Below the pieces are notes generated by a model. It was not told the DNA's origin and searched no databases. It saw only the letters and a program-made list of their open reading frames with translations. Position numbers and translations under genes: made by a program. DNA of 39,734 nt, taken from the IMG/VR virus record IMGVR_UViG_3300044971_002890, positions 1-39,734 of that record, one strand, 5' to 3'. The stretch comes from a virus. How positions within the stretch are numbered: the first letter of the stretch is position 1; each line of letters starts with the position of its first letter. Below, piece after piece: positions 1 to 39,734 of this stretch.

Positions 1-605
1 AAATCAGACTGAGAAGCATCTCCACAGAAACAAATTTTAGTATTTTCACCAACACGAGTAATAATTGAATCTAGTTCGTGAAAGTTTAAATTCTGAAATT
101 CATCTACAATAATAATTGAATTATCAAGAGTAGTTCCACGAAGGAATGAGGTGCTCCAAAACTTGATAGTTTCTTGTGACTTTAAGTTACCATAAAGCAT
201 TTCAAAGTCTGCATCAGAAGGCATTTGGAACATATACTTCACCATATTCTTATAAGGAATCTGGTAAATATCTGCTTTGTCCTCATGAGATCCAGGAAGA
301 AATCCAATCTCACGAGTTGCTACAAGAGAACGAACCAAATAGATTCTTTCATAAGGAGATTGTTCATCCAGAACATCTTGAAGGGCATTATAAAGAGTAA
401 TAAAGGTTTTACCAGTTCCAGCACAACCGTAAGCAACTAGATGCTTACCCTCAGTATAAGAATCAAAAAGTCTTTTTTGATTATTTGTAAGAGGTTCAAT
501 ATCAATTAAGTAATCAGAACTCAGAGGCTTTCTCCTCTTCATTTGTTTTGCGGTCAAACCAACTCCGATTGGTTGATCAGTGTTGCCTCTTTTTCTTCTT
601 GCCAT
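1..605 (-). CDS. phoH: PhoH-like P-loop ATPase, C-terminus cut by window edge
   Basis: I translated this frame from the ATG at 603-605; about 201 residues are visible and it is open at the window edge. A basic N-terminus (MARRKRG) is followed by a Walker A motif, AYGCAGTGKT (about residues 58-67), and a Walker B, IIIVDEFQN (about 164-172), then CFCGDASQSD, which is typical of PhoH. PhoH is a cytosolic ATPase of the superfamily 1 helicase fold, found in most cyanomyoviruses; its role in infection is not settled. It is the last visible gene of the thyX group: its ATG lies one base after the stop of the small gene at 607, so it is probably cotranscribed. Confidence in the family is high; nothing here shows phosphate control. 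Confidence 0.95.
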   Translation of the reverse strand, partial: MARRKRGNTDQPIGVGLTAKQMKRRKPLSSDYLIDIEPLTNNQKRLFDSYTEGKHLVAYGCAGTGKTFITLYNALQDVLDEQSPYERIYLVRSLVATREIGFLPGSHEDKADIYQIPYKNMVKYMFQMPSDADFEMLYGNLKSQETIKFWSTSFLRGTTLDNSIIIVDEFQNLNFHELDSIITRVGENTKICFCGDASQSD

Positions 606-606
606 A

Positions 607-855
607 TTAGATCTTTTTTACTTTTGAACCAGGTGCTTTTGATGCTTTATGTAAAATGTCATTCCAACCAGGATTTCTTGCAACGAGTTTATCCTTCCAT
701 TCACCAACTTCTCCTGCACTAGGGCAAGTTGATGGGTCGGACCAATCACGAGTCCAGTCTGGATTATCATTTTTCCACTGGTCCCAGTCGTGGATACTCA
801 TTTCCACTTCTTTCTGTTCACCAGTTTTTGTATTCACTACGGGGTACGTTGGCAT
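607..855 (-). CDS. small FmdB-like cyanophage protein (82 aa)
   Basis: An 82-residue protein beginning MPTYPVVNTKTGEQ, then a Trp-rich middle (DWDQWKNDNPDWTRDW) and a basic end (SKVKKI). The MPTY start with an early beta hairpin resembles cyanophage proteins annotated as FmdB-like. The zinc-ribbon cysteine pairs of true FmdB are absent; only one Cys is present. It sits between thyX and phoH with a one-base gap to phoH, so it belongs to that transcription unit. The function is unknown and the FmdB link is a resemblance of the N-terminus only. Confidence 0.75.
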   Translation of the reverse strand: MPTYPVVNTKTGEQKEVEMSIHDWDQWKNDNPDWTRDWSDPSTCPSAGEVGEWKDKLVARNPGWNDILHKASKAPGSKVKKI

Positions 856-879
856 TGTTATAATTTCAAGATATTTTAT

Positions 880-1515
880 TTAGATCCATTCAAGAGCTTC
901 TGCAACTGTTGGGAATTGTTCGGAAAACACATTCTTACATTCCAGAGCAATGTCCATATGTTCTTTCTGAGTTCCGTTTGCAGAACGAAGATTGATATAA
1001 TGTATCCATGACCTGCAAGAACCGGTCATATAGATACGTGTGGGCGTTGCTAAGGGCAATACAAACCTTGCACACTCCTTTGCCACTCCGTGAGAGAGAA
1101 GTTCCTTGTAGAGGCGCATACCTTCCGCAAAATGCTCTTGAATTTTGCTTTGAAGTGTTAGTTTTTCATAATCTCCAATATCATCAATCGAATTTTGTCG
1201 ATTCTTTGTATCCTGACGACGAAGATCTGGAACTGGAATGTAATCTGCTAGAAGAGATGAATCTGCATAGCGTTGCGAAAATTCCTGATATGTAAATGAT
1301 CTATGACGCAAAATTTGAGCTGCTATACCACGATTTGTTTCAATTTCCAGCGTCATAAATGCCTGCTCAAAAACAGACCAATGATTATGCTTAATACAAT
1401 AACGCAGTAACCCTGCATAGTTCTCATTGTCTTGGTTACTAGGATTAGAGACCCTAGCAACATATGCCATTGTTTGCTCAGCATCGGGTGTTACACTAAT
1501 TAGTTTTACGCTCAT
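880..1515 (-). CDS. thyX: flavin-dependent thymidylate synthase ThyX
   Basis: 211 aa, a normal ThyX length. ThyX converts dUMP to dTMP using FAD, NADPH and methylene-tetrahydrofolate, supplying thymidine for phage DNA synthesis. The signature is visible as RHRSFTYQEFSQRY (about residues 70-83), matching the RHRxxSxxxxSxR-type ThyX motif with Thr in place of the first Ser. The C-terminal half contains CRSWIHYINLR, the usual ThyX substrate-site segment. The start ATG overlaps the stop of the 65-aa gene upstream by 4 nt (ATGA), so translation is coupled. Cyanomyoviruses commonly carry thyX in place of T4 td. Confidence 0.97.
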   Translation of the reverse strand: MSVKLISVTPDAEQTMAYVARVSNPSNQDNENYAGLLRYCIKHNHWSVFEQAFMTLEIETNRGIAAQILRHRSFTYQEFSQRYADSSLLADYIPVPDLRRQDTKNRQNSIDDIGDYEKLTLQSKIQEHFAEGMRLYKELLSHGVAKECARFVLPLATPTRIYMTGSCRSWIHYINLRSANGTQKEHMDIALECKNVFSEQFPTVAEALEWI

Positions 1516-1709
1516 TTACCAAATCCTTTTGAAGTTTTCTTTTCTAATTCTGCGATCTCTTCTTTAACTACTCGCAGTTGTGATTTCATCTCTATGATTT
1601 TTTCTGCTGTATAGAGATGCTCTTGTTTTACAAGTCTTTCAAGTAACTTAACAAGTTTTTTTGCTCTATTAATCCGGGTATCCATCATCGTCTTCAAAGA
1701 TTTCGTCAT
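1512..1709 (-). CDS. small coiled-coil protein, unknown function
   Basis: 65 aa from the ATG at 1709, or 58/57 aa if the downstream ATGs at 1688 or 1685 are used. The later starts have GAAG a few bases upstream and reduce the overlap with the 57-aa gene before it, so I find them at least as likely. The chain is Lys/Glu-rich and predicted helical, with heptad-like spacing (KLVKLLERLVKQ, then VVKEEIAELEKK), which suggests a short coiled coil. It ends in ATGA overlapping thyX. I do not recognise the family. Confidence 0.7.
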   Translation of the reverse strand: MTKSLKTMMDTRINRAKKLVKLLERLVKQEHLYTAEKIIEMKSQLRVVKEEIAELEKKTSKGFGK

Positions 1710-1842
1710 AATCGTGGTGTAATCCTTTTTTTACTTCATCATAGTTAAGATAACTCTGTGTATCAGAGTAAATTTCTGCTTTCAGAGAATCTACCAAAAG
1801 TTCCAGATTACGGACGATGAGTTTTAGTTTGTCTTTGTCCAT
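1669..1842 (-). CDS. 57-aa acidic small protein, first gene of the thyX-phoH group
   Basis: A short ORF read directly from the sequence: ATG at 1840-1842, stop TAA at 1669-1671. It begins MDKDKLKLIVRNLELLVDSL, an amphipathic helix, and ends in a strongly acidic tail (DYDEIFEDDDGYPD). It lies directly behind a TTGATC-17-TAAAAT promoter (1864-1892), leaving a leader of about 15 nt with GAGAG as a possible ribosome site. Its end overlaps the 65-aa gene. Function unknown. That it is coding is an inference from placement and codon make-up. Confidence 0.65.
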   Translation of the reverse strand: MDKDKLKLIVRNLELLVDSLKAEIYSDTQSYLNYDEVKKGLHHDYDEIFEDDDGYPD

Positions 1843-1863
1843 AAGATATTGTTCTCTCGATCT

Positions 1864-1892
1864 ATTTTAACATAAAAAAAGGAGGGGATCAA
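1864..1892 (-). promoter_or_regulatory. sigma70-type promoter for the thyX-phoH group
   Basis: On the minus strand TTGATC (1887-1892) is followed after exactly 17 bp by TAAAAT (1864-1869), with an extended -10 TG at 1871-1872. Predicted start of transcription is near 1857, just ahead of the ATG at 1842. The -35 hexamer is also the loop of the upstream terminator. Confidence 0.6.
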
Positions 1893-1901
1893 CCCTCCTT
1901 T
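1874..1901 (-). terminator. rho-independent terminator of the small-gene operon
   Basis: GGAGGG and CCCTCC flank a six-base loop (1881-1898), the stem is extended by A-T pairs, and seven T follow on the minus strand (1874-1880). It ends the unit made of the 51-aa, DUF4278 and 33-aa genes. Confidence 0.85.
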
Positions 1902-1904
1902 ACT

Positions 1905-2006
1905 TCAAGCAACTTGTGGTTGCATTGCCATATTAATTTGAGCCGCTTTTAGAAGTTTTTCCTTCTTTGCTTTTGTTTTAAGATAACGCACAAAATAAGT
2001 ATTCAT
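1905..2006 (-). CDS. 33-aa basic small protein
   Basis: ATG at 2004-2006, stop TGA at 1905-1907. The product begins MNTYFVRYLKTKAKKEKLL and ends MAMQPQVA: one basic amphipathic helix. AAAGGAGG lies 8-9 bases before the ATG, a strong ribosome site, and the ATG shares one base with the TGA of the DUF4278 gene (TGATG), so it is translationally coupled. The terminator follows 4 bases after the stop. I do not know the function. Confidence 0.7.
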   Translation of the reverse strand: MNTYFVRYLKTKAKKEKLLKAAQINMAMQPQVA

Positions 2007-2143
2007 CACTTATGCCCCTCCTTTACAAACTTAACACCACGATAGGTTTCGTTGTATTGTTGGGGTTGCTGCATCATCTGCTGTTGATACTCCAAACGCT
2101 TTTGCGTATCGTATTCAACGCCGCGATATACTACTTTAGACAT
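2006..2143 (-). CDS. DUF4278-type small protein (45 aa)
   Basis: ATG at 2141-2143 with AAGGAG 8-9 bases upstream; stop TGA at 2006-2008. The product starts MSKVVYRGVEYDT, has a Gln/Met-rich linker and ends YRGVKFVKEGHK. Two copies of YRGV, one at each end, are the hallmark of the DUF4278 family found in cyanobacteria and their phages. The function of that family is unknown. It is the middle gene of a three-gene mini-operon. Confidence 0.85.
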   Translation of the reverse strand: MSKVVYRGVEYDTQKRLEYQQQMMQQPQQYNETYRGVKFVKEGHK

Positions 2144-2183
2144 TAGGTTTTCTCCTTAGGTTTTTAAATTAAAGAGCGTTCCT

Positions 2184-2339
2184 TCAGTCGGCTTTTGCGT
2201 CTATGAAACAACCTTTTTTTGTAACTTGCTTTACTTCCCAAACAATATCATTTTTTTGCTGGGCATCTAATCTTGGATGAGTAGTTACTCTTCCAATGAT
2301 AAAATTAGCTTGAAGGCAAGTTAAAAAAAATGCTTCCAT
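2184..2339 (-). CDS. 51-aa small protein, first gene of mini-operon
   Basis: ATG at 2337-2339, stop TGA at 2184-2186. The product (MEAFFLTCLQANFIIGRV...) ends VKQVTKKGCFIDAKAD; small proteins of this build, ending in a VxKKGC-like segment, occur in cyanomyoviruses. The leader has no good ribosome site and instead carries two hairpins (2344-2357 and 2366-2407) downstream of a strong promoter. Function unknown. Confidence 0.65.
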   Translation of the reverse strand: MEAFFLTCLQANFIIGRVTTHPRLDAQQKNDIVWEVKQVTKKGCFIDAKAD

Positions 2340-2343
2340 AGAT

Positions 2344-2357
2344 GAACGGCTTCGTTC
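2344..2357 (-). promoter_or_regulatory. small hairpin abutting the start codon of the 51-aa gene
   Basis: GAACG-AAGC-CGTTC on the minus strand, ending 4 bases before the ATG at 2339. The only purine-rich stretch that could serve as a ribosome site (GGAACGAAG) lies inside it, so it may limit initiation (inference). Confidence 0.45.
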
Positions 2358-2365
2358 CGAGTCGG

Positions 2366-2407
2366 CTTACTTCCGTTCGCTATTCGCAAATAGCGAATGA
2401 ACGTAAG
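2366..2407 (-). promoter_or_regulatory. long 5'-leader stem-loop
   Basis: A 19-bp stem closes on a four-base loop: the inner nine pairs TTCGCTATT/AATAGCGAA are perfect, and the outer part has one G-T and two mismatches. The predicted transcription start (about 2404) falls at its outer edge, so the transcript would begin with this structure. It may protect the 5' end or regulate the 51-aa gene (inference). Confidence 0.6.
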
Positions 2408-2410
2408 GTC

Positions 2411-2439
2411 ATTATAGACCTATTGAAAGTATATAGCAA
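2411..2439 (-). promoter_or_regulatory. sigma70-type promoter of the mini-operon
   Basis: TTGCTA (2434-2439), 17-bp spacer, perfect TATAAT (2411-2416) on the minus strand. It has the form of a host-type early promoter; the region 2340-2523 otherwise holds only hairpins and the upstream terminator. Confidence 0.75.
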
Positions 2440-2485
2440 GTTTACACTGTATAATGCGATACAGTTTTATAAAATCTTATGGGGT

Positions 2486-2513
2486 AAAAAAATTGCCGGG
2501 ATTTTTTCCCAGC
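2486..2513 (-). terminator. rho-independent terminator after the 117-aa gene
   Basis: GCTGGGA/TCCCGGC stem (one mismatch) around an A-rich loop, followed by seven T on the minus strand, starting 11 bases past the stop at 2524. It closes the unit coming from the glutaredoxin side. Confidence 0.8.
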
Positions 2514-2523
2514 ATTTTTGAAA

Positions 2524-2877
2524 TCACTTTCTCTTTTTCTTTTCGGGTGATTTATATCCCCAGAGTTTTGGATTGATTCTACCATATCCAAAGTCAATAC
2601 TCTTCAAGTTCTCACGAAACTTATCCCAGTACATATCAAAAAGTTTAATTTTAGAACCTCGTGTAAGGTCAAAACAGATTTTATCTTCTACAAGATACTT
2701 AATAATGTATGCATCATTAGGTGCTTCTTTTGTACATACATCAGAATATGAACCATTTTCAATCATAATTTCGCAACCGTAACGTGACTTACAAGTTTCT
2801 TTTTCTGCTGATGTCCAATGATCCATGTGCTTTTCCTGTACTTTATCAATAACTTGATTCACGAACGTCCTCCCCAA
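2524..2877 (-). CDS. conserved cyanophage protein of unknown function (117 aa)
   Basis: 117 aa, with four cysteines (TCKSRYGCE, DVCTKE, ICFDL), aromatic-rich C-terminal half (DMYWDKF, DFGYGRI, KLWGY) and a very basic tail (SPEKKKRK). No signal peptide or membrane segment. It overlaps the end of the DUF6433-like gene by 19 nt, which argues for coupled translation, and a terminator follows directly. I do not recognise a domain; a nucleic-acid role would fit the basic tail but is only a guess. Confidence 0.7.
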   Translation of the reverse strand: MGRTFVNQVIDKVQEKHMDHWTSAEKETCKSRYGCEIMIENGSYSDVCTKEAPNDAYIIKYLVEDKICFDLTRGSKIKLFDMYWDKFRENLKSIDFGYGRINPKLWGYKSPEKKKRK

Positions 2878-3491
2878 ATAATATCGGGGTATGCTTGTGA
2901 AGCAATTTCTTTTGTAATCTTGTATTTTGATTCCAGATTTTTATCTTTTACTAGACAAATAATCTCTGCTTCTAGTGGATGTAGACCTTGAAGCAAGTTG
3001 ATAAACATCGTTTCTCTACGAAGAGAACTCAGTCCATCGTTTCCACCTTTGATAAAGTTATAAAACTTTTGATATTCCTTACGAATAGAAGAACGTCCTT
3101 GATCTTGTGATCCAAGTGAATTAGAACCAAGTTCTTCCATTTTTTCAACTGCATCAGCAATCTTTTCACTCAAAGTTCCTTTGAATGAATCCATCTCATT
3201 TACAGCAGAGTATGGAACATCTCCAGGAGGAAGTGCTGATGTGATAGTCTCATCAAAATTCCAAATGAACAATGCTTTAAGAGCAGGATGAGAGTACTTT
3301 TGAAGAACCTCTACCTTCTTAGCATTAGATCTTTGCTTTGAAGCAGCATTAAAGATCTCAAAGATAAAAGGATTTGCAGGAAGTTCAGGAATCGCTTCTG
3401 CAATTACTTTTGCCTTTGGTGCTGCTGGTTTCTTTGTTGCGGTAGTTTTTGTTTTAGTCGTCGCTGCTGTCGTCTTCTTCGTCGTAGTCAT
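2859..3491 (-). CDS. DUF6433-like cyanophage protein
   Basis: I place the start at the ATG at 3489-3491 (MTTTKKTTAATTK...), giving 210 aa. The longer reading frame to 3515 would need a TTG start and overlaps the membrane-protein gene more; GAGAA lies 7 bases before the chosen ATG. A Thr/Lys/Ala-rich low-complexity leader (about 1-35) precedes a helical domain with PFIFEIFNAASKQRS and LQKYSHPALKALFIWNFD. This is typical of a T4-like phage family usually listed as DUF6433; its role is unknown. It sits downstream of the glutaredoxin and membrane-protein genes in one unit. Confidence 0.75.
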   Translation of the reverse strand: MTTTKKTTAATTKTKTTATKKPAAPKAKVIAEAIPELPANPFIFEIFNAASKQRSNAKKVEVLQKYSHPALKALFIWNFDETITSALPPGDVPYSAVNEMDSFKGTLSEKIADAVEKMEELGSNSLGSQDQGRSSIRKEYQKFYNFIKGGNDGLSSLRRETMFINLLQGLHPLEAEIICLVKDKNLESKYKITKEIASQAYPDIIWGGRS

Positions 3492-3684
3492 GATAGTTCT
3501 CAAAATTAAATGCAATTACTTCGTCAGGTATCAGGTTTCCCTGATGGTCAAACATCTCAGGATGTGGTCTTGGAATTTCCCGATAGTTCATCATATATTC
3601 TCTTGCCACCCAACCTGTTACAAGTCCCACTATAAGAAACAATATGGTTAGAAATGAACCGAATACTAAGCTAACTGCTAACAT
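3454..3684 (-). CDS. small single-pass membrane protein (76 aa)
   Basis: An N-terminal hydrophobic segment (about residues 5-26, SLVFGSFLTILFLIVGLVTG) is followed by WVAREYMMNYREIPRPHPEMFDHQG and an acidic end (DYDEEDDSSDD). The layout suggests one membrane helix with a soluble C-terminal tail containing the conserved-looking HPEMFDxxGNLIPDE segment. Cyanomyoviruses often carry such a protein near glutaredoxin. Both ends overlap neighbouring genes. Function unknown. Confidence 0.75.
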   Translation of the reverse strand: MLAVSLVFGSFLTILFLIVGLVTGWVAREYMMNYREIPRPHPEMFDHQGNLIPDEVIAFNFENYHDYDEEDDSSDD

Positions 3685-3946
3685 TTCTTTTTCTCCGGGA
3701 AACTACTTTTTTCTTCCTTGACTTTAAGGAAAATTCAAAATAGATAGTTACTTCCCGATTCAGAAAGCAAACTATCTTCTCAAAGATAATGTGGAATGGT
3801 TGAGTCTGCTTTCTTTTCCCTCCATTAAGAATAAGTTCAATGCCACGGTTAAAGTGGTCTTCTGGTTTATTTATGTTTGTGTCAGACGATTTTCTGTTCT
3901 TTGAGGAATTTGATTGTTTCGACTGATCCTCCGATTTTTTTGTCAT
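3671..3946 (-). CDS. hypothetical basic protein, start uncertain
   Basis: The only in-frame ATG is at 3946, giving 91 aa and a 65-nt out-of-frame overlap with the glutaredoxin gene. The first 27 or so residues are Ser/Lys/Asn-rich and may be non-coding shadow. The part after the glutaredoxin stop (NKPEDHFNRGIELILNGG...) reads more like a real protein, ending in a very basic tail (KSRKKKVVSRRKRNVSS). A late-promoter-like ATAAATA (3868-3874) lies inside. AGGT lies ahead of the ATG. Coding status is plausible but the N-terminus is not settled. Confidence 0.45.
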   Translation of the reverse strand: MTKKSEDQSKQSNSSKNRKSSDTNINKPEDHFNRGIELILNGGKRKQTQPFHIIFEKIVCFLNREVTIYFEFSLKSRKKKVVSRRKRNVSS

Positions 3947-4118
3947 TACAAATTACCTGTGGAAATGTTGATCCTTCCCCAAACTCTGCATAGAACTCTT
4001 CTCTTGTAAAGTCCTGATTAAGAGTATAAATCACATACTTCTGTTCTGTCAAGTCAAGCACATTCTTGACCTTATCACAGTATGGACAACCTGTTTTTGA
4101 ATAAACTGTAAAATTCAT
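3882..4118 (-). CDS. glutaredoxin
   Basis: 78 aa, the usual length of a class I glutaredoxin. The active site CPYC is at residues 11-14, the cis-proline in STFPQV near 55, and the glutathione-site GG in KKIGGS near 62-65. Glutaredoxins use glutathione to reduce ribonucleotide reductase and other disulfides in the cytosol, and T4-like phages commonly carry one to support deoxynucleotide synthesis. An extended -10 promoter (4150-4158) precedes it. Confidence 0.95.
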   Translation of the reverse strand: MNFTVYSKTGCPYCDKVKNVLDLTEQKYVIYTLNQDFTREEFYAEFGEGSTFPQVICNDKKIGGSVETIKFLKEQKIV

Positions 4119-4149
4119 ATAGTTTCGTAAATGTTTTTATTTTATGTAT

Positions 4150-4158
4150 ATTATAACA
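4150..4158 (-). promoter_or_regulatory. extended -10 promoter before glutaredoxin
   Basis: TGTTATAAT on the minus strand (TATAAT at 4150-4155, TG at 4157-4158), about 32 bases ahead of the ATG at 4118. No clear -35. The rest of the 4119-4214 gap holds a short inverted repeat CTACG...CGTAG and no convincing gene. Confidence 0.5.
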
Positions 4159-4214
4159 GATTATTGTGGTTTTCTTTTGCTCCTACGAAATCTGCGTAGA
4201 TAAATGATAACCAT

Positions 4215-4508
4215 TTATTGATCAATCAATGATCTCAGATAATCTTCTGACATGCTATCTGGCTTTACATTTTCAATACTAAAATTATCTCCATCAACAA
4301 TTACAATAGTTGGTCCCTGTGTGATATTATATTTTAACGCTTGTTCAGAAAATGCAGATTCTTGTGTACTTTTGACTTCTTTGCTAGAATCTACACATAT
4401 GTCAACTATTTCAAAATAATTTTTCCAATTTTCAATCTGTTTTAAATTATTCAAAACATGTTTACAAGGTTCACATCCTTGATCTAAATATGTAAATATT
4501 TTAATCAT
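4215..4508 (-). CDS. thioredoxin-fold protein with CEPC active site
   Basis: 97 aa. MIKIFTYLDQGCEPCKHVL puts a CxxC pair (Cys12, Cys15) after the first strand, as in thioredoxins. ITQGPTIVIVDG supplies the expected cis-Pro (Pro66) before strand 4. The CEPC site is unlike both the CGPC of thioredoxin and the CPYC of the neighbouring glutaredoxin, so substrate is unknown. It may reduce or isomerise disulfides in the cytosol. It starts at the divergent promoter region shared with the plus-strand oxygenase. Confidence 0.8.
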   Translation of the reverse strand: MIKIFTYLDQGCEPCKHVLNNLKQIENWKNYFEIVDICVDSSKEVKSTQESAFSEQALKYNITQGPTIVIVDGDNFSIENVKPDSMSEDYLRSLIDQ

Positions 4509-4510
4509 AT

Positions 4511-4541
4511 TTGACTTTTAGTTGATATAATATATATTATA
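4511..4541. promoter_or_regulatory. divergent promoter region with 16-bp palindrome
   Basis: TATAATATATATTATA (4526-4541) is a perfect palindrome giving a -10 on each strand. Plus strand: TTGACT (4511-4516), 18 bp, TATTAT (4535-4540), toward the oxygenase at 4557. Minus strand: TATAAT (4536-4541) with TTGTTC 17 bp upstream (4559-4564). It is the only divergent intergene in the window; the minus-strand promoter lies rather far upstream of later genes and could serve the thioredoxin-like gene. Confidence 0.5.
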
Positions 4542-4556
4542 CTTGCTTAAAATACC

Positions 4557-5198
4557 ATGAACAATTCTGAAAATAGAATATCCGAAGAAATTTATCCACT
4601 CTTCCCATCCACAGTTTTGAAGTTGATTATAAATGAAGATTTCTCAGCATTTGAAAATGGTGTAAAAAATCTTGATTTTCAATCAATAAGTTCCAGTGGA
4701 TCCTATGGACAAGAAATATCAATAGACAGGTATATTTTAAATAAATTTCCAAGGGAAAAAGAAATATTTTTAGAAGTTTTTAATCATTACTATAAAAATA
4801 ACGTAATGAAAGCATATGAAGATAAATTTGAAATTACAACTTCTTGGGCAACTAGAACTATAAGAGGTTCCTATGGACAATTTCATCAACATTCAAACTC
4901 TATGTATAGTGGAGTTTTCTATTTTGAAGATGCCAATACTCCAATAGAATTTGAAAGTTACAATCTTGCTCCAAGACAACTTTCATTAACTGAACCAAAA
5001 GAGTGGAATATATGGAATTCTAAAACATGGGATTTTCTACCTAAAAAGAATCAACTTCTTATTTTCCCAAGTTATTTGTATCATAAAATAGATAGAAATT
5101 ATAAGGACCCCGAAAGAGTGTCAGTTGCTTTTAATCTTTTTCCGACAGGAAAAATCGGAAACATGGATTCAACAGTTAATCTTCAAATACAAAGTTAA
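4557..5198 (+). CDS. 2OG-Fe(II) oxygenase-like protein; only plus-strand gene
   Basis: 213 aa of the 2OG-FeII_Oxy_5 type. The core reads HQHSNSMYSGVFYF (His110, His112), then LLIFPSYLYHKIDRN (His176) and RVSVAFNLF (Arg187), the expected order of metal ligands and the 2-oxoglutarate-binding Arg. The HxH in place of HxD/E at the first ligand pair is usual for this subfamily; whether it is catalytically competent is unknown. It is AT-rich, points against all its neighbours, and its 3' end overlaps the convergent oxygenase at 5176 by 23 nt. It looks like a separately acquired gene. Substrate unknown; the neighbouring adhesin at 5700 is a candidate. Confidence 0.85.
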   Translation: MNNSENRISEEIYPLFPSTVLKLIINEDFSAFENGVKNLDFQSISSSGSYGQEISIDRYILNKFPREKEIFLEVFNHYYKNNVMKAYEDKFEITTSWATRTIRGSYGQFHQHSNSMYSGVFYFEDANTPIEFESYNLAPRQLSLTEPKEWNIWNSKTWDFLPKKNQLLIFPSYLYHKIDRNYKDPERVSVAFNLFPTGKIGNMDSTVNLQIQS

Positions 5199-5691
5199 TT
5201 ACAGTTCTTCTATCATATTTTCTTGGCACATTTCCTGTGTGTAACATAGTTGCAGGAAATCTGATCAATTTACCTTTTTTTGGTTCTACTTTAATTTTTT
5301 TCCAACCATCATAAAGGATGGTATGTCCATCAGAATCATCAACATAATAAATGTAAACAACTCCTTCTCCTCCACTTAGATCTCTGTGGGGGGGAAGGAT
5401 TTTTCTATTTGAATGTGCAATATTAAGATTTGCTTTAATTCTATTCAGTTTATGTGTATGAAATTCTGGAATTTTATATGAAAAAATTTCGTGAATAATA
5501 GAATAATGGTCAGAACAAACAGTATCATTCTGATATATTCTATGAGTAAATTGAGATCTGTTTATTTTATTGTCAGATATTGTAGTTGGATTGTAATACC
5601 ATTGAAAAGTATCTGATGTAAATATGTCCTTTAACAATTCACGATCAGCAATAGAAACGGACTCTGATCCGGTATAAATTTCAGTAATCAT
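5176..5691 (-). CDS. 2OG-Fe(II) oxygenase-like protein
   Basis: 171 aa. ILPPHRDLSGGEGVVYIYYV supplies HxD (His102, Asp104) at the start of the double-stranded beta helix; LIRFPATMLHTGN supplies the distal His (151) and RRTVINFVF the 2-oxoglutarate-binding Arg (161/162). All key residues are present, so it is probably active. It begins 8 bases after the stop of the glycine-rich adhesin (5700) and is likely on the same transcript; the junction carries TTAAATATAAAA, also found at the 19373/18771 junction. Substrate unknown. Confidence 0.88.
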   Translation of the reverse strand: MITEIYTGSESVSIADRELLKDIFTSDTFQWYYNPTTISDNKINRSQFTHRIYQNDTVCSDHYSIIHEIFSYKIPEFHTHKLNRIKANLNIAHSNRKILPPHRDLSGGEGVVYIYYVDDSDGHTILYDGWKKIKVEPKKGKLIRFPATMLHTGNVPRKYDRRTVINFVFED

Positions 5692-5703
5692 TTTTATATT
5701 TAA
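5692..5703 (-). repeat. adhesin-oxygenase junction 12-mer (copy 1)
   Basis: TTAAATATAAAA on the minus strand, with the adhesin's TAA stop as its second to fourth bases. The identical 12-mer, stop in the same place, is at 19366-19377. It may be a variant late promoter or a recombination seam. Confidence 0.5.
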
Positions 5704-6695
5704 GAAAGTTGAATAATTAAAAATCCTTTGCCACCATATCCATCTACTGGGTTAATGCTTCCACCAATACCTCCTCCACCTCCACCAAAAAATTTGCCAT
5801 TATTTATTGGATCCGAAGGATCAGTCCATCTAATACCCGCACCTGCACCACCTGATCCTGGAGCTCCAGATCCAGGTCCGATAGGATACCCAGCACCTCC
5901 ACCACCTTCTGCCCATGATACGTCACCGGCATCTGTTCCATTACTAGTACCTGCGGTAGATCCATATCCACCACCACCGCCAGCATGTGGACCTGCCGGA
6001 CCAATACTCCATGTTGTTGGTGCAGGACCAAAAGCAGTTGTAGTAATTACATTAGGTGCAATTGGTGTAAAATTACTAGGACCACCACTACCACCGGTAG
6101 TTCCTGGTTGTCCATTGTCTACTGCTCCACCAGAACCCCCACCACCTCCACATGCATTAGTTGCTCCGGGTGCAGGATTGCCGTTGGAAAATCTAGGAGC
6201 ACCAGCACCACCAGGACTGCCAGATACACAATTTGGTCCACCTCCTGTTGAAGGTCCACCTGGTCCCGCAGTTTCTCCCGTATTTGGAGATCCTCCACGA
6301 AATCTGATTAAATCAGTCCCACCAGGACCATTTATTTGAATGAAAGTGTCTGCGCCATTAGACCCACCAACTGAATAATAAATGCTTGTAATACCATTTC
6401 CGGGAACAGGAAAACTATCACCACGAATATTTGCCGCAGCGCCTCCACCACCACCTCGACCAGGACAACATCCCCCTGGATGACTAGGATTTCCATCACC
6501 ACCAGCACCAACACCAGATACTTTTATTGTGGTATAACCAGATAAATCTGGTAAAGTTCCTGTTGTGCTTGATCCTGTTGTACCAAAAAATACGTATTCT
6601 TTTGGTACAAAAACTAATGTACTTAAAAGTTTTCTTCTACCGCCAAATCCAAAACCACTTCTATCTACACCAAGTCTTCCCAATAAAGGTGCCAT
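5700..6695 (-). CDS. glycine-rich tail-tip adhesin (331 aa)
   Basis: Starts MAPLLGRLG, then GFGFGGRRKLL and a short beta domain (STLVFVPKEYVFFGTTG), followed by about 250 residues of Gly-rich, Pro-containing loops (GGGGGAAANI, GGPSTGGGP, GGGGGSGGAV) and a closing strand GKGFLIIQLS. It has unusual cysteines (GGCCPGRG, NCVSG, ACGGGG). The build matches the glycine-rich domain of phage adhesins; in T2/S16-type phages the comparable gp38 forms a polyglycine II sandwich that caps the long tail fibre and chooses the receptor. It starts two bases after the stop of the fibre gene at 6698, so the two are coupled. An adhesin role is inferred. Confidence 0.8.
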   Translation of the reverse strand: MAPLLGRLGVDRSGFGFGGRRKLLSTLVFVPKEYVFFGTTGSSTTGTLPDLSGYTTIKVSGVGAGGDGNPSHPGGCCPGRGGGGGAAANIRGDSFPVPGNGITSIYYSVGGSNGADTFIQINGPGGTDLIRFRGGSPNTGETAGPGGPSTGGGPNCVSGSPGGAGAPRFSNGNPAPGATNACGGGGGSGGAVDNGQPGTTGGSGGPSNFTPIAPNVITTTAFGPAPTTWSIGPAGPHAGGGGGYGSTAGTSNGTDAGDVSWAEGGGGAGYPIGPGSGAPGSGGAGAGIRWTDPSDPINNGKFFGGGGGGIGGSINPVDGYGGKGFLIIQLS

Positions 6696-6697
6696 AA

Positions 6698-7531
6698 TTA
6701 CCAGAAACCTCCACTAACTACTCCAAGAACTTGATAATTTGCTGCTGTTGATGCAGAACCAATAGTATTAATTCCAGTGAAACTAAAGATTGTATGTCCT
6801 GTCGTTGTTGTAACACCAGAAAGTGCTGTTTCTAATGAACCACCTGCCCAACGAATCGTTTCTGGAACACCATTCAAGTTAACAGCAGTGCAAGTTCTTG
6901 CAGTTCCTGTATTGTTTACAATCACAGCAAAAGAAATTGAGTGATCATCATAATCACTTGATGTTGGAATACCTACAACATTGACTGTAATATTTCCACT
7001 TGGATTTATTGCGTACCCAACATTTGAACTTGATGTAGAATTATATGTTAGTGTGACAGTATTTCCAGAATGTCTATGAACTTTTTCCATTCCAGATGTA
7101 ACTCTCATTGCTCCGGAGAATGTAGAAACTCCAGCAGTTATGTTTAAACCACCAGAAGTAACATTAACTCCGCCAGCAGTTACATTTATTCCCGTTCTTG
7201 CAGTAACAAGACCAATAGAATCAATATTAGTTACATCTTCATAAGTTAAAGTTCCAGCAATAGAAACATTGCCACTAATCGATGCACTAGAAGCTGTGAT
7301 AGAACCAACTGTAATATTAGGACTTCCAGTTAGTCCATAAGCAGTTGTTGCAATACCTGTTACATTACCAACTAAATTACCACTAAAACTAACAGCCGTC
7401 GCTATGCCTGCAATATTAATATTACCAGCACCAGTTAATTCTTGCCCAGAAGGAATTTCAGCGCCATAGGTTAGTTGTGGAGCACCGGTTCCCGCACGAT
7501 TAACTATTTTGTCTGCTCTAATTCTTGACAT
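6698..7531 (-). CDS. tail-fibre protein partnering the 5700 adhesin
   Basis: 277 aa. The N-terminus MSRIRADKIVNRAGTGAPQL is the DxIxNRAGTGAP leader shared by several fibre genes here. Next come beta-repeat segments (GIATAVSFSGNLVGNVTGIA, VSIAGTLTYEDVTNIDSIG; the latter also in the 1305-aa protein), then a C-terminal domain ending in FTGINTIGSASTAANYQVLG, shared with the genes at 13654 and 24410. Preceded by a late motif at 7561. Probably a trimeric fibre segment that presents the downstream adhesin. Confidence 0.8.
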   Translation of the reverse strand: MSRIRADKIVNRAGTGAPQLTYGAEIPSGQELTGAGNINIAGIATAVSFSGNLVGNVTGIATTAYGLTGSPNITVGSITASSASISGNVSIAGTLTYEDVTNIDSIGLVTARTGINVTAGGVNVTSGGLNITAGVSTFSGAMRVTSGMEKVHRHSGNTVTLTYNSTSSSNVGYAINPSGNITVNVVGIPTSSDYDDHSISFAVIVNNTGTARTCTAVNLNGVPETIRWAGGSLETALSGVTTTTGHTIFSFTGINTIGSASTAANYQVLGVVSGGFW

Positions 7532-7560
7532 TAGATTATAAGACTGTCCAATATTAAAAG

Positions 7561-7567
7561 TATTTAT
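7561..7567 (-). promoter_or_regulatory. T4-type late promoter motif
   Basis: GAATAAATA on the minus strand, 30 bases before the fibre ATG at 7531. T4 late promoters have TATAAATA as their only element. Confidence 0.65.
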
Positions 7568-7580
7568 TCACAAAAATAAA

Positions 7581-7721
7581 TTAAAATTTTGAAACTATAT
7601 TGATTACACATCTAAAATCTTGTTGAAATGGTGAACTGCTATCGTGAAAATTATTACTATCAAAAATGCATTCAGTGATATTATATATGAGTTTTTGAGA
7701 AATGTCTGTAAGTCTAGAATT
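7581..7721 (-). pseudogene. C-terminal fragment of a 2OG-Fe(II) oxygenase
   Basis: A 46-codon open stretch ending TAA at 7581-7583 with no start codon, in a different frame from the gene before it. It reads KLIYNITECIFDSNNFHDSS and then DFRCVINIVSKF: a strand, the distal metal-ligand His (FH), and the 2-oxoglutarate-binding Arg with the last two strands, exactly the tail of this superfamily. The HxD half is missing. It lies directly behind the intact oxygenase at 7714, overlapping its last codons. It looks like the remains of a gene whose front was replaced by recombination. A start from a non-standard codon cannot be excluded. Confidence 0.7.
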
Positions 7722-8208
7722 TCATAAAATTAAATCCACAAACTATCCTATCATTATTTGAATCATTAACTTCGGTTTCATGCAACAAACTTGCATTAAA
7801 TATTATGATGTCATTAGTTTTTACTTCTAATGTTGTCAACTGAGGATCGTAAAAAATAAAATTGCCAGAATTTTTTGGTTTTGAAAAATAGTATACTCCA
7901 GAAAATTTATTGTCTGACTTTTGATCATTATGGTGATGTAATGTAGTTTTTGATCCTATTCTATTTACATTAAACCACATGCTGTGCATGTATCCTTCAC
8001 ATTCCAGAAGTGTTTCAACTTTATTTTGAATTGAATTTGATAATTTTTTAAATAATTTTTTTCTATGCAAATATCTTTCATATTCAAAAGTTGAGTATGA
8101 ATCTCCCATACAACTTATATGAGAGTACAAGTTATTTTTAATATATTGAAACAGAAAATATTTGTAAATAGGATTAATATACAACTTTGATTTTATTGGA
8201 AAATTCAT
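7714..8208 (-). CDS. 2OG-Fe(II) oxygenase-like protein (2OG-FeII_Oxy_5 type)
   Basis: 164 aa, short for the family, with an AT-rich, Lys/Asn/Tyr-rich N-terminus. The core has MWFNVNRIGSKTTLHHHND (His91-Asp95 region), SGVYYFSKPKNSGNFIFYD, then IIIFNASLLHE (His143) and DRIVCGFNF (Arg154). Ligand order fits the double-stranded beta helix. Its start overlaps the previous oxygenase by 4 nt (ATGA), so it is coupled. Last intact gene of a three-oxygenase run driven from the promoter at 9394. Substrate unknown. Confidence 0.87.
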   Translation of the reverse strand: MNFPIKSKLYINPIYKYFLFQYIKNNLYSHISCMGDSYSTFEYERYLHRKKLFKKLSNSIQNKVETLLECEGYMHSMWFNVNRIGSKTTLHHHNDQKSDNKFSGVYYFSKPKNSGNFIFYDPQLTTLEVKTNDIIIFNASLLHETEVNDSNNDRIVCGFNFMKF

Positions 8209-8813
8209 TTTAAAAAAAATATCATGGACAATCTGCAGTTTTCTTTATTAGTTCCAAAATAATTTTGAGGTCTATGTATTCTATCAGAATCAAAAACCAC
8301 CATTCTATTAAATTTATTTGATATTTCTATTTTATTCTTAAGACCCTTTGTACATCTCTTTACTATCAAATTTTTCCAGATAAATTTATCCACAAAACTT
8401 TTTTTGGATGCAAAAAATCCTTCTTTTAAATCTGTGGCATTTTGCGTATGAAAATATAAATGTCTGTTATTTTTTGCATAATCATATATTTCTATACCTG
8501 TTTTTTCTGGTGGGTTTTCGTTTAGATATATTACAGCAGAATATTTAAATCCATCATATCCATTTTTTCCAGAATCTGAATGCGGAATACCAGTAACATA
8601 TTTCTCATCAATAAAATCAAATCCACACTCAGCAACTCTAATATCTTCATTTAACTCTTTTTTTAAAAGATTTAGTACCAAATTTTCAATTTTTGTTGGA
8701 ATGATTTTTCTTGTGCCTGGATGCGTAAGATAATTATCTTTTATTTTACTCTTGAAAGCTTCCTTTCTTACAAAATATGGATCAGGTAAAAAATTATCAA
8801 TTACTTTAATCAT
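8205..8813 (-). CDS. DUF6445-like 2OG-Fe(II) oxygenase
   Basis: I use the ATG at 8811-8813 (MIKVIDNFLPDPYFVR), a standard opening for this family, giving 202 aa; the frame is open to 8834 but that would lengthen the overlap with the gene before. Key segments: TGIPHSDSG (HxD, about His78/Asp80), FKYSAVIYLNENP, NRMVVFDSDRIHRPQ (His about 180) and CRLSMIFFL (Arg about 194). About 60 extra residues between the halves (KSFVDKFIWKN...) form an insertion. The start overlaps the preceding oxygenase by 8 nt. Probably active; substrate unknown. Confidence 0.87.
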   Translation of the reverse strand: MIKVIDNFLPDPYFVRKEAFKSKIKDNYLTHPGTRKIIPTKIENLVLNLLKKELNEDIRVAECGFDFIDEKYVTGIPHSDSGKNGYDGFKYSAVIYLNENPPEKTGIEIYDYAKNNRHLYFHTQNATDLKEGFFASKKSFVDKFIWKNLIVKRCTKGLKNKIEISNKFNRMVVFDSDRIHRPQNYFGTNKENCRLSMIFFLK

Positions 8814-9372
8814 AAGAAAACCAACCAGTTGCAATATACTTAGTTCCTTTATTGGGGATAATACCAGAATGCATATGAGTCCATGCAGCAGGCCAAATCA
8901 CTATTCTTCCTACTTTTGCTTTCATATCTAGTTTTTGATGATAAAACCTAGTTCCGCTTTTTGCATCATTAAGATAAATCATCCATACTAACATTCTTTT
9001 TGATGTAATACCCTCCTGTTCACAATGAATTATATAATATCCCTCATTCTCTTTAAATCTTTGAATGTGATAATAATTATCAACGTTCCAGGAGGAAACT
9101 TTATCTATTAATGGGTATTTTTTTTTATATTCCTTCAAACATTCAATCACTGATGGTAAAATAATTTCATTTATTCTTTGATTACCTTCAGTGACAATAT
9201 TTTCCCCATCAGTCTTAAAGAATAAATCAATACCTATTCCTTTTTTCTTTTCATAATTAACTTCTCCTCCTGCACGTCCTTCAACATGAAATGGACAAGA
9301 TTCAAAAAGATTAATTAAATACTCGCATTCATCTTTTGTAAGTATATTATCATATTTTTCTATAAAATTCAT
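8806..9372 (-). CDS. prolyl-4-hydroxylase-like 2OG-Fe(II) oxygenase
   Basis: 188 aa. Starts MNFIEKYDNILTKDECEYLI, as in P4H-type enzymes. The core reads YYIIHCEQE (His116, Glu118 as HxE ligands), RMLVWMIYLND, then IWPAAWTHMHSGIIPNKGTK (His166 or 168, Lys178 in place of Arg) and YIATGWF. HxE rather than HxD and Lys as the 2-oxoglutarate partner are accepted variants of this fold. First gene of a coupled trio (8806, 8205, 7714) directly after the adhesin at 9400, with its own sigma70-type promoter. A prolyl-hydroxylase role is an inference from the fold. Confidence 0.88.
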   Translation of the reverse strand: MNFIEKYDNILTKDECEYLINLFESCPFHVEGRAGGEVNYEKKKGIGIDLFFKTDGENIVTEGNQRINEIILPSVIECLKEYKKKYPLIDKVSSWNVDNYYHIQRFKENEGYYIIHCEQEGITSKRMLVWMIYLNDAKSGTRFYHQKLDMKAKVGRIVIWPAAWTHMHSGIIPNKGTKYIATGWFSYD

Positions 9373-9393
9373 AATAAAAATTTAAGTAATCTA

Positions 9394-9422
9394 ATTATAC
9401 TATATTTGATATCTAATTACAA
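9394..9422 (-). promoter_or_regulatory. sigma70-type promoter for the three-oxygenase operon
   Basis: TTGTAA (9417-9422), 17 bp, perfect TATAAT (9394-9399) on the minus strand. It overlaps the last codons of the adhesin at 9400 and would start transcription near 9387, 15 bases ahead of the ATG. Confidence 0.55.
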
Positions 9423-10116
9423 CTCTTCCTGGTGCGCCTGGTTTTCCTGTTCCACCTGGTCCACCATCAAATGAACCAGCACCTCCACCTCCTCCACCGC
9501 CATAGGGTTGTCCAGGAGTTGCTGAATCTGGTTGACCATGATTACCACCATTCCCACCAAATCCTGGCGATATATATGGTCTCCACCAAAGAGATCCTGG
9601 TTGTGGAACTCCTCCCGCCGGGTTTCCCGGAGTTCCACTAAAACTACCTGGTCGACCTGGGGCAGCTGGTCCTGGATAATTTTCCGTAAGAGATGCCCCA
9701 GGCCAAGGAGTAGAATTACTTCCACCAGGACCACCAGCAGATATGAAAGTACTATTTACATTTGTGAGTTGACTGCCATCACCTGCACCAGCAACAGAAA
9801 CTGGATATGTTCCAGGAGTTAAAGATACAGACCAAACACCGGTGGCACCTCCACCACCACCTGCGCCTCCCGGTGAGTTACTTCCAGATCCACCTATGGA
9901 CTGACCACCGCCACCGCCACCTTGAAGAAGAACTTCAATTTGACTACTTCCAGATTGAACTAAGAAACTACTTGAGCTGTCAAATACATGATATACATAT
10001 CCATCACCTGGATTTGATTTACTTCCACCAGTAGCGGAAAATGGAACAGCAGCAGTACCAGTAGGAGCATCAACTCTACCAAAACCCATTCTACCGCCAG
10101 TAAAAATTGGTGCCAT
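9400..10116 (-). CDS. glycine-rich tail-tip adhesin (238 aa)
   Basis: Begins MAPIFTGGRMGFGRVDAP. A first beta domain (GDGYVYHVFDSSSSFLVQSG, SQIEVLLQGGGGGG) leads into Gly/Pro-rich loops (GGAGGGGGATGVWSVSL, PGPAAPGRPGSFSGTPG) and ends GAPGRVVIRYQI, the VVIRY-type ending seen in most adhesins here. It is the shortest of the seven. It starts 4 bases after the fibre gene at 10121 and lacks its own late promoter. Role as receptor-binding cap of that fibre is inferred. Confidence 0.8.
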   Translation of the reverse strand: MAPIFTGGRMGFGRVDAPTGTAAVPFSATGGSKSNPGDGYVYHVFDSSSSFLVQSGSSQIEVLLQGGGGGGQSIGGSGSNSPGGAGGGGGATGVWSVSLTPGTYPVSVAGAGDGSQLTNVNSTFISAGGPGGSNSTPWPGASLTENYPGPAAPGRPGSFSGTPGNPAGGVPQPGSLWWRPYISPGFGGNGGNHGQPDSATPGQPYGGGGGGGAGSFDGGPGGTGKPGAPGRVVIRYQI

Positions 10117-10120
10117 AATA

Positions 10121-10957
10121 TCAAACTCCTACGTTACCTTGTCTAAATCCGCCGTTCTTGGTTGCATAAATCTGATAACTTGTTGCATTGGTATTAGAAC
10201 CACCAGTATAATGTACAAAGAACGAAACAAAATCTCTATCATTTACGGTTGAAGATAGAGTGACAGTCGTTGCGGAACCAACTAATGCTCTGGTTGAAAT
10301 ACCTGTAACTGCTGCTCCGTTTTCATACCCAATCACAGTGCAGTTAGTTCCAATACCAGTTGTTCCAGTTGTGTTTCCTGTTCCAGCAGGAGTTGTGGAC
10401 ATCTGAGTAAAGATGCAAGTAATCGTTGTACCGTTTGCATTACCAGTAAAGGCAGGCATATTCTTAAACGACACAATACCAATGTTTGCACCCGTTGGAA
10501 TTGTATAAGTATAAGTCGTTGCGTTTCTTACATCCAGTTCAAGAACTAGATTGTTTCCACTGTTATAAGTCGTTGCGGCAGAAACAGTTTCAATAACTCC
10601 CTTAAACTTATTCGGATCGGAATAAACAAAGGAACTACTTCCTCTTTCCCAAGTTAACGTCTTATCTCCATCAGAACCACCGAAGATCGTAATACCACCA
10701 CCATCTGCCGTAGAGTTTGATGGTGAAGTCGTTGTTCCAATACCAATATTCTTATCTTCGATTGTAAGATTTACAGTATCAATGGTCGTTGTGGTTCCAT
10801 TGACGGTTAAGTTTCCAGATACAGTTAAATTTCCAACAGATTGAATATCACCAACATTAACAATACCACAGCTTGCCAAATCTAAGTTATCAAGTGCAGG
10901 AATTTCCTGTATTTGATTAGAACTTGGATTGGCAACTAACGGAAATCTATTGGCCAT
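10121..10957 (-). CDS. tail-fibre protein partnering the 9400 adhesin
   Basis: 278 aa. N-terminus MANRFPLVANPSSNQIQEIP (shared with the gene at 20950) is probably the attachment end. Then VGNLTVSGNLTVNGTTTTI, the IEDKNIGIGTTTSPSN block and GGITIFGGSDGDKTLTW, a module almost repeated in the gene at 29174. The C-terminal domain ends SYQIYATKNGGFRQGNVGV. Late motif at 10978. A beta-structured trimeric fibre segment is likely. Confidence 0.8.
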   Translation of the reverse strand: MANRFPLVANPSSNQIQEIPALDNLDLASCGIVNVGDIQSVGNLTVSGNLTVNGTTTTIDTVNLTIEDKNIGIGTTTSPSNSTADGGGITIFGGSDGDKTLTWERGSSSFVYSDPNKFKGVIETVSAATTYNSGNNLVLELDVRNATTYTYTIPTGANIGIVSFKNMPAFTGNANGTTITCIFTQMSTTPAGTGNTTGTTGIGTNCTVIGYENGAAVTGISTRALVGSATTVTLSSTVNDRDFVSFFVHYTGGSNTNATSYQIYATKNGGFRQGNVGV

Positions 10958-10977
10958 TTTAATAAATTAGTTTTAAA

Positions 10978-10984
10978 TATTTAT
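10978..10984 (-). promoter_or_regulatory. T4-type late promoter motif
   Basis: CATAAATATTTAAAA, 21 bases before the ATG at 10957. Confidence 0.65.
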
Positions 10985-10987
10985 GTT

Positions 10988-11704
10988 TTAGATACCAATT
11001 GAAATATTACCACTTCTTCCATTTACATTAAAAGATGAACCTGTGATATTAAATGTTACTGCTGTACCAGTTCTCACTCCAATGGTTAAAGTTCTAGAAA
11101 GTCCTGTCAGTTGAGATCCATCGCCACTAAAACTTGTTGCGGTAGCAACACCAACGACTTGAACTCCACTTGGAAATGTTGGAGCACCAGTTCCTGCTTT
11201 GTTTGTAAAAGTATCAGCACGAACTCTTCCACCAACACCAGAGATTGATTGCATTCCTTCCGTAGAAAGACCTAAAATATCAGCAACAAATTCATCACCA
11301 TCAGCAATAATTAAATCAGCACCTTCTTCAATTGCAAGATCAACATACTGTGTATAAGCAACTTGTGTAGAATTAGGAACATCAATGGTAACTGTTTGTC
11401 CAATACTTAAAATAGAATCAGTATAATAAATTTTATTTAATGGATTATCAGTATCTTCACTAAGAGGTGTTCCTAATCCAACGCCTCCGCCAGAACCAGA
11501 AATACTAATATCAATTCGATTATCATGAACGATAAAAGTGTTTCCGACACCAATGAAATTTAATGCCGTTATAATACCACTGTGTATGGCATATCCACCA
11601 GAGTAAATACCAATACCTTTTATTCCATTTGTAGCAGTTAAGATACCTATCTGTACGTTGGTGTCCGATGCAATACCAGGTCCAAGTATCTTTGTGAATG
11701 CCAT
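10988..11704 (-). CDS. tail-fibre-like protein without its own adhesin partner
   Basis: 238 aa. Starts MAFTKILGPGIASDTNVQIG, then LNFIGVGNTFIVHDNRIDIS (also in the 540-aa protein). A middle part is of unusual, acidic composition (DLAIEEGADLIIADGDEFV). Then come RADTFTNKAGTGAPTFP and SFSGDGSQLTG, the fibre leader and repeat found at the N-termini of other genes, now internal. It thus looks like a fusion of two fibre modules. Late motif at 11719. Its place after the double adhesin suggests an independent fibre part. Confidence 0.75.
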   Translation of the reverse strand: MAFTKILGPGIASDTNVQIGILTATNGIKGIGIYSGGYAIHSGIITALNFIGVGNTFIVHDNRIDISISGSGGGVGLGTPLSEDTDNPLNKIYYTDSILSIGQTVTIDVPNSTQVAYTQYVDLAIEEGADLIIADGDEFVADILGLSTEGMQSISGVGGRVRADTFTNKAGTGAPTFPSGVQVVGVATATSFSGDGSQLTGLSRTLTIGVRTGTAVTFNITGSSFNVNGRSGNISIGI

Positions 11705-11718
11705 TTTAGGTTTTTAGG

Positions 11719-11725
11719 TATTTAT
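11719..11725 (-). promoter_or_regulatory. T4-type late promoter motif containing a stop codon
   Basis: CATAAATACCTAAAAA; its TAA (11722-11724) is the stop codon of the adhesin gene before it. 15 bases before the ATG at 11704. Confidence 0.7.
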
Positions 11726-13650
11726 GTTGGGTAGGCGATCATAACGATTCCTGAACCACCATTGCCACCAGAAAAAGTTCCTGGAGTTGCTGTTTCACTT
11801 GCTCCACCACCGCCAGATCCAGTATTTTCTAAGGCATTAGATCCATTACCACCCGAAGGACTTCCACCACCACCACCATCTCCAGCACCAGCATAAGGAC
11901 CACCAGGACCTCCACCTTTAGCAGTTGATGTTCCATTATAAATTCCACCACCGCCTCCACCAGCAAACCAATATCCGCCTCCACCTGGACCAGAAGAACC
12001 AACTGATGAATTGGGATCTCTAAAAGATGAAGGTACTTGTAATCCTATGCCACCGTGTCCACCGATGCTGGGAGTACCAGTTCCACCGACACCGCCAGCA
12101 CCACCACCTCCACCAGAACCATATGCTGGTGATCCGGGACCTGAGGCAGAACCACCAGGATTTCCATATTCCGTTGCGCCGGAGTTCGTTGCTGGTTGTG
12201 CTGCCGGAGCAGCAGTTCCACTATTACCAGCACCACCCGATGAACCACCAGTATTTGACCCAACACCCGGATATCCAGCACCGCCAGCACCACCACCATA
12301 TGCTACATAAGGACCTGATGGGTGAGTTACTGTTGTATCATTACCATCAGTTCCTCTATTGGTAGGGGAACTTCCTCTTGGTGCTTGACCACCTGCACCA
12401 ACAGTAATCGTATAAGTTGATGGTGATGGGAAAGAAAGACCTGGATGATAAACAACACCACCAGCACCACCTCCACCACCTGATGCATAATTGGTTGGAT
12501 TAGAACCAGGACCACCGGAACCACCACCTGCGACTATGAATACTTCTGCTGTTGGAATTGCTGATGTTGTTTGGAAAGTACCAGAACTCGTAAAGGTATG
12601 AATCGTTTGACCACCATAATAACTGATAGAACCACCAGTTGCCTTTGCGGTTCCAGTAGATGCAGGAAGTGCATAACGAACGACTACAATACCTGAACCA
12701 CCATTTGCACCAGCAGTATTATTTGTGTCAGGTCCACCACCGCCGCCGGCACCAAGAGAATATGTTCCAGCAGTTGCATTAGCAGTACCACCACCAGAAC
12801 CTCCACCACCAGGTCCACCAGCAGCTGGACTAGCACCACTAAAAGCACCGCCCCCACCACCGCCAGCATAAGTTACTGGATTTGTTGGTCCATACGCATA
12901 AACATTTGCGGTTCCCGAACCACCAGTTCTTCCAGAACCTTCTGGACTTCCAGCACCACCAGAACCACCTCCGCCACCACCTCCATATGTTGGACCAGCA
13001 CCAACTTTACCAGTTCCACCAGGATTTCCATAAGTTCCACCTGAACCTCCCGATAATGAACCAGTTGGATATCCATCTCCTGCTCCACCCCCAGAACCTC
13101 CTGTTGGTCCTGGCGAAGGTCCACCAGCAGTTGCACGAGCTCCACCTCCACCGCCACCAGCACTGGTAATAGGACCAAAAACTGATTGTCCACCTGGACC
13201 TCCTGTTGCATATGTTCCACTTGGATATACATACACACCAGGAGAAGGTGGGTAATATGGAGATCCACCACCAGGGAATCCACCAAGACCACCAGCGCCA
13301 ATAGTGACTGTATAAGATCCAGGAGAAGATGATACGGGAAATGCTGTTGCAGTTCTAAATGCACCAGCACCTCCTCCTCCACCATAAGATCCACCACCTC
13401 CTCCTCCACCACCAACTACAAGATAGTCAACAAAGTCAATCGTAGGATCAGTAACCGTAAAAGTTCCCGATGAAGTAAAGATGTGTGCTCTATAATATGG
13501 TCCACCAGATCCTGGTCCTGGATAATCACTAATAACACCTCCACTTGCACCAGCATAACCAGTTGTTCCACCACCAGAAGGAGCAGCAAGGACAGCGCCA
13601 ATACCAAACTGTTTTACAATCGATGCCAGAGAAGTAACAATAGGAGCCAT
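11722..13650 (-). CDS. double glycine-rich tail-tip adhesin (642 aa)
   Basis: Twice the usual adhesin size, with two complete units in tandem. Unit 1 (about residues 30-330) starts YRAHIFTSSGTFTV and ends GSGIVVVRYALP. Unit 2 (about 335-642) starts GQTIHTFTSSGTFQT and ends GSGIVMIAYPT. Each has a short beta domain, a VVGGGG/IVAGGG strand and long Gly/Pro loops. The start is MAPIVTSLASIVKQFG. It begins 3 bases after the fibre gene at 13654. No modification enzyme follows. An internal duplication could double the receptor-binding loops per fibre. Confidence 0.82.
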   Translation of the reverse strand: MAPIVTSLASIVKQFGIGAVLAAPSGGGTTGYAGASGGVISDYPGPGSGGPYYRAHIFTSSGTFTVTDPTIDFVDYLVVGGGGGGGGSYGGGGGAGAFRTATAFPVSSSPGSYTVTIGAGGLGGFPGGGSPYYPPSPGVYVYPSGTYATGGPGGQSVFGPITSAGGGGGGARATAGGPSPGPTGGSGGGAGDGYPTGSLSGGSGGTYGNPGGTGKVGAGPTYGGGGGGGSGGAGSPEGSGRTGGSGTANVYAYGPTNPVTYAGGGGGGAFSGASPAAGGPGGGGSGGGTANATAGTYSLGAGGGGGPDTNNTAGANGGSGIVVVRYALPASTGTAKATGGSISYYGGQTIHTFTSSGTFQTTSAIPTAEVFIVAGGGSGGPGSNPTNYASGGGGGAGGVVYHPGLSFPSPSTYTITVGAGGQAPRGSSPTNRGTDGNDTTVTHPSGPYVAYGGGAGGAGYPGVGSNTGGSSGGAGNSGTAAPAAQPATNSGATEYGNPGGSASGPGSPAYGSGGGGGAGGVGGTGTPSIGGHGGIGLQVPSSFRDPNSSVGSSGPGGGGYWFAGGGGGGIYNGTSTAKGGGPGGPYAGAGDGGGGGSPSGGNGSNALENTGSGGGGASETATPGTFSGGNGGSGIVMIAYPT

Positions 13651-13653
13651 AAA

Positions 13654-14283
13654 TCAGTACCTTCTATATCCGCCGCTTACGTTTGAGAGTAGTTTGTAGT
13701 TAAGTGTTGATGCCGCAGAACCAACTGTATTAATGCCAGTAAAGTTAAAGACATCATAACCAGTGGTGCTTCCAGTTGCGACTGTTCCAGACACATAAGA
13801 GATTGCAGTCTGAACACCAGCAGCAGCATTTGCACCAAACGCAACACCGTTTAATGTAACGCTCGTACAACCATAAGCAGTTGCACCTTGCTGAACGATT
13901 ACTGCAAATGAGATTGCACGATTATCAAAAGAACTATCAGTTGGAATACCAGTTACATTCAGTGTGATGGGTCCTGTTGGATTTGTACAGATCGCAACAT
14001 TACCACCACCAGTATTATAAACAAGACTTACAGAGTTACCAGATACAAGAGTTGTTTTATCTGCAATAGATGAAAGTCTTGTGTCAGTTAAAGTTGAAAT
14101 ACCAGTATTGTTGACACCAGAAACTGAAATGCTTGGAGAACCAGTGAGTCCAGTTGCATTTCCTGTAAGATTACCACTAAAAGTCGTCGCAGTCGCAACA
14201 CCAGTTACGGTTAAACCATTAGGAAAACTGGGTGCTCCTGCCCCAGATCTATTCTTAATAGTGTCAACATTTATATTGGACAT
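13654..14283 (-). CDS. tail-fibre protein partnering the double adhesin
   Basis: 209 aa. MSNINVDTIKNRSGAGAPSFP leader, GVATATTFSGNLTGNATGL repeat, then a C-terminal domain with NTGGGNVAICTNPTGPITLN and FTGINTVGSAASTLNYKLL, homologous to the ends of the genes at 6698 and 24410. Perfect TATAAATA late motif at 14303. A short trimeric fibre carrying the double adhesin is the likely role. Confidence 0.8.
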   Translation of the reverse strand: MSNINVDTIKNRSGAGAPSFPNGLTVTGVATATTFSGNLTGNATGLTGSPSISVSGVNNTGISTLTDTRLSSIADKTTLVSGNSVSLVYNTGGGNVAICTNPTGPITLNVTGIPTDSSFDNRAISFAVIVQQGATAYGCTSVTLNGVAFGANAAAGVQTAISYVSGTVATGSTTGYDVFNFTGINTVGSAASTLNYKLLSNVSGGYRRY

Positions 14284-14302
14284 TGCACTTTATCTTTTTA
14301 GG

Positions 14303-14310
14303 TATTTATA
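14303..14310 (-). promoter_or_regulatory. T4-type late promoter motif, perfect TATAAATA
   Basis: TATAAATACCTAAAAA, 20 bases before the ATG at 14283, directly after the stop of the 82-aa gene. Confidence 0.75.
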
Positions 14311-14313
14311 GAG

Positions 14314-14562
14314 TTAAGGTAATTGTAAAGAATTGACTACTAATGTTTTACCATCTCCAACAGTTAAATTTATACCAGTCTCAACGTGAAGATCTTTTTC
14401 TTGTGCGACAATAAAAGGACCACCAGAAGATAGATCCGTATTTGAAGTGACTGTTGCAGCAGTGCTAACTGATGCAAAGATTGATCCTGGGTCTCCTGTT
14501 TGTATAGGAGATCCAACTCCACGCTCATCACCAAATTTTGATATATCTCTTGCCTTTGACAT
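14314..14562 (-). CDS. small fibre-type protein with C-terminal beta cap (82 aa)
   Basis: Starts MSKARDISKFGDERGVG and ends ETGINLTVGDGKTLVVNSLQ. The last 25 or so residues match the end of the 540-aa protein (NTGVGVTIGDGKLLIINAFD) and resemble the caps at 30086 and 30280, so this seems to be a separate short fibre ending domain. It has a late motif in front (14577) and a late motif behind. Function unknown beyond structural. Confidence 0.7.
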   Translation of the reverse strand: MSKARDISKFGDERGVGSPIQTGDPGSIFASVSTAATVTSNTDLSSGGPFIVAQEKDLHVETGINLTVGDGKTLVVNSLQLP

Positions 14563-14576
14563 TGAAGGTTTTTAGA

Positions 14577-14583
14577 TATTTAT
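14577..14583 (-). promoter_or_regulatory. T4-type late promoter motif containing a stop codon
   Basis: CATAAATATCTAAAAA; TAA at 14580-14582 is the stop of the adhesin before it. 15 bases before the ATG at 14562. Confidence 0.7.
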
Positions 14584-15503
14584 GTTGTAAGATAACGAAT
14601 AACAACAAATCCAGAACCTCCACTGGTTACTCCACCACCACCACCTCCTCCTGTGTTTGCAGTTCCATTAGTTTCCGATACACCAGGGCTATATCTTCCA
14701 CCTCTACCACCTCCTCCTGGAGTTTGTTGTGCTAAACTCTGATTGTATGTTCCACCACTACCACCACTTGCTCTTCTTACTGTTGAACCGGTAATATTTG
14801 AATCAAGACCTGCACCACCTACTCCACTTATACCAGAAGAACCATTTTCTCCTGCTCCACCGGATCCACCACCACCCGCAAAATTAAGTGTTGGATCTCC
14901 GGGACCAGTTGCGGTTGTTCCACCAGGAAATCCTTGTCCTGGTGTTCCTGGTCCTCCAGATCCTCCAGGCCAAAGTCCACCACCACCAGAACCACCAGAA
15001 AATTCAGGGTTTGTAGAACCTCTAAGACCACACCCCCCACCAGTTGTAAGTATTGGAAATGAAGTTCCCGAACCAAAATGAGATTGACTCCCTCTCGTTT
15101 CTGATGCTCCTCCACCACCAACTATAACTGGATATGTTCCTGGAGCAATGTTGGTAGATATTGGTTCAGCAGGAGAATTTCCTCCAGATGTTTGTCCTAG
15201 AACATTAGTTCTATATCCACCGGCACCTCCTCCACCACCAAATAATCCCCCACCATATCCTCCTCCTCCACCACCACCAGCAATAACTAAATATTCTATT
15301 GTATCTAATCCAGAACTAACAACAAAATCTTGAGATGAAGTGAATGTATGAATAGTATACAAACCAGATGTTGTTTTAGATCCACCAGTTGCTGTTAAAG
15401 CCTGTCTGCCACCGCCGGCAGAAGCATAACGCCCTCTTCCTGCTCTTTGTTGCGAAATCTCTTGAATAATCGCTTTAATCGCCCCAGTCGTTAACGGTGC
15501 CAT
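14580..15503 (-). CDS. glycine-rich tail-tip adhesin (307 aa)
   Basis: Starts MAPLTTGAIKAIIQEISQQR, a helix-prone leader, then TSGLYTIHTFTSSQDFVVSS and IEYLVIAGGGGGGG. Gly-rich loops follow (GGGLWPGGSGGPGTPGQGF, GGGRGGRYSPG), and the end is GGSGFVVIRYLTT. Starts 12 bases after the fibre gene at 15516. No modification enzyme follows it; the next gene is the 82-aa fibre cap. Receptor-binding role inferred from the adhesin family. Confidence 0.8.
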   Translation of the reverse strand: MAPLTTGAIKAIIQEISQQRAGRGRYASAGGGRQALTATGGSKTTSGLYTIHTFTSSQDFVVSSGLDTIEYLVIAGGGGGGGYGGGLFGGGGGAGGYRTNVLGQTSGGNSPAEPISTNIAPGTYPVIVGGGGASETRGSQSHFGSGTSFPILTTGGGCGLRGSTNPEFSGGSGGGGLWPGGSGGPGTPGQGFPGGTTATGPGDPTLNFAGGGGSGGAGENGSSGISGVGGAGLDSNITGSTVRRASGGSGGTYNQSLAQQTPGGGGRGGRYSPGVSETNGTANTGGGGGGGVTSGGSGFVVIRYLTT

Positions 15504-15515
15504 AACTTATACCAA

Positions 15516-16178
15516 TCAAACAATAGCGTTTCTGAAATCAGTTGCAGCAAACCCTACAACTCTAAATGCACTGTTAGAAGGTGTGGTTCCATCATAAGAA
15601 ACAATGAAGGTCAGAAGATCCAGAGCACCCGCAGTTCCTGTGAGTACAATTGAAGATCCTGCACCAACCTTAATATGAGTGCTATATCCAACTCCACCAG
15701 TTGTTACAACAGTTGCAAGTTGAGTTCCAATTCCTGTCGCACCTGTTGTATTGGTTGGTGATGCACCTTGTGTTACAAGAACTGAGAATGTTTGAGTTCC
15801 TGCTGTTTCTGTTCTTATACCTCTGAATGAAACAATACCAATCTGTGAAGTTGTCGTATGAGTAAATACTGTCCCGTTTGATGCATCGAGGGAAAGAACA
15901 TTTGATGTCGTCGTTGCAGAAGTTTGAGTTTCTACAAATCCTTTGGTCTTGATTGTTGATCCAAGACTTACAAGACCTGATGTTCCGTTTAGAGTTGTTA
16001 GCGTAGAAACACCTGAAGAGTTAATATTTCCAGTTACATTTCCAGTTACTGGTCCAACAAAACTAGAAGCAGTTACAACACCAGTAACCGTTGCATCAGT
16101 TGTTACTGTCAATGCTTGTAAAGTAGGTCCGCCAGTACCTGCTTTATTTTTTATAGTATCAACATTTAACTGCGACAT
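15516..16178 (-). CDS. tail-fibre protein partnering the 14580 adhesin
   Basis: 220 aa. MSQLNVDTIKNKAGTGGPTL leader, VTGVVTASSFVGPVTGNVTG repeat, then a domain running from VETQTSATTTSNVLSLDASN through IGIVSFRGIRTETAGTQTFS to FRVVGFAATDFRNAIV. The latter half resembles the C-terminal domain of the genes at 10121 and 29174 (IGIVS..., TTGATGIGT). Late motif at 16199. Confidence 0.78.
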   Translation of the reverse strand: MSQLNVDTIKNKAGTGGPTLQALTVTTDATVTGVVTASSFVGPVTGNVTGNINSSGVSTLTTLNGTSGLVSLGSTIKTKGFVETQTSATTTSNVLSLDASNGTVFTHTTTSQIGIVSFRGIRTETAGTQTFSVLVTQGASPTNTTGATGIGTQLATVVTTGGVGYSTHIKVGAGSSIVLTGTAGALDLLTFIVSYDGTTPSNSAFRVVGFAATDFRNAIV

Positions 16179-16198
16179 CTTTACGCTTCTTTTTTAGT

Positions 16199-16205
16199 TA
16201 TTTAT
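16199..16205 (-). promoter_or_regulatory. T4-type late promoter motif containing a stop codon
   Basis: CATAAATAACTAAAAAA; TAA at 16202-16204 is the stop of the 540-aa gene. 21 bases before the ATG at 16178. Confidence 0.7.
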
Positions 16206-17824
16206 GTGAGTGGATTTGGTAAGTCAAAAGCATTGATTATTAAAAGTTTTCCATCACCAATAGTAACTCCAACACCAGTGTTTATAGTCATTTTTTGATC
16301 TTTCAATAGAACATAAGAGTCAGAAGTTCCAGAGTTTGTTGTATCAAATACTATATTTGATGTGATTAATTTTCCACTTTGATCAATATAAGTAAATCCA
16401 TCTACAGTAGAAACATTTGTCCCTACACCCGCTTTTAGATTTGTTAGATTTGATCCATCACCATAATATGTTGTTGCGCTTATGCTTCCAGAAGAAGCAG
16501 TCATTGTAATACCAGTGCCAACAGAACTAATGCCAGTTACACGAAGATTTGTAAGTGTTGACTGTAAAACTGTGTTCTCAATTCTTTGACTATATGAAAT
16601 AAATTCAACTATGTCCCCTGCCTCTGCTGCTGTTCCAAGTGTGACTATATTTGGAATAGTTTCTGTAAAATCACCAGAAGGTAGACGTACACCATTCACA
16701 TAAACATCAACCATTCCAGCATCATATTCCTCAGTTAATGTGAAAACTGACTGAGTAGATGTGATCGTAAATGATTGTTTGGCAACAAGTGAACCACTAC
16801 CTCCACCACCTTGAATGCTGATGTCGACACGATCACCGACAACGGCAAAAGTATTTCCAGTTCCTACAAAGTTTAGAATGGTAACACCAGTTCCAACTAC
16901 GAGTCCACCAGATTGAATACCAACACCGACTAATGGATCACCAGTTCTTAGTCCAACATTACCAGTTCTTCCATTAAATCCAGTGACTGCACTACTTGTG
17001 GCACCAGCAAAACCAATGTGTCTTGCCTGAATATATGCCCCAGGAGATGGTGCCTCAGTAAAACTTAGAACACTACCATAGATTGAATATGATCTTGCAG
17101 TATCATTATCACTTGGATATTGTGTAACACCATCAATCGTTACAAGAACGCTTTCATTATTTGGTGCTACTTGGGAGAGTGTAAAATCAGTATCTACACC
17201 ATTTGCGGTGAAAGTATCAACCTTATTATCACTAATATCATAAGTTGGGAAATTATTGGCAATAATGTTTCCCCAGAAGACATCGCCACTACCAGGAGCA
17301 ACTGAAAAAACAATAACACCAGGATGCTCAATACCATAACCTTCTGAAGGTGTTGCAGTCTCAAATGGTTGTTGTAGAACACCATTGATTGAAATGGTCA
17401 GTTGAGAAGCATTTGTGATTCTTGCTCCTGTTCCATTATTATAAGTCGCTCTAAATCTTGTGTTAATCCCATCAAAAGCAAGATTTAGTGTATGAGCAGT
17501 TCCCGATCCAACAGAAGTCAGATTGATTGTATTGCTTGCAAGCGCATCTGCATATGTTGAAGCAAGTTTAACCGTATTTACATCTTCTTTTACAATATAA
17601 TAAGCACTTCCAGAAGTCAGACCACCGATTGCACTTCCACCGCCGTGCGTATAGGTGACTCTCTGTCCTGTAACGAACCTATGATCTATTTCAGTGATTG
17701 TGTCGTTTGTGAGAGATACTTTAACTGACGGATCAAACGTCAAAGTGTATGACGAAAGATTATCAAGTTTCTTAAAGTTTCCTGTCGTATCTCCAACGAC
17801 ATAAGGATTGCCGATAAGGGGCAT
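16202..17824 (-). CDS. large fibre/structural protein (540 aa)
   Basis: Starts MPLIGNPYVVGDTTGNFKKL. It has two beta domains of the kind SQLTISINGVLQQPFETATP and SVLVTIDGVTQYPSDND, each describing an expected 'function plus default value' fold repeated in cyanophage fibres; the protein at 21611 carries a third (LLLSLDGVIQEPVVSY). Later come LNFVGTGNTFAVVGDRVDIS (shared with 10988), VDVYVNGVRLPSGDFTE, YYGDGSNLTNLKAG and the C-terminal cap VTIGDGKLLIINAFD. A variant late motif precedes it at 17851. Clearly a modular tail-fibre component; exact position in the virion unknown. Confidence 0.75.
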   Translation of the reverse strand: MPLIGNPYVVGDTTGNFKKLDNLSSYTLTFDPSVKVSLTNDTITEIDHRFVTGQRVTYTHGGGSAIGGLTSGSAYYIVKEDVNTVKLASTYADALASNTINLTSVGSGTAHTLNLAFDGINTRFRATYNNGTGARITNASQLTISINGVLQQPFETATPSEGYGIEHPGVIVFSVAPGSGDVFWGNIIANNFPTYDISDNKVDTFTANGVDTDFTLSQVAPNNESVLVTIDGVTQYPSDNDTARSYSIYGSVLSFTEAPSPGAYIQARHIGFAGATSSAVTGFNGRTGNVGLRTGDPLVGVGIQSGGLVVGTGVTILNFVGTGNTFAVVGDRVDISIQGGGGSGSLVAKQSFTITSTQSVFTLTEEYDAGMVDVYVNGVRLPSGDFTETIPNIVTLGTAAEAGDIVEFISYSQRIENTVLQSTLTNLRVTGISSVGTGITMTASSGSISATTYYGDGSNLTNLKAGVGTNVSTVDGFTYIDQSGKLITSNIVFDTTNSGTSDSYVLLKDQKMTINTGVGVTIGDGKLLIINAFDLPNPLT

Positions 17825-17850
17825 TGATTTATAGATGATCTGCGTTGCTA

Positions 17851-17858
17851 TTATTTAG
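17851..17858 (-). promoter_or_regulatory. variant late promoter motif CTAAATAA
   Basis: CTAAATAA on the minus strand, 27 bases before the ATG at 17824 and just after the terminator at 17863. One base off the usual ATAAATA. Confidence 0.4.
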
Positions 17859-17862
17859 TTAT

Positions 17863-17884
17863 AAAAAAAGAGGGTTGCCCCTCC
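17863..17884 (-). terminator. rho-independent terminator
   Basis: GAGGG-GCAA-CCCTC followed by seven T on the minus strand, directly after the stop of the 140-aa gene at 17892. Confidence 0.85.
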
Positions 17885-17891
17885 TTGCGTA

Positions 17892-18314
17892 TCATTCGGC
17901 AGGTGTTTCTTCTGCTGGTGGTTCGGGAGTAAAGAGTTCCCAAGCACCTGCTTCTTCGTCCCAGCGATAGAATGAACGTGCTTCAATCTCTGCTTCGGTC
18001 AATGCAGGAGCAGGACCAACTGGCGATTCCCAGTCAGCGGTTTCTGTGTTGAGAACCCAAGACTCAAAGGTCTTTGGTGCAATGAAAGCATCCAGTTCTG
18101 CATTGTAGGAGTAACCGATACCTGCATATCTCACACGGAAAGTATTGTTGTATGAAGTCTGCTTCCAGTTGGTATCAGCACCCAGAAGTTTCTTACAGAA
18201 TGCTACACCGATTTCTTCTACTTCGTTTCCGTTTACATCCGAAGTATCTTCATTGGCAACTACAATGACCTGAGTTACCACGTTGTTTTCATCTAGTTGT
18301 GCAAAGTGTGCCAT
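17892..18314 (-). CDS. conserved cyanophage tail-associated protein (140 aa)
   Basis: MAHFAQLDENNVVTQVIVVA is the conserved opening of a small protein widespread in marine myoviruses and often found among their fibre genes. The middle has CKKLLGADTNWKQTSYNN and YAGIGYSYNAELDAFIAPK, then FESWVLNTETADWESPVG, and a Pro/Glu-rich tail (TPEPPAEETPAE). It is a paralogue of the gene at 18360 (same order: MxxFAxLxxNNxV, a GYxxD/NxxxDxFI segment, SWxLxxxTxxWxxPV). The final WDEEAGAWELF repeats a WxExxxxWE pattern. Function unknown; probably a virion part. Terminator follows. Confidence 0.8.
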   Translation of the reverse strand: MAHFAQLDENNVVTQVIVVANEDTSDVNGNEVEEIGVAFCKKLLGADTNWKQTSYNNTFRVRYAGIGYSYNAELDAFIAPKTFESWVLNTETADWESPVGPAPALTEAEIEARSFYRWDEEAGAWELFTPEPPAEETPAE

Positions 18315-18348
18315 TGTTTTCTTTATATTAATTGATGTTATTTTAAAA

Positions 18349-18355
18349 TATTTAT
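18349..18355 (-). promoter_or_regulatory. T4-type late promoter motif
   Basis: AATAAATATTTTAAAA, 35 bases before the ATG at 18314, just after the stop of the 128-aa gene. Confidence 0.6.
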
Positions 18356-18359
18356 TATA

Positions 18360-18746
18360 TCATATTAAGGTATATTTTTCCCATACTTGAAGTTCTTCAT
18401 TCCAGTTTAAATTAGTTGAAACTTCTTTTTCTTCATCAGTTAAAATTGGTTCTGGTACAGGTGGAGTCCACTTCAAAGTGTTTTCATCCAATGTCCACGA
18501 TGGATATGGTTTTTCAGAAATAAATCCATCTTTAAACTTATCAAAGGTATTACCTATGTATCCCCAATTTTTTTTATTATCAATCATTACCCAATAATCT
18601 TTTTTTGAATCTGGATATTTTTCATACAAGTAAGTGTATGCCCAATGTTCATATAAATTGCCATCATCATCTGTTACAATATCATCAAATACAAAGACAA
18701 CATCTACAACTTTGTTATTGGAATTAACTCTCGCAAAATTAAACAT
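18360..18746 (-). CDS. paralogue of the 17892 protein (128 aa)
   Basis: MFNFARVNSNNKVVDVVFVF opens like its neighbour; then KKNWGYIGNTFDKFKDGFIS, PYPSWTLDENTLKWTPPVPE and a closing WNEELQVWEKYTLI. It lacks the acidic Pro/Glu tail of the 140-aa protein and is more AT-rich, so the two have diverged since duplication or came from different phages. Late motif at 18768. Function unknown. Confidence 0.75.
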   Translation of the reverse strand: MFNFARVNSNNKVVDVVFVFDDIVTDDDGNLYEHWAYTYLYEKYPDSKKDYWVMIDNKKNWGYIGNTFDKFKDGFISEKPYPSWTLDENTLKWTPPVPEPILTDEEKEVSTNLNWNEELQVWEKYTLI

Positions 18747-18767
18747 CGTTGCCCTTCTTGTTTTATC

Positions 18768-18774
18768 TATTTAT
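18768..18774 (-). promoter_or_regulatory. T4-type late promoter motif containing a stop codon
   Basis: AATAAATAGATAAAA; TAA at 18771-18773 is the stop of the oxygenase gene before it. 22 bases before the ATG at 18746. Confidence 0.65.
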
Positions 18775-19346
18775 TTTTTTAGATTGAAAGAAAAAAATTG
18801 AGACATTACAAGTCTACCATTATCTTTATTCCATCCAAAAGATTTTGCAATCGTATGTGGAAGTTTTGAATTGTATATTACAAAACGATTATACTTATTC
18901 TCAATATTTACAATTTCACCAGAAGAAAGTTTTATTTTTGTTCCTCTCCCTTTTCTTACATTTTTATTTAAATAAACAACACCAGCATAATAATACTCAC
19001 ACTTATTATCATTTTCTCCAATAAAATCTTGATGCCATTGAGGTAACTGCTTGTTTATATTTTTAAAAGTAAGTGAAAAAGTATTCCACACTCTATTGTC
19101 TTCATGCGACCAATCTACGCAATTATTTGTAATAAAGTTTGTTATTGCCGCTTGTTTTTCAATAATCATTTTAGATAATTCAGTATCTTGAAGATTAATA
19201 TAATTGGTTCTCAATCCAGGAAACTGCAATAGATGTTGAGGATCTGGATGATCTGTTGAATTATAAAATCTAAAATAATTTAAAGCTCTTTTTCTAACCT
19301 CATCTGGATCTTCAAAAAAATTATCCAGCACAAAAAATTCTCTCAT
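18771..19346 (-). CDS. DUF6445-like 2OG-Fe(II) oxygenase
   Basis: 191 aa. MREFFVLDNFFEDPDEVRKR is the standard opening of this family. LPQWHQDFIGEND gives HxD (His105, Asp107), YYYAGVVYLNKNV and GRGTKI the next strands, YNRFVIYNSKLPHTIAKSFG the distal His (164), and GRLVMSQFF the Arg (178). All expected residues are present. It follows the adhesin at 19373 across the same TTAAATATAAAA junction as the 5700/5176 pair. Substrate unknown; the adhesin upstream is a candidate. Confidence 0.88.
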   Translation of the reverse strand: MREFFVLDNFFEDPDEVRKRALNYFRFYNSTDHPDPQHLLQFPGLRTNYINLQDTELSKMIIEKQAAITNFITNNCVDWSHEDNRVWNTFSLTFKNINKQLPQWHQDFIGENDNKCEYYYAGVVYLNKNVRKGRGTKIKLSSGEIVNIENKYNRFVIYNSKLPHTIAKSFGWNKDNGRLVMSQFFSFNLKK

Positions 19347-19365
19347 GATATTTTAAAGCAAAAGT

Positions 19366-19377
19366 TTTATATTTAAG
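19366..19377 (-). repeat. adhesin-oxygenase junction 12-mer (copy 2)
   Basis: TTAAATATAAAA with the adhesin's TAA stop (19373-19375) at the same offset as in the copy at 5692-5703. Confidence 0.5.
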
Positions 19378-20503
19378 ATCCAGTAGATCCTCCAGTATTT
19401 TTGTATCTGATTAATACAATTCCTGGACCACCATTTCCCTGATAAACTGCTCCACCTCCACCAGTATTTGGTTGTCCATTTTTTGATGGTTGAGGAGCTC
19501 CACCTCCACCACCTTTTCCTCCCGTGCCAGGAGCACCAGTTCCTCCTGGGTATTGACCTCCATGACCTCCACCACCAAACCAAGCTTCTGTTGGATAATT
19601 ACTATCACCAAATCCATTAGTTGCTCTTGGTCCAATTATAGGACTAAAATCAATTCCATCACCACCTTGCGCTCTAAAAGAAGCTGCGGGAGCAGGAACA
19701 GTGATACCAGGTCCTGGTATTGGTGAAGAGTAATATGTTGGTGGACTATATCTTGCTCCACCACCGCCACCACCAGAGTAAGATGTATCAGAGGCAGTTG
19801 CGTTTCCAGGACTTCCTTGGAATCTAGTATCGCCAATGGGTGATGTTGGTCCACTTGCTCTTGGTTCTGGACTATTTCCTGCTCCATTATTTCCTGCACC
19901 AAATTGAGCTGTTGGACCGGGATAATCTTTTCCTCCACCACAACCGCCGTTTCCACCACCACCTCCTCCACCTGCTCCACCATATCCTCCACCATGAACT
20001 GTAATTGATGGAACACCATTACCGTTTGGGGCATTAAAAACTGTTGGTTGTCCCTGTGCGCCGTCCGCAGCAGCTGCAGCACCGCCACCAACACCAATTG
20101 GATATGACCCAACAGGTAATGATATTTGTGGAATAAATCTTACTCCACCAGCTCCACCACCACCTCCTCCATATGAACCCGGTTGATCATCTCCACCAGT
20201 ACCACCACCAGCGACTAGAATAATGTCAAAATTAGTTGACGGTATTATTGGTGTTGCATTTGCAGGAATAGTAAACGTGTATGGATTTGAACTATCAAGT
20301 GATCCACCAGGAAAAGAATGTATTGTGTAATCATTCCAAGTGGTAATTGTTCCTCCAGTAGCATTTATACTTGGTAATGGAGGAACATAATTTGTCGATA
20401 TTCCACTCGTTCTTTTTGTACTGAAATATTCAACAAGATGTTGATCTAACCTTTTATTATTACCAACACCTTTAGGTCCTTTGTCTGAACTTTTTGCACC
20501 CAT
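19373..20503 (-). CDS. glycine-rich tail-tip adhesin (376 aa)
   Basis: Differs at the N-terminus from the MAP-type adhesins: MGAKSSDKGPKGVGNNKRLD, then HLVEYFSTKRTSG. After that the usual pattern: NDYTIHSFPGGS, FDIILVAGGGTGG, long Gly/Pro loops (GGAGGGGGGGNGGCGGG with one Cys) and a closing GPGIVLIRYKNTGG. It follows the 135-aa structural gene by 15 bases. An oxygenase gene comes next. Receptor-binding role inferred. Confidence 0.8.
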   Translation of the reverse strand: MGAKSSDKGPKGVGNNKRLDQHLVEYFSTKRTSGISTNYVPPLPSINATGGTITTWNDYTIHSFPGGSLDSSNPYTFTIPANATPIIPSTNFDIILVAGGGTGGDDQPGSYGGGGGGAGGVRFIPQISLPVGSYPIGVGGGAAAAADGAQGQPTVFNAPNGNGVPSITVHGGGYGGAGGGGGGGNGGCGGGKDYPGPTAQFGAGNNGAGNSPEPRASGPTSPIGDTRFQGSPGNATASDTSYSGGGGGGARYSPPTYYSSPIPGPGITVPAPAASFRAQGGDGIDFSPIIGPRATNGFGDSNYPTEAWFGGGGHGGQYPGGTGAPGTGGKGGGGGAPQPSKNGQPNTGGGGAVYQGNGGPGIVLIRYKNTGGSTGS

Positions 20504-20518
20504 TCTATTTACCTCTTA

Positions 20519-20926
20519 TCAGATATCAGTATCACCAAGAATTTGATAGTTCACGACACTACCAATACCTGCTCCTCCCGACCCTGGTGGTATAACTTCC
20601 ACAACGATCTTTTCTTGATTTGTAAGAACCAAAGGATAATTCATTTCAAAGAAAAAAGTTTCATTCTGCGATAAGTCTACTCTTGCTAAACGATAAGCAG
20701 TTTGTCCAACACCTGTCACAGGAGAAGCGACACTACTTGGATACACATAAAGAGATGAAGTGCAAGTTGCAAATCCAGTATTGTGCATTATCACACCACG
20801 AACATAAGTGGTTGATGCAATTCCAACTCCACCAGCAGTTTGAGTTGTTCCAACTGTCAAAATACCTACTGTTGCAATACCAGTGACTGATTGTATTCCC
20901 AGTAGTTTAGTTCTTTTGAGTGACAT
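20519..20926 (-). CDS. structural protein upstream of the 19373 adhesin (135 aa)
   Basis: MSLKRTKLLGIQSVTGIATV leader, then a beta-sandwich-like domain (YVRGVIMHNTGFATCTSSLY, FFFEMNYPLVLTNQEKIVVE, VVNYQILGDTDI). The second half resembles the small proteins at 31099 and 35357, in which a ligand-of-baseplate or virion-decoration type fold is likely. It takes the position held by fibre genes in the other adhesin pairs. Late motif at 20947. Confidence 0.7.
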   Translation of the reverse strand: MSLKRTKLLGIQSVTGIATVGILTVGTTQTAGGVGIASTTYVRGVIMHNTGFATCTSSLYVYPSSVASPVTGVGQTAYRLARVDLSQNETFFFEMNYPLVLTNQEKIVVEVIPPGSGGAGIGSVVNYQILGDTDI

Positions 20927-20946
20927 CGTATTGTTCTTTTTTAAGT

Positions 20947-20953
20947 TATTTAT
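20947..20953 (-). promoter_or_regulatory. T4-type late promoter motif containing a stop codon
   Basis: GATAAATAACTTAAAAAA; TAA at 20950-20952 is the stop of the 211-aa gene. 21 bases before the ATG at 20926. Confidence 0.65.
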
Positions 20954-21585
20954 CCAAAAAGCATACCATCAAGTTCATTGTAAGAACCTTCACCACCACC
21001 AGCAGCAATACCAGTTAGTTGTGAACCATTACCAACAAAATTTGTAGCATATAAAGTTCCAGTGACCGTAGCACCAGCACTAACGGTTTCAAACTTTTTA
21101 CTATTATCATAATAAAGTTCAGAGGCACCATTGCCAGTGAACTTTGCCATCGTTTCACCAGTGCTGTGATGCTGAATGATGACATCAGTTGAACCAGAAA
21201 GATATAAGTTTCCAGTTCCCGTATCTTCTACATAACTGTTTGTTCCATCGTGATAGATTCTGAGATCATCACCATCACCAAAGTTTGCCTTAACATTATC
21301 ACGAAGATTTATGTTTTGGGTGAAAGTGCTTATGCCAGATGTATAAAGATTATTTACAACAATACTTGGAGAACCAGTTAGTCCCGATGCAAGTGTTGAA
21401 GTGCCACTAAAAGTCCCACTGAAAGAAGTTGCAGTGATAATACCCGTTGAGTTTATATTACCTACATTACTAATATTACCTACGCTACTAATCCCCGAAC
21501 CACCTAAATCAAGATTATCTCCTGCTTGGAGTTCTTGAAGTTGATTCGCATTGGAGTTATAAATCAGCGGATATCTATTCGCCAT
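20950..21585 (-). CDS. tail-fibre protein with YHDG module (211 aa)
   Basis: MANRYPLIYNSNANQLQELQ opening (as in 10121), a few beta repeats (SVGNISNVGNINSTGI), then FGDGDDLRIYHDGTNSYVED, TGNLYLSGSTDVIIQHHS and SELYYDNSKKFETVSAGATV. This YHDG/GTGNL/YYDNSKKFE module occurs in two or more further copies in the 1305-aa protein, so it is a reusable fibre-shaft segment. Ends FVGNGSQLTGIAAGGGEGSY. Late motif at 21608. Confidence 0.78.
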   Translation of the reverse strand: MANRYPLIYNSNANQLQELQAGDNLDLGGSGISSVGNISNVGNINSTGIITATSFSGTFSGTSTLASGLTGSPSIVVNNLYTSGISTFTQNINLRDNVKANFGDGDDLRIYHDGTNSYVEDTGTGNLYLSGSTDVIIQHHSTGETMAKFTGNGASELYYDNSKKFETVSAGATVTGTLYATNFVGNGSQLTGIAAGGGEGSYNELDGMLFG

Positions 21586-21607
21586 TATATCTGAATAGTC
21601 TTTTGAT

Positions 21608-21614
21608 TATTTAT
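21608..21614 (-). promoter_or_regulatory. T4-type late promoter motif containing a stop codon
   Basis: CATAAATAATCAAAA; TAA at 21611-21613 is the stop of the 133-aa gene. 23 bases before the ATG at 21585. Confidence 0.65.
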
Positions 21615-22012
21615 GCCACATTAAATGCAATGAATCCTTTGGTTCCATCTCTTTGTAAAACTCCAAGTTGTTCGCCATTTAATGGTAGTGTTGCAGCAGT
21701 TGTTCTGGTTCCTATTGTCAGACTTGTTAGTGCAGCGGTGTTTAGAGTAGTTCCAAACACAATACAGTAAAATCTTCCTGTTGATGTAGGAGCAGCAGCA
21801 AAGGTGATTTGATTCTCACTAATGACATAAGAAACGACGGGTTCTTGAATGACACCATCAAGTGATAAAAGTAATGTATAAGGATTTGATGTAAAGTATG
21901 GTTGACCACCAAGTGTCAAATTAAAAGTGGTTTTAGTTCCGTCAAACTGATCTGAAATATCATCAAGTTTAATGTATGGACCAGTTTGTTGTGGTCTTCC
22001 GATGTATGCCAT
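21611..22012 (-). CDS. fibre/structural protein (133 aa)
   Basis: MAYIGRPQQTGPYIKLDDIS, then FDGTKTTFNLTLGGQPY, LLLSLDGVIQEPVVSYVISE and FYCIVFGTTLNTAALT. The LxxxLDGVIQEPxxxY segment is the same module as two in the 540-aa protein at 16202. Ends DGTKGFIAFNVA. Perfect TATAAATA late motif at 22027. Probably a small fibre or baseplate-periphery part. Confidence 0.72.
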   Translation of the reverse strand: MAYIGRPQQTGPYIKLDDISDQFDGTKTTFNLTLGGQPYFTSNPYTLLLSLDGVIQEPVVSYVISENQITFAAAPTSTGRFYCIVFGTTLNTAALTSLTIGTRTTAATLPLNGEQLGVLQRDGTKGFIAFNVA

Positions 22013-22021
22013 TGGAGGTTT

Positions 22022-22549
22022 TTAGGTATTTATAAAATCAACTATAAAATGCACCCTATCAATATCACTGTTGTTATTTACAGAGTGTATTTTATTTGTA
22101 TTATTAATTTCCCACATTTCACCAACTTTCATATTTTTAACTTCATCATCAACTACAAATAAAACTTTTTTATTTGATATTAACGGAATATGTATTCTTC
22201 GAATTCCTTCAAGTAAATGACCAGAATCTATATGTGGTGGTATTGATTTTTGCGAATACAGTTTTGTCAAAATAACACGAACAATTTTTCCTTGCCCATA
22301 GTGTCTCACACAGATATTTTCAATATCTTTTAGTTCTTTTTGAAATAAATCATACCATTTTGTTTTTGTACTTTGAAAATTTTTATCAAAGATAACAGGA
22401 ACAGTTTGAGTAAACTTATGAGCTTCAAATGTTTTTTGTCTAAAATCAAATTCTCCCCACTCTAACTTTGAAATTTTTTTAACCTTTCTGATTATTTTTA
22501 TTCTCTGAAAGAAATTTAATTTTCCAACAAACTGATAGTTAAAGTTCAT
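22022..22549 (-). CDS. aspartyl/asparaginyl beta-hydroxylase-like protein
   Basis: 175 aa. KSIPPHIDSGHLLEGIRRIH holds HxD (His106, Asp108) and the RR pair (117-118) typical of the Asp/Asn beta-hydroxylase family, followed by IPLISN, VGEMWEINNTNKIHSVNNN (distal His155) and DRVHFIVDF (Arg165). The family hydroxylates Asp or Asn side chains with 2-oxoglutarate and Fe(II). The gene overlaps the sulfotransferase stop by 4 nt (ATGA) and so is coupled to it. The last codons (I-N-T-stop) are read from a TATAAATACC late promoter. Substrate unknown. Confidence 0.88.
   Translation of the reverse strand: MNFNYQFVGKLNFFQRIKIIRKVKKISKLEWGEFDFRQKTFEAHKFTQTVPVIFDKNFQSTKTKWYDLFQKELKDIENICVRHYGQGKIVRVILTKLYSQKSIPPHIDSGHLLEGIRRIHIPLISNKKVLFVVDDEVKNMKVGEMWEINNTNKIHSVNNNSDIDRVHFIVDFINT
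22027..22034 (-). promoter_or_regulatory. T4-type late promoter motif, perfect TATAAATA, inside the upstream gene
   Basis: TATAAATACCTAAAAA; the motif encodes the last residues of the hydroxylase (Ile-Asn-Thr-stop). 15 bases before the ATG at 22012. Confidence 0.72.
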
Positions 22550-23349
22550 TTTAATGAAAGATACAATGAGTTATAATTTTTATACTTTTCAATGATTGAT
22601 TTTGGAACATAATCTTGATAGTTATATTCGGTTTTTTTTATTTTACTTTTTACTCGGTGTAAATTACGTCCAAAAACAATATCATTATATTCAATTTCAT
22701 TAGATTTAAAATTAGAAATATTTTCTAGTTGATGATGATATTTTTTTATTCCTAAAAACTTATAAATTTGATTTATCTTATTTTCAGTATCAGAAACAAG
22801 ATCTTCATACTTTACGAAAAGTGCGTGTCTTTTATTTTCGCTTTTATTTAAATTATATAAAGAGTGTAAAGATTTCATAATCTGTCCGTTGCTGTCCATT
22901 AAAACTTCACACTTTTTTTCAGTTGTATTGAATTCTTCTAAAAAATTACCTTTATTATTTTCAGACCAATAAAGGAAAGATGCTAATATCTCGTTTAAAT
23001 CTCTAATTAATACAACTACTTTTATTTCATTAGGACAATACTTTTTGAGTAGTTCTAAATTATCAGGAGTTCCCCAACAAGACCTATCGATAATATACTT
23101 AAACTTCCAGTCACGATAATAATTACAGAATATTTTTTTACTTATATTATCTATTGATTTTGTATCTGGAAAGTTTACAAATTTTGGATCAGTGTTTTTT
23201 AAATTTTCTATCTCATAAAAAACATCTGCAACTGGACTATTAGCAGTTACACATATGTTTTTATTTTGGTTGAGAATAGATCCAAGTAAAGTATTTCCAG
23301 ATCTAGGTAATCCAGAAAGAAAATAATATTTTTTTCCACCAAAGATCAT
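22546..23349 (-). CDS. sulfotransferase family protein
   Basis: 267 aa. YYFLSGLPRSGNTLLGSIL (about residues 8-26) is the 5'-phosphosulfate-binding loop, and VVLIRDLNEILASFLYW (about 111-128) supplies Arg116 and Ser124 for the 3'-phosphate of PAPS. LFVKYEDLVSD and NKINQIYKFLGI are further family features. The enzyme would transfer sulfate from PAPS to a hydroxyl (carbohydrate or Tyr); acceptor unknown. It is AT-rich, comes right after the adhesin at 23386, has a sigma70-type promoter, and is coupled to the beta-hydroxylase. Sulfotransferases occur in some cyanophages. Confidence 0.9.
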   Translation of the reverse strand: MIFGGKKYYFLSGLPRSGNTLLGSILNQNKNICVTANSPVADVFYEIENLKNTDPKFVNFPDTKSIDNISKKIFCNYYRDWKFKYIIDRSCWGTPDNLELLKKYCPNEIKVVVLIRDLNEILASFLYWSENNKGNFLEEFNTTEKKCEVLMDSNGQIMKSLHSLYNLNKSENKRHALFVKYEDLVSDTENKINQIYKFLGIKKYHHQLENISNFKSNEIEYNDIVFGRNLHRVKSKIKKTEYNYQDYVPKSIIEKYKNYNSLYLSLK

Positions 23350-23372
23350 AATAAAATACTTTACTTACATTT

Positions 23373-23402
23373 ATTATACACCAATTTATTGATATCTGAC
23401 AA
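23373..23402 (-). promoter_or_regulatory. sigma70-type promoter for sulfotransferase and hydroxylase
   Basis: TTGTCA (23397-23402), 18 bp, perfect TATAAT (23373-23378) on the minus strand, overlapping the end of the adhesin gene. Start near 23366, 17 bases ahead of the ATG. Confidence 0.6.
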
Positions 23403-24408
23403 TCACAATACCGTGTCCACCATCTCCACCAGCACCAGGAGTTGGGTTGAGTGGATTAGTAGTACTAGTAACATAATTTGCACCACCTCCTCCACCACCG
23501 GTGAAATTAACACCAGGATCTCCGTTATCATACTCACCAACTGGACCTCGATTTATACCACCACCACCTTCTCCGCCGCCACCAACACCACCTAAAGGTC
23601 GAACTGTAGTAGTATAATAATTTGCTCCGCCGCCGCCACCGCCAAAATATCCTGTTGGTCCTACAGTAGGAGACCATCGTGGTCTTATTGGTGCAGGTAT
23701 CGCAGGAGCAAGTATGGTTGATGGGAATCCAGGGAATGGTTGTCCAGCACCACCGTGTCCTCCTCGTGTTGGTGCAGGAGCAGCAAGATTTCCTCCACCA
23801 GCTCCGCCGCCACCATCACCATATCCAGTGGTAGTAGTAGAAGCATTTCCATAAGCAGTAAATAATCCAGGAACTGGTTGAGGTGCCGCTGGTGTAGTTG
23901 TATTTGAATATTGACCACTTCCACCACCAGAACCACCAGGTAATGCAGCTACTGGACCTCCTGCTCCACCACCTACTGCTGTGATTGTTCCTATTATAGG
24001 ACCAGAAATTAAAGAATTACTTCCAGAACCACCTTGTGCGCCTGGTGCCTTATCTCCACCTTTACCAACAGAAATGGTGTGTGAAGCGGCAGAAAGTGGA
24101 ACATTGGGTCCATAGACAACACCACCTGCTCCTCCACCACCTGCATAAAAATGTCCACCACCAGCACCACCACCAGCAACAATTAAAACATCCGCAGTAA
24201 TTGCAGTGTTTACTATAAGATTATCTGCATTTGGGTATAAAAATACGTGATAAGTATATCCATTTCCAGATTCGGCACTTGGAATTATAGTACCTCCACT
24301 TGCTTTAACACCACCGACAGCAGCAAGAGGGACTTTTCTTTTTCCAAAACTAAATCCACCAGTTCCCCCTCCGCCAAGAGAAGAAAGTCTGCTTATAATA
24401 GGTGCCAT
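23386..24408 (-). CDS. glycine-rich tail-tip adhesin (340 aa)
   Basis: MAPIISRLSSLGGGGTGGFS start, then GNGYTYHVFLYPNADNLIVN, TADVLIVAGGGAGGGHF, and Gly/Pro loops (PGLFTAYGN, GGGGGANYYTTTVRPLG), ending HGIVIVRYQ. Its layout is very like the adhesin at 28079, including the PFPGFPST / PIRPRWSPTVGPTGYFGGGG segment, which matches PFPAFAAP / PVQPLWIPAVGPTGLYGGGG there. Starts 1 base after the fibre gene at 24410. A sulfotransferase-hydroxylase pair follows. Confidence 0.82.
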   Translation of the reverse strand: MAPIISRLSSLGGGGTGGFSFGKRKVPLAAVGGVKASGGTIIPSAESGNGYTYHVFLYPNADNLIVNTAITADVLIVAGGGAGGGHFYAGGGGAGGVVYGPNVPLSAASHTISVGKGGDKAPGAQGGSGSNSLISGPIIGTITAVGGGAGGPVAALPGGSGGGSGQYSNTTTPAAPQPVPGLFTAYGNASTTTTGYGDGGGGAGGGNLAAPAPTRGGHGGAGQPFPGFPSTILAPAIPAPIRPRWSPTVGPTGYFGGGGGGANYYTTTVRPLGGVGGGGEGGGGINRGPVGEYDNGDPGVNFTGGGGGGANYVTSTTNPLNPTPGAGGDGGHGIVIVRYQ

Positions 24409-24409
24409 A

Positions 24410-25165
24410 TCAATAGAATCCTCCGCTTGCTACACCAAATACTTCATAGTTATCAGTCGTGCTTGCAGAACCAATGGTATTGATTCCAGTAAATCCGTAG
24501 ATCGTATAACCAGCAGTTGTAGTCATTCCGGAAACAGCATTGGCAAGAGAACCACCTGCCCACTTAATTGTCTTAGAAACTCCATTCATATTAACAGCAG
24601 TACAAGTTCTTGCAATACCACTCGTTGAAGTTGCAATCACAGTAAAGGTTACAGCGTGATTATCAAAATCACTGGATGTCGGAATACCAACAACATTTAA
24701 CGTAATATTGCCAGTTGCATTTGTGCAGATTGCAACGTTAGCACTTGAAGAATTATATGTTAATGTTGCAGTATTTCCCGAAATCAATGCAGTCTTTTCC
24801 GCACCAGTAATAAATCTACTTTCATTTGGAGCGATTGGAATATTTGCTTCAAAAGATTTCTTAGTATCGTTATATGTAAAAGTCTTATTGGTTGTTCCAT
24901 AAATCCGAATACCATCACCATCTGCTTGTGCATCTGTGGTATTTCCAGATCCAATACCAACAAGAGGATCTGTTATTTCTAAATTAGTTGTATTAATAAT
25001 TGTCTGAGTACCATTAACTGTTAGATTACCAGTTACAGTCAGAGCACCACCAACCTGAACATCTTGTGATGATGTTAATGTACCAAGAACTGTTGCTCCA
25101 TTTGGAAATGTAGGAGCACCAGTTCCTGCCTCATTTTTAATATTATTAACTCTTATTTCAGACAT
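24410..25165 (-). CDS. tail-fibre protein partnering the 23386 adhesin
   Basis: 251 aa. MSEIRVNNIKNEAGTGAPTF leader, LTVTGNLTVNGTQTIINTTN block, then NDTKKSFEANIPIAPNESRF and a C-terminal domain ANVAICTNATGNITLNVVGI to INTIGSASTTDNYEVFGVAS, homologous to the genes at 6698 and 13654. Late motif at 25186. Likely a trimeric fibre carrying the adhesin. Confidence 0.8.
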   Translation of the reverse strand: MSEIRVNNIKNEAGTGAPTFPNGATVLGTLTSSQDVQVGGALTVTGNLTVNGTQTIINTTNLEITDPLVGIGSGNTTDAQADGDGIRIYGTTNKTFTYNDTKKSFEANIPIAPNESRFITGAEKTALISGNTATLTYNSSSANVAICTNATGNITLNVVGIPTSSDFDNHAVTFTVIATSTSGIARTCTAVNMNGVSKTIKWAGGSLANAVSGMTTTAGYTIYGFTGINTIGSASTTDNYEVFGVASGGFY

Positions 25166-25185
25166 TTTGAGTTATACTTTTCAGT

Positions 25186-25192
25186 TATTTAT
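25186..25192 (-). promoter_or_regulatory. T4-type late promoter motif
   Basis: CATAAATAACTGAAAA, 21 bases before the ATG at 25165, shortly after the stop of the 84-aa gene. Confidence 0.65.
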
Positions 25193-25197
25193 GCTTA

Positions 25198-25452
25198 TCA
25201 AGTACCTGTTGGTCTTTCAAACTCAGTTCCTTCCTGAACAATTCCATCACCATCACCGTCTATCGCGTTTGGATTATATCCATCATTATTTACAACAAAA
25301 CCACCAAACGCATAAAGTTCAGTGGTTGCTTCTTCCTGAGAAGCGTATAATTTACGATCATCAAAATTAGTTGACCAATTATAATTTCCCTGATAATAAA
25401 TTGATTTAGTTTGTCTTTGAATAGTTTGTACTTTCTTAATAAAGTAAGACAT
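25198..25452 (-). CDS. small protein with DxDxDG calcium-site-like loop (84 aa)
   Basis: MSYFIKKVQTIQRQTKSIYY, GNYNWSTNFDDRKLYASQEE, TELYAFGGFVVNNDG and then PNAIDGDGDGIVQEGTEFER. The DGDGDGIVQEG loop (about residues 65-75) has the spacing of an EF-hand/dockerin-type Ca2+ site. The protein family is common beside cyanophage fibre genes; it may be a Ca2+-stabilised virion part. Late motif at 25471. Function not known. Confidence 0.7.
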   Translation of the reverse strand: MSYFIKKVQTIQRQTKSIYYQGNYNWSTNFDDRKLYASQEEATTELYAFGGFVVNNDGYNPNAIDGDGDGIVQEGTEFERPTGT

Positions 25453-25465
25453 TTTAAATACTTTT

Positions 25466-26020
25466 TTAAGTATTTATTGCTTGATGATCTGGAAGTTTAG
25501 GAAGTAAATCAAAAGCAATAATTGTTCTCTGCTTTCTTGATTGATTAGGATGAACAAAGTGTAATGTATAAGAAGGAACGATGACTAATGTTCCCTCTTT
25601 GACATCTTGAGGATATGCCAGAGTTGTTGTATCAGTTCTTGGGTCTTGCCAGGGAGCAACAAAACAAGTAGGAGTATGATGCTTTGAATCAAACTCAACA
25701 TAAAGAACACCAGAGAATCCCCAACTGCGATGGTTGTGAATCGTCTGGTGGTCTCCTTGTTTATATCTCACAGACCAGGCATCAGTCATACTACAAGTGA
25801 CTTGTGCTTCCTGACAGAATTCAAACAGTTGAGGTTTGATGAGGTCTTGGAAGTAATGAATATAATTTTTGCGATTTGTTTGACGATCAGTCTCAAAAGT
25901 TTGCAGTGTAGTTCTTACAAACTTTTGAGAGTTGATACGATTGAGAAGTCCCTTCTTTTTAAAATCCCAATCATCAATCTGATACTGATAAGAAGGGTAT
26001 TCAAAAAGTTGAGTTTTCAT
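25466..26020 (-). CDS. 2OG-Fe(II) oxygenase-like protein (2OG-FeII_Oxy_5 type)
   Basis: 184 aa. HQTIHNHRSWGFSGVLYVEF gives His95/His97 in the HxH form of this subfamily, VKEGTLVIVPSYTLHFVHPN the distal His (154 or 157), and RTIIAFDLL the Arg (165). Contains WQDPRTDTTTL between the halves. Last of a four-oxygenase operon running from 28030, overlapping the gene before it by 4 nt. Its last codons (Ile-Asn-Thr-stop) double as the late motif for the next gene. Substrate unknown. Confidence 0.87.
   Translation of the reverse strand: MKTQLFEYPSYQYQIDDWDFKKKGLLNRINSQKFVRTTLQTFETDRQTNRKNYIHYFQDLIKPQLFEFCQEAQVTCSMTDAWSVRYKQGDHQTIHNHRSWGFSGVLYVEFDSKHHTPTCFVAPWQDPRTDTTTLAYPQDVKEGTLVIVPSYTLHFVHPNQSRKQRTIIAFDLLPKLPDHQAINT
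25471..25477 (-). promoter_or_regulatory. T4-type late promoter motif inside the upstream gene
   Basis: AATAAATACTTAAAAAA; encodes the Ile-Asn-Thr-stop end of the oxygenase. 19 bases before the ATG at 25452. Confidence 0.6.
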
Positions 26021-26682
26021 AATCGTATAGCATTATTATATAGTGCATGGTTATATGGACAAATATCAAATGCGATTGTTATTCTTGGTTTAAGTGAATA
26101 GTGTGGGGTTGTATAATGAAAAATATATGATGGAAACAAAGTCATATCTCCATTTTTATTTTTAATCTCAATGATTTCTGGATCATTTATTTGATTGATT
26201 GGTGACATATAAACAGTTGAAGTATTTTCTACTTGAAGATTAAAGTGACCACTTAAATAGGAAACACTGCTGGTTGAATGCGAATGCGGTTTAATTTTTT
26301 GACCAAATCTCAATACATTATACCAACATTGAACCCATAACTCATTTGGAGTTTGATTTCCACACTCATTATTATAAATTATTAAATTTTTAACAATTTG
26401 TTGTTTTAATTTTTTTATTTCAGGATGATTCCAAGTAAGAATATTATAATATTGAAATTTAGATGTTGTACTATTTTTTCCTAATCCAGTGTATCCATCA
26501 ACATTTTTACCAATATAACTGGTAGATATTGGTAGTTTTTTTACTTCTTTTTCTTTACTTAATAAGAACTGGGAAAGAGAGTTAGTATCAATATTTTCAC
26601 ATAAAGAAGTTCCAACTCTAAAATCCCAAGTTGGAGCATAGGGGGTTTGAGGTGAAGCACTTACAAACCTTTTAAAATTCAT
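26017..26682 (-). CDS. 2OG-Fe(II) oxygenase-like protein (2OG-FeII_Oxy_5 type)
   Basis: 221 aa. VLRFGQKIKPHSHSTSSVSY holds His133/His135 (HxH), YLSGHFNLQV the next strand, MTLFPSYIFHYTTPH the distal His (189), and PRITIAFDICPYNH the Arg (200). N-terminal third is unlike its neighbours (QTPYAPTWDFRVGTSLCEN). ATGA overlaps with both adjacent oxygenase genes, so the run is translationally coupled. AT-richer than the two genes upstream. Substrate unknown. Confidence 0.86.
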   Translation of the reverse strand: MNFKRFVSASPQTPYAPTWDFRVGTSLCENIDTNSLSQFLLSKEKEVKKLPISTSYIGKNVDGYTGLGKNSTTSKFQYYNILTWNHPEIKKLKQQIVKNLIIYNNECGNQTPNELWVQCWYNVLRFGQKIKPHSHSTSSVSYLSGHFNLQVENTSTVYMSPINQINDPEIIEIKNKNGDMTLFPSYIFHYTTPHYSLKPRITIAFDICPYNHALYNNAIRL

Positions 26683-27401
26683 CGTGCCCTATCCCAAGCA
26701 CAGTGAGCACGTTGTCCATCTTGTAGGACATAATGGAAGAAGATTTGATGATAATAAAGGTCAGCACTCTTACCAAACAGTTTCTTACTCTTCTTTGCAC
26801 CAGGCATTGGGTCTCTCCAATGTGGGCGTTCACAACCTTTATAAACCATCCCATCACCTGCTTTGAGAATTACAGAACGATTTTCACCAGGAACTAATAC
26901 TTGTGTCCTCTTCTTATCTGCATAAGTATCAGGAGTTTTGATCCAGATGGGCCAATCAGCATCCTTTCCTTCCAGGTTGGTACTGATATGAACCGTCACA
27001 GAAATCTCACAAGCATCACGGTCTGCGTGACGGGTAAGTTCCTGCCCTGGGAAGTAGTATCTATCATAATAATAAGTATTATAAAGTTTTCGACCCAGTG
27101 CTTCTTCAAGTTTCATACGAACACCACAGTGAATCTGACGGTATTGTGGATGCCAATAACGTGCAAGTGAACCTTCAACCTGTTGCTCTACTGGTGTATA
27201 GGTAAACTGGTCCATCTTTTTACCCCACCAGTTCATCTGTCCACGCTCTTCTGGTACGGGGTGATAAAGTTCTTCTTGATCCCATAAATTTTTAATCACT
27301 AAATATCCATTCTTCTCAAAAGACTCATTACGAGTCCAAGCAGTTCCCGTATTTCTACGTTCCTGCATCATTAGATCTAGTTCGCTCATTTGTTCTGCCA
27401 T
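26679..27401 (-). CDS. prolyl-4-hydroxylase-like 2OG-Fe(II) oxygenase
   Basis: 240 aa. GQELTRHADRDACEISVTVH gives HxD (His125, Asp127). WPIWIKTPD and VILKAGDGMVYKGCERPHWR supply the later strands and a distal His (184), and YYHQIFFHYVLQDGQRAHCA closes the fold. This arrangement is widespread in cyanomyoviruses. Coding is less AT-rich than the next two genes, matching the gene upstream. No gap of note to 27410 (8 nt). A protein hydroxylase is likely; substrate unknown. Confidence 0.87.
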   Translation of the reverse strand: MAEQMSELDLMMQERRNTGTAWTRNESFEKNGYLVIKNLWDQEELYHPVPEERGQMNWWGKKMDQFTYTPVEQQVEGSLARYWHPQYRQIHCGVRMKLEEALGRKLYNTYYYDRYYFPGQELTRHADRDACEISVTVHISTNLEGKDADWPIWIKTPDTYADKKRTQVLVPGENRSVILKAGDGMVYKGCERPHWRDPMPGAKKSKKLFGKSADLYYHQIFFHYVLQDGQRAHCAWDRAR

Positions 27402-27409
27402 AATTTACC

Positions 27410-28030
27410 TCACTTCCAGCGGGGTCCAACCGTCCATCCAACAAGGGATTTACGGGTTCCTTTTGTAACTTTTAGAACTCTATGTTGTGTGCGAGAATCA
27501 AATAGAATGACAGTGCCACGCTTACGAGGAGCAATATAACTATTACCTGACTCATCAAGCAGTTGCAAGTTTCCACCTTCATAATCATCGGGGTCTGACA
27601 GTTGAACCACAAATGAAAGTTTACGCACAAGTTCAATATTCTCATTCAAGAAATCTTGTGCCAGTCCATCTTGACGATTACCGACGCTTACTGGTTTGTA
27701 TTGAGTTGCAAGTCCTGCGTCATTATGCCAACCATAGAATTGCCCTTCACTATACTTCGTAAACTGCATTGATTCACCATCAATACAACGAAGGTCATAG
27801 AGGAAGTTCTCGCGGTTTGCGCGTTCAATATAGTGCCATACAAATCCACCAACCCAATGTGTGGTTGGAATCCAAGCGTTTTGTGAGTTTCGTTTATCTT
27901 TGTTTAGGGCATCTCCATGAAGTCGGGAGTCTGCCATTTGCTCTTCGAACTTTTCTGAAAGGTCTCGTTCGATGAGATCTACTACATCTTCTGGTAGATC
28001 AGAAAAATACCAAATTGATTGAAATGCCAT
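27410..28030 (-). CDS. PKHD-type 2OG-Fe(II) oxygenase
   Basis: 206 aa. GQFYGWHNDAG gives HxD (His102, Asp104), RKLSFVVQLSDPDDYEGGNL the central strands with the typical YxGGxL, GTVILFDSRTQHRVLKVTKG the distal His (183), and RKSLVGWTVGPRW the Arg (193). This is the PiuC/YbiX-like hydroxylase type commonly found in T4-like cyanophages. First gene of the four-oxygenase operon, 17 bases downstream of the predicted start from a perfect consensus promoter. All catalytic residues are present. Substrate unknown. Confidence 0.92.
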   Translation of the reverse strand: MAFQSIWYFSDLPEDVVDLIERDLSEKFEEQMADSRLHGDALNKDKRNSQNAWIPTTHWVGGFVWHYIERANRENFLYDLRCIDGESMQFTKYSEGQFYGWHNDAGLATQYKPVSVGNRQDGLAQDFLNENIELVRKLSFVVQLSDPDDYEGGNLQLLDESGNSYIAPRKRGTVILFDSRTQHRVLKVTKGTRKSLVGWTVGPRWK

Positions 28031-28053
28031 ATTTGAATAATGTATTCATTTTC

Positions 28054-28082
28054 ATTATATATGAGATTATGGAAAGTGTCAA
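28054..28082 (-). promoter_or_regulatory. perfect consensus sigma70 promoter of the oxygenase operon
   Basis: TTGACA (28077-28082), 17 bp, TATAAT (28054-28059) on the minus strand: full match to the bacterial consensus. The TGA inside TTGACA is the stop codon of the adhesin gene at 28079. Predicted start near 28047. Confidence 0.85.
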
Positions 28083-29158
28083 ATTTGATATCTAATAATA
28101 ACTATACCATCTCCACCTGATGCTGCTGGCACATTTCCACAACCAGTATAAGATCCAGATCCTCCACCTCCTCCGGTATATTTAATTCCAGGTGTTCCAC
28201 ATCCATTTATATTTACAGGAGAAGGAGATCCATTTCCACCGCCTCCAGGTCCTCCAATACCTCCATTTGGGTCGGTCTCGTTTCTTCCTCCTCCACCACC
28301 ACCACCGCCATACAGACCAGTTGGCCCAACAGCAGGAATCCAAAGTGGTTGCACAGGAACAGGAATTTCTGGAGAAATTAATGGAGCAGCAAATGCTGGA
28401 AATGGTTGTCCTGCTCCACCAGGTCCATTCCCAGATTGCCCAGCAGCTGGACTGCCAGCAGATCCAGCACCACCGCCACCAGCACCTTTTGGATCAGATC
28501 CACCGGTACCACCAGGATTTCCGTATTGAGAAAAGAATGGACTTGGTGTAAATGGAACATTGAGCGTTGGTTGTGTTCCTGTTCCTCCTATAAATCCTGG
28601 GGTGTATGTTGGTTCTCCGGTATATGTTCTGCCTCCACCACCAGATCCACCAGAATGTTCCGGCATATTTGGCACGACACCATCATACGGACCACCACCA
28701 CCTCCACCATCTGCAACCATTCCAAAAGCAGTAGAAGGTGATCCCTTTCTTCCTGTTGGACCACCAGCAGGAGTAGTTTGAGCAGCACCCTGTCCAGAAT
28801 TTCCTACTCCAATAGGATATGTTCCTGCTGTCACTACATATGAACTATGCCTAACAATACCTCCTGCACCACCACCAGCAGCAAGTGGATTAGCAGCACC
28901 ACCACCACCAGCAACAATTAAAACATCAATATTTTTAGATCCTCCATCTACAACAAAATTTCCTGGTGAAAGAAAAACATGATATCTATAACCATTTCCC
29001 GGAGTTATCCCTGCTATAGTATTTGTTCCACCTGACGCAGAAAATACAGAAGGAGCAGAAATACCTACTGCAGCAGCAGCTCCACCAAACCCAAATCCAC
29101 CAACACCTCTTGCAATACCAGTAAAGACTGGTTTTTCTTTCTTATGCCATTCAAACAT
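28079..29158 (-). CDS. glycine-rich tail-tip adhesin (359 aa)
   Basis: Starts MFEWHKKEKPVFTGIARGVG, GFGFGGAAAAVG, then GNGYRYHVFLSPGNFVVDGG, KNIDVLIVAGGGG and Gly/Pro loops, ending GGDGIVIIRYQI. The segment PVQPLWIPAVGPTGLYGGGG is shared in form with the adhesin at 23386. Starts 15 bases after the fibre gene at 29174. Four oxygenase genes follow behind a strong promoter that overlaps its stop. Receptor-binding role inferred. Confidence 0.82.
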   Translation of the reverse strand: MFEWHKKEKPVFTGIARGVGGFGFGGAAAAVGISAPSVFSASGGTNTIAGITPGNGYRYHVFLSPGNFVVDGGSKNIDVLIVAGGGGAANPLAAGGGAGGIVRHSSYVVTAGTYPIGVGNSGQGAAQTTPAGGPTGRKGSPSTAFGMVADGGGGGGPYDGVVPNMPEHSGGSGGGGRTYTGEPTYTPGFIGGTGTQPTLNVPFTPSPFFSQYGNPGGTGGSDPKGAGGGGAGSAGSPAAGQSGNGPGGAGQPFPAFAAPLISPEIPVPVQPLWIPAVGPTGLYGGGGGGGGRNETDPNGGIGGPGGGGNGSPSPVNINGCGTPGIKYTGGGGGSGSYTGCGNVPAASGGDGIVIIRYQI

Positions 29159-29173
29159 GATCCAGTCCTCCTA

Positions 29174-30058
29174 TTATGGTCTTACACCACCGTATCTGAA
29201 GTTGCCATTGTCAGTAGCATATACAATATAGTTTCCAACAGTTCCTGTTGACCCACCATTATAATGAACTGCAAGACTGACAATATCAACATCATTTGCA
29301 GTTGATGAAATAGTTACAGTGCTTCCACTAGAAACTCTTGCCGAAGTTGAGAATCCAGCAACATTATAAGGTTTTAAGAAAATATTTGTTCCAATACCAG
29401 TGGATCCTGTCGTGTTTCCAGTTCCAGTTGCATTTTGAGTAAAGATAATAGTATAAGTCGTCAGAGAGTTCTTTGTAACTGCGAAGTCTCTGAGTGAAAC
29501 AATACCAACCTGCCCATTTGCAAGACTATGAGTAAATACCGTTCCGTTATGAGCATCACACTCTAAGATAACATTTGTTGATCCACTGATTGCATAAGTT
29601 GATGCCGTGCTTACAGTTTCAACAGCACCTCTAATGTCAACACCATTGCTGAAAGCAAATGCATCAGAGTTGCTATTCCAAGTTAAAGTCTTATCTCCAT
29701 CAGAACCACCAAAGATTGTAATACCACCACCATCTGCTGTGGTATTTGATGGTGAAGTAGTAGTTCCAATACCAATATTCTTATCTTCTACAACCAGATT
29801 TACAGAACTAATAGTGGTAGTGGTCCCATCTACTGTCATATTGCCATTAACAGTAAGACCACCACAGGTCATAATACCACTGGTATTAACAGTTCCACTT
29901 CCAGTTACATTCAGAGCACCAGTAACATTCAAAGATCCAGAAACATTAGTATTTCCAGAAATAGAAGCAATACCAGTCACTGCAAGAGTATTAGATTCTG
30001 GAATCGTAACTGTACTTCCAGTTCTTGATTTAATATTGTCTACTCTTAATGTTGACAT
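29174..30058 (-). CDS. tail-fibre protein partnering the 28079 adhesin
   Basis: 294 aa. MSTLRVDNIKSRTGSTVTIP leader, SGSLNVTGALNVTGSGTVNT repeats, then the block GGLTVNGNMTVDGTTTTISS, VEDKNIGIGTTTSPSN and GGITIFGGSDGDKTLTW, nearly the same as in 10121 at DNA level too. C-terminal domain VGIVSLRDFAVTKNSLTTYT to VGNYIVYATDNGNFRYGG. Variant late motif at 30077. Confidence 0.8.
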   Translation of the reverse strand: MSTLRVDNIKSRTGSTVTIPESNTLAVTGIASISGNTNVSGSLNVTGALNVTGSGTVNTSGIMTCGGLTVNGNMTVDGTTTTISSVNLVVEDKNIGIGTTTSPSNTTADGGGITIFGGSDGDKTLTWNSNSDAFAFSNGVDIRGAVETVSTASTYAISGSTNVILECDAHNGTVFTHSLANGQVGIVSLRDFAVTKNSLTTYTIIFTQNATGTGNTTGSTGIGTNIFLKPYNVAGFSTSARVSSGSTVTISSTANDVDIVSLAVHYNGGSTGTVGNYIVYATDNGNFRYGGVRP

Positions 30059-30076
30059 CTTGAACTTACTTTTTAG

Positions 30077-30084
30077 TTATTTAG
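30077..30084 (-). promoter_or_regulatory. variant late promoter motif CTAAATAA
   Basis: TCTAAATAACTAAAAA, 19 bases before the ATG at 30058, directly after the stop of the gene at 30086. It keeps the CTAAAAA block seen behind other late motifs. Confidence 0.5.
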
Positions 30085-30085
30085 A

Positions 30086-30283
30086 TTAGTTTTCTGTTAT
30101 GATTAAAATACAACCATCATTAATACTTAACTCAATACCAGGTTCAATGTCAACGGTATTATTTTCAGAGTCTGCCTGAATAAAACCAGTCTTATAAGGC
30201 AATTCTAATGTGATATTAGTTTCTACCACATTCTTTTGTACGGTTCTATAAGTATTATCAGTAAAATAAATCGGAAGTGTCAT
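30086..30283 (-). CDS. small fibre cap-domain protein (65 aa)
   Basis: I use the ATG at 30281-30283 (MTLPIYFTDNTYRTVQ), which overlaps the TGA of the preceding gene; the longer frame to 30307 would overlap more. The rest (NVVETNITLELPYKTGF, VDIEPGIELSINDGCILIIT) is a close copy of the C-terminal half of the preceding 113-aa protein, so this is a freed duplicate of a beta cap domain. Structural role inferred. Confidence 0.72.
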   Translation of the reverse strand: MTLPIYFTDNTYRTVQKNVVETNITLELPYKTGFIQADSENNTVDIEPGIELSINDGCILIITEN

Positions 30284-30621
30284 ATGTCTATAATATTCAG
30301 AACACAACCATTATCAATACTTAACTGGACACCAGACTCAATATCAACAGTCACATCTGGATCAGTATAAATCGTTGCTGTCTTATAAGGTAGCGCAACA
30401 GTAATATTAGATTCTACAACATTCTGATAAGCAAATACGGTGCTGTCATAAACCTGTGAAGCACCTCCCGTGATTCCAGTCAGTCCTGCACCAGAACCAA
30501 CAAATGATGCAGCGGTAACAATACCACTAAAAGTCGCTTCGGTTCCTTGAATACCGCCTGCAAAGTTCAACGGATCTTCAAGAGAGTTACCACCAACTTT
30601 TGTAATTCTTGAAAGTGCCAT
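30280..30621 (-). CDS. small fibre protein with same cap domain (113 aa)
   Basis: MALSRITKVGGNSLEDPLNF opening, TFSGIVTAASFVGSGAGLTG repeat, then NVVESNITVALPYKTATIYT and VDIESGVQLSIDNGCVLNII, the cap domain duplicated in the next gene. Follows the 155-aa gene by 8 bases, without its own late motif, so it is probably cotranscribed with it. Structural. Confidence 0.75.
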   Translation of the reverse strand: MALSRITKVGGNSLEDPLNFAGGIQGTEATFSGIVTAASFVGSGAGLTGITGGASQVYDSTVFAYQNVVESNITVALPYKTATIYTDPDVTVDIESGVQLSIDNGCVLNIIDI

Positions 30622-30629
30622 AGTTCTAC

Positions 30630-31097
30630 CTAAAAGAGTCCAAGAACATTAGTTTGTAAAGTAGTTCCCGACGCGATTCTAAAAGTCGCACCAGAGGCAA
30701 CAACAATATCACCCGCTCTGGTGAATGCAACATTACCTTCATCAGATCCAACTTCAATACTCACAGAAGTTCCTGCACCAATTCTAAGTTCTTTTGAAGT
30801 TTTAAAAACTTGAAAAAGTGGTGATGATTGAATTGGAGAAAGTGCTGTTGCAAATCCACTTACACCCGTAAGTTGAGATCCATCACCAACAAATGAGGAT
30901 GCCGTTACAACGCCTGTTGCATTAATACTTGTAGCAGATACATTACCAACAAATGAGGATGCCGTTACAACACCTGTCGCATTAATACTTGTGGCAGAAG
31001 CAATACCAATAGTACCAATTCCTGTCGCATTCAGACTTGTAGCAGCAAAATTTAATGTACTTGTAATTATTCCAGATTGTACCCTGGTAAGTGGCAT
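30630..31097 (-). CDS. fibre protein with tandem repeat (155 aa)
   Basis: MPLTRVQSGIITSTLNFAAT opening, then ATSINATGVVTASSFVG twice in direct tandem, FVGDGSQLTGVSG, and a C-terminal beta part (LRIGAGTSVSIEVGSDEG, IVVASGATFRIASGTTLQTN). The repeats are 60 bp apart with few differences. Lies 1 base after the gene at 31099. Structural. Confidence 0.75.
   Translation of the reverse strand: MPLTRVQSGIITSTLNFAATSLNATGIGTIGIASATSINATGVVTASSFVGNVSATSINATGVVTASSFVGDGSQLTGVSGFATALSPIQSSPLFQVFKTSKELRIGAGTSVSIEVGSDEGNVAFTRAGDIVVASGATFRIASGTTLQTNVLGLF
30885..30998. repeat. two-copy 60-bp direct repeat within the 155-aa fibre gene
   Basis: Copies at 30885-30938 and 30945-30998 differ at only three or so bases over 54; a degraded third partial copy is at about 31021-31044. 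Each unit encodes 20 residues (ATSINATGVVTASSFVG plus three). Confidence 0.85.
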
Positions 31098-31098
31098 T

Positions 31099-31425
31099 TT
31101 ATGTCATCTCCAAGATATTGACACTTACATCTAAACTACTATTTGTATCACTTTGTACTGTGAGCGTATCAGTTGCTTCTAATATAATCTTATTTCCTTG
31201 CATAAATTCCAAAGTTGATCCCTGAGGAACAGGTGCATTTTTCAAAAGTTTGATACTATCTGCACCAACTCTACTCACACCAACACCAACATTGATACCA
31301 GAACCAGAAATATTGGCAAGAGTGATACCAATCACAGTGGTTGTAGTTGCTGCGGGAACGGTATAGACAGCAACCGTTGCAACTCCTACATTTGCTTTTG
31401 TTTTAAGTTTAAAAGTATTAGCCAT
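31099..31425 (-). CDS. small virion structural protein (108 aa)
   Basis: MANTFKLKTKANVGVATVAV, VYTVPAATTTTVIGITLAN, then GADSIKLLKNAPVPQGSTLE and KIILEATDTLTVQSDTN, ending SVNILEMT. The alternation of strands and the PxGSTxExxxGxKxIxExxD pattern match the protein at 35357 (ILLAQAAN, IPANDSTNLLFGKLILETGD), so both have the same predicted beta-sandwich. Such proteins in cyanomyovirus virions are of unknown position. A possible late promoter is at 31505. Confidence 0.75.
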   Translation of the reverse strand: MANTFKLKTKANVGVATVAVYTVPAATTTTVIGITLANISGSGINVGVGVSRVGADSIKLLKNAPVPQGSTLEFMQGNKIILEATDTLTVQSDTNSSLDVSVNILEMT

Positions 31426-31430
31426 TTATA

Positions 31431-34400
31431 TCATCCGAATGCAATTGCCAGTCTGACTGCTTCTTCAAGTACATCTACACCCTTAATCTTCACTGATGTT
31501 GAACTATTTATATCTCCATTTACATCCAGTTTGTATGATGGAATCGAAGATCCAGAAGTTCCAATACCAACACTTCCAGTTTGAGTATCATAAACAAAAC
31601 GATCCGTAAATGTAGAAATACCAATGATTGAAGTTGATGCTCCACCAACAAAAGAAACGTCCTGAATACGTGGACTTGTGACAGTGGAAATACTTAAAGC
31701 ACCACCACTTGCAGCAGCAATATTACCAAAATCAATAACAACGGTGCTGCCATAACCAGTAACACTAATGCCAGTACCAACAATATTAATATCGGTGAAT
31801 CCAATACCAATTCTTTGGTTAATAAGTCCAGAACCAGGATTTACAGAAGTAGATCCAATACCAATGCCAGAGGTAAATAACTGACCATTCTGATAAAAAC
31901 TTCCGTTAAAGTATAAATCATTACCAACATAAAGATCACCACCAGTTGTTGTGATCCCACCAGCAGAAGCAAGTGTAGTGATTCCAACAACTGATAGATT
32001 ACCACCAACTCTAACATCACTTCTAGCAGTAATGACTCCAATAGAATCAACATTAGTTACATCTTCATAAGTTAATGTTCCTGCAATACTTACATTTCCT
32101 AATGCAGTAAGATTCGTTACAGTAATGCTTGGATTTCCTGTCAGGTTTTGTGCAACTGTTGCAATACCAGCAGTAGTTGCATAACCTGCACTTTCACTAT
32201 AAGTCGATATACCTGCCAGAGAAGCATAAGTGGCAATGCCAGCATTTCTAGCATATGCAACATTCAAACTACTTTCAACAATACCATTCAATGTAAATGC
32301 AGTTGTTGCAAATGATGCTGTCGATGCAGTACCAATAAATTGTGGTGAAGTTACATTCCCAGTAAAACTAGCCTGAGTTCCAAATAACGAAGTAGAAGTC
32401 GTAACTCCTAATGTTGTAATACCAGTGACTACTAGACTATCAAAAGTTGGTGTATCAGAAACTCTAACGGTAGCAATACCATTAGGAGCAGGATCAGCAG
32501 AAGCAATGATGTTATTGCCTCTGAAATCAAGAGTCGTAATGCTTCCAGCAGTTCCTACTACACTACCTTCATCATATACATTAAATCCATTCAGGATATT
32601 ATTAACAGAGAAAATACCAGGAATAGATGCCCATTCCCAAGTGCCAGTACCAGTTGCTCTTAGAATATATTGGGCACCACCAAAATCAATTCCATCAGGT
32701 GAAATTTGATTTACATCAAGTTTGTTAATTGTTGCAATTCCAGCATTTACATCACCAACAAACTGTCTTGCAGTGGCAACACCAGAAACTAAAACATCAC
32801 CAACAACTTGTAATTTTGCTGTTGGATTTGTTGAACCAATACCAAGATTTCCTGACGTAGGAATAAATCCCATCTCAGTATCGGCAATACCAATTGAAGT
32901 AACGCCAATACTGTTAGCAAAGGTTGGATAAACAGGTGATGCACTCAGAATTTGATTGACAACATTAAATGCATTAACACCAATCAGGTTCGAACCATCA
33001 CCATAATACTTAACTGTGGTTACTCCTGGTTGAGAAGAAGTTACAATACCACTTGAAATTGTAACTCCATCAATAGTACCAATACCAGTATAATTAAGGT
33101 TCGTACCACTAAGATTAGTAATATTGGCGTTGGTAATAGTTGCAACACCAGCACTAATATCACCAACAAATTGACGAGCAGTGACTACACCATTAAAGAT
33201 ACCATTATCAATGAAGGTTACTGTTGGTTTAGTGTCAGAAGATAAGTTAATTGCCTGATATCCCTGACCACTATTAATCTGACCAACACCAATAGTACCT
33301 TGGAATGCTACATTACCAGTTCCGTCATAAACATAGAATGCATTGGTTCCGTTTGCAGACTGATAATATCCTGTGCTTGGACGGAAGGAAGATCCAGTTA
33401 CAATTCCAGTCGCATTCAGTTGAGTTGTATTAAGTGTCCCATAGACGGTTGCACCAATACCAGAAGTTTCAAATGTTTTTACATTATCATAATAAAGTGC
33501 TACTGAACCATTTGAAGTGAAAACTGCAAGATTTTCTGATGAACTAGAATTTTGGATAAAGTGTGTGCCAGCTCTATAATAAGTGTTAGATGCATCAATA
33601 AAGAGATTTCCAGTTCCAATATCTTGAATGAAACTATCAAAACCATTATGGAAAATTCTTAAATCATTTCCATCACCGAAATATAAATCTGCATTATCAA
33701 CAAGTTTTACATCATTCTGGAATGTAGAAACACCAGAGACACTTAACTGATTTGTAAAGGTAGTTCCAGTTACAGTAGCGCCAACTCCAAGTGTTTCAAA
33801 TTTCTTAGAATTGTCGTAGTAGAGTTCTACTGCTCCGTTTGTAATAAATCTTGCCTTAAATTCAGTTCCAGCAGTGTTCTTAATAGAAACATCATTATCA
33901 CCATAAATGTTAAGGTTTCCAGTTCCCTGATCAATAATGTAACTATCAACTCCATCGTGATAAAGTCTTAAATCATTACCATTACCAATATAAAGATTAA
34001 CACTATCAAGAAGATATACACTACTTTCAAATCTAGAAGTGCCAGTGACAGTTAATTGGTCATCAATGGTAACTGTTCCACCAGCAGAGTCAAGTGTTAA
34101 GTTTCCAGTAGAAGTATCAATTTCATTATCATCTGCAATACCGATTCTAATATTATCAATTGTTGCTCCACCATTTGCATCTATAAGTCCAGCAAATGTA
34201 GAAACACCAGAAATATTAACATTATCAAGTTCAGTATGACCTGTTACATCTAAACCACCATTCGAATCAATTAATCCAGTGAATGTGGAAACACCCGCAA
34301 CACTTAGATTTCCAGAGAGGACCGCATTACGAGCATTAAACTCATCAAAGAAAATATCATCCTTTACATAAAGATCTCCACCAACATAGAGATCACCACC

Positions 34401-35348
34401 AGTTGTAGTAATACCACCATTTGAAGCGAGAGTGGTAATACCAGAAACATTTAGATTATTTGAAAGATTCAGATTAGGAGCACTGATTGCATTATCAGTA
34501 AACTGAATTTCCTTAACTGCAAAACGAACTCCATTTGGAATCAGAGTTGATCCGATACCAACTGCATAGTTAAACATCCAAGCATCAGTTGTTCCAAACC
34601 CATAAGAGTTTGCAGCAACCCACATCAACTGCTTATAAGTTGTTGGTAAACTACTAAATCCTGCAAGAGTTAAATCTACAAGTGGAGAACCTTCAGTGGA
34701 GGCAATCGCAATACCGCCATGGTTTGCAGTTACATCAGTTGAAACATCATTACCAAAAGCATCAGTTGTGATACCAAGAGTGATTTCTTTATCAAAGATC
34801 TTTAAGTCTTGAGCACTAATAACTGTTGTAGTTCCACCAATACTCAGATTTCCATCAATACGAACATTGCTATGGAATACTGCCTGAGTATCATAAACAT
34901 CAAAACCACTCTGAACGTTCAGGTTTTGAATTGTGGCAATACCAGTTACATTTAAATTGTCTAATGTAGTCCCATTGACAACATCAAGACCAGCATTTGC
35001 ATCAATTGAACCATTGAATGTTGATATACCAGATGCTAAAAGATTTCTTGTAGTGATGTCTTCACCAATTGAAGCCCCACCAGTAATACTTACACCACCA
35101 ACATAAAGTTGATTTTGAACATATAGACTATCTCTGAATGTTCCAACACCAACAAATGTAGATGCTCCACCTACATTAATGTCACCAGCAATATTTGTTG
35201 ACCCAACAACAAACAAAGAGTGGTTTTGTGCGTTTGTTGTTCCAATCCCAACCTTACCGATTGTCTGTAAGACTGTGCGATTCTCGGTAACTGAGGTAAT
35301 ACCAAGATTGAGATTCTGTTGTCTACCGCTCTTATATGGTTGGGACAT
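31431..35348 (-). CDS. large tail-fibre protein (1305 aa)
   Basis: Begins MSQPYKSGRQQNLNLGITSV and ends IKGVDVLEEAVRLAIAFG. It is almost entirely beta repeats of the LxVxGxSTFxG type. It has two clear copies of the YHDG shaft module (GNGNDLRLYHDGVDSYIIDQ and FGDGNDLRIFHNGFDSFIQD, each followed by GTGNLxI and YYDNSKKFE or YYDNVKTFE), several FVGD/YYGDGSNL units and a C-terminal SYKLDVNGDINSSTSVK. No S74 chaperone domain or glycine-rich cap is visible at its end. Probably a long side fibre shaft. It is followed by small structural genes with tiny gaps. Confidence 0.82.
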   Translation of the reverse strand: MSQPYKSGRQQNLNLGITSVTENRTVLQTIGKVGIGTTNAQNHSLFVVGSTNIAGDINVGGASTFVGVGTFRDSLYVQNQLYVGGVSITGGASIGEDITTRNLLASGISTFNGSIDANAGLDVVNGTTLDNLNVTGIATIQNLNVQSGFDVYDTQAVFHSNVRIDGNLSIGGTTTVISAQDLKIFDKEITLGITTDAFGNDVSTDVTANHGGIAIASTEGSPLVDLTLAGFSSLPTTYKQLMWVAANSYGFGTTDAWMFNYAVGIGSTLIPNGVRFAVKEIQFTDNAISAPNLNLSNNLNVSGITTLASNGGITTTGGDLYVGGDLYVKDDIFFDEFNARNAVLSGNLSVAGVSTFTGLIDSNGGLDVTGHTELDNVNISGVSTFAGLIDANGGATIDNIRIGIADDNEIDTSTGNLTLDSAGGTVTIDDQLTVTGTSRFESSVYLLDSVNLYIGNGNDLRLYHDGVDSYIIDQGTGNLNIYGDNDVSIKNTAGTEFKARFITNGAVELYYDNSKKFETLGVGATVTGTTFTNQLSVSGVSTFQNDVKLVDNADLYFGDGNDLRIFHNGFDSFIQDIGTGNLFIDASNTYYRAGTHFIQNSSSSENLAVFTSNGSVALYYDNVKTFETSGIGATVYGTLNTTQLNATGIVTGSSFRPSTGYYQSANGTNAFYVYDGTGNVAFQGTIGVGQINSGQGYQAINLSSDTKPTVTFIDNGIFNGVVTARQFVGDISAGVATITNANITNLSGTNLNYTGIGTIDGVTISSGIVTSSQPGVTTVKYYGDGSNLIGVNAFNVVNQILSASPVYPTFANSIGVTSIGIADTEMGFIPTSGNLGIGSTNPTAKLQVVGDVLVSGVATARQFVGDVNAGIATINKLDVNQISPDGIDFGGAQYILRATGTGTWEWASIPGIFSVNNILNGFNVYDEGSVVGTAGSITTLDFRGNNIIASADPAPNGIATVRVSDTPTFDSLVVTGITTLGVTTSTSLFGTQASFTGNVTSPQFIGTASTASFATTAFTLNGIVESSLNVAYARNAGIATYASLAGISTYSESAGYATTAGIATVAQNLTGNPSITVTNLTALGNVSIAGTLTYEDVTNVDSIGVITARSDVRVGGNLSVVGITTLASAGGITTTGGDLYVGNDLYFNGSFYQNGQLFTSGIGIGSTSVNPGSGLINQRIGIGFTDINIVGTGISVTGYGSTVVIDFGNIAAASGGALSISTVTSPRIQDVSFVGGASTSIIGISTFTDRFVYDTQTGSVGIGTSGSSIPSYKLDVNGDINSSTSVKIKGVDVLEEAVRLAIAFG
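31505..31512 (-). promoter_or_regulatory. possible late promoter inside the 1305-aa gene
   Basis: Perfect TATAAATA on the minus strand, within codons for GDINSS, 80 bases before the ATG at 31425. May be chance coding sequence. Confidence 0.35.
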
Positions 35349-35356
35349 TTCTGATA

Positions 35357-35698
35357 TTAGTTAAGTGTTTCTAGGATGCTTCCGATGAATTTTACATTGG
35401 TGGCACTATCAGAACTAATCTGAATAGAGTCACCTGTTTCAAGAATTAATTTACCAAACAAAAGATTTGTAGAATCATTTGCAGGTATAGGCAAATCTTT
35501 TACAATTTCAGTAGTCACTGCAATACCAGCAACTGTTCTCTTATGTGAGAATGAAACAGTATGAGTCTGACTACCAATATTTGCAGCCTGTGCCAATAGA
35601 ATAATTCCACTATATCCTACTGGTGCAGTATAAATTCCGACTGTATTGGTATCAACAACTCTTGTAACTGTTTGATATACGTTTAATGGTAATGGCAT
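35357..35698 (-). CDS. small virion structural protein (113 aa)
   Basis: MPLPLNVYQTVTRVVDTNTV, GIYTAPVGYSGIILLAQAAN, VSFSHKRTVAGIAVTTEIVK, DLPIPANDSTNLLFGKLILE, ending FIGSILETLN. Same strand order and the same xPxNDSTxLxxGKLxLExGDxIxI core as the protein at 31099. Lies 8 bases before the 1305-aa gene and 3 bases after the 623-aa gene, in one unit. Structural; exact position unknown. Confidence 0.75.
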   Translation of the reverse strand: MPLPLNVYQTVTRVVDTNTVGIYTAPVGYSGIILLAQAANIGSQTHTVSFSHKRTVAGIAVTTEIVKDLPIPANDSTNLLFGKLILETGDSIQISSDSATNVKFIGSILETLN

Positions 35699-35701
35699 TT
35701 T

Positions 35702-37573
35702 TTAATCTCCTCCTAATGCTAGAATAAATGGTGTCATTGTGGCAAACAAACTCTTGGAATAAAATGTACCAGAAATAGTTCCTGTAACCTGATTAATTTG
35801 AACACCATCACCGATTCGGAAGTTACCTGCCTGATCTGTGCTTGTATAAACAACAAGTCCTCCATTTCTTGAATCTGTTTCATTCTCTTGAATAGGTACT
35901 CCACCTTGTGCTGGAAGAGCACCATTAATATTTGTTCCTGATCCAATATACTCAAATGAATGACCAGAGGCAAGAACACGACTTTGTTTAAAGAACGGAA
36001 CTGTTGTGCCTACTCCAACGGCATAAGGAACGTTCTCATTAAGTGTAATCGTACAAATTCCCGATGATATTGGTGTTGAACGAGTGATTGAATAATAAGT
36101 TGGAAGTAGTTCTGCTGCCCCTGTTGCTATATTTATCCCCACATCAGGAGAGGAGAATGTGACTGTTGGAGTTGATGTGTATCCTCTACCATTTGAGACC
36201 ATTTCAATATTAGCAACAGATCCTCCTACCATTTCAGCAACTGCAGTAGCACCAACTCCCCAATCACTTACAGTGCTTGGGTCATCAATCGTAATTGTTG
36301 GTGGAGTATTGTATCCACTTCCAGGATTAGTAATATTAATTTTATTAACTGTATAATATAAGTCTTCAAAATAAACTACCTGACCATCAAAAGGTCTTAT
36401 AATATTCAATGCAACTGTACCACCACTTTGATAACTATGCGATAAAGTTGATGGTCCAACATTTGTAGTAAAACTATTAGCGGCACCTACCGAACTGATT
36501 TCAAAAATATAACCATTATTACCACTTGGATAAGTTACAATACCTGGTCCAGATGGACAAGTAAATTCAAGTCCAGAAATAGTAACTCCCATTCCAACAC
36601 TAAAATTGTGATTGGAAGAAGTTGTAACTGTTAAAATTCCAGTTACATTGTCATAAGATGCTGTCTGAACACCAACAGACGAAGAATTAAAAGATAAGAC
36701 AAAAGTATCTGATCCAGCATCAGCAGTAGTAGAAACAATACCCGTGTATTTGTGAGGTCCTACACCATCAGCAACGAGTCCATAGTTACCAAACGATGAG
36801 TTAGAGTTTGTAAGATCGCAAGCACCGCCAGATCCACAAAAAACTGCAACATCATCACAAATCGTAAACAGAGAAACTAACTGAGCATAACCTTCATTAG
36901 TGATTGAAGCACCAACACCACTTTGATTGTATTGAGTATATGAATCAAGAACCATTGATTTTAATGGTCCGATTGCCTTCGATCCATCAATCTTCAATCC
37001 AATACTATTTGGAATGAAGTTTGTGCAGTTTTGAATGTATGGTGATTGTGAAAAATATCTAATCGTATCTGGATCAAACGCAAAGATTGCTTTGCCAGCA
37101 TTCAATGATCCAGTATAAGACATTTCGGCAACATAGTTACCTGGTGCAACGTGGAATAAATCTTGATTTATATTATTTGGAACAACTGAAACTTCTCTTA
37201 AACTGTCTCCAATCACACTGATCTGGGGTCCAAGTTTAATTGGATTATCTTCTACATAAGTTCCAGCAGAAACTTTAACAACTGATCCTGGTATTGTTGA
37301 AGCGATGGCAACTGCCGCTTTAATTGTTGCCTTTGCATCTCCAAGTTTCAGTCCAGTATTAGTATCCTTTCCGTCTTTTGTGACGTATAAAATATTTGTA
37401 ACGCTTACACCCGAACCGACTCTGACGACATCTGTTCCAATGCCAGGACGTGATCTTAACGTAAAAAGATCTGCATCAAACGTGTTAAGAGCTAATTCGC
37501 CTAGTTGAAGATCTGTTACGGCAGGAACCTTTCCTGGTACAGCAGATCGTTTAATTCTAAATGGAGTCGCCAT
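35702..37573 (-). CDS. fibre protein with Mtd-like N-terminus (623 aa)
   Basis: FRIKRSAVPGKVPAVTDLQL (about residues 5-24), then GELALNTFDADLFTLR, is the opening seen in phage fibre proteins with a major-tropism-determinant-like N-terminal attachment domain. A beta-helix-like part follows (NTGLKLGDAKATIKAAVAIA, SVVKVSAGTYVEDNPIKLGP, PQISVIGDSLREVSVVPN), as in pectate-lyase-type folds, then NITNPGSGYNTPPTITIDD repeats and an end domain (GNFRIGDGVQINQVTGTISG). First gene of the tail block. Late motif at 37624. Whether it has enzyme activity cannot be told. Confidence 0.8.
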   Translation of the reverse strand: MATPFRIKRSAVPGKVPAVTDLQLGELALNTFDADLFTLRSRPGIGTDVVRVGSGVSVTNILYVTKDGKDTNTGLKLGDAKATIKAAVAIASTIPGSVVKVSAGTYVEDNPIKLGPQISVIGDSLREVSVVPNNINQDLFHVAPGNYVAEMSYTGSLNAGKAIFAFDPDTIRYFSQSPYIQNCTNFIPNSIGLKIDGSKAIGPLKSMVLDSYTQYNQSGVGASITNEGYAQLVSLFTICDDVAVFCGSGGACDLTNSNSSFGNYGLVADGVGPHKYTGIVSTTADAGSDTFVLSFNSSSVGVQTASYDNVTGILTVTTSSNHNFSVGMGVTISGLEFTCPSGPGIVTYPSGNNGYIFEISSVGAANSFTTNVGPSTLSHSYQSGGTVALNIIRPFDGQVVYFEDLYYTVNKINITNPGSGYNTPPTITIDDPSTVSDWGVGATAVAEMVGGSVANIEMVSNGRGYTSTPTVTFSSPDVGINIATGAAELLPTYYSITRSTPISSGICTITLNENVPYAVGVGTTVPFFKQSRVLASGHSFEYIGSGTNINGALPAQGGVPIQENETDSRNGGLVVYTSTDQAGNFRIGDGVQINQVTGTISGTFYSKSLFATMTPFILALGGD

Positions 37574-37600
37574 CTATTCGCATTCGGTATTTACCAGAAG

Positions 37601-37618
37601 AAGCAGTATATACTGCTT
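37601..37618. repeat. 18-bp perfect palindrome
   Basis: AAGCAGTATATACTGCTT, between the late motif at 37624 and the ATG at 37573. No T run follows on the minus strand, so it is not a normal terminator. It could be an operator or an RNA hairpin in the leader. Confidence 0.7.
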
Positions 37619-37623
37619 TCTTT

Positions 37624-37630
37624 TATTTAT
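37624..37630 (-). promoter_or_regulatory. T4-type late promoter motif
   Basis: GAATAAATAAAAG, 51 bases before the ATG at 37573, adjoining the stop of the HNH gene. Confidence 0.6.
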
Positions 37631-38002
37631 TCAAGATGCGTTATTCCTTCTAGGGCGATAAGCAAACAAGTTTGTTGGAGGATCTGGTTTCATCCACTCT
37701 TCTATTTTGTTGAATCTTTCTTCATCGTAAAAGTCTTGTTGCACATACCACAACTTCCAGTGCTCGTGCCCCTTTGACTGATTACAATCGTGGCAGCAGC
37801 AGACTACATTTTTTGTAAAGTCTGCTCCACCTTTAGATTGAGGAACAATGTGATCAATTGTGAGTTTCTCTTCTGACCCACAATAAGCACATTGATTTCC
37901 CCATTCTTCTTTTATGTTTTGCCTCCACATTCGTTTTGCCTCCCCAGAACTTGTTACGTGTAAGTTAAACAAGTATTCTTTTGGAGAATGTAGAGGTCCC
38001 AT
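37631..38002 (-). CDS. HNH endonuclease (123 aa)
   Basis: Full HNH motif: NQCAYCGSEEKLTIDHIVPQ (Cys38, Cys41, Asp50-His51), then SKGGADFTKNVVCCCHDCN (Asn65, Cys70, Cys73) and SKGHEHWKLWY. The four cysteines form a zinc site around the beta-beta-alpha-metal core that cuts DNA. Free-standing HNH genes in T4-like phages are often homing endonucleases. A basic C-terminus (YRPRRNNAS). A late motif (38023) precedes it. It lies beside the psbD group; in phage S-PM2 a free-standing homing endonuclease is known near the photosynthesis genes. Confidence 0.9.
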   Translation of the reverse strand: MGPLHSPKEYLFNLHVTSSGEAKRMWRQNIKEEWGNQCAYCGSEEKLTIDHIVPQSKGGADFTKNVVCCCHDCNQSKGHEHWKLWYVQQDFYDEERFNKIEEWMKPDPPTNLFAYRPRRNNAS

Positions 38003-38005
38003 AAG

Positions 38006-38206
38006 TTACTGCGACTTATCTGTATTTATCTTTTTGCAGGCAGCACGTGCCCAAGAGCGTGCAAGACTATTGACATATGAGCACGCTTTTTGCTTTTTAC
38101 CACAGTAAGGACATTCTGCATCTGGAGGATCTTTCAAATAACCCTCAGGGGTATACATCTTTTTCTTTTTAAGATTCTCTGTTTGTTTATGCTTTCGGTG
38201 ATTCAT
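38006..38206 (-). CDS. small Cys-containing cyanophage protein (66 aa)
   Basis: A basic N-terminus (MNHRKHKQTENLKKKKMYTP) is followed by DAECPYCGKKQKACSYVNSL, a CxxC knuckle with a further Cys, and ARSWARAACKKINTDKSQ. It could bind one zinc ion, with the second ligand pair not obvious. ATG overlaps the preceding gene's stop by 4 nt (ATGA). The KKINTDK codons overlap the late motif ahead of the HNH gene. Function unknown. Confidence 0.7.
   Translation of the reverse strand: MNHRKHKQTENLKKKKMYTPEGYLKDPPDAECPYCGKKQKACSYVNSLARSWARAACKKINTDKSQ
38023..38029 (-). promoter_or_regulatory. T4-type late promoter motif inside the 66-aa gene
   Basis: GATAAATACAG, 21 bases before the ATG of the HNH gene at 38002; it encodes Ile-Asn-Thr of the upstream protein, as at 22027 and 25471. 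Confidence 0.5.
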
Positions 38207-38508
38207 ACGACCACAGGTTCTCCTTGACCTTGTGGAAGTTGAATTGGACCGACATCTTCTAGTTGTTCACGACGGGGAGCACAACCATTTTCTTTTACGT
38301 TTGAAACAACAACATTTGAAGTTGGAAGTGCTTTTGGAATCTCAATGTCTACAACAGGACCCATTAGAAACTTATTTCTTGTAATTGTTCTATTCTGAGG
38401 ATCAAATGCAACCATTGCCAGTGCATCTTGTTCATCGCCACAATCAACAATCTTCCTTCCAGTCTTGGTCTCAATGACTGAAAAATATTCTTCGTTATAC
38501 TTTTTCAT
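38203..38508 (-). CDS. conserved cyanophage hypothetical protein (101 aa)
   Basis: I use the ATG at 38506-38508 (MKKYNEEYFSVIETKTGRKI), since the frame beyond it overlaps the gene before and has no family look. TGRKIVDCGDEQDALAMVAF and DPQNRTITRNKFLMGPVVDI form a small alpha/beta part; the rest is a long loop with CAPRREQLED and a Pro/Gln-rich end. Unknown function. ATGA overlap with the 66-aa gene. Confidence 0.7.
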   Translation of the reverse strand: MKKYNEEYFSVIETKTGRKIVDCGDEQDALAMVAFDPQNRTITRNKFLMGPVVDIEIPKALPTSNVVVSNVKENGCAPRREQLEDVGPIQLPQGQGEPVVV

Positions 38509-38680
38509 TTTCTGATTTCTTTTTTTCATTATAAGATGGTTCTGGTTTTCTGTAAAGACCTGGCCAAGTATCACGAATGATCTCTGCAAATTTGTATGGG
38601 GTTTCAGAAGTAATCATAATAGAGACATAAAGAACATAAAGAATCCAAATAGTTGGAATAGAAAAAGCATTAAAAGAAAT
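38495..38680 (-). CDS. small membrane protein after psbD, start not resolved
   Basis: The frame is open back into psbD, but the psbD terminator (38686-38711) lies in it, so the real start must be after that. The coding part reads ISFNAFSIPTIWILYVLYVS (one membrane helix), then ETPYKFAEIIRDTWPGLYRK and a Lys/Glu tail. There is no in-frame ATG, GTG or TTG before the helix; the first ATG (38617) would remove it, and an ATG at 38685 is in another frame. An ATT start, a frameshift or a sequence error is possible. The product looks real but its N-terminus is unknown. Confidence 0.45.
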   Translation of the reverse strand: MSFNAFSIPTIWILYVLYVSIMITSETPYKFAEIIRDTWPGLYRKPEPSYNEKKKSENEKV

Positions 38681-38685
38681 GCCAT

Positions 38686-38711
38686 AAAAAAAGGAGTTCT
38701 TTGGAACTCCC
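38686..38711 (-). terminator. rho-independent terminator of psbD
   Basis: GGAGTTC-CAAA-GAACTCC stem (38693-38710) followed by seven T on the minus strand (38686-38692), 10 bases past the psbD stop. Confidence 0.88.
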
Positions 38712-38712
38712 T

Positions 38713-38719
38713 TATTTAT
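38713..38719 (-). promoter_or_regulatory. late-promoter-like motif after psbD
   Basis: AAATAAATAA directly after the psbD stop and before its terminator. Its placement ahead of a terminator makes promoter use doubtful. Confidence 0.3.
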
Positions 38720-38720
38720 T

Positions 38721-39734
38721 TTAGAGTGCGTTGCCTCTCGGAAGAACTTCCTCTGGAAATACAAACTGCTCATGAGGTTGATCTACTGGTGCCATCCAAG
38801 CACGAAGACCTTCATTCAGAAGAATGTTCTTTGTATAGAAGGTTTCAAACTCAGGATCCTCAGCGGCACGAATCTCCTGACTTACAAAGTCGTAAGCACG
38901 AAGATTAAGGGCAAGACCAATGATACCAATACTGGAAGTCCAAAGACCCATGACAGGAACAAATAGCATGAAGAAATGCAACCAACGCTTGTTACTAAAA
39001 GCAATACCAAATATCTGTGACCAGAATCTGTTTGCAGTAACCATTGAATACGTTTCTTCTTCCTGTGTAGGTTCAAATGCTTTGAAAGTGTTTGCTTGAT
39101 CACTATCTTCAAATAGAGTGTTTTCTACTGTTGCTCCGTGAATCGCACAGAGTAGTGCTCCACCCAGTATACCAGCAACTCCCATCATGTGGAAGGGGTT
39201 GAGGGTCCAGTTGTGGAATCCTTGTAGGAACAGAAGGAAGCGGAAGATTGCTGCAACACCAAATGAAGGTGCAAAGAACCAACTGGATTGTCCCAAAGGA
39301 TACATTAGAAAGACTGAAACGAATACAGCAATAGGACCAGAGAATGCGATTGCGTTGTAAGGACGGATACCGACCAATCTAGCAATCTCAAACTGACGCA
39401 ACATGAAACCTATAAGAGCGAAGGCTCCGTGAAGCGCCACAAAAGTCCAGAGTCCCCCAAGTTGGCACCACCTGACGAAATCCCCCTGAGACTCAGGACC
39501 CCAAAGTAGAAGAAGAGAATGACCCATAGAATCTGCAGGCGTTGACACAGCTGCCGTAAGAAAATTAGCGCCTTCAAGGTAACTAGACGCCAACCCGTGG
39601 GTGTACCAGCTTGTAACAAACGTTGTGCCAGTAAGCCAGCCACCAAGGGCAAGATAAGCAGTGGGAAAAAGTAATAGTCCAGACCAACCCACAAATACAA
39701 AGCGATCTCGTTTAAGCCAGTCATCCAGGACATC
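38721..39734 (-). CDS. psbD: photosystem II D2 protein, 5' end cut by window edge
   Basis: 337 residues visible, open at the window edge; D2 is about 352 aa, so some 15 residues are missing. The frame continues upstream of the GTG at 39692 as [13 protein letters not shown]. Membrane helices and known sites are clear: [15 protein letters not shown] (His of the P680 chlorophyll), [16 protein letters not shown] (non-heme iron His), [18 protein letters not shown] (second iron His) and the end [14 protein letters not shown]. Phage D2 replaces damaged host D2 so that photosynthesis continues during infection. Its codon use and sequence fit a cyanobacterial origin. A terminator follows. Confidence 0.98.

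Follow-up and report, generated by a model that had tools for sequence, protein, structure and literature searches.

In a T4-like cyanomyovirus, a conserved sigma70-type promoter appears to form the left boundary of a mobile cassette of oxygenase genes, and this is the new point of the present analysis. The best explanation for the locus as a whole, which I consider probable, is that a host-read promoter marks the left end of a recombining oxygenase cassette and provides pre-late transcription in addition to late read-through. The window, i.e. the whole stretch of 39,734 nucleotides analysed here, is a fibre-rich portion of a T4-like cyanomyovirus genome (Kyanoviridae) and carries psbD as well as a ThyX-like protein. 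At the oxygenase locus, the nearest isolates are the Synechococcus phages S-SM2 and Bellamy (~77% DNA identity). The contig IMGVR_UViG_3300036398_002654 (locus L058) corresponds to window positions 22413-33030, identical across 10,618 bases, and represents the same or a sister genome. The left end of the cassette and its genes are arranged as follows:

28079..29158, minus strand: adhesin-like protein, rich in Gly (29%), lying ahead of the promoter; most relatives have unrelated genes here
28079..28081, minus strand: TGA within the -35, the stop codon of adhesin 28079-29158; the same arrangement recurs with unrelated upstream genes
28054..28082, minus strand: sigma70-type promoter; -35 TTGACA at 28082-28077, spacer of 17 bases, -10 TATAAT at 28059-28054
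28037..28049, minus strand: second conserved block (leader block), ATGAATACATTAT here and CTGAATACATTAT in the consensus, recognised by information content and a one-mismatch match
27410..28030, minus strand: ox1, 2OG-Fe(II) oxygenase (PF13640), T4-GC 412 family, PKHD/YbiX-like
26679..27401, minus strand: ox2, obligate partner of ox1; predicted double-stranded beta-helix oxygenase, H125xD127...H194
26017..26682, minus strand: ox3, 2OG-FeII_Oxy_5 (PF13759), in few cassettes; HxH replaces HxD
25466..26020, minus strand: ox4, 2OG-FeII_Oxy_5 (PF13759), a common third member of the cassette

A perfect TTGACA-17-TATAAT promoter at 28054-28082 had been proposed by a sequence-only reading of the window, which was correct in coordinates, strand and spacer: on the minus strand, 28082-28054 reads TTGACACTTTCCATAATCTCATATATAAT, an exact consensus (12/12 match, spacing 17) whose -10 ends 23 bases ahead of the ox1 ATG. 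The accompanying claim that a full consensus is rare by chance was borne out as well, with one TTGACA/TATAAT site at a spacing of 15-19 bases in the whole window, heading ox1, versus 0.10 perfect sites expected per window from dinucleotide shuffles. The TGA at 28081-28079 inside the -35 does indeed terminate the adhesin ORF 28079-29158, and the -35 contains the stop of the upstream gene in ~10 distinct loci (stop offset +4; stop-to-ATG distance 48 nt). A gp55-type late box is absent from the ox1 5' region in the window.

Conservation was assessed in 80 IMG/VR relatives of ox1, whose 5' regions yielded 66 distinct sequences, each scored by its best site 5-45 nt ahead of the ox1 start. The promoter matched at 12/12 in 33 of the 66 and at 11/12 in 17 more, versus ~0 and 0.23, respectively, for shuffled ox1 5' regions; ~16 of the 66 were without a good promoter site. 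The spacer measured 17 bases in 47 of the 50 relatives scoring 11/12 or 12/12, and the S-SM2 and Bellamy homologues, SSM2_035 and gene 46, retain the -35, the 17-base spacer, the -10 and the leader block. Information content was near background upstream of the -35, rose abruptly at the -35, and was high at the -10 and the leader block and mostly low in the spacer; as the alignment was anchored on the -10, the height of the -10 itself is partly by construction, while the heights of the -35 and the leader block are not. The spacer diverges but the -35, the -10 and their spacing are kept, which indicates selection on promoter use, and I infer that the site, which as a sequence feature can be regarded as a conserved promoter, is used in vivo.

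The genes upstream of ox1 are unrelated to one another; some encode Gly-rich adhesins, some other oxygenases and some further proteins of the fibre island. Because these left neighbours vary and conservation begins at the -35, the promoter belongs to the oxygenase cassette and not to the adhesin. Within 60 nt upstream of ox1, 66 of 67 distinct relatives showed no late motif, and a hidden late box in the ox1 5' region, present in just 1/67, was consequently rejected. Scanning all viral contigs for the pattern of promoter plus leader block returned 54 stretches, and the distinct matches precede ox1 in nearly all cases, with ox1 identities down to 52%; an exception is L127, where an ox1 with a disrupted frame lies behind the promoter and leader. 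The promoter-leader block occurs twice, 755 bases apart, in L010 (4194-4250 and 4949-5005; also in L142), the first copy preceding a short ORF of 23 codons and another oxygenase gene, different from ox1, and the block itself thus seems to duplicate. In L141 (2594-3354) and L124 (reverse strand) the gene behind it encodes an unrelated protein of 231 aa that has no Pfam match.

The leader block at 28037-28049 spans the predicted transcription start (~28047) and leader, and may be an operator or a translational element. Within the predicted leader, CTGAATACATTAT has ATTAT inverted relative to the -10. A general phage element was rejected, as the block is absent after the other perfect promoters of S-SM2. 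That genome holds 8 perfect sites versus 0.25 expected, each of them on the gene strand and with a 17-base spacer; these precede ox1, hli03 and small unknown genes, and sites with one mismatch lie ahead of gp55, talC and a nucleotide-sugar epimerase. According to the annotation, none of the perfect S-SM2 sites lies directly before a virion structural gene. The window promoter resembles the host-like sigma70 promoters of cyanomyoviruses (Syn9, S-PM2, S-SM2), which show TTGACA-17-TATAAT before pre-late genes without a late box and which S-SM2 has in many perfect copies, but it differs from them in that promoter and leader are bound to one cassette that moves within the late fibre island.

Not all promoter candidates in the window held up. 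Related promoters had been proposed at 9394-9422 (TTGTAA-17-TATAAT) and 23373-23402 (TTGTCA-18-TATAAT), and both exist as strings; their strength is at chance level, with 66 and 68 sites of at least 9/12 found versus 64-65 expected, and their -35s lie within adhesin C-terminal codons. The two sites were also not kept in the more distant relatives L084-L086, L089 and L090, and were rejected as members of the same promoter class. The claim that fibre genes instead bear late motifs was upheld, [ACT]TAAATA being present within the 60 nt ahead of 17/29 fibre/adhesin-region genes versus 2/11 enzyme genes in the window. In several places the preceding gene ends on the TAA of the late motif TAAATA (upstream of 10988-11704, 14314-14562, 15516-16178, 18360-18746, 20519-20926 and 20950-21585), so that promoters sit on stop codons at module joints both with these late motifs and with the TGA of the oxygenase -35.

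The gene order proposed for the operon (27410, 26679, 26017, 25466) was correct, and the proposed translational coupling held in part: 26679/26017 and 26017/25466 overlap by 4 bases (ATGA), but 27410 and 26679 are separated by an 8-base gap. Ox1 matches PF13640 with an E value of 3e-15, and the residues of its HxD...H...R motif (H102, D104, H183, R193) are each at least 97% conserved. In ox2, H125, D127 and H194 are invariant; its AlphaFold model (pLDDT 85) has a double-stranded beta-helix fold that is best matched in the PDB by AlkB and prolyl hydroxylases (E to 1e-8). The query-normalised TM-scores are just 0.34-0.54, and at such modest values the matches fix the superfamily of ox2 but not its function. 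Ox2 is accordingly a predicted 2OG-Fe(II)-type oxygenase. GenBank/RefSeq and PHROGs name it 'ferrochelatase', and the PHROG label alone carries this name among its family matches. No Pfam or NCBIfam model, ferrochelatase families included, matched ox2, and given its invariant HxD...H and predicted beta-helix fold, the label looks wrong for ox2, SSM2_036, Bellamy gene 47 and the other members of T4-GC 615 / PHROG 2954. Ox3 and ox4 match PF13759 above the cut-off, yet have HxH where the canonical HxD is expected. The cyanophage 2OG-Fe(II) oxygenases (T4-GC 412, 155, 180; PHROG 61, 81) and T4-GC 615 (PHROG 2954), the latter a predicted oxygenase here in contrast to its public name, are direct homologues of the ox genes, and the S-SM2 homologues have the same gene order as the window. 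Outside phages, relatives of ox2 were found on one MAG contig only.

Ox2 follows ox1 in all 80 loci, usually 8-9 bases on and sometimes with one gene inserted, while ox4 is present in about half of the 80 and ox3 in few. The core of the cassette is therefore ox1-ox2, with ox3, ox4 and others optional. Three further features, placed around the cassette, concern its relation to late transcription:

30078..30084, minus strand: late motif CTAAATA in front of the fibre-adhesin unit 29174-28079, with possible read-through into the cassette
25471..25477, minus strand: late-promoter-type motif ATAAATA inside the last ox4 codons, ahead of 25198-25452
25198..25452, minus strand: small 84-aa protein with a DGDGDGIVQEGT loop (DGDGDG), the first late-motif gene past the cassette

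A late motif lies within -30 to +60 of the ox4 stop in 33/34 distinct ends, versus 3.9 expected, and in 13/34 it is embedded in the last ox4 codons at the same offset as in the window (-12). The cassette is bracketed in this way, with a host-type promoter leading in and a late motif leading out. The 84-aa gene also follows the cassette in 11/12 full-length relatives, and its product is a candidate substrate or partner of the cassette enzymes.

No terminator was found in the window between the late adhesin unit and the cassette, and among relatives a terminator insulating the cassette upstream was seen in just 2/67, with none found by a stricter scan. Downstream, intrinsic terminators follow 5/33 ox4 ends and 4/30 ox2 ends in relatives. 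The GC content of ox1-ox2 is ~42%, compared with 36-46% in the surroundings. A precise empty site, sought via the gene after the cassette, was not found; in nearly every case, this gene was preceded by the cassette itself. The cassette resembles phage morons in having its own host-type promoter inside a late region and unrelated left neighbours, and the terminator after the cassettes of some relatives is also moron-like, but it differs in that the window copy has no terminator, the composition is not foreign, no clean empty site was found and the phage is lytic. It works like a moron but is not classed as one, because of the missing terminator in the window copy and the composition.

Mechanistically, host cyanobacterial RNA polymerase with the primary sigma factor would read the ox1 promoter. 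The cassette would recombine and move among T4-like cyanomyoviruses into tail-fibre islands, its -35 abutting the preceding gene and often supplying the stop codon of the latter, while its far end would hand over to the late-promoter motif of the next fibre gene. The enzymes would be transcribed pre-late, probably as middle genes, whichever late gene adjoins upstream, and late read-through may add to this where no terminator intervenes.

The neighbours of the enzymes speak for fibres as a possible substrate. All five enzyme clusters of the window (5176-5691, 7714-9372, 18771-19346, 22022-23349 and 25466-28030) start right behind one of its seven Gly-rich adhesins, an adjacency with a probability of ~3 in 10,000 by random placement among ~27 non-enzyme genes (hand calculation). 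The clusters include oxygenases, a sulfotransferase and an Asp/Asn hydroxylase-like protein; enzymes and adhesins together form blocks at 5176-9372, 18771-20503, 22022-24408 and 25466-29158, and the Gly-rich adhesins 11722 and 14580 are without an enzyme. It is tentatively suggested that portable promoter-headed cassettes of cyanomyoviruses hydroxylate receptor-binding fibres and run earlier so that the enzymes await the late fibre proteins. The likely purpose of pre-late transcription is that hydroxylases would already be in place once fibre and adhesin synthesis begins. Should adhesins be what the enzymes act on, the cassette is not matched to any single one, because it is conserved while its neighbour changes freely. 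The S-SM2 genome also contains a Gly-rich tract, as does the part of Bellamy that was read, and a shared fibre feature could thus still be the target. A literature search for phage prolyl hydroxylases acting on tail fibres returned nothing useful.

An unlikely but credible alternative is that the oxygenases belong to an early or middle takeover set and have host targets, either proteins or metabolites (translation factors, 2-oxoglutarate level), with their place among fibre genes just reflecting an island that tolerates insertions. The cassette's own host-type promoter fits this, as do the strong conservation of ox1-ox2, not shared by the adjoining adhesins, and the non-structural genes behind similar promoters in S-SM2; however, the position of five clusters right after Gly-rich adhesins is difficult to account for if the enzymes have nothing to do with the fibres. 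The predicted ox2 fold resembles prolyl hydroxylases, one of which was solved with EF-Tu, but this similarity is at superfamily level only. Phage effects on the host 2OG level have been proposed (PMC3037559).

Regulation of the pair is not uniform across lineages. Ox1-ox2 (T4-GC 412 and 615, or the same product names) occur in several other Kyanoviridae genera, and in P-RSM4, S-CAM8, S-SSM5, ACG-2014b, ACG-2014g and S-RIM50 the gene upstream of the pair is on the opposite strand, so that its transcription cannot serve ox1-ox2 in these six. S-RIM50 and ACG-2014g have an 11/12 site before the divergent ox1 homologue, the ox1 5' regions of P-RSM4 and S-SSM5 showed no convincing sigma70-like site, and the ox1 of S-MbCM6 (L150, 2975-3001), 57% identical, carries a late-type motif in place of such a site, which suggests a regulatory switch in that lineage; it is from these differences that the lack of uniformity follows. 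At the head of the oxygenase/halogenase cluster of Syn9, no comparable promoter was found.

The sequence-only reading further held that the enzymes could be made before the fibres, and its interpretation found partial support. That the enzymes are expressed earlier than the fibres, or separately from them, is indeed likeliest, given a conserved sigma70-type promoter that is unlike the late motifs of the fibres, whereas strictly early timing was not upheld, as host-like promoters in such phages probably mean middle expression, and neither was exclusively pre-late expression, since no terminator was found in the window between the late adhesin unit and the operon. Doron et al. 2016 (ISME J) are said to have found that host-like promoters drive the middle class. 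Sources disagree on whether sigma70-like sites of cyanophages mean early or middle expression, such sites having been called early (PMC5931967, PMC2984593), and in P-HM2 the cyanophage AMGs are all in the middle expression cluster (PMC5082946). Most likely, the oxygenases have their own pre-late transcription, middle rather than strictly early, plus the late read-through that is expected without an intervening terminator.

It is improbable that the sigma70-like site is inherited but weak and that enzyme production is in effect late, fed by read-through from the fibre unit. The missing upstream terminator, the late motif ahead of the fibre-adhesin unit and the late-type motif of S-MbCM6 ox1 would all allow for this, but the -35, -10 and spacing were kept while the spacer bases diverged, as expected under selection on use, and some homologues are divergent from their upstream neighbour, whose read-through cannot serve them. 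A chance origin, with the consensus arising accidentally where two genes meet in an AT-rich genome, is practically excluded, for although 10% of shuffles hold one such site somewhere in the window, the promoter is kept in dozens of independent contexts, and the conservation in 66 distinct relatives compared with shuffles rules it out.

Own pre-late transcription from a conserved host-type promoter bound to the cassette would mean that the enzymes are regulated apart from the fibres that surround them, which separates the hypotheses on their role, and the ox1 promoter gives a specific predicted transcription start (~28047). A promoter that rides with its genes would also show how genes may move through the late island with their timing intact.
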